Assembly (NCBI GenBank): GCA_027574665.1
Contig: CM050676.1
Coordinates: forward strand, 1,602,157-1,666,156
Direction: 5' to 3'
Length of the DNA stretch: 64,000 bases
Source: Rhynochetos jubatus
Taxonomy: Eukaryota; Chordata; Aves; Eurypygiformes; Rhynochetidae
The notes beneath the pieces are model-generated. The model was given only the letters and a program-made list of their open reading frames with translations, was not told where the DNA came from and did no database searches. Below are positions 1-64,000 of this stretch, one piece after another. A program made the translations under genes and the position numbers. How positions within the stretch are numbered: the stretch's first letter is position 1; every line of letters starts with the position of its first letter.

Positions 1-420
1 GTCAAGTGAGTCCCCGCGCCCGCGGCCCCCTGCCCGGAGAGCCCGGCCCGCGCCCCCTCTGCCGCCGCGGCTCACCGCGCCCCGGCGCGGAGGGTCTCCG
101 GGCCCCCTCCCGGGCCCCTTCCCGGGCCACCTGCCGCGCCCGGCCTTGCAGCGCGGCGCCCTTGACCGCGCGTGCCCCCGTGCCCGGCCTGGCCCGGCCC
201 CCACCCGGCAGCGGCCCCCGGTGGCCCCACACGCCTGGCCCGAGCCTGGCCCTTTCCCGGGCCCCGCAGAGCCGGGCAGCGACGCCCGGGAGCGCTGAAG
301 GGACGCTTCCAGACCTGGCCGTGCCGCCGGCGCGGAGGGAGAAGGTGTGGCAGGGCGGGCAGTCAGCGGTGCAGAGACCCCCTTCCCCAAAACAGCGGTG
401 GATACGTGGATTTAAAACCC
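1..420. promoter_or_regulatory. CpG-rich start of MICOS13 intron 1 (probable CpG-island promoter edge)
   Basis: The first roughly 400 bases are extremely GC- and CpG-rich and lie directly downstream of the exon 1 donor, as expected for the 3' half of a CpG-island promoter. The transcription start itself is outside the window. Long open frames here on both strands come from the lack of AT-rich stop codons and are not taken as genes. Confidence 0.6.
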
Positions 421-3254
421 GGTTCTCGCCTCCCAGGGGCGGTTCTGCTGCCGCCTGACGGGCTGGGCTGGGGTTTTCTCCGTTTTTCTTAAAGGGGAAA
501 CACCTCTCTGCCCTGCGAGTTTGACAAGGTCTGGCCAGAGAAGGTCAGTAAAGCTCCAGCCTCTTCCTGCGTTCGTTCCGCAGGTTGGCACCACAGCTGC
601 AAATGTAGTGTTTGCACAGCGTGCGAACTGGGAAACTTCGAAACCCTGAGCGAGGCAGGACCGGGCACGGCCAGCTGTTAACTGGACCCTAACGAGCTTA
701 AGATACCGGTGTCTGTCAATTAATCAGATTACTTGTTAACAAGGCAGGAGGAACCACATCGCTGACGTGGGTGTCTTCCTCTCTGCAAAGTCCCCTCGTT
801 CCTTTTCTCAAAGGTACAGGCCAGCGATTCTCAGACTTTAAAGGGCGGCAGATGCTCTGAGGCGCTCGGCCCAGTTTTCTTGGAAAGTCTCTGATAGGTG
901 TGACCGCTCGTGGTGTCAAGGGGCTGAGGGGAACAGCGGGCCTGGATGGAGAAGGGAGGTAGCTAGGTATCTTTCTGCTGCGTTCTGTCTGTAGTTAGAC
1001 GTTTCGGTACAGCATTTGTGGCTCCCGGACGGCTTGACTGATACCCTCCCTCCGGGGGCCACAACCTGCCGAGAGAGGCGCACTGACAGGCGTAACGTGA
1101 ACTGAACTGCTGCTGCTTCTGATTCTTTCAGGTTTGTCATCAAAGGAAGCCTGGCTGGGGCTGCCGTGTACCTGGCGTACGATCAGGGGCTGCTGGGCAG
1201 CGGCACGCAGGGTGCTGAAGCCCTCAGAAAAGCTCAAGCAGCTCTGCCTCCAGCTATCCAAGAGCTGACAAGTTACGTAGGCTGGGAGGTAAGGAGCGTG
1301 CAGATGAGCACAGACAGCAGAACAAACGCATCCTCTGAGCGAGGAGAAAATAACGGGGTGAGATTCTGGTTCCAGTGATGCTGGCTGGAGTTTTGCTGTT
1401 GAAACTGGTTTCACGTTGAGAATATTTTGAAGAGGATTGAAATGGAAGGAGGGCAAAATTTGAAATTTAGGGGAGAGACGTTGCTCACAGATGTTATCTC
1501 AAAGGAGAAGGGTCTGTAGCCTATGCAGGGTCAAGGAGGGGGTTGCAAGCGTGCTCCGGGAGGTATTTCACTGCGTAGTGGTGTCGTGGTTTAACCCCAG
1601 CCAGCAGCTAAGTACCACACAGCCGCTCGCCCAGGTTTCAGCAGAGCCCAGGACAGGCAGGCGACAGACAGATTTACTCCTGACAGTGCCTTTTGAAGGC
1701 TCCTACACGATTTAAAAAAGTTAATGAAAAGATTCAGTTTCTCAAGCTGCTAACAGTTCGTCAAGTTGAGTCTAAGTTGCCTGAAGAGGCCCTTCTCTGA
1801 GTACTCGTTAGTTTTTAATATCCTCAGAACAGGGGAAGCCTTTGCTGAACCTCTGAAAAGCTTCTTCATATTAGAGACTGTTCTCAACTAACATAACTGT
1901 AAGGAGACAGCTATGGAGAGGATTTCTCAGGAGCACCCAAGTGATCAGTACTGCCTTCTGGCCCTGCTGTATGCTGGGGGAAAGAGCAAAGTCCAGACTC
2001 AAGCCTCGTGTCTGATCCCTTTGGAGGCTTCGGGAGAGCAGGCAGCTCAGTATCTTCGAGATCTGAGGTCAAGAGGCTTCTCCAAGGTGATGCGAATCCT
2101 GTTGTAATTGAAACCCTTCAAGTGCTCATACTTTGTCTCTCTTTTTCTAGCTTCCACCCACTCCAAAATTTGACTTTTCGCCCTCTGATTCCTGGAATAA
2201 AGGTAAAATCTTGCCCAACTGTGAAAGGAGCAAGGGGCCAAGAGCGATGTGGTTTATAGCGGTCATGTTTCAGTACTGCCCTCCTAAATTGATGGAGGAG
2301 GCGATGGATGTGAGTCTGGTGGAAGCGGTTTTGGGACTGGGACTAAGGAAACATGTTCTGCTTCAGGTTTTACCACTGCACACTGAGCTCGGGCTTAATT
2401 TTACGTTTGTCCGACTGTGAAACAAGTCTGCCTTTCCTAAGCAGAGGAGCTGGTGGTCCTTTTCCCTACAAAGCTTGCTGCCCACCTCCGCGCCAGGACA
2501 GGCGCGCCTGCGCTGGCCTGGAATCTGAGCGCGAATGTGTGGGTGACTGGGGAGGCCTGTGACCACCCCCCAGTAAATGGAGTTGATGCACCAGTGATAG
2601 TGGTCAGGGGAACTACAGCACAAAAATCAGTGATGCCTTAAGAAAGGCGAACCTCTGGTTGAAGACGGAGAGTTTATAAATTCTTCAGATGCTAGCAGGG
2701 CTGAAATCAGGCTCTGACTTTTGGGAGGGATGAGTATTCCCGTTATTGCTAGGATTTTAGAGATCTTGTTTGAAGGCAAAAGCACGTTATAAATACCCAG
2801 TAAGTTAATTCAGTTGTTACGGTGCAGCAAAAAGTCGTCATGTAATTGTGGGGAAAGACAGTCCACAAATACTGTGGCATGTCCCGCATCACCCGTGGGG
2901 TGTGTGGCAAGGCCGGAAATGAAATGGAACCTAGCTCAGTTCTTTGTCGTATCCCTTAGACCGATCCCGAGGTTGGAATTTCTCTGTGCTACTGAGACTG
3001 GACTGGATCCATCAGGCTTCAGTGTTTGAAGGCTTCTGAGGCAGAGCCAGAGCTTTCTCTCCGTGTTTAAAGAGATCCACAATGCTAGAATAACATTAGG
3101 CGATGTGTCTTGAATGATGCTCTTCTCGGGATGATTGTTCTCTGCCCTCCCTGCAGGAGTGCGGACAGTCATGTCTGCCTTGTCTGTAGCTCCCACCCGG
3201 GCCTGCGAATACACGGCGGAAGGCTGGAAGTACGTGAAGGATCTCGTCAAATGA
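1..3254 (+). CDS. MICOS13: MICOS13 (QIL1), MICOS complex subunit, 5' end cut by window edge
   Basis: MICOS13 is a small inner mitochondrial membrane protein of the MICOS complex, which shapes cristae junctions. Coding pieces I can splice: 1-5 (last five bases of exon 1, followed by a GTGAGT donor), 1132-1288, 2151-2202 and 3157-3254 (TGA at 3252-3254). Phases fit at every junction (2, 0, 1). The protein runs VKFVIKGSLAGAAVYLAYDQ..., then LPPTPKFDFSPSDSWNKG, then VRTVMSALSVAP... and ends WKYVKDLVK. This matches the known family at the hydrophobic N-terminal segment (AGAAVYLAYDQ), the SWN motif and the TVMSALSVAP block. About 103 residues are visible; the human protein is near 118, so roughly the first dozen lie outside the window. 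It is convergent with SAFB downstream. Intron 2 carries an LTR fragment. Identity is firm. Confidence 0.93.
1582..1640 (+). mobile_element. Fragment of an avian ERV LTR, 5' end
   Basis: The sequence from 1582 begins TGTCGTGGTTTAACCCC and continues AGCCAGCAGCTAAGTACCACACAGCCGCTCGC. This is the same start as the fuller LTRs at 15865-16421 and (reverse) 7503-8284. Similarity stops after about 50-60 bases. It is a truncated or internally deleted copy inside MICOS13 intron 2. Confidence 0.6.
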
Positions 3255-3351
3255 ACACGTTCTCCAGGGCTCACGGTTCTCTCCATCCCGTGTTGTCTCT
3301 GGGGTGACGCACGCACCCCTCGAGAGGGCAGCTCGGCTGGGCAAGGGCTAC

Positions 3352-3357
3352 AATAAA
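3352..3357 (+). terminator. MICOS13: MICOS13 polyadenylation signal
   Basis: AATAAA lies about 98 bases after the MICOS13 stop codon, followed by a T/G-rich stretch. This predicts cleavage near 3370-3380 and a very short 3' UTR. Confidence 0.75.
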
Positions 3358-5721
3358 AGACTTTGGAACGTCCGTTTGTATCTGGGTTGGTTTTGGCACG
3401 CAGACTGCAGCGATTGCTTTCTGTCTGATCAGAGAGGCTCCAGCAGGGATCGTGGAGCGAGTGTAATGACGTGACGGCCGCACGCCGAGGTGGAGCCCCT
3501 GGCGTGAAGCTGCCAAGCTTCCTGACTAAACACGTTATGCTGAAGGTGAATGCCGTCTACCTCAGAGCGAGTCAGAAACAGTCCAGGGTAGCAGTAAGAG
3601 ATCCCATTCGAAGACAAAGCACTTGTCTTCAGGCTGGCTGAGGAGAGGGTGCCGCTGGCCAAGAGCACGTTGTTGATGCCAAAGCTGCTTCCCAGTGGTC
3701 TGTGACTTGTCACACAGCGGGAGCAGCCAGTACTAGTCGCAGTAGTTGATGATGACAGAAGGAAGTTTGTCTGTGATGCAAAATTTTAGGAAACTTAACG
3801 CCCCCCCGACCGATTTGTCCTGTAGGCAGTGCCGGTGTTCCCAAAGCCCGAGCTCAGAGAGCAGAATCGCAGTACTGCCTACCTGTAATTTTGCAACTGA
3901 CCCAAATATGCCCTCGGATGGTCCGTGACCCGCAGCACTCTCAGCTTTACACCTGCTTCTGGATTCTCAGCTCCACGGCACAGGTTATCTGGGGGCAAGC
4001 GTTCAGGTTTTACGTTCACCAGCTGTCGGCTAAAACGAAGTGGATTCAGTTTGACTTGCGGTTCTGCCTGCTGCTTTCTTTAAATGCCCGTAAAAAGGGC
4101 TGGAAGCGCCTTTAACGAGCCGGCGTCTCGGTGAGGGAAGCTTTCTGGCAGTTGAGCAAGAGAGCGAATGGGAACGGGAAGGATCTCCAGTCACAGCAGG
4201 ATCGCCACGAAGGAGGAGGAGAGGTGCCGCGGGAACAGCGCCCGCTGCCCGCAGCTGCGTGTGTGGCGAGTTCTCTGCGAAGGAACAGCGCCGGCGTGCA
4301 GCTGGGCTGTGAGCAGGTACGCCAACGTCAGCAACTCCGCAGCCGACGGGGACAGTTTTTCATTTCCTTTATTTTTGAACGCCTGGAGACCTCAAGCTGT
4401 GTTTTCCTACCAGACCTTCTCCTGGGTTTTGCATGAATAAAACCAGAAGTGTGATGGGTTTGTTTAACCTGAGGCCTCGTTTGCTGCTAAGAAACAATAC
4501 AAAACGGGAGACGGGAAGAGGGGTTCCCGGAAAGGAAGAGTATTCTCTTGGTACCCATCTCTTGTCCACAGGAAACGGACAGCTCTGAGGAGCACAACTC
4601 ACAGCTCCCTGCCAAAAGGGAAGGTCCAGAAGGTGCTGAAAGGAACCCGTCACATCAACGCAAGAAACGGGGTAAATTTGACCCTGGCAGGGCCCGCTGT
4701 GAACACGTCACCAAGCACAGGGGACACGTAGAGAAGAACAGATGGCGGCAAAGAAATGGTTTGCTGGTGGTAGACAGCTGTAGGCGACATAGTCAGCACT
4801 TCTTCTGGTGGAAGTGTGCAACGTACAGGTAAAATACGGGCTGGGAAGGAAGTGGGTTCTTGGCAGCTCATTCCTGCCCTCAGTTTTCTGAGCATTACTT
4901 TCAGACATGAGCAAAGTGAACGTCGCCGTCCCGCCGGGTGAGGTGCCAGCGTGGTGTTCTCCCGGCGGAACTCCGCGTGGGTCGCTGCAGGCAGGGATGA
5001 GGGCTGCTGTAGTGTCTGTCCCCGAGCTGCTGCCCACGCCCACGCTAGGCAGGGGGTTGTCCTGGCTGCCGGTAGCGGAGACGGCGTTTCTCCCACCCGG
5101 GCTGGTCACAGAGCGAGCGGGACAGGAAGCAGGCAGCGGGAGGTGGGGAGGGTCGGAGTGTTTGCTCAGGTTCGGGAGCAGATCCAGAACACGAGAAGGG
5201 ATTTGCAGGGGTTTTGTTTCCTTCTTTAAACAAATAGTTACATGATGAAACTACTGCCAAGAACTCTGAGAGGATTTGGCTACGGTATAAATAGCTTTAA
5301 AAAGTGCTTAAGTTAATTCCTGAAGGATGGGCCCATCAGTGGCTCCTAGACCTAGGGGGAAGCTCCGGCTCAGCGATCCTGGGAGTTCCCGATGCTGGGA
5401 GTTCAGCACCTGGTGAAGGGCTGCTCAACTTGCACCCTGCTCCAATGTGTTTTTCTTTCCACATCTGCCTCCAGAAGAGAAAGAATACTGAGTGGGAAGG
5501 ACTTTCATCTGACCCAGGACATTTACTCTCCCCTTACTACATCCAGGTAACGTGTACATGCAGCAGGGGCCCGATCCTTTCACACCGTTGCTGGATTTCA
5601 GTCTGGCTTGTGACCTACAGAAATAGCGGTAGGTAAGGCACGGTGCCATCCCGGTTCCTGTGCTGAGCAGATGGGCTGTGGCAGTGTAGAAACCGACTCC
5701 TTAAAATAGTAACTGCTGCAG

Positions 5722-5930
5722 CTCACAGAATCTTTGAGCTTGGAGGGCCCTCTCCTGATAATCTAGTGCAGCCTCCGTGCTCAGCCAACGTCAGCCTGAC
5801 CAGGTTGCCCATGTCCAGCCAGGTTTCCAACATCTCCACGGCCTCTTCGGACGGCGCATTCCAGTGTCTGACCGCCCTTCCCAGCGTTTTCTTTGGTCAG
5901 CTCACCCAGGATCCATTCTCTTTCTGAAGG
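5722..5930 (-). mobile_element. CR1 LINE fragment (reverse orientation)
   Basis: The sequence starts CACAGAATCTTTGAGCTTGGAGGGCCCTCTCCTGATAATCTAG-like. This resembles the reverse complement of the CR1 3' end (GAATCAT...GGTTGGAAAAGACCTCTAAGATCATC). It continues into degraded CR1-like sequence including CATTCCAGTGTCTGACCGCCC. It is old and diverged; boundaries are approximate. Confidence 0.6.
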
Positions 5931-7502
5931 TGGTGACACTGGGTGCTGCTCGAGTGGCCTGGCACCGCCGCACCACATGGTTTGGGAGTAGCTTCCTCAC
6001 GAGTTGGCATCAGTGGGTGGGTGTAAACACTCCGCAGTGCCTTTTGTAGCCTGGGCCCTGGTTTTACGCAGCTAGCCAGTCCTCCTGCTCGGTTTGCAGC
6101 CTTTTGCCTTGCAGATGTTTTGCAGCGATGAGTTTCGCAGCCACCTTTTTCTGTCCCACTGTCAAGCACTCCGGCTCCCTCGTGTCCCACAGAAGGATAA
6201 AAGTTGACATCTGCCAGCATTGTGGCACTATTATGGGATGCTCCCATCCTACCTCCAAGCTTAGTGGTACCTTTTCAAGCCCATAAATCTCTCTGGCTGA
6301 TGCCCTGGGAGGAAAAACCCAAAAAAGAGCAAAGGAGAGAAAGAAAGTGAAGGCACAAGCAGCTTGTTCTGACCCCGCTGAAGCAGACTGGTCCGGCCGT
6401 GCTGCAGGAAGGATGTTCCGCCTGGGGAGCTGGCGCAGAGCACTTCTTCAGCTGAACCAGCGTTCTCAAAGGCGCAGTCTGTCTTCTCTTGGCCGATTTC
6501 CCCTCCCTGAGATTCCTGCAGCACAGGTGCCAACCGGAATGATTGTCAGCACGGATTGCGGGGGTTAGGACCTGAGGAGTCACGGGGTTCTGTTCGAGCA
6601 CGTGCTGCTGGGAGGGAGCTGCAGCCTCCCGGGAGCGGTGTGGGAGGAAAAAGCAACAGAGCAATGCATTTCGCGGACAGCCTGACCCAGGGACTTCAGC
6701 ACCAAGTGCAGATGTTACTTGCGGCCTGTGATTTCAACCTCAACTCCCACAGGTTTGTAACTGCGTGTTTCCAAGTGCCACGCGACAGTTTGCATTTTCA
6801 AAAATGACCCATTTTCCCCACTCCTAACAGGAAAACTTCACTCTCAGAACTTAACTTTTCATCTCTCGTGCAATTCCAGCCACCTTTTACTGGAACAAGC
6901 TGGATGGCTGTACAAAGAACTGCCTGTACAACGCAGTGGGAGTGCGGGGACAGCCCTGCTCTGTGCTGCTGCTGGCGCGCGGCACTGGCACGGCTGTGAC
7001 TTGGTTCATGGAGCGCAGCAGCAGGGATCAGCGCTGTTGCCCACATCACCCCTCCCACCTCATTCCCTAGGTCCACTGGGTACTGCCCACCGAGAGGGTG
7101 ATGAGTTTCGGACACACGGAGGGAAGTCAAGCGTGTGGCTCTGGGACCGACGGCACTGCCAGATGCCTGAACCTGCAACCGCGATACCAACCAACTCTGG
7201 CCAGAGGGGTAACCCCGTCACCACTCTGGGAAGCTACATTCCTGCTGGGGACAAGGGAAGACGCCCTCCTTAAAGCTACAAACGGACAGGTCTGTTGTGC
7301 CAGAACTTCACGATTCCATGCAATTCCTGCAGAGAAGGTCCAGATCCAAGAACAGGGACAGCCATAGGTTACACGTAGTGGGAGCAATTCACTGGTCAGT
7401 GATCCAAACTGGGAAAGACAAAGCAGAGTAGGTCTGAAGGGATCACTGCCCTGTCATTTTCCCTCTATCAGAGGTATCCAGAATGCTGGATTAAAACAGG
7501 AT

Positions 7503-8284
7503 TGCGCTGGGTTCAGTCAGGGAAGAGTTAACTCTCTTCACCGTGACTGCTGGGGAGCTGTTCCTGGGTGCTGAGAGCAGCACTGAGAAGGGCTGTGCTG
7601 GCCCTGGGCAGTGCCTGCACTGAATTCAAGGTCTCTCTCCGCTTCTGACCCTGCAGCTGTGTTCCCAGCGCTCGCTGTCTCGCTGCAGGCAGCGCAGGGG
7701 ACACACAGCTCAGACAGCTGACCCCAACTGCCCAAGGGAGCGTTTCAGTCTGTAGTACGTCACGCTCGGGGCACAGGCAGGGAGGGGGTCCGGGAGCCGT
7801 TACTCCCACTCTCTTTGACTTCCTGGCACTTGCTCACACTCCCCCAGACTCCTGCGTTAGCTGCTCTGCCAACTCCTGTGCTGGCTCGTTCGTGAGGGAG
7901 TCGGTGGGTTTGTTTAGTTTTCCCGGTCGTGCTGTCACTGACAGGGTTCGCTCGGAATCTGCTGTGATCGCTCTCGGGCTGCAGCCCTCAGACTGCGGGG
8001 CTCCCGGTCCCTCTGGCTCTGACTCTCACTACTCCGCACGCGGTTGTGCACTGCTCAGTGGGTGATGGGCAACTGTATCATCGTTGTATCATGGTTTATT
8101 TTCTATTATTTTAATTATTATTAGTAGTATTTGTATATATTAATTTAGTTTTAATTAGTAAATAGTTATTATTTCAATTTTACGAGCTTCATTGTCCTTT
8201 TCCCTCCGATTCTCCCCCTCCACTGGAGGAGGATTTGTGAGAGCGGCTTCATGGTATTTTGCTAGCCGGAGTTAAACCACGACA
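7503..8284 (-). mobile_element. Solo ERV LTR with target-site duplication
   Basis: Read on the - strand the element starts TGTCGTGGTTTAACTCCGG and ends in ...CCCAGCGCA, giving TG...CA ends over about 782 bases. Internal blocks match the other LTRs here (CCTCCTCCAGTGGAGG, an AT-rich stretch, GAGCGTGACGTACTACAGACTG). AGGAT flanks both sides (7498-7502 and 8285-8289); the match extends to AGGATT if the terminal base is assigned to the duplication. No internal retroviral genes are present, so this is a solo LTR left after recombination between the two LTRs. It lies downstream of both convergent genes. Confidence 0.82.
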
Positions 8285-9406
8285 AGGATTAAAAGCAAGA
8301 TGGCACTGGGCTCTAGCCAGACCCACGGAATTAGCAGGTCGTTACTACAGAGCGTAGTGGTCTGGAAATCTGTTCTGTTTGCATTCCTAGTTTGTTCTGA
8401 GCAAATGACTCGAGTCTGTGCCTTCGCTGCACCATTAAAACAAACTCCTTTATGCTGTCCGTGTGATCCGACAGGCTCAGGCCACTCCCTGCCGCCATCA
8501 AAGCGGCTTGTTAGAATTTAGATGGTTTGTCCACGGGGACCCTCCTCCAGTGTGGGAAATCTCAACCCCGATGAAAAATGCCCAGGGAGTTTCACCGTTA
8601 ACAGTGCGGGCTGTAGGAAACGGAGGCAAACAACATCAGGCAACGAGGGAAACGCACATCTCTGAAGGTGGGAAAAACCCAGCGCCCCTCCTGTGAAAGT
8701 AACAGGATTTTTTCCTCTTGGCATCACAAAAGCCACCTCTGGTGGGTAACACTACGGCCACCTTGTTCCAGAGATGACCACACAAGGACAAGTTCTAATC
8801 TGAATATGACAAGTGACACAATTTGCTCCAATCGACCACGTTAGTTCTCCACACATTCCTAGAGCGCTGCAAAGCACAGCCAGTGGCTGCTCCTAATCCA
8901 CCTCGAGGAAATTATGGATTGCTAGGTCAATTACTGGCCAAAAGTCAGCAGAGCTTTGGCCTACCCTGATCTATCAGAAGCGAAACAAAAGCGATTCACA
9001 CTAGAAAGTCGTTACCTTCACCAGTACCTGCGCATTTTCTCTTACAGAAGCTGTGCTGGAAACAGCCTTTTGCAGAGCGGGAGGAGTTTTCTGTTGCACA
9101 GCACCTACCAACCTGAGACAAGATGAAAAACATTCTTCACCACTTGTCCGACAGTATCCTGGGACAATCTTGCAGCGGCAGGACGGTCAAACTTTGCCAG
9201 CTGCCATCTACACCCTCCCACGCTGACACCCGTGCCGGTTCATCCTGACACGTCTGAAGTGACGGGATATTTCAGTGTAGTGCAAAGGGACCGTAAGGCC
9301 TTTGATACTTCATCCCTGAAAGAAAGTTACAGGGTTTAACACGTGGCTGAATAGATTCATTTGCCCAGGGATCGCTGAAAACAAAGCAATTAACCATAAA
9401 CTGGCT

Positions 9407-9412
9407 TTTATT
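9407..9412 (-). terminator. SAFB: SAFB polyadenylation signal
   Basis: TTTATT on the + strand is AATAAA on the - strand, about 220 bases past the SAFB stop codon at 9631-9633. This predicts the transcript end near 9385-9395. Confidence 0.6.
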
Positions 9413-9630
9413 TATGGAAAATGGAATGCTTCATTAACAAACATTTTAAATGGGATATGAACAACACATTACAAAACAGATGAGTTCACACTGGATTGAG
9501 TGACGTAATATGGCAGCAGCTTAAAAAAAAAAGGAATTACACTTACAGTAGCCTGTCAGTTACAATGAATGGTAACCCTGGGTAACAGATTCATTTCAGC
9601 TGCCACCTGGCATTAAAAATTAACACACAT

Positions 9631-12600
9631 TCAGTAGCGACGGTTGAAACGAGGATCGTTAGGTCTGTTTGCTCTCTCCTGGCCAGCAAATCCTTCTCCT
9701 TGCATTCCTCCTCCATGCATCATCTGACTTTGGTTGCCGCCTTGCATGAAACCTCCACGCCTAGGAAGCGACGCAGACACTCGTGACTCGGGTCAGGCTG
9801 ACACAACAGATGCTTTTTAAGAACTTTTTGCATCGTTCTGCACTCCTCAGTAAAATTCACCACAGAACCCCCATGGCAGTATTTTGTTGTTCCCTGCCAT
9901 TTAAATAACTGATAACGGATGCTCCCATAAACGTTCCTTTGCCAGTTTAAACAGGAGAGAAGCCCCTTAAAAGGGAGACAAACACTTGTTCTTACCCTGA
10001 CATGCCTCCACGATGCATCACGTGGCCAGGTCTGCCTCTGCCTCCACCTAAAAAAGGTTAAAATGCTTCCTTTGTATCTACAGTAACAGTTTTACTTCAT
10101 CTCCAAGGATAACAACGCCTGTATTTGCTGCTTTATGTAGCACAACTAACGAGCTGCTGTGCAAGAAGCCTACCTTGCCATCTCTCATGATCCCGCCCCA
10201 TCATTCCTCCATCCACACTGCTCTGCCATGAACGATCTTGGTGTCCTTCAAACTTTCGTCCGTGATCTCCCCAGTCACGTCCATCCCTGCAAAGTGTGGA
10301 ACGCGTACCTTCTCACGTTAGCCAGAGCACACAAAACAGATTCCAGTGAAACAACGAGGTCAAACTCGCTCAAATACTTCACCAAGGTACAGGCAAATCT
10401 TGTATTTGTATTGCTACCTGTTGAGTGACACCTCAGCAGTCATCCTCCTGTTCAACTAACACGACAAATAAGAAAATAAAACTTTCTTAATCTGGTTTAT
10501 GCTACACAGATGTCCCGGTTTACTCTGAACATCCCAGTTTGGTGTTCTCCGCAGGCTGGCTGACTCCTACGACTTACTAAAAACACCACAAAACCTCAAA
10601 ACACGCCCAACACAATCCCAACCTGTGTGTGTTTTATTAACTTGTTTTAGAAGGCTGATGGGATGCTGCTTCCAACAACTACAAACTGGGGAAGAACTAC
10701 TACCCTGAAAATACCAAGCTTTGATAGTAAATGTTAGGTAAAACTGAAAACGAGAAGACTTTCAGATGTGAAGTTATTAACAAAAAAATCACGCCAAGAT
10801 GCACGCTGCGACGCACAACGCAGGCTGAAAGAGCTACTCCTGTGTAGTCTGGCCCCCAGAGAACAGGCTCAGGGGTGAAAGGTGGGAAAAAAAAAGAACT
10901 CTACTTCCAAAAACCGCATCCCGCTTTCCCCAGGGGGGAACATTCCTTAGACACACCACAACACCCCTTTGCAGTTAAGCATGCTGACCGTGACTGTGGT
11001 GGTATCCCTCTGCTTTCGCTCATTCTTCTGTCGGATCCATAGCTTCCCCAACTTTCCCGCGAGTCTCGTGAATGACGGTCTGGACCTCCGTGGCGCTCAT
11101 CTGGATAATGCTAAAAGGCAAAGGACATTTACAGGCCTGCCCAAAACAGGGTCTCTAATTACAGCTGCCTGGCTGTAATTACTCAATTAGAGTCATTTAG
11201 GATTAGAAGGGACCTCCTGAGATCATCCAGTCCAACCCCATTGCTCAGGCAGGGTTAGCCAGGGCAGGCTGTCCATCGGATTCCGAGTGTCTCCAGAGCT
11301 GGAGACTCCTCAGCCTCCCCACGCAGCCTCCTCTCTGCCCAGTTCTCCAGCCTATCCACCTCCTGAGTCTCACAGCTTGAACGTGCCCTGAAGGTCCTTC
11401 CCCCCAGCCCTCACACACACGCAGACATCTCCACTAGCTTTGCTGTTACTTCCGTGCAATTTCACAGATGGAATTTTATGCTGCTTCGTACCTTTGCCAT
11501 TTCTACACCATCTCTTGGAATACTCTACCTTTTGGACACAATTCTTTTGTTTTGTATCAGAGTAACTGTAACTTACTACAAAAGTGCTTAAATTTCATCT
11601 TATTAAAGAAAACAAGACAATTTGGTTATCCATATGATTTTGGGAGGTATCATTTCACTCCTAACTACTGAAATGTAATCTGACACACACTACAGGAAAC
11701 CGGTGTACGAGAAGTTAATGTTTCTGTAGCTTTATAAAGCAACTCACTTGTCCATCCCGATCTCCCATCATCGTCCTCGATCCATCTCTCCTACAAACAG
11801 ACAGGTAAAATCAGACTGCGGTAGTAAAACGTACAGCAGTCTATAAAAATCCATGTGTGTTACAGCGCAGGCGACAAATCCCGCTTCCATGTAGTGCCGA
11901 CGTTGTCCACAAAAGGCACAAACAGCTGGAACAGCTGGATTCCTGGAAAACCTAGTTAGTCGGAAGGCAGAAACCAGAATATTCTCATTAAGATGCTAGG
12001 TGTCGACGGTATTATCCAGACATTTTTCAGAATCCTAGGAATGTGTGAAACAGCTCTGCAAGCAGAACCCTCGGAACCAGCCTGCCAGAAGGTTTCACCC
12101 GTGGAACAGCTCAGATCTCTTCACGGTTAGGTAAGAAAAAGTCCACAGCCACGAAGCCACGGTTCAAAAATAAAATGCAACCCAAACACCTGGTAAAGGC
12201 AGCAGAACGTGACGTTAAATACATCTTTGTCTTTCCATTTTAGGCAACACAGCGGAGGTAAGACACCAACCTGTCTATTGAATGGTCTTGGTAACGACCA
12301 CGATCCCTGTGGTCAAAGTCATGGAAGCGGTCCTGGCGACTGAAATCTGAGTGGTATCTATCGTTCATTACCATCCGCTTTGCCTCTGGCCAGTATGTAT
12401 CATCTCTCCTGAAAGGTAGAACATTCTTATTTTAGTCACAACAATGACTTTGTTCCCTCCTTCCAAACTGTGCAAAGCAGAAGGGTAATTACGTTCCAAA
12501 GGGTGTTGAAAACCCCCAGAAGGGATCGTTCGGGGCTATTAAATACGATCCTCGCCGTGCCATCAACAACTGCGCGTTAACGGCAGCTGAGAGCACTCAG

Positions 12601-15600
12601 AGAGCTTTTTATAGCACAGGCTGGTGGGACAGAACCTGGCAGCAACGCTTTCCTCTTGCATCACCTGTATCTGCCAGCTTTACCTGCCATCTATATCATA
12701 CGGTCTTCTCATGGCAGACCGACGCTCTTGTTCGTAGCGCAGCTGCTCGTGCTGGCGTCGCAGCTCTTCCCTTTCTCGCTGAATGCGATCTTGTTCTCGT
12801 CTCCTTTCGTGCTCTATGTGCATTCGTTCTCTTTCCAGTCTTTCCCTTTCCATCCGTTCTCGTTCGAGGCGCTGCCTTTCAATTTCCAGTCTCTCGCGAG
12901 CTATCTCAAGCCTCTCCCTTTCTTCTCGTTCCCGGATGGTCTGCAGGTGCTGCTGTCTCTCCCGACGCTCACGTGTGCTATTTTAACAGAAACAAGAGCT
13001 TACAGAGCTAATACTTCACCAAATAAAGGAAGTTAAAAAGCAAAAGTAGTATTTAAAATTAAACCCACGGTGACTGCAAACTTGCGTCAGCTCCTTGAAA
13101 TTATACCAGGGGCGTGTGGGGGTGGGAGGGAGGGCACAGAGGGAAGACACTCAGCATACACTGAAGTACTTGTATTTAGACTCCCACAAAACCCTCCTGG
13201 GGGCATACCATGCTATATGGTCAGGAGAACTTGGATCCAAATGCCTCCAGCTCTGAAAGCCGGAAGAGCGTGTGCGACAGTGACTCCCCTAAGGCTCAGA
13301 AATCTACCTGTGAAACTGTTTCCTCTCCAGTAAGAATGATGGAAGCCCTTCCCCTCCCATCCAATTCAACTTCCTTCAGGTCTCTAATAAGGTTTTGTAA
13401 TGTGTGGAAAGTCTTTTAACATGGAATTCAGGTCCCAGTTTTAGCAAGGCATTGGAAGGATGGCCGTGGCCACCTTTTTATCCTGAACGGCCATTGCCAC
13501 CTTTATCCTGTATTTAACATGCAACCAGAAATAAAACCCCAGCGGAAGTCATGAAATACCTGAACTGGGTTCTTAACTAAAAAGATACAGTGTGGGAACT
13601 TTGAAGGGTTGCTGGAAAATCCCCCAATCTCTCTACAGACACAAGGCATTTTAAGAAAATAAACACTCCTCTTGTTCTGTTTCAAACGCTGTGGAAGCTC
13701 TGAAGCCATGGCAAGAAAGGCAAGGTCTTAGGCTGAGAAAGACAGCTTTTCTCCTGCTCTTTTCCTGTATATTTGAGTGTGGCCAGAATTATTATAATTA
13801 AATAATTAAAATTACTGTTTTACCTCTACTATAACGCAGGCCCAACTAAGGAAAGCAGCACGCTTAAATCAACTAAACCACAAAATCCACAGAGTAGAAC
13901 AAGAACAAAACAAACTGCAATTCTTTTTTCCCCCAACACAATTTCAAGCTTAGTAGTAACAAAGTCAATCAGGGGAGTTTTGCCCAATTCAACAGGTATG
14001 TGACCCATAAACAAGTAACAAATTACAAGTGAAAAACAAATCAAATCCCTCTTTATCTGTTAGTCAGTTTAATCAAATGAAAATTACATTCATTCCAGGA
14101 AAAAAAACCCAACACAGTGACTTCACTTGCTCTTACCGGCGCTGCTCTGCCTCCCTCATTCTTCGCTGTGCTTTAATTCTGCCAAATGGCACAATGCCTT
14201 GTCTCTCTCTGCTCTCTGATTTGCGATCCTGGCTCTTAATGCTCTGTATTTCATAATGAAGTAGATAAACGTAATGGAGAACATTTATAAGAGGACAGCT
14301 ATCACACACGATTCTCTAAGCTCAGTTTCCGTCCACACGTCTCGCGTCTCAAAGCTCGGTCCCCCCATTATTCACAAAAGCTGGTGTTTAGCGTTACAGA
14401 CACACCATGTGTTAACACAGCAGCGCCTTTCATACGGCTGATACCGCCTTCAACCAAACAAACATGGGAAGGCATTTTACTAATTAAGCTCCGAATCCAC
14501 ATGACAAACTCTGACCGGACACGTTGGTACAAGCATGGGTTACATGCAGCTTGGCAGGATTCAGGCTTTGTTCCCAAGGCAAACGGACAGGGTATTTCCA
14601 AGCAGAAACATTACTTACCCTGTCTTTTGATGTAGTTGATGTTTTCACACTAATAACAGGTTCTCCTTTGGATTTATCCATTACTACTGTCCTCTCTGTT
14701 CCTTTACTTCCTAAATAGATCAGAGGTTGAGGGGAAAGAGATGGAAAAAACCAATCAAACTATATGACCTACAGCACTCACCGCTACGGCAGAACTCCTG
14801 CTCTCTAAATGTGAAAATGGGCATTTAACCCTCTCTTCAAAAATAATTCTTTCCTTACACCTATTCCAAGTGCTTCTGTGAAGGATGACACAATGTCAAA
14901 CACCTCCCCTCCCTGTTTCGTACCTTCTGGATTTCCAGCTAAGAACCCAAAATCATCCTAAATATTGGCAATTCTCTGGAAAGAAATACCTGCATTCGTT
15001 ATTTATACTTCCCCGTATCTTTTACTTTATGAAAATAAAAAGAATAGCCAGATTACCTGACTTAATAGTTTTAGGTTGATCCGATGAACCAGACTTCAGT
15101 TCATCCTTATCTTTCTTTTCCTTCTCATCTTTGTCTTCTGTCTTTTTAGGATCGTCTTTTTGGTCAGGTTTCTCATCCCTTTTAACACTGCCATGTCTAT
15201 AAATAGATATTGGTATAGATTAGACTGATACAGAGTAAAAGAAAATAAAGGAGAATGCTAGCGGCACAGTAACAAAGTAGAATTCTGATGCGCTAAGACA
15301 GACATAATTACATTTCCAAACGTTTCCTTCTCCAACTTCCAACACCATAAATACGACAGTCAGACCATGCCGTGCAGCTGGCGTGAAATCCTGGTCGTGA
15401 TTCAGGTATCTCAACTGGATGCTAAAGGACAAATTCCCACCCCCATTGCTTAATGCCCACAAAGTCCCTTATACAACATGGCAATTACGAAGCGCCAATG
15501 TGAACTATTTCGCCAGGCAACTAGGCAAAACACTTCCCAGCAAATAGAATTTAATAGCAATTATGCCTCAAGAAGACAATTACATCAAAGGACTTGGTGT

Positions 15601-18600
15601 CCTATTCATTCTTGGTGCCTTTTTCAGCTACCTTCTGTAATGCTGGAGAGAAAGAGCATAGTGCTGAAGAGGAACATGTTCTGCAAACAGGATCGTGGGT
15701 GAGGGATCTTTAACTGGCTGTGACAACAGCCTGAGAAAGCCCTTTCCAACGAGAGCAAAATTCAGGGAAGAAACAAGTGACATACTGATCAAAACTCTCC
15801 AACCGCCTTTCCTACGGATTTATGACATGAGAGCACCACAATTTTTACGAAACCCAAATACAGCTGTTGTGGTTTAACTCCAGCCAGCAACTAAGCACCA
15901 GCCAGCCGCTCGCTCACCTCTCCCCTCCTCCAGTGGAGGAGGAGAATCGGAGGAAAAGAGAAGGAAGCTTGTGGGTTAAAATAAGAACAATTTAATAATT
16001 GGAAGTAAAACAATGATACCAATAACACTAACAATACTAGTAATAGGTAACGAAAATAATGGCAAAGGAATCAAATGATACAACCATTCACCACCGGAGC
16101 CAGAGCCGGAGAGAGCAAGCGAGCCCGCCCCTGGCTCAACCCCCAACCCATACTCCGAGCATGACCTTTGATGGAGTGAAATACTCCCTTGGCCAGCCCG
16201 GGCCAGCAGGATGGACCGCATCCCCTTCCAGCTTCTTGCAGCGAAGCAGTTGGGAACGCAGGCGCAGCTCCAGAAACCAAGAGAGTCCTTGGCTTGGCAC
16301 AAACACTCCTCAGCAACAGCTAAAACCAGCAGCGTTATCGATACCCTTCCCAGCACAGGTCCGAAGCGTAGCCTCATCCTGGCTACTGGGAACTACCTCT
16401 GCCCCAGCTAAAACCAGTGCAATAGCTGAATTAAAAGTGGTGCTCGAAAATGCAACTTTCCAGTGCCTACCTTGAAACACATAACAGTTATGTGGGGCAC
16501 TGAACGCCAACAGAATTCACCTTGTGGAAGCTGGGAAAACGCATCTATTGCGCTTTTGAATGTTTGCCACAGAAATTCTTACTGAAACTTTGGTTTTCCT
16601 GACAAATCAACACAGAACAGTAAAACACCTCTGCACAGAGGATTTTCAGAACAGTACCTCTCACTGCCTGTTTCCTTCTTGGCTTCATTCTCTTTTTTTT
16701 CACTTGGCTTCTTCCCAGCAGGTTCATTTTTTGCCTGAAATTCATTTTGTATATCATCAGCCGAGAACACGGTCTCGATCGCTTGTACAATCACGGTAAT
16801 GGGATGTCTCTGAGGATCAGTACTCACTTTTTCTACAGAAATTATCTTCCCATGTAACTCTGTTTTGTGGAGGTGAGTAATGCACTTTGTCGCTTCCTCG
16901 GCTGTAGACATCGTAACGAAGCCGTAACAGCGAGCACCAGGACTGCGAGCATTGGTGACCACTTTGGCACCCACCACCTTTCCAAAAGAAAGAGCTATGA
17001 CACTCACTGGAACAAGTGCCCACCACAGCACGAAGCACGAGCTCCATTTGTACTGTTTCATTCCTGTCCCATCATCATGCAGGAAACTTCTATTTAAGAG
17101 AGATTAACACCTCCAAAAGGAGCATTGCTTGGAGCCAGTCATGCTTCTGTTGCCAACGCAATGCTGCAAAAGCTGAATCAACTGAAGGCAGCCAAAGACT
17201 GAATGTGTGCTAAAGCTCATAAAAAAAAGCAGAAGCAGGTAACTTCACATCACCGTATTTTCCACGGAGTGATCACCTAATAAAAATGTGTAAGCCAATT
17301 TCCACCGCCATGCGAATGCTAGCTGAGCTGCTAAGTCCCATCTCCCCTCGAAAAAATGTTTTCATGTCACTGCCAAGGGGCAGACCCACAACGTTATCCA
17401 CAATCTTCTTTGAGAAACAGGAAGTTTACCCAAAAAATGTAACTTAGAAAAGCCCACGGTCTTTATTTATACTCATATATTGAGTACAGCTCAGTCTGTA
17501 TTACAGAAATCAATCCTATTTCACAGGGCTGTCCTAAGGTACAGCTGAATAAAGAACACACTTCTGAGCATTTGATTTATTGCAGATAGGTCTAGTTCTG
17601 GGAAGCTTTGCTGCTGCCAATACTCCAATGGCAATAAACTGATTTTATTTCAACAACTAAACATTACCAAGGCATCTAAGTAGAGGCAAAGACTAGATTG
17701 GCTGCTACACAGTTTTTAATGACATTTAAAGTTTTGTGGTCCATCTCTATTTCAAGGCAAGGCTTGGAGCAACCTGGGCTACGGAAGGTGTCCCTGCCCA
17801 TGGCAGGGGGGTCGGAACTGGATGGGCTTTAAGGTCCCTCCCAACCCAAATCATTCCATGATTCTATGATCAATGTTCCAGGTCGCCAGATGGAAATATG
17901 AACCCCAAATGGAAGGAAATTATTGCATCTTTATTCAAGGAATGTCAAAAAGGTTTTACTGGTCTCATGACTTTCAGACAAACTCAGAGCTGCACTACAC
18001 TTAATCCCTTTTGTAGCTATTGTGAAGCCACATTTAAGTTCTGGAGTATCTTCATTAGTTAAATATTCACCAGCAGATCGCTAGCACATACGCTTTTCCT
18101 TTACTACAATCTGCTGAGAGCCATCCTTAGAGAGGCCTCAAAGGTTTGATACAAACCCTTACTGATGTCTCCAACATCAGTTTTCTACTCATCCAGCTCT
18201 TCCCATTCCCCAGCTGGCAGGGAGCTTTAGCGTGCCATGCCGCCTGTCACCAGTAACCGCAGCAGGACACCCCGCAAGCCCTACGGAAGTCTCCAATAAC
18301 CCTGTTAAATTCAGTGGTGACTGTGACCCTCCAGTGGGTGAAAATACTCGCCTGCAGCACAGGAGGCAGAAGCGTATGTAAACAGTCACTGACGGTTTCA
18401 GATAAAGGACCGTAAATGGAATTTTAGTTTGGTTCGGAAGTGAGCAACACAACAAAAAAGCAGTCATTTAGCATGTACTTGCCATCCCACAGTATTTTTG
18501 CTGATCTGAGTCCTCTCATGGTGTTTTCAGAGACAGGTCCATAAGAAGTCTTACTGAGACAGTTTTGAGTTAAAAAACCCAGACCAAACAAACCCTTACC

Positions 18601-21600
18601 TTCCCGTATTTGCTAAACAGATTCTTCAAATCCGTAGCTCTGGTAGTGGAAGCCAGTCCACTCACCCAAAAGTTTCTACCAGAACCGCTTGCAGTGCGAC
18701 CTAATTAGGAAAAACAAGCAAACAAAAGCAAAACATACCCCAAATCCTCATTATTTCAACAACCACTTCTGAATTAAAAAGGAGCAGTTCCACAAACCTC
18801 TTTTTTTAGAATCACAAATGAAACACAACACATTGAATTACAGGGGGAGGAGAATGCTTATTCCTGAAGGCAAGTAGTACCGCCAGTCCAAGAACTTTAA
18901 GACGGGACTACAAGCTTTGACGTGTGCGACAGGCATGTTGTGTCACTGCTCAAGGAAGTAACTGTGGCCCTTCAGGAGGCGCCTGGATAGATCCCAGTAA
19001 CTCTGCACTTCAGGAAAAGACTGAAGACCTGCTGGAGTTGCGGACCTGTGTTCAGTACCCGTGTATGTCTTGCCATCCTTACCGCCCTGACCCCAAAGGG
19101 ATGATGGCGGCACGCAGATTAACTGTACCTCTCAGGGAAAGACATTCAGCAGAACGAAAGCAACAACACTTCCCTCCCGTTTCTGCCTGCTCAGATTCCA
19201 CAGCTGCGGTACGAAGCCTCTGACTTCAGCTACAGGAGTCAGAATAAGCCAGCTTTCCTTATCGATGCAAGAACTACAGAACACCCATCCGATTCAGCAT
19301 CTGAACTAGAAAGATAATTTTACGAATGCCTAGGCACTTCCAAAGTCCGAGAGCCCAACGCGCAGCGATTAACGCGTTGGAGCTGAACAATTTTTCGCGT
19401 CTGCGTTTCAACGTGAAGCACTTAGGCAGGGATACCATTTCCAGTCTCCTCTGAAAAAGCTGTGCTGCCCCTTTATCCATCATGGCAGTGTTCCGTTCCA
19501 CGGGCTCCAGTGAATGGAGTGAAGCAGGTTTCGGCCCAGCTACCTGCTTTGAAATCACGTGCCTTTTTTCTTGGCAATGTACGGAATTTCTCAGAACTGC
19601 TTTCACTGAGGGGAGACATTTCCTCCAGAACCTTTCTACAATGCTGTGTAATTTGGCTGTCTTCCCACCTCTTCCCTCCTGAATAATATCCGTTACTGTC
19701 TCAAACGTGAGCTTAGCGCTGACAACACTGTTAATATTTACACAAGGTCCCTAGGGAAGCATGCAATCCCTTGTGCCAATCTCTTTAAAAAACCAGGTGG
19801 GTTTTGTGTAACGGAGACCAAGTCTACACCTGTCACCTTCCAGCCTCAAAACCTGCATGGACAAAGGTGTGTCGGACACGCGAACACACGGAAGACACAA
19901 CGTCTCGGTGTTCCAAAAAGCTGAGCCACAGGCTTTGATGCTTTTACCCCACACGCTTTCCTCTACAATGTTAAAACGGCCGCCTGCAGTTACACTGGCA
20001 GCAGCGTCCTGGAGAAAAACGAGCACTCGCTTCTTCTCTTTTACAGACCATTTTGTAGATGATTTAAGCTACGCTAATGTCCTTATTGAGTAAGTTTTGA
20101 TCAGTCTCAGCATCTCCAGTTTTTGCCCTCCCATAAAACTTTGAGGGGTGCTCCTGCAATGGTATTGCACTTAGAAGACGAACACTGGGACTATAAAATC
20201 TTCTCTAACTTGGAACTTAGAATGATACAGGCATTGAGAACCAACTCTCCACACTGAAGACATCTTTTAGACATGCGTAACTCCACTGCCAAGCTCGACA
20301 CACTTACTTGCTCATAATTTTTTGGCACTCTTAATTAAGACAGCTCTCCTACTGAATGCATGGATCTGGGAAAATGCCTCATCCTAAATAAAATCCTTTC
20401 ATACAGGTTTGGAAATAGCAATGCATGAGTCAGAACTGACTTCTATCTATTTCTATACCTTCCTCTGTCTCACCCGCGTTGGTCTGCATGCGGAGAGTGT
20501 TACATCATCACGTAGCTACCTCTCCCCAGTACCAGAAAATAATTTAAACAAAAGTTATGGAACACAGCACATCCTTTGGAGGAAGGAATTGCAGGGGCAA
20601 GGTTAGCAGCCACCCAAGTTCCTCAAGGCCGTTGTGAATGCAAAATACAAGGAGAGTTTTCTCAGTCCACAGAAAAAAAACCATGCTCAAGCTCTTGGGT
20701 AAACGACAGCATGCCCAAAACACTGCCTTAAATATGCTGAAAGAAGGGAACACCAGATTACAGACTGGACCAAGAGGTAAACAGACCCTAAAGGAGCTGA
20801 TGCTGAGGTCCAGTAGCTTGCACAGACAGGTATAGCCGTGGATCTTGAAAAAACGACAGCTGACAAGTTCAATCTGTGTTGGAAAACCCAATTAAGACCA
20901 AACAAATTCTTCCTGTCTAGTTGGCAGACAGATCTTGTTATGAGTTTCTGGCCTATTACAGGAATTGCTAGAACTTTCTCACTTCCAGTGCTGAACTACC
21001 TGCCTGCAGTATGTAAGAACAACGCTAACAGTCAGTTCTAAGTTTTCTGCACTGGTCAGGTAGGAGAGAATAGAGGTGGGGTGAGCTGCAAAGACTCAGC
21101 AGCCTGACGTATGAAAAGGAGTAAGTATGATGAAAGAAGGAGCAGGGACCTGACGCTGTTGATCAAGGTATTTTCATCTTGCTTATGATGCGTATTTGCA
21201 CTGTAAATAGGATCTGCATGGTCAAAGATTTAGTAACGTCAACCTAATTTGAAGACAACATTAAGTCGCGGGTTTCCGTGGGATTTAAATACTAGATTCC
21301 AAATTATTTCAGCAAAACAGAAGCTGGTATGAAGAATCACAAGCGTATAGTAAAGCAAACCCAATCGCGTAAGGCTCTCGACTCACTACCAGCTGTTGGT
21401 TAAGCATCTTCAGTGCCATGAAGGACATATTTGCCACGTATTAACGTCTACCTTGGAAGATCAAGATACAAACAAAAGGCTGCGACACAGGTATCCTTAG
21501 AAAAATGCATAAAAGCAAAATAATTTTTAAAAAAATATTCAAAATATAGCCAGAAAGATATTTAACAACTGCACAGATTCCAATGTTTTTCTGCCAAAAT

Positions 21601-24600
21601 ACCCCATCCAATACAAAACCAGTCTCTCCCAGCAATCAAAGTTCTGGTTTTGAAAAGAAACATACCTTTCTCATCCTTTGGGATTATCTTTATATCTCTG
21701 TCCTCCTCGACAGGGCTAAAGACAAAACACCACATTATTCGAGTCAGAAAGACAAGTGGTTAACTATAAATTACGAAAAATGCTAAAATTAAATACCTAC
21801 CAGACAGTATGTTGCGAATGAAAACACACCTTTGTATACTTGATTTAAGAAATCTGACAAGAAATAATGAAGTCAGATTCTTAAACAGACTTATACTAGG
21901 AAGACATATAAAATAAGAGTAATTTAAGACAAACAACCTTTGAAGGTTGAGGAAGGAAAGAAATCAAACCCTCGGTGTTTAAACAAAAAATAAATCTGCA
22001 CATGGAGAAATAAAACAGATTCTTTAGGAATAGGCTACAATTTCACCAGTCTCGGTGGCCAATTGAAGGAAACAGCTTATTCGCATCACTTAACGACCAA
22101 TGAAAAAGATAGCATCTGGTCTATAACGGAGAAAAAACAAACCTCTTTTTCAGATCACCGCCCTCACTGGTTGAGGACTCTTTAGTAGCAGGGGGTTCCT
22201 CAGAATTAGCTTTGTCTTCTGTTTTCTTGCCATCTTCTTTGCTATCTTTGCCTTCGGGACCTGCGCCTTTTTCCGCTGTTTCCCCACTAGAGGCTTCCAG
22301 GCCTTGGGAGCGTTTGCTACTCTGATCGCTTAGGGTCTCTACTCCTACACATTCACAGTCCGGTTTCTCTTCCTCTAGTGTCTGTTCACTTGTCTCCCCT
22401 TTTGCTACAACTAAACGCTTTGCTTCCTTCCTTGCCATAGCTTGGGCTGATCTGCTGTCCAAATCTAAAGCATCTTCCTCCAACTGAGCGGCAGCAAGAG
22501 CGTCCTCTTCCTCCGCTAGCCTCTTGCCTGGCACCACGTTACTTCCTTCCTGTGCATGCGGCCGCTCCGCTTCAGCAGTTTCTTCGTTAAGTAGTTCAGA
22601 TTTACAAGTTTCCCCCAAAATGTCGAGTATTTTCTCATTTTCTACGGATTTAACAGGAATAGAATGGCACAAGATTTAATCACCAGGGAAATACAGCAAT
22701 CACAAATGTGGAACTGGCATGGCTGCCACACTAACACCAAGAGAACTTCTAAGCTACACAGAGATTGGAAAACCCTAGTGTACACAGTGTTAAAAGTACT
22801 ACGCTAACTGCTCTCTGACCAACCACCACATCACCACTGAAATGTTAACAGGGAAGAAAAATGCCCCCACAGACTTAACAAACACCTTCTGGCTGATCCT
22901 TGATATTCTTCATGAAACCATTCAGCTCTGTTTCTTCTCTAGTTAGCTTCCAGAGTCCCAGACGCTTAACTGATCAAGGCACTGAGGGTTCAATTTTTAT
23001 ATTTCTGTGAAATTCTCTTAGCAGACAGTCCAACATGAGAACTGGGCATCTTCTGATGGTGCATGAGTGTGTTTGCAGTCCAGAAAGGGAAAAGTATCTG
23101 TATGAAATTTCCATGAAGAAACTCTCTTCTTTCTTCTGTATCCAGTAACTAATCTTTACACTTTAATGCCCTACAGTGACTTTTGACTGCTTTCACTGCT
23201 CTCTACTTAGTAACAGAGTTAAGGTGTGTGCGATATCACAAGATCTGTTTACAAGCAGAATCTTTAGCTTTTAAACTGTGATTAACTTCTCTAAATCCAT
23301 TTATGTAGTTTAACAGGTTTTTAAACCATTTCATTTCACTGGAAATATTTCAAAGATGACAAGCATCACTTCACAGATCTGGGGATATGATTGGGTTTCC
23401 AATCTCTATGACCCTGCATGATCTGGATTGTCCATCATAAAAATAATGCAACTTATGTTTGGTTTGCTTGGGTTTTTAATAGCTAATGGTTTAAAAAGTA
23501 TTAGTTGAAAAGACAGGAATATGTTTGTGGGGTGGTTTTTTTTAACAGTACCTGGCTCCAAGTGCAGCTTCTCCATTTTCTGTTGGGGAAAAAAAGCACA
23601 GAATGAGGATTTTACAAACTGTATTTTCTAACACAGCAGAATAGCAACCCCTGCCCAATCCCCAGATTGAAAACTACACAAATTAACTTCCTACATTTAG
23701 CACTTTTTTTTTTCACCGTTCACCAGAACTGAGTATTTTATACAGGTAATTCCTATGGCACATTAAAGCCAAATCAAAATATCTGCCACAATCGCGTTCC
23801 CATATCTAACTTGGAACGTTACACAGACGAACAGAGTACCTTTATGTACCTCATCAAGTGCCGAGTGAAAAACAAACCCCGCTACTACTCGATATAATCA
23901 GCAGGAAAGAAGGAATCAACAGTACAAAACCATCTTTCTTTGCCACAAGAGTGGCAAAAGTCTTGATAGCAGACTGAAAAGTAGGGAACAACGCAGGGCG
24001 TTCTCATCTGACAGACTGTACTCTGAGCAAGGTCACGTATGCCCTGGGCTCTGCTACCATTTCCTATTATGGTCATGTGTCCTTTTTTTGTAGCACGAGC
24101 ACGGTGTGAATACTGACAATAACAATCCAAAATACAGCAACATTTTCAATTTACCTTTATTTCAATTAAATCAGAGGAAGAGGCATCTAAATTGTTTTCA
24201 ATTTCATCATAATCTTCCTAAAAGAGCAAAAAAGGAATTACAGCATTTGTTACAAAAGGTAACTTTAGCTTACGGTGAAATACTTGTGTATTCCATTTCC
24301 CCTAGCAATAACAGCAGAAGTATCTTCCAGCATTACAGATCTCAGTTGCTACTTCACATTGTGAGCAAGAATGAGGAGCAACATATAAACATTCTTGACG
24401 ATTAAACATCTTTCTCCAGTTGCCTTTTGTTTTAATTTCAACATGACATTGTCTACTACAAAGTTACTCTTGTTTAGAGCGAAAATTTCACATTTCTGTG
24501 GTTACTGTACGTAACATCTTTTTCCATTTTCCCTCTTTTTTACTTCTTTATTTTCTAACTGAAAAAAGAAGTTGGAAATGCAGCCGAATTAGGTTTCCAC

Positions 24601-27600
24601 TCTTCCAAAACCAAAACATGTCTCCAGAACCTTCCTTCCTTAGGGACTGGTGGTTAAGACTCAACCAAAGCTCATCAGTTGTACGATGCACAACAGCTCT
24701 AACTTCAGAACACCAGAAAATTGCCTTTTGGGTTAACTGGATGTTGTCACAAAGACTCTGTTTTCAGAAGGTAAATGATAAAAAGCTGACAGAGACACCA
24801 CAGGCCTAAAATAAAAAAAATGCATAAGGAGGCAAGGAAGGACAATACGTTTGGTTTTGGGAGTGAACAGCCTAAAATACAGAAACCCACAAGGATCCAA
24901 GGCAGCACTGTATCCTTGTACTCAGCACTGGCGAGGCTGCCACCTCGAATCCTGGGGTCACTTTTGGGCCCCTCACTGCAAGAAGGACACTGAGGGGCTG
25001 GAGTGTGTCCAGAGAAGGGAACGGAGCTGGGGAGGGGTCTGGAGCACAATTCCTGTGGGAAGCAGCTGAGGGAGCTGGGGGCGTTCTGCCTGGAGAAGAG
25101 GAGGCTCAGGGGAGACCTGATCGCTCCCTACAACCCCCTGAAAGGAGGGGGAGAGAGGGGGGGCATGGTCTCTTCTCCCAAGTGACAGCCTCAAGTTGCA
25201 CCAGGGGAGGTTTAGATTGGATATTAGGGAAAATTCCTTCCTGGAAAGGGCTGTCAGGCATTGGAACAGGCTTCCCAGGAAGGTGGGGGGTCACCATCCT
25301 GGGAGGGATTGAAGAGACGTGTGGATAAGGTGCTCAGGGACATGGGTTAGTGGTGGGCTGGGCAGTGTTGGGTTAACGGTTGGACTTGATCTCAAAAGTG
25401 TTTTCCAACCAAACAGATTCTACGATTCTGTAACACTGGGGAGTGAACATAACATACAGGTTACCCTGTTCATTCAGTAGCAGGAGACTGTGCTGTCTGT
25501 AAAAGACACTGCAAATCTGCTCCCAAAGTTAAGTCAAAAGCCCGGCAACCTCAGAACAGGGCAATGCACAATCTGCAAAGGGTTTCTTGTTTCCCTGATC
25601 TCCATGAGAAAACTGTACAACATGAATTCTTCAAACCAGAGCATTATTTCTGCAGAAAGTATTTCCAAATTATCTGAAAATTGAAAACTCAGACATATGG
25701 GGAGACAGAGAAATTTCTAGATGGATGAGTATACACATATGTACTCTCTTAGACACATACAGATGGGAAGGGGGAACACCAGAACTGATACACTGTTTTC
25801 AATTCCAGGCTTCTTTCATCGCAAGCAAAGAAACTTTCATGTTACTGCAAGGTAAAGAAGGCTGCGACCCATCTACTGTGAACATTTCAAGCCTCTGACA
25901 GGTCTAAAAGCATTTATCACTCAAGGAGTAGGACATGAAAGCTGTTAATGTGAAACAGAATCCATATTGTACTCATGTCTTATGTTCTGTTATACTGAAA
26001 CAACTTGTTCACAGAATCACGGAATGTTTGGGTTGGAAGGGACCTTAAAGACCATCCAGTTCCAACCCCCCTGCCGTGGGCAGGGACACCTTCCATAGCC
26101 CAGGTTGCTCCCAGCCTCATCCAGCCTGGCCTTGGGCACTGCCAGGGATGGGGCATCCACAGCTTCTCTGGGAACCTGTCCCAGTGCCCCCCACCTTCAC
26201 ATGCCCATGTACTTACTAAATACTTTCTGAAAATGTACAAGCACTGCTACTCACCTCAATTTCCGTTAGCTGATCGGGAGGTTCTTTCATTTCTGCTTCA
26301 ACATTGTCTTTATTATCAGACAGAGAATCAAGAATATTATCAGGACTATAGTCTTCTCCACAGTCTACAGCACTGCCGTTATCGATCTCAGCTTCATCTA
26401 ACACGCTAATATCCATCATGTCAATATCCTGCAAGGTCTCCAGACTTGCTTCGATATCCTCCTACAGAAAGGAAAAGGGTAGATGTGTGTTTGTTGTGGG
26501 TTAAATGATCCGTATTCTCAGTAACAGCAATCATGACTTGTTACCTGCCCATCTCTAGAGTTTTCTTCTAGTCCATTGTCTTCAACACCTTCTTCTTCTG
26601 GTTTTCTTCCTAAACACAGCACCACTGACGTGAGATACAGCACTAAATTTCGTAACGCATCCACTCTTTGCTGAATTATCTATTCAACACTGAGTTTGTT
26701 TCAACAAATACTCATTAAGATCCTGATTCACAGGTCCAGGTCTGTCTGGATATAACAGGGGACGATTTGCCATTCAATAAGAACAAACGGCAGGAGCATG
26801 AACTAGCAGTAGCACAGCTACGTTTTTCAACAGCTACACTCCTCTCGTTCCAAAGTATCTAAAAAGACAACACTCTAGGAAGGTGTACGTTTAAAAGAAA
26901 TACACTGTCACACAAAACCTTTCTTACCATTTAAATAATTAAACTGATTTAGAATTAGTCTTCTCTTTTAAGATCCTGGACACAGTGACCACATTTAGGC
27001 ACGTCCGTCACCAGCAAACGTGTATCGCTGTTCAAAAACACCCGCTCTTTGTGTATTTCTACCCAGTTTTCTTAAAGGAAGCAGCTTAAAAGTAAGTTTC
27101 AGACAGCAGCTTTTAAGAACCGGCTATGAGCAACTCAAATAAACCCCACGTAAATGGCCCACACGATATTTAATGTTCTTGAAGCCAAATATACTTCAAT
27201 CACTAACGAGCTATTTCAGAACGGTTTATTTTCCAACCAACAGTTATAAAATGACACTAACCAAAGCTATACGTAGTTGTTATTTGTGCAACAATGGTTC
27301 TAATTATTCCCACTGTAATTTTTTGCATCTAAAAAGGTATCACAACGGTGATGGAGGTTCAGGAAAACGTATGTAGTCGTGGCAAGGAAATTAGTACCTG
27401 GGGTGTTGTGTAGCCCCCTTAATTTACATTCCCAGAGCTTTCCACACGAGCCTTCGCTGCAGCTGCTGCTCTGGGCCTGACACAATTCTGCACTCAGTCA
27501 CAAGAGGAGAAACACCTACAACTAACAGTCTCATCTACAGGTTTCAAGACTTGCAAACCTAAGTACGGGTAGGTGTCACGTTATTGTTTGAACATGTTAC

Positions 27601-29483
27601 CGCTCACTAATGCAACAGAGTTTCAGTTTTCCATAGGAAAGCAAAAAGAAAAAGCACTATTTTTTTAAACTAAACTAATGAAACACAATAAATCAACATC
27701 ACATGCTGAGTTCTAGCTACACGGAAACAAAAGAACCGTATTTGTCTAGACTCTGTACCTTTGCTAGTTCTTTTTGGCGTTCTCTTGTTGGTCAGTTCTG
27801 AGGCCACAGGAATTTCATCAGGATCTCCTCCTTCATCCTCAATAGCCTGTTGGAGAAAGCAGCACGATATCTATTGTCTTGTCTGCTGGTGTGCATTTGT
27901 ACCGGTTTTCGACGGAACAGTTAAATTTCTTCACAGTAGCTTGTATGGGGCTACGCTTTGCATTTTGCTGACAAGTGCCGATAACACAGGATGTTTTGGT
28001 TATTGCTGAGCAGTCCTTGCACAGTGTCAAGGCCTTTTCTGCTTCTCGCACTGCCCCACCAGCGAGGAGGCTGGGGGTGCACAATCTGGGAGGGAACACA
28101 GCTGGCAATGCTGACCCAACGGGATATTCTGGACCATATGACATCGTGCTCAGCAGTACAACTGGTGGGGCTGCCATTGCTTCAGGACTGGCTCCGTAGC
28201 GGTTGCTGACAGTGAACAATTGTTTTCTTTCACATCACTTGGGCGCGTTGGTTTTTTCCTCCTGTTAGGTTTCTTTTCCCCTTCCATTTTTTAAAATTAT
28301 TAAACCGCCTTTATCTCAACCCACAAGTTTCCTCTCACCTTTAGCTTCCCAGTTCTCCCCCACATCCACCTGCGGAGGGGGGCAAGGTGCTTAGCTGCCT
28401 ACCAGGGTTATATGACTACAGCATTTTTAAGGATTTCTCAGGCGGAAACATTAGCGCATCACCCCAGTTCAGGGTATCCAGCCAGGCAGCCGTGTCAGCC
28501 GTTAGAAACACGGAATAGTGAGGTGGTGTAACACAACTCCGCAGCCAAATCAAGCTACCACTGAGGAGTAAAGTTCCCCTCGGGTGTAAACAAGGCGCCC
28601 TACTCAGCCGTAGCTGTATAAACCCGACAGTGACCACTACAGGAACCCAGGCGAATCTGACTGTTTTTCTCAGCGTGCAGGCCTAGTAGGACCCATAAAA
28701 AAGGTGAGGATCGACTACACCGTTCTGGCCTTACTCCCTATAAACACGTTTCGCAGAGGCGGAGAGAGATGGGTGAAGCGCGAAGAGAGGAAGCAAAAGG
28801 AGAAAGACGGGAAAGGGGAGCGCGCGTATATGCCGGGAGAACGGGAGAGGAAGCAGGCGAAGGCCGCGCGTACGTCAGGCGCAGGGAACGAGGGAAAGAC
28901 CGGGGCCATCGCGGAGTAAAGCCGGAGCAGCACCCCGAGCGAAGGGCTGAGGCGCGGGCGGCGGCGGGGGCCTCCGCCGGGGGCCTCCGCCGGGGGTGTG
29001 GGAGCGGTGGCAAGAAACAGTGGTTACTGGCGGTCCCCGCGAGGGCAACGGCTCCACGGAAAGGGCACGCTGATGCGCTGCAGAACACCCCGCAGCCCCC
29101 CGGCGCCGGGAAGCAGCGGAGGGACGCGGTGGCGCGGGGCTGCCGGGGCTCCCCTCAGGCCTCCCCCCGCCAGCGCGGCCGCTCGGTCCGCCGGACTAGA
29201 CCGCAGCGCGCATGCGCCGATCGCCCTCGGACCGGGGACAAAGGACCCGGATGACACCTCCCCCGGCCCTTCTCCCGCCGGGTTCGCGCCTCACCTTCCG
29301 CAGCCGCTCCATCAGCACGCTCTTGTTGCCGCTGCTGTCTAGGTTACGGCGTCTGAGCTCGGCTCGCAGATCTATGACTCGCAGCTCGCTCAGCCGTCGC
29401 GTTTCAGGTTCTGAGCCGAGAGCCGCGGCCCCACCAAGGGATGTGAAGTCCCCCAGCCCGGCCGCTGACTGACTCTCCGCCAT
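9631..29483 (-). CDS. SAFB: SAFB, scaffold attachment factor B1 (complete, 21 coding exons)
   Basis: Nuclear protein that binds matrix-attachment DNA and RNA and acts as a transcription co-repressor and splicing regulator. Exons in transcript order: 29483-29295, 27846-27759, 26609-26545, 26461-26255, 24217-24155, 23579-23552, 22641-22143, 21715-21666, 18700-18600, 16977-16828, 16734-16658, 15196-15057, 14710-14619, 14243-14137, 12977-12684, 12408-12271, 11790-11748, 11110-10989, 10286-10174, 10047-9996, 9760-9631. They sum to 2,748 nt (915 aa), the human SAFB length. SAP domain at residues about 27-63 ([23 protein letters not shown]). RRM about 404-480 with NFWVSGL (RNP2) and ARCYGFVTM (RNP1). 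Arg/Glu-rich helix about 619-717. Gly/Arg-rich tail ends [26 protein letters not shown] and [10 protein letters not shown] are SAFB-like rather than SAFB2-like, and the gene lies next to MICOS13 as in human. Exon 7 lies in the conversion tract. The start ATG is the first in frame after the GC-rich leader. Confidence 0.93.
11190..11420 (-). mobile_element. CR1 LINE fragment in SAFB intron 17
   Basis: The stretch reads TTAGGATTAGAAGGGACCTC, then CTGAGATCATCCAGTCCAACCCC, then a CR1 body in reverse orientation (CTGGAGACTCCTCAGCCTCC, CTGCCCAGTTCTCCAGCC). It lies between SAFB exons 17 and 18 and has the same sense as SAFB transcription. Ends are approximate. Confidence 0.75.
15865..16421 (+). mobile_element. 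Solo ERV LTR in SAFB intron 11, antisense to SAFB
   Basis: It starts TGTTGTGGTTTAACTCCAGCC and ends CCCCAGCTAAAACCAGTGCA, giving TG...CA over about 557 bases. It shares the CCTCCTCCAGTGGAGGAGGA block and AT-rich middle with the LTR at 7503-8284. The 5-base flanks ACAGC and ATAGC match at four of five positions, consistent with an ageing target-site duplication. No gag/pol/env sequence is present. The LTR promoter would point against SAFB transcription. Confidence 0.8.
17756..17872 (+). mobile_element. CR1 LINE 3'-end fragment in SAFB intron 9
   Basis: A short 5'-truncated CR1 tail: GGAGCAACCTGGGCTACGGAAGGTGTCCCTGCCC, then GGTCCCTCCCAACCC, ending ATTCCATGATTCTATGA. The terminal ATTCTATGA repeat is the CR1 3' signature and fixes the + orientation, antisense to SAFB. 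Confidence 0.85.
21911..22986 (-). repeat. SAFB arm of a near-identical inverted repeat (probable gene-conversion tract)
   Basis: The reverse complement of this segment equals 35894-36970 across SAFB exon 7 (499 nt), about 230 bases of intron 7 and about 345 bases of intron 6. The only difference I found by eye is one base in an A/T homopolymer (six against seven, near 21985-21990). At 21910 and at 22987 the match falls abruptly to a clearly diverged but still homologous intron alignment; upstream intron homology continues to about 23440. Confidence 0.93.
24895..25433 (+). mobile_element. CR1 LINE fragment (about 540 bp) in SAFB intron 4
   Basis: Typical CR1 3' region in + orientation: GGAGTGTGTCCAGAGAAGGGAACGGAGCTGG, GAGCTGGGGGCGTTCTGCCTGGAGAAGAGGAGGCTCAGGGGAGACC, then GGTTGGACTTGATCTC and a tail ending GATTCTACGATTCTGTAA. 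It is antisense to SAFB. Open frames over it are not genes. Confidence 0.9.
26011..26198 (-). mobile_element. CR1 LINE 3'-end fragment, reverse, in SAFB intron 4
   Basis: CACAGAATCACGGAATG-type start, then TTGGAAGGGACCTTAAAGACCATCCAGTTCCAACCCCCCTGCC and GGGCAGGGACACCTTCCATAGCCCAGG. This is the reverse complement of a CR1 3' end. It sits about 0.6 kb from the + strand CR1 in the same intron and ends about 57 bases before the SAFB exon 4 donor. Confidence 0.9.
28966..28996. repeat. G-rich tandem repeat, 13-bp unit
   Basis: Two full copies of GGGGGCCTCCGCC followed by GGGGG. It lies in the CpG-rich part of SAFB intron 1, about 300 bases from the exon 1 donor. Confidence 0.8.
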
Positions 29484-30024
29484 CAAGACCCCTTCGATGT
29501 TCCGCCTCAGGCCCGAACGCACGGGAGAATGCGGCACGATCAAGCAGCTAACCTTGCGATCCCAGCACAAAATGGTGGGGAGGCCAAGACGCGGCGAGGG
29601 GAGGGGGGGGGGGAGGCCCGCTACGCGCAGGCTCGGAGCGAGGGGCGATGGCGAGCCGAAGGGAGGAGGAAGGCGGTGCCTGGAAGGAAACTTCGAATGA
29701 CAAGCCGTGCGCAGGCGCGGACGGCGCCGCCCGCGCGCAGGAACGGCTCGAGGGCTTCGGCGCGTGCGTCCGGCGGGCGAACCAACCTGCGCTTGCGCAC
29801 TCCCGCCGCGAGGTTGCGAACGGCGCTAGTGCGCGTGCGTACGTGCCGCGGAGCGGGGACGTTCTTGTGCGCCTGCGCGCAGCCCGTGCGGGACCGCCGT
29901 TCCCTCTCTCCCCGCCCCCTTCGGTGCGTCTGGGTTCTGCCACCATTTTGTGCTGCAGCCGCGGCTCCTCGCCGTTGTTTTCATCCCGCCTTGCTCCGCC
30001 CGCGCGAGTTGAAACAACGGCCCC
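29484..30024. promoter_or_regulatory. Bidirectional SAFB/SAFB2 promoter (541 bp between start codons)
   Basis: This is the whole interval between the two start codons, so it holds both 5' UTRs and the core promoter. No TATA box is evident. A 16-base element CAGCACAAAATGGTGG is present at 29563-29578 and as its reverse complement at 29940-29955; its AAAATGG core resembles a YY1 site. Between them lie NRF1-like GC palindromes: TGCGCAGGCGC (29708-29718), CTGCGCTTGCGCA (about 29788-29800) and TGCGCCTGCGC (29868-29878). An exact GCGCATGCGC occurs outside, at 29208-29217. The symmetry suggests the promoter was duplicated with the genes. Binding is inferred from motif only. Confidence 0.85.
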
Positions 30025-33000
30025 ATGGCGGAGAGTCAGGCAGCGGCCGGCCAGGGGGAGTCTGCGTCGCTGGGTGGGTCTGGAGCCTCCGGTTCGGAGT
30101 GTGAAAACCGGCGGCGGCTGAGCGAGCTGCGCGTGATAGACCTGCGGGCTGAACTCAAGCGCCGCAGCTTGGACAGCGGTGGGAACAAGAGCGTCCTCAT
30201 GGAGCGGCTCAGGAAGGTGAGCGGGGCTGCCGGAGGGGCTGCCGGAGAGGGAGGGGGTAGCGCGACCCTCGCCCGCCGAGCTGCCGAGGAAAATGGCGCC
30301 AAACGGCTGCGGGGAGCAGGGGGCGTGCGGCGGGCTCGGGGGGGGAGGGTGTTCCGTGGGGCCCGCCGAGCCCGCTGGGAGCCTGACCCCGTAACTGGCC
30401 GTCCCGGACTCTGGTGGAGGGGTACGTGGAGGAGTGCGGCGGCTCCGTGTGCAGTGAGCCCCTCTCCGGCTCCCCAGGCCCGTGCCGCGCAGCGTGTCTG
30501 CCGTGGCACCCGGCCCGGGGATTTCTGGCCTCAGGCATCGCTGGGCTTTCCGCCGTGCATTGAGCTCCTGGATTTACAGTTCTGTACGCTATCAGGCTTT
30601 TTGCTGCGTAGTGATTTAGTTTTTGTTGGCTTTCTAGCTGGTAGCCTGTGCTCGGTATGCTCATCAGGGCGTTTGGTATGTGAGTAGCCTGCGGACCGCC
30701 CTCGTTGCACTGACGCTTGCTGCCTCCTTGGGTCGGGGTTCTTACTCTGCCCCAGCCCCGGGTACCTACCCTGTTGCGAACGCTGTAGAACTGACCTTTT
30801 TTTTTTTTTGTCTATAGGTTACGCTGCTGGCTGCTTTCCAGAAGCTTCATGCTAACATGTTACTCTTTCCTGCGTGCTTGTTGCTTTGATCTGGTAGTCA
30901 CTGGTTTGCTCTATTCAAGTTGCTGTCTAATTCAAAGCACTAGATTCTTGTTTTGGTGGTTTTTCTGCCTCTGGTGTCCAGCTCTTAAACTCCACAGAAA
31001 TGGAATTTTTACGTCTGTCTTGATATCTTTCTTTATGTTTTCCCCTTAATAGGCTATTGAGGAGGAAGGGGGAAATCCTGATGAAATTCCAGTGATTTCA
31101 GAAAATATCATGAAGAAAACTCCAAAAAGAAGCAGCAAAGGTACAGGGCAGTGAGAGAGGATCTCCACCCCACCCCCCTTGGCTTTCCTAGCAGCTTTTA
31201 CTCGTGACATTGAACCTGGCTGATCTTATTTTTTTTCTGCATTCTGCTTTTCCCTTTGGAAAAGTGCTTGGTTTAGTTTTGGCACCATGGCTGGATGTTC
31301 TGCAATCCCAAAGCTATAGCTGGCATGAGTTGCCTGAGCAGGATTGAGTAAAACTGGCTCTCTGGGAGAAACTAAGCACAGTTGAATCTTCTGTTCCTTG
31401 GTTCTGGCCTTCCGTGCCACACGTTACCAGTCCTTTTCCCCACATTTGTGTTCAGGTTTCTAGGGATGGGTGGGTAGGTGTTAAACGGGGCATTTATTCA
31501 GAACTTTGTGTAATTTGATAAGGCGGGAATTGGTGCACTCGAAGGATCTTGTTTTGTTCTCAGAATTCTCTGGAATTTGTAGCAGGAATTACGAAGTGAT
31601 GCTGAAGCAGTGTTTTTAAAATAGGTATTTTTGGTTTTACGTGACAGTACCTTTACTTTTGAGGAATACAGGGTGGTGTTGGGGTTTTTTTTTAGGTAGA
31701 AATGCAAAGTTTCTAGCAAATTCAAAATAACATCTGTAGTGTGTTATGCTTCAGAGCCAATAGCGGTGTTGTTTTTCTCCCAGGAAGACTAATTTTTAAT
31801 CAATATGTGAAATTGGTTGTGTTTTTAAGGCGTTCTCTATGTGTTGTTTTTCTAACGGTGACAGTCACACGTAATCCTTATTTTAAAAAAATTGCTATTC
31901 TAAAATTAGCACAGTTTGATCCTGTTTTGTAATGGTGAATAACTAGTTGAGGTGAAGGGGTTTAATTTATTAATTTCGACTTCCACAAGATGTACATTTG
32001 TGAGATGAAGCGCGAATGTTTTGCCAACTAATTTATTTGACTGGGATTTTTCTCTTGACTCTGAATTTGGAGCCATGCAAAGTAAAATGCACAATCTTAA
32101 CTGGAAAGAGAACAAATGTCACAACTGTGGGTGAAAGCAGAGGGATCTTTGGTGATCATGTTTGTTTTCAAGTGTCAGAAAACACCTGACCTGTTTGTTG
32201 TGGCACTTTTAGTGTTCGGCTGGAAATAGTTGAGATGTTCCTTTTAGCCCTAAAACCACTTTTCCTTTTTTATTGTAATGTGCTTGTAGTTTTTGAGGAA
32301 AGTAACATTCAGGAAAGATGAAGCAACTGCTTAGCCGAGCGAGGAGTTGCTGTTTGGCGCTGAAGCTCACGTGCTCTTTCCAGTAATGCCAGCTCTGATA
32401 CTGTGTCCAGCTGGCGAACGGAGCGCTGCAGTAATGCTCGCACCTAGGGGGGTTCGTTGTTTGGCTTTGGGCTTTTTGTTGGTTTTCTTCTAGTGAATGT
32501 CTGTAAGGCAGTGAAAGGTTGAGGTGTTCAGCTACTGCAGTCTCCGCTGAGCCAGTTGTTCAGGGAGCGTGTGCTTCTTGAGCACGTGACGGGCCTCGGA
32601 CTGCAGCGTGTTTGTCAGTTTACTGAGCTGGGATGGTGTGTAAACACTCAGTTGTGCAAAGTAAGGAAAAAAGCAGATAACTGAGCTGAATGGAATACTG
32701 ACTGATGGAAAAAATCTTGAAGGATACGTGTTTTTAACTTCTTCTCATTCTAACAATCATAATGTTGCTAGGACGTAGACCAGATGAAGAGGGAGTAGAA
32801 GATAATGGCCTGGAAGAGGATCTGGGAGACGGACAGGTATGTGAGGCTGTGCTGAAGTGAAGTAGTGATAGCATTGCTTTCAAGTTACAATGGCTATTAT
32901 ATATACTTTTTTTCTTTTTACAGGAGGATATTGAAGCAAGTTTGGATAACTTGCAGGATATTGACATGATGGATATTAGTGTGTTAGATGAAGCTGAAAT

Positions 33001-36000
33001 AGATAATGGCAATGCGGTAGATTGCGGAGAGGATTACAGTGCTGATAATATTCTTGACTCACTGTCTGATAGTAAAGAAAATGCTGATGCAGAAGTGAAA
33101 GAACTCCCAGATCAGCCTACAGAATATGCTGTAGGTAACTTGGAGGCATCCCCACAGTTTTCAGAAATTAAAGAAGAATCAAGAGAAATACCAATAGTGA
33201 TGGTATGCATCTCTTATGTGTGTGGACTCGCATTATTTTTTCCTTTTTATTTTTTTTGTTAAATAGCAAACCAGTAGATAAAGACGATTTGAAACAATTT
33301 GGGGTTCTATCAGTTTTCATGGTCATTGCTTTTTCTTTTACGTATCTGTGGAAATAGCATTCTTGATTTTAAAATGCTTAGATGTTGTTTGTACACACGA
33401 CTGTTCAAATTTATAGTCATCCAGAAAGCGTTTGTTGTTAATCGTGCTTTGAACTCTCTGCTTCGCCTTGTGTTTACATTCCCATTTTCGTATCTTTCCT
33501 TTGTTTAGGAGGACATGTGAGGCATAGAAATGCTGTCGCCTTATTTCCTTCACTTCAGCTGAATAGCAACACTCTGAGAACTACATTCTAGATGATTAAC
33601 TGTTAAGATAGGGTCTCACAGCTACTCAGCTGTTGGAAGTGGTTTTGTTGGCTTTCTGGGCTTGGCTGTCACACTGCTTATGTGACATAGTCCATCAGGG
33701 CTAGCAGATACATTATTCTTTTTTTTTTTTTTTCCCCGAAGTCAAGTGTTTCTCTCCCAAAATGTACAACAAAGCATTTGAGGAAAGTTATTTCTGCCCC
33801 ATCTAATGGAGAAGCGCAGCCCTGGGTTGTGTGTGCATGTTGTGGCATCAGTCTGCACTACAGGGTTCTAAAGTCGGGTGGTTTCTCCCTGAAATCTGAA
33901 ACTTGCAGAAATATGCTTAACCCCTATCCCCAGGTATATCCCTGCCCCACACAAGTCAAGTGGAAAGACCCAGAAAGTATTTTTTTCAGGGTCTTACACA
34001 GGATGGACTATAGTACAGTCCTCTATAGTACAGACTATACTGCCAGGGTCCAGGTCAGCTCCTGTTGCCTTATCAGTAAGGAAAACAGTTATCGAGTCTC
34101 ATAGACTTTTTGGCTTTATGTTGTTGCTGTAACTAAGAGAAAAAGAGTAAGAGAAAGTGCTGTTTGGAATCCCCATCCTTAAGTTTTTCTGTGAGCTGAC
34201 CAGCGTATTTGAGAGGTAATGACAAAGCTTATTCAGTCGGTGGGATCGGGAAGAGGCGTGGTGGTTGTTGGTCAGTTTTCACCCGTGTGGGTTGTTTTGG
34301 ACACTAGATGTATTTGCTTGATAGCTGTTGTCAGTGGAAATAGTCTTTGATTTGTTATTCAGGTTTCATTCACAAACCCATTCTGGTACAGATAGCAAAA
34401 TGTCTTCTGTTTGCTTTTTAAAGGTAGAGGTTGAAGATGTTGGAAACAGTTTAGATGCTTCTTCGTCTGATCTAACCATAATAAAGGTAAATGGTAACCA
34501 ATTTTTCTTTATAAACAAAAAGGCGTAATACGTGCTGTGTAAAGTGTATGCTGAAACAGTGTGTGCACGGGGAGTGGTACGCAGTGGGTACGTTCTTGCT
34601 CTGCAGAGAACTAGTGCCTTTCTAATTCAGTCCCATGGACGGAGAGACATACACACATCACGTACACAAGGCCTTGTATCTGTTGAGTTTGGGTGGTAGA
34701 TTGGATTATTTTTATCTGTTGTATAAACTAACTCAGTGCCTTACGTTGTGTTTGACTTCTCCCATGTTGACAACAAAGCTGGAACTGATTTGTTCCTGAA
34801 ATACTGGCTTTGTTTCCAGTTCATTCGTAGCTGCAGGTGGAGCTGGGGTTTTTATGGCTCCTGTTTTCAGAAAGTGCACTCTAGGGAAGGGTTACACAAA
34901 GATAAGCTTTGGTCTATGCTGCTTACACTTGTCAATTCATTACCCGTGAGAATGCGTACACTGTGTTCAGTAGGTGTCTGAATTTGAGAAATACTGAAGT
35001 TCTGCAAATTTTGTAGAACTTGAAGACATTAAAAAGTAATGTTAAACCTTCCTGGGAGACATGTATTTAAAATGCAAAGCTCTCAAAGCTGAAATAGGCA
35101 AAATTACAGTAACTCTTTCCCTAAACTCTCTCCTGTCTTGGAGTGGGGGAGTTACCATTCAGAATAACATCATGACTTCTTATAAAATAGTGATACTTCT
35201 CCTTTTTTTTCTTTTTCACTGCAGGAACTTGAAGAATTACCTTTGGAGCCAGGTACTGTTGTTTTTGGTTTTGTGGTTTTGTATTTTCTTCCTTTTTTTT
35301 TTTGTTTAAAATAAATAATAAAAAAAAAAACTTAAAAAAACCAACCCCAAGCCGAAAAAGTCCTGGGCGTTGAAACCGTTTCATTCTTCATTTAATTCTT
35401 TTTGTGTCCCTGGTTCTTTTTTTTTTCTCTTTAAATGCATTACTGTAGTGTACGTGATTATGGTGGACGATCCAGATCATGCAGGGTCATAGAGATTGGA
35501 AACCCAGTCATATCACCAGATCTGTGAATAACTGCTATTTGGAAACATGGATTTCATGTGATGAAATGGTTCCACAGAACTGTACCCTACAGTGGAGTTA
35601 AGGAATGAGCCTTAAAGGTGTAAAGGTTCTGAAAACAGATCTTGTGATATCACACTGTACTATAGTTCTGTGAGTATAAATACAGGAGCGTAGGTGATGC
35701 AGCGCTTTGGTACCGAACAGAAAGTAAAGAGCGACTGGACTTCAGAAGAAGGAATACACTGTCATCACTGGAATTGTCTGCAAATGTACTCGCTTTCTGG
35801 ACTGCAAACACACCTGTGCACTGTCGGAAGATGCCCAGTTCTCATGTTGGACTGTCTGCTAAGAGAATTTCACAAGGATTTGGAAAATGAACTCTCAGTG
35901 CCTTGATCAGTTAAGCGTCTGGGACTCTGGAAGCTAACTAGAGAAGAAACAGAGCTGAATGGTTTCATGAAGAATATCAAGGATCAGCCAGAAGGTGTTT

Positions 36001-39000
36001 GTTAAGTCTGTGGGGGCATTTTTCTTCCCTGTTAACATTTCAGTGGTGATGTGGTGGTTGGTCAGAGAGCAGTTAGCGTAGTACTTTTAACACTGTGTAC
36101 ACTAGGGTTTTCCAATCTCTGTGTAGCTTAGAAGTTCTCTTGGTGTTAGTGTGGCAGCCATGCCAGTTCCACATTTGTGATTGCTGTATTTCCCTGGTGA
36201 TTAAATCTTGTGCCATTCTATTCCTGTTAAATCCGTAGAAAATGAGAAAATACTCGACATTTTGGGGGAAACTTGTAAATCTGAACTACTTAACGAAGAA
36301 ACTGCTGAAGCGGAGCGGCCGCATGCACAGGAAGGAAGTAACGTGGTGCCAGGCAAGAGGCTAGCGGAGGAAGAGGACGCTCTTGCTGCCGCTCAGTTGG
36401 AGGAAGATGCTTTAGATTTGGACAGCAGATCAGCCCAAGCTATGGCAAGGAAGGAAGCAAAGCGTTTAGTTGTAGCAAAAGGGGAGACAAGTGAACAGAC
36501 ACTAGAGGAAGAGAAACCGGACTGTGAATGTGTAGGAGTAGAGACCCTAAGCGATCAGAGTAGCAAACGCTCCCAAGGCCTGGAAGCCTCTAGTGGGGAA
36601 ACAGCGGAAAAAGGCGCAGGTCCCGAAGGCAAAGATAGCAAAGAAGATGGCAAGAAAACAGAAGACAAAGCTAATTCTGAGGAACCCCCTGCTACTAAAG
36701 AGTCCTCAACCAGTGAGGGCGGTGATCTGAAAAAGAGGTTTGTTTTTTCTCCGTTATAGACCAGATGCTATCTTTTTCATTGGTCGTTAAGTGATGCGAA
36801 TAAGCTGTTTCCTTCAATTGGCCACCGAGACTGGTGAAATTGTAGCCTATTCCTAAAGAATCTGTTTTATTTCTCCATGTGCAGATTTATTTTTTTGTTT
36901 AAACACCGAGGGTTTGATTTCTTTCCTTCCTCAACCTTCAAAGGTTGTTTGTCTTAAATTACTCTTATTTCTGTCATCTGCAAAACAGAATTGTTTGTTT
37001 AAGGAGACAAATCCTGTATTTCTTGTCGCTGTTCTATAAATTTGCCAAGATAGTGTTTATTTCAGAAGTAATTTACTGGTAGGTATCTAATTTTAGTGCC
37101 CAGTCTAGAATTACGTTCTTTTTGCATATGATCTTTTGAATAATGTGGTGTTTTGTCTTTAGCCCTGTCGAGGAGGACAGAGATACAAAGATAATCGCAA
37201 AGGATGAGAAAGGTATGGTGGTTGGGTTTTCTTAAAGTGCAAATGAGTTGGAAAAACAAAGAGAGACACGTGAGAGTCAGTTGTAATAAGTAAATATTCA
37301 CAGGAAGGAATGGAGTAATGGTTCGACTCGCTTTTTGACTTGCCTTTCTTGTTTTTTGTGTCCTCTTAACTCCCAAAGCATCTATCTTCAGTGTAAAAGT
37401 TAAATTGGATTCCTGCTAGCTTTGTGAGTGGTGGTAGCTACCGGCACGACCAGGATTTGTCTGAAAAACCTGAAGAGATGCCTGAATCTACAGATTCACG
37501 CTCTGTGTGGCAGCTCTGAGGAGGGTGGTTAATTCGGTGAACCCTCAGGGCCGTAACGTAGCCCTTCGCACGAATTGTGAATATCACTTCATGTAACTTC
37601 TCTAACCTGATTAACCCCCACTTTTCTTAAAACAAAGTCTCTTACGAATCAACTCTTAATCCTTTGTAGTTCTCATGAAAGTGATTGAGGTGTAGGAAGA
37701 CAAGATGTAGATGAAAACTCACTGTTCAAATACACATCAGGTATGCAGTTCAGAAGTTCTTTTGCAGGCTGCAGTGTGTCTTGATTTTAAGATTGGTTGG
37801 AAGAGGTAGAAGTAAAATTGCGTTTGAAGAGGTGTATGAAATAAAAGTAGGGTTTGTAGGGCGATTACGTTTTCACTGTTGAATTCTTTGCCACGTGGTC
37901 TTTTTATGTTTGGCTTTTTTGTACCTTAGGCCGCCCGGGTAGCAGTTCTGGCAGAAATTTGTGGGTCAGTGGACTTTCATCCTCTACTAGAGCTACAGAC
38001 TTGAAGAATCTTTTCAGCAAGTATGGAAAGGTATGTCATGGATCTGTAAATTAACAAACTGGTTTATCCATTTAAAAGGATTAAATTCAGCTCTCGTTTT
38101 TCCTAATGAATATCTGGGTAGGCGAAGCACTTGTGTTCTTTTGAACCTGCTATCTGAAAGTGGCATGTTGTGCGAAGGCGGGGTTGGGGGCACCAGGCAG
38201 AAATCCAGGTTTCAGATAATCTCGGTGCAGATACCTGTAAAAATGAAGACATTCTCAACAGGAGGGACTGGTGGATCGTCATCTAATGCGCTGTAGTCTA
38301 ATTATACCACTTGAGTGTCCGGAGACTGTTAATGCTGTTGTAGATGGTTCCATTTCAAGGGGTGTTACTTTGAGATACCTAGTCTTTGAGGGCAGCCTTT
38401 AATTTGTTCTTCAGTGCCAGCATTAATTCATAATATTAAATTTGTACCTTTTCAGCTGTATTTGTGTTGCTGTGAGTTTGGGCATAAACGCTGTTCACAT
38501 CCTATTCTATGAAGTAGTCTTTAGGGAGGCGCTTCTAGAACATGGTTGTCCCAACAGTATAGAGAGGTCAAGTTCAAATGGTAACGTGTGCTCTGCTGCC
38601 CGTCGATGAGCCTGGCAACGCGGCCTTCTGAGGAGGCCGATGGAACGCTGTGTGCCGAGCATATTTCCTTCCTCTTACGAGTGGTGTGAATGGTGATGAA
38701 GTTAGGATTTATTTGGCAGCGGATCTGCAATCACAGAATAATCCTTTTCCCCGAAGGTGGTTGGTGCAAAAGTAGTGACAAATGCGCGCAGTCCTGGTGC
38801 TCGCTGTTACGGCTTCGTGACAATGTCAACAGCTGAAGAAGCCACTAAGTGTATTAATCATCTCCACAGAACAGAGCTGCATGGAAAAATGATTTCTGTG
38901 GAAAAGGTAAGTGGTAGCGATTCCGTGATAGTGTGATGCAAGTAAAAGTTTGCAAGTTTGATGTCTGTCTCTTACCATGAAAATATTTCTGGCTAAAATT

Positions 39001-42000
39001 CTAGGCAAAAAATGAACCAGCTGGGAAAAAGCCTTTGGACAGAAAGGAAGGTGAAACAAGGAAGGAAAAGGACAGGCACCATTCTGCAGAATCCAAATCT
39101 GAGAAGTAAAGTGTGGTTTTGTACTTTTTTGTGTTTAAAGGCCACTCGTTTGAAATGCAGCCGCGTGACAACGTGAACAGTAACTGTAACAAATCTCCGT
39201 TTGCTGCTTCGTGCTGCATCTGCAATAGGAGTGGTCCTACAGGATCAGAAATTGGTGTCCTGCAGCAGCGGTGCATCTTAATTGGCCCTCTATTCAGAAA
39301 TACGGGGCTCTTCAGGGTTTAGTAGCAAAACTCATGGGTTATGGCGGGAGATAATCAACTTGTTCCTAGATAAACCATTATTTTTATCGGAGTTGTGTCC
39401 CCTTTGCTCTGATGGGCTCAGTCTGCCCTCTTATCCTGGCAATATTTACCAGTTTTAGTTTGTCTTTGATAGACTGCTTGCATGGTTAGCAAGTGATGCT
39501 TCAGTATTTGTTTTTCAAGTGGTCTCTTGTTTTGAAAGAGGCACTTTACTGCTTTCTGCCCTCATAAAATTTTGAAAGATTTGGCAGGCTGGCTTGCTTG
39601 CATCAGGGGGTTAAGGTGTTTGTTTACAACAGCTCTTCTGGTGGAGCTTGACCTTTTGCCCCTGTGCTAAGCATGAACTTTACTTACAGGCAGAACAGAA
39701 GACACTTTCTAGTGTTCAGAGTCTCCAAATATTCAGGAAGATTATCTGTTTCTCATTTTTGGTCAGCTTTAGCTTAGTATTGGTTACTGCTGTTGATCAC
39801 GTGTACAAGTATGCGTTGGCTGCAGCACAGCATCATGGAGGGCATTGGGAGTGGGGCTTTGGAGAGTACTTTTTGGAGGGGTTTTGTGGGGCTTTTTTTT
39901 GACGTGGTTATGTAGCACTTTGAGGTGCTCTGTTAAAGCAAAGTCTGCCTGTAGGTCTGGTACTAAGAAGGAGGAGAAGACCGACAAAAAAGATGATGCC
40001 AAGAAATCAGAAAAAGATGGAAAAGATGAAAAAGAAGGAAGAGAGAAAGATGAACAAAAGGCTGGATCCTCTGATAGATCCAGGGCAAGCAAATCAGGTA
40101 ATTCTAGCTGCTTTTCAGAAATATTTTTTAAAATGGGTTAAAAAAAATATAAGCAACTGCGACAAAGCATCTTTGCATCCTAAAGAATTTTCTTTGTCGG
40201 CTAAGTAGGAAGTGGAAAAACAAGCGTAAACATTCAGAATCTTGTCTGATTAGAAGACTTCAGCTTCTCCAAACCTCAGTGTTTAGATCAGATGCGATTC
40301 ATAAGTCACTAAAAAGACCATGGTAATAATTACGTTTTCCTGTGGGACACAAAACACCACCAGAAAATACCTGGAAAACTTGTTTTTTCTGACTTAGAAC
40401 TCTGGTAACATAGTAACAAAGTTTCCCTAATTACTGGGCTTTAAGTATTGAAGATGGTAAAGTGGGAGTTCTGTGGAAGTGCCACAGCGCTCCAACCTGA
40501 CACTGTGCGGTTCCATGTGCTTGGTTTTGGGCATGTTTGGGGTTTTTTTCTTTTTTTAAACTGTGGCAAATATATGTATTTTGCAGTCAGAAGAACAAAA
40601 TTAAATTTGCTTTAACTCATCCCTTCCAGGAAATGCTACTGCAATTTTCCTATAGCTTTACTGGCCCCATCCCCAACTTGGTCAAATCTTGGTACGCTGT
40701 TTCAGTCGTAAATGTATTCTTCCATAAATTATTGAAAACCTCAATAAATAACTTTTTACTGCCTAGTAGCTCAACAGTTTTAAATCTTGCAAGAATTTTT
40801 TAATGTCTTGTGGATTATTTATTCTCGGATGTATTTTGTTTTCTAGCAAGTCGAGGAACCGAGAGGACAGTAGTAATGGATAAATCTAAAGGCGAACCAG
40901 TTATTAGTGTGAAAACTTCTACATCAAAAGAGAGAGTGAGTACAGCTTTGAGAAGCCTTTGTGTAAAACTCTGTCAAATAGCTTTATATGGATACAGCTG
41001 AAGGTTGGTTTTGCCCTGCGTATTGGCAACAGTTGCCCTCTTGCTGCCTTTTCTAAAAGGCATTAGGGTGGTAGTGATGCTGCAGACGTAAATGCTTATG
41101 CTTCACCTCCGTTAGTTTTTGTCGCTGCTGTCCTGGTTGAAGAGAGTAGAGTTGCACTGAGTCGGGTGTTAAGATGACGTGTTTCCCCGAGCATGGAGTT
41201 CAGTGACTGATGGCCTTTAAAGCGGTGGATCATGTGCCATCGCTGCAAGTCAGATCGTGTGTCCCTAGTAATTATGTATGTTTAAACTTTGTAGGCGTTC
41301 TAGCCAAATTTGGGGTACTTTTCTGTGGAATTCCAACATTATTTACCTCTGGGAAGGTGTCATGATAGTCTGTTTTGTTCAGGTTGGCATAAGCTAGGCC
41401 TTCCGCCTAGTAAGCTTAGCTAAAAATGCACGGTGTTCAGCTGATGTATTGTTTGGATTTCACGCAGAGTACAAAAAGCCAGGATCGCAAATCTGAGAGC
41501 AAAGAAAAGCAAGATATTTTATCATTTGACAAAATCAAAGAACAGCGAGAACGGGAACGTCAGAGGCAGAGGGAGCGAGAAATCAGGGAAACGGAAAGGC
41601 GACGGTGAGTTTTCCCAGTTTCGCTCTGAACTTTGGTGGTTTTACCCCTCTTACCTGTGTTTGGAAGAGGCTGTGTAGAAGTAGTGTGATGCTGACCCTC
41701 CAGCTTTAGTCTCTCTAAGTGATTTGATACAAATCTATCGATAATGAAGGCTTTTACTCCTGAAGTTGATCTTCTCGAAGCTGGTGCTCTTTGACAGACT
41801 GTTGTTGAATAATGGATTTTGTAGGTGTGTTTAGGGTTCCTGTTCCACTCGATCAGACTGGATTTTTCCCTGGAAGTTTACAAATACTTTGTCAGCCTTC
41901 TGTCTCAGGACATGCTGCGCTCTACGTCGGCTCTGAAAAAGCTTTCATAGAGTGTGTACTATGTTCCTTACGCAGAACGCTTACCCTTGCTTCTGTCATC

Positions 42001-45000
42001 TGCATGGACATTTTTTTTTTTTCCTTAAACTAAGCAGCTACACACACAAAAAAAAAAACCCAAACCCTTTAAGCTTCTCAGTTGAAAACAAAATATATCC
42101 CTCAATTAGGGAGAGAGAGAGGCGAGAACGAGAACAACGGCTTCAAGCAATTCATGAGCGGGATGAAAGACAGAGGCTCCAGAGAGAGCGAGAACGACTT
42201 GAATTTCAAAGGCAGCGTCTTGACAGAGAGCGCTTGGAGAGGGAGAGGTTGGAGAGAGAAAGAATGCACATAGAGCAGGAAAGGAGACGAGAACAGGAAC
42301 GAATCCAGCGCGAGAGGGAAGAGCTGCGACGTCAGCAGGAGCAGCTGCGCTACGAACAAGAACGGCGATCTGCCATGAGAAGGCCTTACGAGCCTGACAG
42401 CAGGTAATGGTAACTGCGATGAGATTCCAAGGTCTGTTTACAGATAGAGCACTCTAAAGCCCAGGTAAATTGTGGGTACTCTTGCTAAAGCAGTCGTGGG
42501 AGCTCACGACTGAAAGACAAGTTACATGCTGCTTTTAACGCTGCAGCACCGATCTTGGGAAGGAGCAGGTGTCATACTCGTGTACCTGTAAGCACCGTTC
42601 AGTTACAGCAGGTTTAAAATTCTTATTTCCCAGAGAGAAGTGACTGAGAGTAGAAACTGTGTGTATCACTCGCTCTAAAGCAGGCTTGCTAGCGTGAACA
42701 GACACTCGTTCTCGTGTCAGCACATGCTGAGATTAAGCGTTTTGTGTAGTGTCGATACACATAGCTGCTTCTGAAACTGAAATGCAATGCCTGCTCAACA
42801 CAAAAGGGGGTTTCATTATAAATAAAAAAATAATTGGATTGAATGAAGAGAGCAGGGAGGAGGATTCTTTTGAGATTACTACTAATAGTGATCTTTTTTT
42901 GCAGACGAGATGACCTGTACTGGCCGGAGGCGAAGCGCATGGCAATGGATGATAGGTATCATTCTGAATTCAGTCGTCAAGACCGATTCCACGATTTTGA
43001 CCACAGGGATCGTGGCCGATACCAAGATCATTGTTTGGATAGGTAGGCAAGGCGCAGTGTCTTTTCTTCCTGTACCTTTATGGAAGTTGGGTGTCTTTCT
43101 GTGGGTTAATAATGGCATGAAGGGTGCCAGAAGAGAAGAGGGGAACAAACCATCCTTGTGCGTTTCTCGTGTCAATTTTATACCTGCTGGCAGTCCTGCC
43201 TCCCCATCATTTACGGGCATATAGGAAAGAGGCTGTATAAAGATTATAAGCCACGTCCTAATGTGGTCTGCCATGATGCCAGTGGAGGTCCTGCAACTTC
43301 TCTTGAGATGTATGGAAATCTGGCTTATGAATCCCTGTTCATTAGCCTAAAATTTAGCCATTTCCTTTTGCTTTAAGACTTCCCCTACTTTTGTCTTTGC
43401 ACCCTGGCTAACGCAGATCGACAGAATGCAAAAATGCTTTGTGTGTAGTGGTATTGAGACTTCTGCTTTGCTCTCAAGGGATCTTTGGCAAAACCCATCC
43501 CCCTCTGCTTTGGCTTGTAGCTCATTTCTGGTAGTGAGAGCTTCCTTCGCTGGTCTCCCTTGTCACCACTGAGTACCTGACCATGCCTGGGCGATGCTTT
43601 GCTTACCCGTATCACAGTAACAGACATCACTTTGATCTCTTCCTATGCTATGAGATGAGAACTCATTTGAATATCTTAACAGTAAACAGACATTGACGTT
43701 CTCAGGCGTACAGCCTCATGAAGATACGTTTTCACACAGTCATACAGACAACAGAATCAGGGTTACTGTGTCCATTCAGCTGAAGCTTCTCTTTTTTTTT
43801 TTCCCCCTCCCCCCAGAAGAGACGTTTCAAGAGGGATGCCGGATCGAGATGGGCAGGTGGGTTATACCCAAAAAGCCAAACCAGCCTACTGCAAAGGGGA
43901 AAGAACACAGTACGATGCTGCCTAGTTCTTCAATGTAGCCACTGCTGGGTTTAAACTGAGCAGATCGTCAGGAAGCAACGGACTCTGCATGCCAGCTTGT
44001 GGAATCTGTTACTAAGTCAGCCACTTGCTAGGGTGGTAACTGCAGAATAATGGGGTGGGGGGAACCCGCGAGCAGTGAGAGTTACGGTACAGCATCTTTT
44101 CAGGCTGGTACATGGCGATAAGTGTTCTGGTTGACTCTCTTGGGTGTCTGTACTGCGTTAAGAGCTAGTTACTGGGGTGTCTGGCCTTAGCTGGCGCGGG
44201 ATCCCTTCGCTGACCTTTATCTAACTGGTGGTGTGATGGAACATGGCAGATGGCTGTAAAAGGACAGGGGTGAAAACCCAGCACTACGGTATACAAACCC
44301 TGTCATTTCTCTAAAGAGAGAGGACGTAGGTAGATATTCCATGGAAAAATTGAAATCTGGAGCTAGAATGTAAGCCTTAACCCACCCTAGCAGAGGGAAA
44401 AACACCCTACTAAACAAAAGGCCTTCTCCCACCAATGAGCGGAGCAGAATCTGTGCTGTGAAACGAAGTGAATGCTTTGAGTGAACCACGCACAGTAGCA
44501 ACAATGGAACCATTAGAAAACGAGATGGCTGCTGTTTGACTTTCTGACAGCTCATAGAAAGGCAGCCTCTGAGGAGCTGAATTTTTGTCATCCTAAAAGA
44601 AAACTTCGATTGTTTCTTACTGTAACGCTGTATCGTTTGCCTTCCAGCATTACCCAGATGAGCGCCACGGAGGGCCTGATCGTCACGCCCGGGATAGTTG
44701 GGGTGGCTATGGGTCTGACAGAAGAATGAGTGAAGGGAGAGGGATACCTCCACAAACCCGGTTAGTGCATATCAAACATGGGAAGTGATTTGTTGGTTCT
44801 TAAAATTGTAACACTGTGAACCCCCCGAAGGGTGACAGAGGAAGCAGTTTGACAGGTGTGAATCCTCTCTGCGGATAGTTTCTTTGAGTGTTGCGTATCC
44901 CGAGAACAGAGCGTTGTAGTGGGTGGAGAAGTGCTCGTCCATTAGCTCAGCTCCTAACTGGGCTTCTCTTGTAAATACCTTTCTCCTCTACAGATGAGAT

Positions 45001-46225
45001 TCGGTCCTGTACCAGATGCTCCAGTAATGCGTACAAAAGTCTCAGTTGTGGCTAGCAGTCAGGTTTTTAAGGAGATTGAGTTAGAATCCCTGCAGCGGCG
45101 GGGGTGGGGAACTGGGACTCCTGGAATCGTAACAGTTTCTCTTCACACCAGCTAGTGGAGCTGGGTGTGTTCCAGGTGCATCATCTTTGGCTCTACATAA
45201 ATATCCCAGAGGAATGGCGGTCAATGCATTGTTTTAAGTATTTTAGTACGTTGTGATACTAATTATGTCTCTGTAGGTCAGAAAAAGATGAGCTTTGCTG
45301 TGTGGAGGATGCTGTTCAGCAAGTTTCTAGTCGTTTCTCTTTGACCAGTGTTTATTGCACCGATTGGGTGGCTGGAAACCCAGCTTGATTACCAGTTGAA
45401 TACGCTTTTGAACGGGGTACGGTGGTTGGCTTTACCCTGTGCTGCTAAATGGATAAGGGACACACCTAGAAGATGTTCTTTTATTTTTTTAAGAGATGGA
45501 CGTGACTGGGGAGATCATGGTCGAAAGTTAGAGGGGCATCAAGATCGTTCATGGCAGGGAAATGTGGATGGAGGAGTGATGGGACGGGATCGTGAGAGAT
45601 GGCAAGGTACACTTGCTGCTTACCAGTGTGATCGTGGTTTTTCCTATGAATTACTGCTGCTGAACTTGTAGCAGGAGTTTAAAATTCCTATGGAGCTTTA
45701 ACGGCATTACTGAGAAAGCAAAATTCTGGGAACAAGGTGGCTTTTTTACTAGGAAAAACACAAAAGTCCTTTTTTTTTCTTTTTTTTCTTTTTTCTTCTG
45801 TTTTTTTTTTAATTAGGTGGTGATAGAAGCGTGCCTGGTCAGTCAGGACCAGGCCAGGTGATGAATCGAGGAGGGATGTCGGGGTAAGAAGCTTTGTCAG
45901 AGTGCTTAAAATGTTTTTATAATAGTTGACTGCTCTGTAGAAAAGAAGAAATTCCTGTTTTAATTGTGAAAAACGCCACTTTCAGCTTCTACTTAACTAT
46001 GGATTGGCAAGTAGAAAAAACCTAAGCAAACTTTGTTTCTCAGAGTCACAATGTTCACTTTCCTGGACGGTTTTCAATTTGTCTGGCCTTCTTTTTAGGC
46101 GCGGAGGCTTCACGCAAGTTGGAAACCAGAGCCAGATGATGCAGAGTAGCGGAATCCATGGAGTGTTTGCGGGCCAGGAGCGGACAAACAGACCGACTGA
46201 ACCCCACTTTACCCGCCGCTACTGA
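30025..46225 (+). CDS. SAFB2: SAFB2, scaffold attachment factor B2 (complete, 21 coding exons)
   Basis: Paralogue of SAFB, a nuclear DNA/RNA-binding co-repressor. Exons: 30025-30216, 31053-31140, 32772-32836, 32924-33202, 34424-34486, 35225-35252, 36239-36737, 37163-37212, 37930-38030, 38757-38906, 39005-39105, 39955-40097, 40847-40935, 41468-41604, 42110-42403, 42905-43042, 43817-43856, 44648-44760, 45494-45606, 45817-45883, 46099-46225. They total 2,877 nt (958 aa; human SAFB2 about 953). All junctions use GT-AG and keep frame. SAP domain at about 30-64. RRM about 428-505 with NLWVSGL and [25 protein letters not shown] and the following Arg/Glu-rich helix (about 662-760) match SAFB2. The tail ends EPHFTRRY, as in SAFB2. 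Exon 4 is 72 nt longer than in SAFB. Exon 7 is identical to SAFB exon 7. Assignment rests on diagnostic residues and gene order. Confidence 0.93.
35894..36970 (+). repeat. SAFB2 arm of a near-identical inverted repeat (probable gene-conversion tract)
   Basis: Partner of 21911-22986. Coordinates of the coding part of the two arms sum to 58880 throughout, so there is no indel across exon 7. A single extra T in a homopolymer near 36890-36897 is the only difference I found. Just outside, SAFB2 reads CTGTCATCTGCAAAACAG where SAFB reads TATATGTCTTCCTAG, and upstream the copies diverge from 35893. Confidence 0.93.
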
Positions 46226-46231
46226 AAGCAC

Positions 46232-46260
46232 TATATATATATATACATATATATATATAT
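46232..46260. repeat. (TA)n microsatellite in SAFB2 3' UTR
   Basis: A TATATATA tract, interrupted once by ACA, begins seven bases after the SAFB2 stop codon. The next bases, TTTTTAATGCCAG, also occur shortly after the SAFB stop, so the TA tract is an insertion or expansion specific to the SAFB2 copy. Confidence 0.9.
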
Positions 46261-46398
46261 TTTTTAATGCCAGATTACAATGGTGGTGAATTTTATTAAC
46301 CAGAGTCACCTTAAAGTTGTGATTACGAAAAGCAAGACTGCTGCCGCGTTGTAGCCAAATACTATGTCAACTTGTTGGTTTGGTTTCTCTTTTTTTGT

Positions 46399-46473
46399 AA
46401 TAAATGTGTTCTTGTTCAAACATCACTTAAAAGTTTCTGTTAGTGAAACATTCCCTTTTTCAGAAATAATAAA
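46399..46473 (+). terminator. SAFB2: SAFB2 polyadenylation signals
   Basis: AATAAA at 46399-46404 and again at 46468-46473, within 250 bases of the stop codon. A T/G-rich stretch follows the second one (46485-46510). Either could be used; the 3' UTR would be about 195-270 bases. Confidence 0.7.
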
Positions 46474-46499
46474 AGCAGTTTACGGCTGTTACTTTCTTG

Positions 46500-49400
46500 T
46501 TTGGAGGGTTGTTGGGAATACGCCTCCTGAGGGGCTTAAAAGGCCGTGAAGGGAAGAGAGAATCTGCTGAGGGCTGGCTGTTAACCCTTGTGTCGAGGGT
46601 TAACTCTGGCCAGCAGCAGCTGGGGTGGTGGCCTGCTGAGGTGGCTGAGGGAGGTGTTGCCATGTTGGTGTGTGGGCTGAGGCAACTGGGCCTGCTGTCT
46701 GGCCTCGGGTGCTGCTGGGGGCCTGCAGTGTGTGTATGGAGGTGTCCCCGAGGGGCTGAGGAGGCTCAGTGGAGCGATGCTGGGTTGGGGTGTAGCTTGG
46801 GCCTGCGAGCAATCGCGCACCTCCTGACCCTCGGGCCTGGGCCTGCGCTGCTCTGCCTGTGCCTGTCCGGGAGGAGGTTAAAGCAAAACGTGCTGTGGGA
46901 ATCCCGGGCCAGAATTAAAGTTTATCCACTGAAACAAAGATGTGATGGGCCAGGGCAGCTTGTTATTGCCAGGACCAGCTGCCCCAGGGGCCGCAAACAG
47001 AGCTGGTCACAGGAAAGTATAAAACGACGGTGAAAAAAGCCTCAGCCCGTGGTCATATCCTAGGAGGTGTGTGCTGCTGGCCAAGGAAACATCCTGGCGC
47101 GTGGGCAATGTGTCTGCAGGCTCCCCCTGGGTTCCAGTACATAACAACTGATGGTTGAGAAGGGAGTACACCTGGTTTATTTACTTTGGTGAAACATAGA
47201 AGCGGTTGCAATCCTGTTCGCTACGTTTTGTTCCCAGTGCCTTGATCACGTTGCCCGGAGTGTGGGGTATAACGCTTCTGACTTGCCTGGCGATGTTTTG
47301 CAGTTGGAGATCACCCTCTAATGGAGAATTCTGGATGTCCAATTGGTGAGGGACCGGTGCTGCTGTAGCAAGGTTCAACCTACACCAGGATTGCGGCAGA
47401 CAGGGTCACTGGCTTGGATAAAGAACCGTAGATGTTCTGTTTCTAGGAATGGGTAAGTGCTTGTAGTTTAGGAAAAGTTGCTATCCGTCTTTTATGTGTT
47501 TTGTTCCAGAATTTTGTTCTGAGACTTCAAAAAAGTACAAGTGTTCATCAGCTCCGTTTGAAGTTTTGCATTCAGAAGCTGTCTCGCTAGTTAAACATTT
47601 TCATCGCAGTTAGATGAAAATTTGGCTTGTTGGACAGTAAAAGGCTCTCCTTAGAAACTTTCCATATCAAAGGAGACTTGACAGAATTATATTTGCACAT
47701 TCAGGGATTGTTTGAGGTCTTTTTTTTTCTGCTGAAAAAAAAATCATTGCTTCTCTCTTATTGAAAGAAAAAGTAAGAATTGCTTTGAAGAATTAAAAAA
47801 AACTCCCGGTGCCCAGGAACGTCTTCTAAATAATTTCAACATGGGTTACCAGGCGAAAATGTTATGCCATGCTTAAGCAAGTTTATCTTTAGAAATACAT
47901 TTTGCTTTATGTAGATGATGGATATTTGCATAAAGCTTTCAGTCGTGATGGGAAAAGGTTGGTTGTGGAGGAGCTACGGTTGTTTGTGCCTCCCGAGCCG
48001 GTGCGGTCTCTCCAGCTGCCGTCTGAGAAGGCAGAATTTCTGTCCCTCGCAGGAAAGAGGCTGTGGTAATGGCTCGCCTCAGGCCGTGCTGTCTGTCTGT
48101 TCTTCTGGCTTTGGCACAGCCCGTAAAGGTCTCGTCATTCCCCTTCGGTTGGGCGGTCACTAATAACAGAAGAATGAAACATCTTTTTTCTGCAGCAGAG
48201 GAATCTGCGTGTGTCGAAATATAACTGAAACGAGCGTTCACGTCTGTGAGAACCTTGGGGAAGGAGCTCTGTTCTACGTGCTACGGAAAGGCCGTTTGTC
48301 TTCTCATGCGTATCACCGTCAGTACTTACGGGGTTTTTAGTTTACTGATAATTTAATAAATACCAGAACATCTTACAATCCACATTAGAAAACAACAGCT
48401 TGAAACCTCACTGTTGTAAAAGAACTCCCTCCTGCGTTTCTAGGGGATGCTCTAAGTAGGCCCCCTCTCTCGAGTGGTGCAGCTTCCAGTTCCCGTGTGC
48501 CACCGGTACAAGCGCTGCTCGGATGGCACCTTGGCAGGGGATCCCTGCCGCGCGTGGTCTCGGGCTGCTGCCGCGCGTCTTCTGCCGGCAAAGCGAGCTG
48601 CTCATGCGAAGTCAGTGAAAAGCTGCGGCTTCAGCCGCGCCCCGATGTGGGCCGGCTTTGTCGGTGCCCTCGTAATGTCTAACTCAAAACTGGGACGGTT
48701 CCTAGAGACGGAATGACATAAGCTGGAACAATGCTTGTCTGTGTTTTCATCTCTTTGGGGTTTGGGTTGTTTTCTTTCTTTTTCAGGAATTTAATTCAAA
48801 GTGTGAAGTACGGGGATGCTTCCAGCTGCCTTAGCGTAGGTATGTTAACGTTTGTTTTAAGAAATACTATTTTACCTTCCTGTGATCAAAACCACAGACT
48901 TAAAATCATGTTGATAATTACTTTTGAACCGAGACCAAAAAAAGCTCGCACTGAGCTGGCACTGCCCCGTGCTCTCCACCCTCTCAGTCTGGCAGAATAC
49001 TTCAGAGTGAAACTCTTCCTCTTGAGGGAAGGAAGTGGGACCCCTTTGGGGTTCCTGATGTCCCTCCCGCACCCGCTTCGCAGAAATCACAGGACACATC
49101 TGATGTCCTGTGAAATCTGTCACTGCTTTAGGACGCTGCTCTGCAGACACGTGATGTGCTGTTCAAGAGGACACATAAAGAGGGCTATTGGTGATCAGCT
49201 ATTTAAAATGATTGTTATTGTTTTTAGTGGGACTGGGAAATTAATTACTCTTAATGTAGAACTGTAGGTGGGTGTGATCTGGTATTATTAGGCAGTGACT
49301 TTGTAATGAGTTGCAAAAGCCATTGCTTTCTTTGTGACACAAGGTGCACCTCTTACCTCCGCTTGTGTCTCTTGGAAGTCAGGGTTGTCTTTAGTCCTGT

Positions 49401-52400
49401 GTATTTTAGTTTGCACAACAAACGGTAATAAGGCAATCAGCGGGACGGTTACCTCGCTGATACAAGCATTGTGCAGACATCTGTGGCACCCTGGGGTGCG
49501 TTAGGGGCAGCGTGGCCAGCGGGTCGAGGGGAGCTCTCCTCCCCCTCTGCTCTGCGCTGGGGAGGTCCCCCTGGAGTGCTGTGTCCAGCTCGGGGCTCCT
49601 CAGCTCCAGAGGGACAAGGAGCTGCTGGAGAGGGCCCAGCGCGGGGCCACTGCGATGGGGAAGGGCCTGGAGCCCCTTCCGTGGGAGGGAAGGCTGGGAG
49701 AGCTGGGGCTGTTCAGCTGGAGAAGAGGGGGCTGAGGGGATCTGATCAATGCTGATCAATAGCTAAAGGGGGGTGTCGGGGGGGGGGGCCAGGCTCTGCT
49801 CAGGGGTGCCCAGTGACAGGACGAGGGGTGATGGCCATTGGCTGGCCAACAGAAGGTTCAGCCTGACCGTGAGGAAACCCTTCTGCCCTGGGAGGGTGAC
49901 AGAGCCCTGGGACAGGGCCCAGAGAGGGGGGAGTCTCCTTCCCTGGAGACTTTCCAAAGCGCCGGGACTTGTTCCTGTGGGATCTGCTCTGGGGGATCCT
50001 GCCCTGGCAGGGGGTTGGACTGGGTGAGCTCTAGAGGGCCCTGCCAACTCCTGACACTCTGAATCCGGGATGTCATTAACCAATACAGAAGTTGAGGCAT
50101 ACCAAGGTGAATTTATTTATGCATGGCTATGGACACAGGTGAGGCAAAAGCAGATTAAAATCTGGAAGTCTTAACCTTCCAGTCCCGTATTCATTGTTAC
50201 ATCACTGGAAGTAAGGCCGGCAGGATGTCACTGACACTCAGACCTGTCCGCAAGGGGAGTTCTTTGTCTTTCTCCCTCACCTGGTCAATACCCTCTGTCA
50301 GAGTGGTGAATTAAATTTTATATTGATTTGAGTATGTGTTTGGTTTTGTAAGTTCAGCTAAATTCCCAGTGTGATTTTAAAAAACAATCTTCACAATTTC
50401 GGAAAACAGTGTGAGAAAATGTCCCTTTACCCTTGGAAACAAACGTCTTCAGTGTGCTCCTGTGTCCGACCTGGCAAGCCCAGCGTGGAAGTCTGATGGG
50501 AACAGACTTCAGGCCGAGGACCCTAAATATCCCCTCTGTGATGGAGGAATAGCAATGTGTGACAATGGATGCAGCTGGATTCTGTGATTGCCTTTCAGTA
50601 GAGAAATCCAAAGGGGAGGAATTCCTTATCGCTGCGGCTCGCTACGTCCTTTATGCCCAAGGAAAGACAGAGGAAGTAAACGCTGTTGCCACAGCCAACA
50701 GGCATCGTGAAGCAGGAGCTGAGGGTTTTCAGTCTTCGCTACCACCTTCCTTACTGAACGAGGCAGCAAACCAGGAATTGTGGAGAGCCAGAGAGAGGAT
50801 TCTTTTAAAACTGTCGGGGACTGGGTTTGCTCTTCTTTTCTTGTTGGTTTGGAACTTCTACAGGGTTATTTATCTCTGCCTTGGAAGAGCAGAGAAACCA
50901 GCTCAAAACCCACGGGTACGGCTGGCTTGGGAAGTCCAGGCAGTGCAGGGAGGAGTTCAGCCACCCAGAGGAACGTGTCTGGTGTTAACGAGGCGATGCT
51001 TGCGAGCTGCTCTGAAGGAGTACAGCGGGAGTGCGTAGCAGTGCAAGTTTCACAGTGAGCTCTGGGAGCTTCTGGCTCACCCAGCAGTTTGGTTGCGGTG
51101 ACACGATGTTTCCTGGTAAGGAATTCGAGTAGGAGTCAGAAACGCTGAATTGAGGATGACAAGCTGCACTGCTCTTACCTAGATGTGTTACCAGTTAAAC
51201 TCTTAAAAGCAAAGTTCCTTGTTTGGGTACCTTTTTGACATGATGGAACCATAAATTTCTTTCAAAAATGGACACTGATCCACTTTTCCGTAATGTTGGG
51301 CTTGCCCAATTACAGAAATTAATACTTCAGAAGCTAATAATACTTAGCATTTAGTGCTTTCACCTTCAGACTTTCTGTTTAATCTACGAATAGCAACTAA
51401 TTAAGTCTCCTAGTGCCCCAAGAGGTTGCTCCTATCCTCATTTTACGTGTGAGGTTAAATTACTTGTCACTGACCACAGGGAGTATTGGTGTCAGATCTG
51501 GTGCTTTGTTAGACGTTCCTGAGTCATCTTCCTCTGCTTTATTTTCCCTCCTTTCCCTTTATTTAGGCTTTGAAAACACTTTTGCACACATTTGTTTTTC
51601 GAATGTGTTTTAGTGACCTTTATGGCACATCTTCCTCTGCCCGAAACTGTCACAGATCAACTTACGCGCTGCGTCGAGCTTGGGAATCTCTTTCTGAGGT
51701 GTGGTCGGAACTCGGACATTGTAGCTCCTTTTCCAAAAAGCCATTGAAGGTTGGACATTTTTTTCCAAGACACTTTTTTCTTCCTTTTCAACTAAATGTT
51801 CTGTTTTCTTGTTTGGAACATAACAGGGCTTCTTGATCCCTGCACAAAAGGCTGTGCTGCCTCACTCTCTTGCCAGACGTGCGTAAAATACAAGGTTGAT
51901 GCTCTTCTACGCACGGCTCATTTTTTCCCCAGTTTTCACGTCGTTATGGAAATGGATTCTCCTGTGTGGAGGTCTGTACCAGCCGTAGCAAGTCACCTGC
52001 TTTCAAGTTAAGCAGGAGTGCTTGGAAATGAAGACAGTATGTACGATACAGGTACCTGGAGAGGAAGAAAGACGAGCTAAGCGGCTCTTCCGTGGTTTTC
52101 CTCCCTTAAAACGTATTTGCATTAAGCTTCTTTACGCTGGAGCAAAGTCAGTCTCTTCTGTTACGATGCCTTCTTTCTCCCAGGATCAAATTATCCTTCT
52201 GTTACGCTTCCCAGCAGCAGGTTCTTGTGCAAATACCGTAGAAGGAAGGTGAGGCCGGTGGCCGAACTCGGAAGAAGCAGATTCAGCAGTTACTGCTACG
52301 TACCCACCGGGCAGTGGTTGCACTTGCCGTGCGAGGTGGGAACCACGTCAGCCTTTCTAGCCAGGTGACACCACAGCCACGAAGCGCGGACAGAACCACA

Positions 52401-54790
52401 GACATCTGAACATTAGAAGGCTGGATAACCGCCGGCAAACCATTACACCGAGACCTGCCTGGCTGCGTTTCAGTGACTGGGTCAGTGCAAGGCAGAAACA
52501 AGGGCTGAGGTGCCTGAAAGGCAGTCTGCTTCCTTGCAGGGTTCCTTCACCTATATTCCTTCTCCCTACATGAAAGGGCTCTTTGGAAACTGATGAGGCT
52601 ATGTGGAAATTAATAATGGATAGTGCTATGTGACTAATAACATAGGAAGTGATCGGAATTTCCATTCTTACCTTTGGGGACACTTGCTGTCTTCCCTTAG
52701 TGGAAGGAATTGCAGATGGAATATAAAACCCCATTTCAGTAAATCCTCACAAGGCTACCAGCACTTGGGTTTAGTTCAATTCCTGCTGATCCAATTACCC
52801 TAATTTAAATGGGTAAAAATAATTAGCTTCTAAGAGAAGTCGTAGATGAGTTACAGCTAACAGGTCGATACGAAAGATACTGTGCCCTACTTTCAGCACT
52901 GTCTTGGTGCAGTTTTAGTCCTTTTGTCATTGGTTGCCACGTTGCACGTAGGAAGGACAGAGAATACAGGGCAAGAGGAGTGCTGGTGCTCAGAGCCGAG
53001 CAGTCCTTGAGCTGCCGGTTCAGCTGCTCCGACGTCCACCCTGCAGTGACTTTCCCGGGTGTACACCAACACGCCGTGGAAAGACAAACCTTCCCCATTG
53101 CTTCTAAGATTGGTTCAGCTCTCTCGGTGCCAAAAATCTTTTGTGCAGAGAGCTACTGCCGTTGTTTCAAACGGCGCGTGCTCGGAACACATCTCATGGT
53201 AAAATTACCGCAGCAAACCGTAACCCCAAGCACGGGGGCAGTAGTGGTGGGGACACTGAAGCCAAGGAGTTACACCCGGCTCGGGAAACCTCCCTTTTTT
53301 TGGGTGGAGGTAAAACGCTGAAAGCGGAGTGTGAGAAGTGGTGTTATTGCCAGTGTCCCTGCTGCTGGTATTGAACTCTGATGTGAGTATTGCTAAATTA
53401 TGAACGCTACTTCCACCCTTTATTGTAAAATTCCTAGCACAGAGCTTACTGTTTGGGTGCAAATTCTGAAGTTATTAACACACGGAGAAATTGAAGTGCA
53501 GAAGTGTCTGGGATTAACAAGATCTCTCTTAGGAAGATTTCCTATTAAAGGGTCCTGATAAGGAGCATAAAGGGGACTGGGATCGTCCAGCAGCGATGTA
53601 ACTCGGCACCACTGAGTGTGCTCGTGGGAAGCGTCGTGTTAGAGTAGTGGATAGTTTAAGGCAAAACGGAGGCATCTGTGGGAATTAAGTGGGGAGTATT
53701 GGTGTTCAACCAGGATTTGAGTGTAGTGGTAGAGGTGTCTGGGAGGAAATGTGGAAATAGTTTCCTGCCGAAGCCAAGCTTCACGTTCTTTGCTAGGCAT
53801 GTTTGTATGAGAAGCTTGCACAGTTATTATCGGTTCTGAAAACTGTGGGAAACTTCACACAGCCCTGAGTAACTGCGGGCAGTAGAGTCGATTCACCCTG
53901 CCCAGCGCACCTGATAGCCGTCAGTTCAGGTTTTTGTCACCAACCCCTTAGAACAGGTAGTGTTGATGGGCAGGCCCCCATCCTCGTCCTTCCGTGGGGA
54001 AACGCTGGGGTGGGTGCGCACTGGGCTTTGCCCGCCGAGTGCCAGCAGCAGCTGCCGTTAGCAACATCTCAGCTGCAAACCTGTTGGATGTAATCCTGGC
54101 AAGGAGCAGATGGGAAAGGATCTCTCCCTGCTCCGGCCGTCTGGTGCCTTCATGAGGCCAGATACTGGCGCATCCCTACCCCCGTGATTCACAGGCGTCT
54201 TGCTCCCAGACTGACCTGTTCAGCGCCTGCTTCCAGCCCTCGGAGCTTGTTTTACCTGTGCTGGCTAAACTGAAGAGCGCTCTTGTATACAATTTCTTCC
54301 TACCAGGAAGCCTTTTATGGTTATGATCAAGTCATGCCGTATCCTTTGATGGAAGATGAAGCACTTTCATACTTTCAATACAGAGTGTGTTTTGTTCGCT
54401 CTCCTACGAGCCCTCTCCAGCATCCTGGTGGTGCGGGCACTAGACCTGGGCAGGGGGTTCCCTGGGGAGCAGACATCCCGGTCCCTCTCTTCCTCAAGTG
54501 TCTGGGTATCACACTGGGTATCACACCTGGGACCTGCATGAGCTCCTCTGGCCACAGCAGCACGCTGGGAGTGGCTGATGGCTAATTACCCACTCGGCAC
54601 CCCCAGGCCCTTTCAGCCTCCCTCCCTCCCTCCCAGGGTATTTCCCATTTCATGAAAATCCACTGGCGGCTTGTGTTAATTTCCCACCCGTATAAATGAC
54701 TTCATAACAGACAGAACAACAAAGAGAGCCCGACGTTCTGATCCCAGATGTCTCGACTAAGAGACCAGAACTCGAGTGTTGTTTCCAGGG
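46500..54790. other. Gene-poor region downstream of SAFB2
   Basis: Apart from a CR1 fragment I recognise no gene here. Human TINCR and ZNRF4 would be expected in this interval by synteny, but I do not recognise either protein. Several open frames of 150-180 codons (for example 46497-47033, 48731-49267, 50559-51038) have no recognisable domain and are probably chance. One short open stretch after a good acceptor (54315-54390) is the only exon-like candidate. Confidence 0.5.
49490..50068 (+). mobile_element. CR1 LINE fragment (about 580 bp)
   Basis: CR1 3' region in + orientation: CTGTGTCCAGCTCGGGGCTCC, GGAGAGGGCCCAGCGCGGGGCCAC, GAGCTGGGGCTGTTCAGCTGGAGAAGAG, GTTCAGCCTGACCGTGAGGAA, then GGGGGTTGGACTGGGTGAGCTCTAGAGGGCCCTGCCAACTCC. 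The extreme 3' octamer repeat is not preserved. Boundaries are approximate. Confidence 0.9.
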
Positions 54791-55510
54791 GTAGCCAGCT
54801 CCCGTTAAAACCCCCGCCCGCCGTAGCCCGGGGGCCGGGGCCGGTGGCGGCGGGCGCAAGCCCGGCAGTGCCCGGCAGGTGGTGCCGCCGAGCCGGCCCC
54901 CGGCCCCGGGAATAAAGTCGGGAGAAGCAGCGGAGAAATGTGACCGAGATGGGGCAGTTAGCAGAGGGAGGAAGCGGATAGGGAGGAGGAGGGGGTGGAA
55001 AAAGAGGGAGAGAACAAAGAAATCGCGATCGAGAAGGTGGCTGCGGGGCGAAACTTGCGGGGCTGCCGGAGCCGCGGACGGCTTTGTCTAAAGGGCTTGC
55101 AAAAGCACCACCTAATCCCGCTGCTCCCCTCCCATGCTGAAGGGAAGGAGGGATCCTGGGAGCCAGAGAGGGGGAACTGCTGCCGACTGCAGCGTCGCGG
55201 CGGCCGGGAGGTGCCCAAGTTCCCCGCCGAGCGCTCCGGGTTGGGGCTGGGTGTGGGCGCCCGCAGCCCCGGGGGGGTCCGGGCGGCCCCTGCCCTCGCC
55301 GCCCCGCACGCTCGGGGATTACTGGGCGTTTCGAACCGACGGCAAAACTAACAAGATTTCAAAGTGAAATTCCGGAGGAAATTTAAAGAGCATCCGGATC
55401 CGGAGAAAGAAAGAAAGAGGAAGGGAGAAATACATCAGAACGTGGAGAGAACCTCAGGCAGCTGAAGAAAGGCCGGGAGAGAAAGAAGCTGACACCCGGG
55501 CAGAGATGGG
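54790..55510 (+). promoter_or_regulatory. Isolated CpG island, probable promoter and 5' leader of a downstream gene
   Basis: A compact block rich in CpG (densest 54800-55330) stands in otherwise ordinary DNA. Purine-rich leader-like sequence follows to 55508, where ATGGG is immediately followed by GTGAGA, a possible splice donor. In the flipped human order the next large gene after SAFB2 in this direction is PTPRS, transcribed on this strand with its 5' end toward SAFB2 and long first introns. That makes a PTPRS first exon a reasonable guess, but no coding sequence supports it. Confidence 0.5.
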
Positions 55511-55559
55511 GTGAGACTGGCCGTTTATTATCCGTGAATTGCTTTTATTATTCATGGCC

Positions 55560-58500
55560 GCTGAGCTATTTTTAAGGTAACTGCAAAAGCAACCAAGGTT
55601 TTAAATTGCATTTTGTCCACGCTGCAAGCTGTAAAGTTTGGACTTGCTATTTATTTTATGGGTGAGAAAGTAGGGAATTGCAAGTCTCTGCAACTTCTTT
55701 ATTTAAACTCCTGTGTAAGGGAAGCCTCTAGTGATCCCTGTGTTGTATGAAATCCAGACTGGGACGCTGGGTGGGGGGACTGGAGCCGCGTTGTGTTCAC
55801 AAACTTTTCCAGAAGTTAGAAATCAGGGATTTGGTTTGGCTGTTGTGACTATGGCATTCAGTAAAATGGATCCCGTTTGCATTTTAAATGGATAAATAAC
55901 GGATTGAAAATCCCCAATGACTTAGTTTATGATCGCCCTCAGATTTTCCAAGAGTGAAATAATGCTGCATGGATGTGTCAGTGGATTTTGGCGTGGCAAT
56001 AGGAGCTTCGTCTGGTATCTAGTTTATGTCCTGGTTGCAAGTCTCAATCCTCTAACTTTGACGACCTGATGCGGTGTGCGAGTTTCTTGCGCGATAAACT
56101 CTTGGTGGCAGTTTGAAATCGCAGCGGGTCACAGGAGGAAGCCTGTCTGCTCGACACCCCCCAAACGTGTGGGCTTGACGGTGCCAGAGAAGTAAATAAC
56201 GTTCTTAGGGGCTTGTTTTCCTTTTGCTAATGTGCCTCTGGTAGCTCAAAATGACTGAACGCTCAGACACGGATTCAAGAGGCAGGAGAGGTTGAGGCGA
56301 AGAATCAAAAGTGACAGCAGCGTGGATCCTTTGAAGTTGCCAGCGTAGGTGCTGATCCAGGCTAAATCAGAAAGCGTCCCTGTTTTCCTGTAACTTTTTC
56401 CTCTGATCCCCAAAGTTACTGTAAAACTTCAAGAACTGCCAGGAAGGGTTTAACAAGCAGATCGCTTGGGGTTAGTGCTTGGTTAGGGTTCGGGGATGAA
56501 TCCTTCTTGCCACAGGTACACCCAGCTGTGTGATTTCTCCCGAGGGTCGCCAGCTCCCATGGAAAATGTTGGGGATGCGTCACCGCCTCAGTCTGCTCAG
56601 GCTTCCCTGTATAATTATAGTGGTGTAGTAGCAAGGCTGTTGTTAAACCAGAGATTATGTTTCCACCCAAAATTCCTTATTTCCACTTAACTCCTGAGAT
56701 AAAAGTGTCTTTTTGCTTGTGTGTTGATCCTGGGGGAGGATACTGGGTAGCCTTCAGCAGTGTTCGCGTTACTCTGTATACAAAAGAGATTAAAAGCACA
56801 TCACCTCTCCCATCACCTTCTGGTGGTTGATTTTAGTGAACTTACCATTAAAGCAGGGATTCTGCTCTCATTCCTCCATGTCAGGTTTGTTTGTAACACC
56901 GTGCTCTGTTTTCACAGATGAATTATCCGTGGACTCTTTAGTACCTACTGCGCTGTAGGTATTAATGCGTTAGCACTTCCTCTCTGAAGAGGACAGTTGT
57001 AAGTAACGCTTGATCCTGAGGGAACTGAATTTAGTTAGGTCCTAGCTGAGTCTTCGGTGGGCACGTACTCACTTTCCACCTCTCCGCTGATAGCGTGGTC
57101 AAATGTTAGCGCAGGTAGAGGCAGCTTCCCGCTTCTAACCTGAGCAGCGTGGAGTTTACCCGCTTGGCGCACAGATGAAACAATTTCACCCGCTCTCCCC
57201 AATACCGTCATCCCGCTGACTCTGCTAAACCGGGAATTTGGATTGGCCTTGGGGCGGGTTGCTGGTTGTGCCTTTGGAGCTCTGGCAAGAGCAGTGGATC
57301 TTGTTGGAATGGAGGTGAGCAGGCATCCGTGCCTGGAAGTGCTACGGGTCCTGTAGCTTACACTGAAGATGCAGAATGTGTTGGAGGCATGGAGCACCTT
57401 GAAATACGTGTGTATCTCCACTTCTCTGGTTCTAGTTATTACTGCACATACCTTCTGGAATGTATAAAGAATTACTTAGCTGTGGTCTGGCCCTGCTGGG
57501 GTTTTTAGTCGCTGTACAGACTTCCAGCAATGGCCCGTGTGTCTCGAAAGAAAGGGCTGCTGAAGCTTAGTAGCCAGAAGTAACAGTTGGCCCAGGAAGG
57601 TGAATGCGCAGATTGTGGTGCAGAGCCCCAGTAGCAGCGTTCAGCAGTCAAGATGCTCTGTAGATGGAGACTGGTTTCCAAAAGGGAAGGGGAAAAACCC
57701 TCAGCTGTGTTGTGTCTTTAAATGCCCTTTCTGTGTGTCTGACCTTGCGTGCTTGTCGCTGTTCCCCACGCTGATCCAAGAGGAGCGTGTTCAGCCAGGA
57801 TTCCTTCGCTGCCCTTTATCTGCAGACAGGCCATGAGGCAGCTGCTTTTCATTCCTGTGCTAAGCCCTGCTGGGTAATCTCTTGGGAGCTGGGGGAGGCA
57901 GAAGAGACGGCAGCCCCCAGCCAGCTCCCATTGCTGGACCTGCGCTACTCCAACCCCACAGTCACGAAGGGAAGGTGAAGTCCGGCCTCCTTCAATCCCA
58001 CCTGGACACTACCAGCCTCTATGCGTTTTCCCCAAGGTGACGTTATGCAGCACAGAATGAAAGCAAAGCTGTGGCCAAGAGGGCTTGGAAACCTGCTTGG
58101 TGGTTAGAACAAAGGGCTGGGAATCAGTCCTCCCAAACTTTGTTCCCAAAGCAGTTTTGCAGTTCAGTGTCGAACAATCAGTGTCCTGGGGGCAGTACCA
58201 AAGTGCACGCTCTGCACCTAGTTCATGGAAGCAGTAGGGTCCACAGGCTCTGGAGGGAGTTTACACCCCATCCCTGGCTCAGAGGAAGGGTTAGTGCTTT
58301 GGGGAGAAATGCAGAGGGAAAGGGATGAGGTTTGACTCTCATTAACCCCCCCGTTCTTCCCCAAACAGCACTGACATACAGTCGGCAGCTATTGAAGCTG
58401 CTGAGGGAAGATAAAAGGAAACAAAGACAGCAGTGGAGGAGGAGGAGATTGGTTCTCATGCCCTCTCTGTGCTCCAGTTCTGCCTTTTGGAATACTGGGC

Positions 58501-61500
58501 TCTGTCTGTCTGCCACACGTTTCCCCCCTCCGCCCTGGCCAACCCCCCTCCCTCATATTATCCGGATGGAGCTGCTCTGTAGGGTTTCTCACAGCCGAGA
58601 GCTCTGGCTGGGGATCAGCGGAGGGAGAGCCCTGACGCAGCCAGCACAGCCTCCCCGCTGACTCAGCGTGGCCGAGTGCCAGAGCTGAGCCACACATCTT
58701 TCATGCTCACATGCTCTCACGTACCCCTTTCTGCTCTGCACGAGCTGCCCTCTGAACACCCATCCAGGAACCTTGCAGAGAGAAAGGACTTTTGGGAAGG
58801 TTGCAGTGAGAATTGGGAAATCCTTACCTCCTGCTGTGGCTGGCAACAGGCCTTTTATCAGAAGGCTACCTCTGGTTTTGGGGGTGCTCGCTCCTCGTGG
58901 CTGCACACTGACCCTCGCCACGGGGCACAGTGCAAGAACACGTTCCTAGGTGTCTGCGCTCTGAAGGTATCCTGCTGCTGAGAGCAGGAACGGCACACCC
59001 CAAAACCCCTCCCTGGCTTGTGGCTGGGTGCTGTTGTGCCCCTGAGCCACAGGAACAAATGATGCTGCTGATTGGGCACTCTGATTTCCTGCAAGGCATT
59101 TTTGGTTTGGTTTTTAGAGGAAGGGGGGCCACGGACTGCCTAGATGCAGAGCAGAGTATTTGGAGTGATTATCCTCTCCACATCCAAGTGCGGAGAGGCT
59201 TTCTCTGACAAGTAAATGAATATCCCTGCAAAGGGAAGCTGCAGTGAGTGAGAGGAGGTGCAGGCTGGGGAGCCGCACACGGACTTCCCGGAGATGCCCT
59301 TGACTGAACCCCATCCAGGAGTACTGAGGCAAATGCAGCTGATGAGGACCGAGCTCAGCCTCCCCAGCGTGTTCCAGCTGCTGCCTTAAAGGCTTTATCC
59401 TAAACCTCAGACCTATGCACTACTTGTGTTCCTGGAGTGCTTTGAACCCACCAAATCTCTGCTCTAAAACCCGTCTCGAGGTTTGAGTCCTGCTCTTCTG
59501 TCCCACCCCTCGCTTTGGAGCCGTCCACAGGACAGAAGCATTATAAATCTGGGGAATGATGACACTAAAAGCTTCCCCCTCCAGTGCAAACATAAGGTTT
59601 CTTCTCTCTGGTCATGCAGCAAAGGGTGGGGGCAGGTGAGCGGGATGCGAGAAGTAATTCAGTTAACTAACTGGGCATGTCACAGGCAGGCAGGATGGTG
59701 AGGTGAGAATGACTGAGAACGAAAAAATAAACAGGGTCTCGGTGGGAGAAAATCTTTCAGCTTGCACAGAAGATCAGAGAAGAAGGACAAAGCGTGAGTC
59801 AAATGCAGTCAAAGAGACCCCTCCCATACCGGTGTAGAAGCTATCGAGCAATGACATCGCAGGATGCAGCACAAGATCTGAAGCGAACAATAAACCTCTG
59901 ATTTCATCCTCTCTGCTGTTCAAAGAGGTCTGGCAGGGAGGGCTGTGTTCCAGCATTTGCCCCTGGGTTTAGGAGCCTGCTGAAGAGAGAGCCAGCCTGT
60001 AACTGTCAAACGGGATTTTTCCCAAAGAGGTGCTATTTTGCATTGGAAATACCCTGAGAAAGTAAAGGCAGTAACTATAGGTTCTCTGAGGAGACAGCGC
60101 GGTGTAAGGACCCCGACAGGCAGCTGAAGTTGGGGTGGGGAGAAGAGAGCGGGCATGCAGCGAAACGGCGGAGCTGCCACGGTGCTATTAAAATTCAGGC
60201 ACAGAGAGAAAGGCTCTGCTGAAAAGCTCTTTCAAAGGCTGTCTGTCCCTTCCTGTAACCTGGGCTGCTCCTTACAATGAGAGATGTTTCTTTAGAGGAT
60301 CGTAGGTGGGAGGCTGGAGGATGCAGTGGGGAACATGCCCTATTCCCACCTCTGGCTCACACCAAAAACCTCTTCACCTTTTAATGTCTGCTCCGCTATT
60401 AGACTCAGCTGCAGGTTTAAGACTGTTTTTCTGGAGAGGATTAGAGAGAGGGCTCTGAACTCCCCTATTAAAGTCATACCTAGCAGAGGGATCTAGGGTG
60501 GCTTGCTCAAAGTGTGGGTAGGGGTGTGTGGTGAACCCTCCGTGCAAGATGAGCTCTGGGGCTGGGCAGGCGAGCCGAGCTCCCAGCAGCCTCGTGTCAG
60601 ACGTGGTTTTACTGTGGCGTGGCGCGGCTGGGTTACTGCGACATACCCATTCGCAGGATCCCACGCATTGCAGGCGCGTCACGGGATGATCCTGGGACCA
60701 GCGCTGTCGCCCTAAACAGGAGATGCTGCAGTCCCTCTTCGGAGAGGCGGCTCGTCCCTCCTTTTTGTTGAACCCTGTATCAGCACTGGGGTGTTTTAGA
60801 AGATCCCGCTTAGGAAGAGGCCCACGGGCCTGTAAAGAGGAGGACAGAGCCCACAGCCAGACAGGACACTCAAGGACAGTCCCTGCATCCGGTGACATAT
60901 GTGTTCAGATTACACCGAATCGAGGAGGCAGTGCTGATTTTGGTCTTCTCCAGACCTTGGCACCCTTTATGCCCACTGTTCCCCTGCTAGGTAAAATGTG
61001 GTGCTGGTGCAAGGGACTGAGCTGATGCCATCTGTACCTCCTTGGCATGGGGCAGCGCTTGCAGGTTGTGATTCTCCTCCAGGCTCTTGGCAGCACGTCG
61101 GTGTGTCCTGACCTGACGAGGTCCCTCATCCAGCCTTAGTGAACTCAGCCCCTTCGGCCTGCCCAGTCCATTGCGACTCTGCTGAGACCATAAATTAAGG
61201 GGACAGATAATGATTTGCTCTCCTGGCAATGGTGAAATAAGCAGCTATTCATTAAGAAATCAATTTGGATGCTGTGGAGAGGTGAATAATATAAGAACCA
61301 AGGTGGAAATGTGAAGTTTTACGTATTCTGTTCGATAACCACTGAGTCAGAGACTCCAGTTTGAGCAAATCGGAAATGATTGATCCATATCCAATACTCA
61401 CGTGTCCTCCCCAGTCACCCTGTCACCCTCCTCCAGCTTCTCTGTAAGCACAAGCCACAAGAGGAGTCGTTTGGGTCTTTTTGTGGAGAGCATCCTGGAG

Positions 61501-64000
61501 CCAGGTGCTTTGCTGATGTGAAGCACACATTAGAAATAGCTAGATTAATTAGATCATCTCCTCATTTTTAGCTGCTTGGTTTTCCCTGGTAGCTGGCAGC
61601 TTGCTGCAGGAGCATTAGGCAACGTTCATGGGGGACAGGTGATTTTTAAGCTATCCGTGGGATATTGAATTTTGCCCTTCCCCCCTGGGCTGGGAACAAA
61701 TGCTGGCAGCCGTGAGACCTGGCTCCTTTCCAGTTGTCATCCAGGCACTTGCTGATCGTGTCTGTCTCAGCCAGATCTTTGTCCTTTCAGTCATTTGCTT
61801 TGGTTTTTCTTAATTATCCGGCGAAGGACAGCCCTGGGGGGATGTAAGTGGGTTTATTTACACGTGCCCTTTTCACTGCTATGTCTGTATTGTTGTGGGG
61901 ACTTCCAACTGGGAGCAGGAAAAGAAGTGTGGTGTTTTTAGGGATGTGTGGTGGACCCAGCATATCCACTTAAAACACAGGGGAAGGGAGGGCTGTGGCA
62001 GGAGTGAGAACGTGAGGGTTTGAATCCCAGGCACTTTCAGGACTATTTTTAAATGCTTTGTAGTGTTTTTGGAAACAAGAGGTCAGCAGTTTGGCCAGAA
62101 GCAAGCTGCGTGCAGCCGGGTGCTCTCAGACGTTACTCCACTGGTGCATCTGGGATCTGGCATTCAGCACCCGTGCTCCTCCTGCTCCAACCTTCCCCAG
62201 CACGTACCAGTGGTCCCCCAGTGCCACCTTGCTAATCCGCTCAGCTGAGCTGTGTCAAACCCTGCCATGGTTCTTGGCTGCTAAAGGAATCCTAGAAAGG
62301 GCGAGGTAAAGCCATTTTCCATTTAATAAGCCATTTGTGACTTGTGCCCCGGGATCTGCAGGCTTTCCTGCTCCGCGGTTTGCATTTCTGCCCACTCTTT
62401 CTGTCCGTTTTTTGTTGTGCTCTGCCATTTAGACTCTAGGAGAGCTCTTGTTTCGGAGCATTTGCTTTAACCTTGTCAGACAAGTAAATGAGTACTGAAA
62501 GGCAGGTTTCCAGCAAGCAACCTTGTGCTAGCTGGCTGTGATTTGTGTCGCTTCCTGGCTTTAAAACAAACAAACCAACCAAACCAGTGGTTTTTCCCCC
62601 TCCACAAGCGCGGCAAAAGGAGCATCAACATCTCTGTGCTGTTCCCAGGGACAGCACAAAGCTCTCCTCGAGCGTTACCTACAGAGCTTAAGCAACCGCT
62701 TCCTAGAAAGCGCTGTCCCCGTGCCAGGCCGACACTATGCTCGGGCAGCTGGGAGAAGGCAATGACGCGCTGGCCTCGCAAAGCAGCCTCCAGTCGCCAT
62801 CGTTGGGGACATGGCAGCAACCGTTCCCGCTTGCAGTGAGGCAAGGGGAGACGTGAAAGAGAATTTCAGGGGATTCTGTGTAGTTTGCTTCCCGCGGAGG
62901 CAGGTGGATGAGGGAGTTCCCTCCTTGGCATCAGGCAGGCAGGTGAAGTTGCTGGTGGTGCCGGTTTGCTGCCTGTTGGAAGCAAAGCACATCTGGTGTA
63001 ACTGGCAGCAGGCCTGCTCAGTCTCTGAGACTTTCACACGTGTAACTGGAAGGGAGAGGCCTCTCGCTCGCAGCACGAGGGTTTGTTGCTCCTGGGAAGG
63101 CCGTAAGGCATGAACAAACGTGAGGAGTGTCGAGATAGCGGTGATAAGGTGAAGGCACAAAGAGCAGAGCTGTCTTCCCATCGACACCAGCGGTGGTGTG
63201 GTATTTTGGTGTGCCTGGGTCTGGGAAAAGAGCACTGGTGCCCAGGGGCGGTCGGGTGAGGGAGCAGCCAAGTCAGCCTCCTGTGAGCAGCACGGTCGTA
63301 AGCTAACCCCGGTGAAGACGGGCTTTGCTCCTGTCTGACAGGCCTTCCAGTGGCCTTTTATTTTCCACTCCTGGTGCTCAGAAGGAAAGTCATGTTGGCT
63401 TTTGCGGTTAGTGACATTGTAGTTACAGGACAGTTGACATGAGTGGCCTCCTGAGCCTCTCCTGTCGCGCAGCAGGAAGGCAGTGGGGTTTTCCAAGTGT
63501 TAAGATGCTCCAAGCTGACCTGCTTGAAGGCACACTTAGCAGAGAGGCTGGGAGATCTGGGCTCTCTACCCCTTCTATTTTGCATCCTTCATGATGCAAA
63601 TCCACTTTCTAACCCCTTTGCTCCCTTTTTCCTTTTTTGAGATATGCAGAGTCTCAGCTGATAAGGGGCGGAGCAGGGTGGGGACCATTTACTGGAGAGA
63701 CTAATTTACAAAGCAAATGGGAGCACAGCTGGCTCTGTTGTGGGGAGACAGCACAGAGCAGCACAAGGGCTCCTCACTGCTGGGCTCTGGGATCGTGTCT
63801 GGCTCCGCGGGGCACGGAGCAGGCAGTGGGTGCATACACACGGTGCGTGCACACCCAGGTGCCGCCGCAACCCCGTTCCTGCGGGCAGAGAAGGGTTATC
63901 TCTGGGAATGTCAGGGTGCATGGCAGGGGGGTTGTTGGAAGCATCGCTTGGTCCGAAACCTGCTGCAGTCAGCAGGATGGTTTCCATTGACTCTGGGTGC
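55560..64000. other. Non-coding region downstream of the CpG island, no gene recognised
   Basis: About 8.4 kb with no recognisable exon or domain and no obvious CR1 or LTR. If the CpG island at 54.8-55.5 kb is a + strand promoter, this would be its first intron. Blocks with homeodomain-like TAAT cores (61530-61570) and AT-rich non-repeat sequence (61195-61330) could be regulatory, but this is only an impression. The longest frame (62735-63496, - strand, 253 codons) looks like low-information sequence. Confidence 0.45.

Follow-up and report, generated by a model that had tools for sequence, protein, structure and literature searches.

Concerted evolution of a single exon in a head-to-head pair of SAFB-type genes of birds, alligator, and turtles

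How can two genes that differ in their other exons share one stretch, introns included, that is nearly identical? The question is raised by a pair of SAFB-type genes in the kagu (Rhynochetos jubatus), located in a 64-kb stretch of DNA (referred to here as the window, to which positions refer). The original prediction explained a sharp-edged inverted tract over exon 7 by one recent conversion event between head-to-head paralogs. Conversion, fairly recent in the kagu, is upheld by our results, and the restriction to one event is not, given that the pattern is found in 21 of 21 species. We conclude that the kagu tract is the latest round of exon 7 concerted evolution.

RESULTS

Two intact SAFB-type genes arranged head to head

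Spliced gene models gave two intact genes with 21 coding exons each. The main features are as follows.

9631 to 29483, minus strand: left SAFB-type gene (L); 21 coding exons, 915 amino acids, GT/AG introns, intact frame, start codon at 29483
29484 to 30024, no strand: interval between the start codons; 541 bp, GC 0.70, CpG observed/expected 1.15
30025 to 46225, plus strand: right SAFB-type gene (R); 21 coding exons, 934 amino acids, spliced model, intact frame
23552 to 23579, minus strand: exon 6 of L; 28 nt, outside the tract
35225 to 35252, plus strand: exon 6 of R; 28 nt
22143 to 22641, minus strand: exon 7 of L; 499 nt, acidic and of low complexity, without aromatic residues
36239 to 36737, plus strand: exon 7 of R; 499 nt, identical to exon 7 of L

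Both genes belong to the SAFB family: full-length relatives are 63 to 97% identical, and the SAP and RRM domains (PF02037, PF13893, and PF00076) occur in most of the rows listed, these calls being precomputed annotation of the relatives and not of the kagu proteins. Relatives of L are named scaffold attachment factor B1-like. Database names for L-type and R-type proteins are inconsistent. The name SAFB2 was not found among the 120 database rows listed. The human SAFB/SAFB2 pair is described in PMC4582101 as having the same head-to-head arrangement; from this arrangement and its own composition, the interval between the start codons is predicted to be a probable shared bidirectional promoter.

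Several other features were seen in and around the pair. The first coding exons, which carry the SAP-box sequence, form the innermost inverted pair (29290 to 29483 and 30025 to 30221; 78% alike). R-type proteins often read on past the exon 4 donor used here, with a 21-letter peptide and similar ones at 33135 to 33187, and 52 of the 68 intron matches of database proteins cluster near 33100; exon 4 of R probably has an alternative or longer form here. Inside L, an inverted 118-bp pair (17760 to 17877 and 26002 to 26117; 91%) is not an exon pair and is probably a dispersed repeat. A small candidate exon in the tract, ending CCAGAAG/gtgttt near 22886, was dropped in favor of exon 6 (23579 to 23552 and 35225 to 35252), which has better splice sites and the right phase; the peptide words of the candidate were absent from all 297 fetched proteins. 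SAFB-like RRM exons were also detected on another contig (C15:2792278 to 2794138; one match spans one TAG and has probably run into an intron), in a gene that is presumably SLTM. Because these RRM exons are only 66 to 67% alike to those of the pair, this unlinked relative has not been homogenized in them. A structure database search with the RRM returned no entry named SAFB among the best 60 of 130 matches. RNA family models gave no match at the gathering threshold in the window and only subthreshold matches near the tract.

Extent and edges of the homogenized tract in the kagu

The homogenized tract, as delimited by exact-run comparison, and the related segments around it are listed below.

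21911 to 22986, minus strand: homogenized tract, left arm
35894 to 36970, plus strand: homogenized tract, right arm
22645 to 22800, minus strand: conserved intron 6 stretch in the tract, 156 bp; right copy 36080 to 36235
21661 to 21740, minus strand: exon 8 island, consisting of exon 8 (21666 to 21715) and 25 nt of intron 7; right copy 37138 to 37217
23006 to 23053, minus strand: noncoding intron 6 island, 48 bp exact; right copy 35827 to 35874
23370 to 23440, minus strand: noncoding intron 6 island, 71 bp, 94%; right copy 35458 to 35528

The left arm is the reverse complement of the right arm, as had been predicted, and the sole difference is one A more in the homopolymer of the right arm, so that two exact runs result, one of 1002 bp (L 21985 to 22986 = R 35894 to 36895) and one of 80 bp (L 21911 to 21990 = R 36891 to 36970). 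The arms are inverted and lie about 13 kb apart at exon 7, which is the longest coding exon (499 nt; the next longest has 294) and falls entirely within the tract in both of them. By the gene models, 577 bp of the left arm are intronic, of which 345 bp belong to intron 6 and 232 bp to intron 7, in agreement with the earlier estimate of about 575. Elsewhere in the gene pair, no exact collinear-strand run longer than 48 bp was found. A genome search with the tract returned two copies and no other, these counts being lower bounds.

An abrupt step in identity had been expected at both edges, with heavily diverged introns beyond them. In 50-bp windows, the step is sharp at 21911, where identity is between 0.50 and 0.60 just outside the tract and 0.98 inside it. 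The edge at 22986 is not clean: identity is 0.84 in the window 22960 to 23009, and after 19 bp another exact run, of 48 bp, begins. Nor are the flanks diverged throughout, since they contain three identity islands, namely exon 8 with a bit of intron 7, 23006 to 23053, and about 23370 to 23440. The exon 8 island has two differences between L and R, both of which change an amino acid. The two noncoding islands are probably conserved noncoding elements, with old conversion remnants as a less likely alternative. A repeat origin of the 23370 to 23440 island and of the intron 6 part was rejected, as each is found at two places in the genome.

The step in intron identity had itself served as an argument for conversion, and it is weaker than it seemed. 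The translation of 22645 to 22800 agrees at 50 of 52 residues with an L protein of the broadbill Calyptomena that was annotated into the intron and at 16 of 16 residues with an R protein of a crow. Because these 156 bp of intron 6 are conserved between species, the tract intron is not a neutral yardstick, and intron identity alone proves little. The two intron parts of the tract gave no sign of RNA structure (z scores of +2.08 and -0.67).

Coding sites are more telling. Between kagu L and R, none of the 109 synonymous sites of exon 7 differ, whereas the remaining exons show differences at 289 of 472 such sites (dS 1.27). At fourfold sites the contrast is 0/72 versus 116/217 (Fisher p 6e-20), which excludes chance as the source of the tract identity. 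Raised GC as a conversion signature was not found in the tract: GC3 is 68/166 (0.41) in exon 7, compared with 333/750 in L and 339/769 in R (0.44; p 0.44 and 0.49).

Exon 7 of the two paralogs evolves together in each species

Kagu L and R served as references for 179 database proteins, almost all of which came from birds, turtles, and crocodilians; each comparison was divided into three segments (N, exon 7, and C). Three of these proteins were from ruminants and were not typed, and 14 further rows with fewer than 120 aligned residues in exon 7 were left out. Length filters gave 130 species-and-type rows, kagu included, and the 21 species with both paralogs usable (18 birds, alligator, and 2 turtles) entered the trees and counts. 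A later set of relatives added 118 proteins, of which 5 were used in a tree. Species other than the kagu are represented by protein sequences, and the DNA comparisons refer to the kagu. The kagu R protein is identical to kagu protein P0121 across all three segments.

The segments before and after exon 7 sorted 176 proteins into 63 of the L type and 113 of the R type; exon 7 did not sort them. Within species, 97.5 to 100% of the aligned exon 7 residues agreed between L and R in every one of the 45 isoform pairs, which represent 21 of 21 species, with at most 6 gap positions. The other exons pooled at 37 to 91% between L and R over the same species, with exon 8 at 90%. Columns in which L and R share no residue numbered 0 of 170 in exon 7 and 85 of 814 in the flanks.

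Separate trees for the tract and for the rest, which had been suggested as a check, were built from proteins and gave two different histories. The flank tree (774 columns) has a branch with a support of 100 that divides all 21 L rows from all 21 R rows. In the exon 7 tree (166 columns), the rows group by species, the owls being too alike to resolve. Forcing the L rows together on exon 7 lowered the lnL by 428 (AU p 8.8e-9; 11 sets of identical rows were left free). Residues unique to one species occurred in both copies versus one copy at 57:6 in exon 7, excluding its first six columns, and at 8:390 in the flanks (Fisher p 7e-57). At least one private exon 7 residue common to both copies was present in 14 of the 21 species and at least two in 10, so that, unless the same changes arose in parallel, terminal branches alone account for a minimum of 10 to 14 separate conversions.

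Constraint does not make the copies alike, because exon 7 is no more conserved between species than its flanks: kagu L is 91, 89, and 94% identical to chicken L and 95, 86, and 95% identical to pigeon P0040 in N, exon 7, and C, respectively. Exon 7 accordingly shows what concerted evolution entails. Paralogs are closer to each other within species than orthologs are between species (21 of 21), the duplication is older than the species compared (the separate halves of the flanks agree with the full flank tree), and in the kagu the identity goes beyond purifying selection, as the synonymous sites indicate. Raised GC3, a supporting mark that does not define the process, is not seen.

The L and R records share the same longest-contig size in 12 of the 21 species, which suggests linkage. 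In five proteins (P0074, P0172, and P0175 to P0177), exon 7 is unrecognizable or broken, and in two of them the text is that of the adjoining intron, as assembly gaps would produce; we read these cases as probable annotation or assembly gaps.

Age, timing, and direction of conversion

Turtles, alligator, and birds are present in both the L clade and the R clade, so that the flanks of L and R must have separated before turtles and archosaurs did, about 255 million years ago. With the root at the midpoint, neither clade includes any of the five mammal SAFB proteins. The last event in the kagu was fairly recent, given the lack of synonymous differences in exon 7; at a rate of 1.9e-9 per site and year, the 109 synonymous sites place it no more than about 7 million years ago (95% upper bound). 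Tighter upper bounds of 0.7 to 1.8 million years, calculated from intron plus synonymous sites with bird rates, were withdrawn because part of the intron is conserved.

Exon 7 cannot reveal donor and recipient, since no old L and R states are left in it. Direction was read instead from exon 8 by a crude one-residue marker, with 12 rows not parsed. The L copies of turtles and crocodilians carry the R state (EDRDTK), and the R copies of alligator and of seven of eight turtles carry the A state (EDADTK and alike), Carettochelys having T. Among the tinamous, L could be parsed in four species and carries the A state in all of them, which indicates that R was copied into L. Most neognath names carry the R state in the R copy (nine oscines and three grouse or pheasants have K), which indicates that L was copied into R. 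Changes in exon 8 common to both copies were seen in Apus, the tinamous, and the potoos (across two species). Exon 8 conversions have thus run in both directions, and exon 8 is at the edge of the converted zone. Its last conversion in the kagu is older than that of exon 7, as shown by its two differences.

DISCUSSION

Weighing the explanations

On the evidence above, exon 7 and its immediate intron flanks form a long-lived gene-conversion island between old inverted paralogs, a reading to which we assign a probability of roughly 0.9. Copying between the arms has been recurrent since before the turtle-archosaur split, because exon 7 is homogenized in each of the 21 species and, exon 8 being a partial exception, L and R have remained distinct in the rest of their exons. 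A single conversion confined to the kagu lineage would account for the kagu tract itself, but it leaves the same pattern in the remaining species, back to turtles and alligator, unexplained, together with the private residues common to both copies in 14 of the 21 species (10 if two are required); we regard it as the least probable of the explanations considered. Mis-assembly, previously named as the main alternative, would mean that a single arm had been entered twice or that the arms had become alike through polishing. The sole difference being a homopolymer length, a typical residual sequencing error, would suit such an artifact, as would the broken exon 7 of some database proteins, which near-identical copies cause in draft assemblies. 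As a general account it fails, since the likeness recurs in the records of all 21 species and real differences between the copies exist in several (159/163 in both Trachemys and Calidris and 164/166 in Pelodiscus). The kagu assembly, moreover, has 1.33 Gb in 148 contigs, which suggests long reads, and it places both arms within unique flanks on one contig. An artifact is very unlikely.

A still smaller chance attaches to purifying selection on an ultraconserved block that would keep the copies alike without conversion. Consistent with such selection, kagu and broadbill differ at only 2 of the 52 codons translated from the 156 bp of intron 6, and the two intron islands outside the tract are 94 to 100% alike. 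In the L comparisons, however, exon 7 diverges between species no more slowly than the flanks do, yet its changes appear in both copies, and not one of its 109 synonymous sites differs in the kagu. Purifying selection is contradicted for exon 7 but likely for some intron stretches. Just as improbable is the idea that repeated inversions by crossing over between the arms, rather than conversion, have mixed the copies. The geometry is permissive, with inverted and near-identical arms, and both genes would survive with swapped 5' halves. An odd number of inversions, however, would leave proteins that begin as L (N half) and end as R (C half), and none of the 176 typed nonmammal proteins is of this mixed kind; separate N and C trees of 20 sauropsid rows also keep L and R apart (support of 92 to 94 for N and 99 to 100 for C). 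The turtle cases are less secure in this respect because the typing rule asked for only a small N difference.

A possible mechanism

For the conversion island, we suggest that a break in one arm would take the other arm as the template for its repair, usually with no crossover, as in synthesis-dependent strand annealing. If crossing over took place, the 13-kb interval would be inverted and the genes would swap their 5' halves. Under a homology-length model, exon 7 and the conserved intron may be the only block in which homology is still long enough to support repair; each conversion would renew that homology, so that the island sustains itself, and exon 8, at its edge, would be caught only now and then, in either direction. 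More tentatively, and with the odds somewhat against us, we propose that selection on noncoding elements beside an unusually long exon keeps the inverted arms just homologous enough, so that the exon may have been rewritten for about 250 million years without fixing the inversion, as a passenger, whether or not the two proteins have to be alike there. Some observations run counter to the island reading: islands cut off by diverged DNA do not follow from simple contiguous tracts, five proteins show a broken or unrecognizable exon 7, and GC3 is not raised, though long-running conversion often leaves this mark. It is also possible that selection favors identical protein from the two copies, an explanation put forward in PMC2720389 for other pairs; human SAFB1 and SAFB2 can heterodimerize (PMC4582101).

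Relation to known cases

Mammalian gene pairs in concerted evolution for more than 100 million years include BMP8A/B, DDX19A/B, and TUBG1/2 (Carson and Scherer 2009, PMC2720389). Those pairs are linked; here, the genome search returned two copies in the kagu, and linkage is suggested for 12 of the 21 species. Like the mammalian pairs, the SAFB-type genes are mosaics of a homogenized and a diverging part in many lineages; like BMP8A/B, the pair is inverted. The homogenized part spans several exons in the mammalian pairs, whereas here it is one exon (with exon 8 at times). In two of the three mammalian pairs GC3 is higher in the homogenized part, unlike in exon 7, and their homogenized part has a lower dN/dS than the diverging part, whereas exon 7 is no more conserved between species than its flanks. 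The SAFB-type case also reaches turtles and crocodilians, unlike the three mammalian pairs. As in TLR1/TLR6 and CCR2/CCR5 (cited in PMC2720389), part of the pair is homogenized and the rest diverges. For those genes, the homogenized parts are receptor domains and shared-binding selection has been proposed; exon 7, in contrast, encodes an acidic stretch without a named domain, which is probably disordered to judge from its composition.

The word SAFB is absent from the main text of PMC2720389. We found no literature on gene conversion or concerted evolution of SAFB/SAFB2, but the search covered few subscription papers, and this absence is weak evidence; a recurring match, PMC12767296, concerns ape acrocentric chromosomes. 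Human SAFB and SAFB2 are reported to be 74% similar overall and up to 98% in some functional domains (PMC4582101 and PMC4402547). The single-exon concerted evolution of SAFB paralogs in birds, alligator, and turtles is a further case of a known pattern. Why conversion persists between two genes for more than 100 million years is described as an open question in PMC2720389. Given a case that is nearly confined to a single exon, predates the turtle-archosaur split, and is represented in many sequenced genomes, each conversion could be dated and its donor and recipient identified, and three causes (homology length, noncoding constraint, and protein selection) would be separable in this group. In practice, exon 7, together with exon 8, is best excluded from SAFB phylogeny or paralog naming, and draft assemblies may break or merge exon 7.

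Human SAFB1 is reported to carry SUMO at lysines K231 and K294 (PMC4402547). Both lie inside exon 7, as counted on gorilla protein P0201, and the copied segment therefore matters for function, at least in mammals.

Two ruminant records (Ovis P0001 and Muntiacus P0008) contain two SAFB copies in one annotated protein. The copies agree at 169/169 residues in exon 7, at 135/147 (Ovis) and 132/147 (Muntiacus) before it, and at 167/175 just after it in both species; for Ovis, exon 7 differs from the segments before and after it with p values of 8e-5 and 0.007. This is suggestive of a separate case of exon 7 conversion, although a recent origin of the second copy is also possible.

In two annotated isoforms, P0052 (Cariama) and P0054 (Heliangelus), exons 7 and 8 are both skipped (21666 to 22641; 549 nt, in frame). 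If these isoforms are real, the two exons would form an optional cassette, and the conserved intron would have a splicing role, which we note as a lead only.
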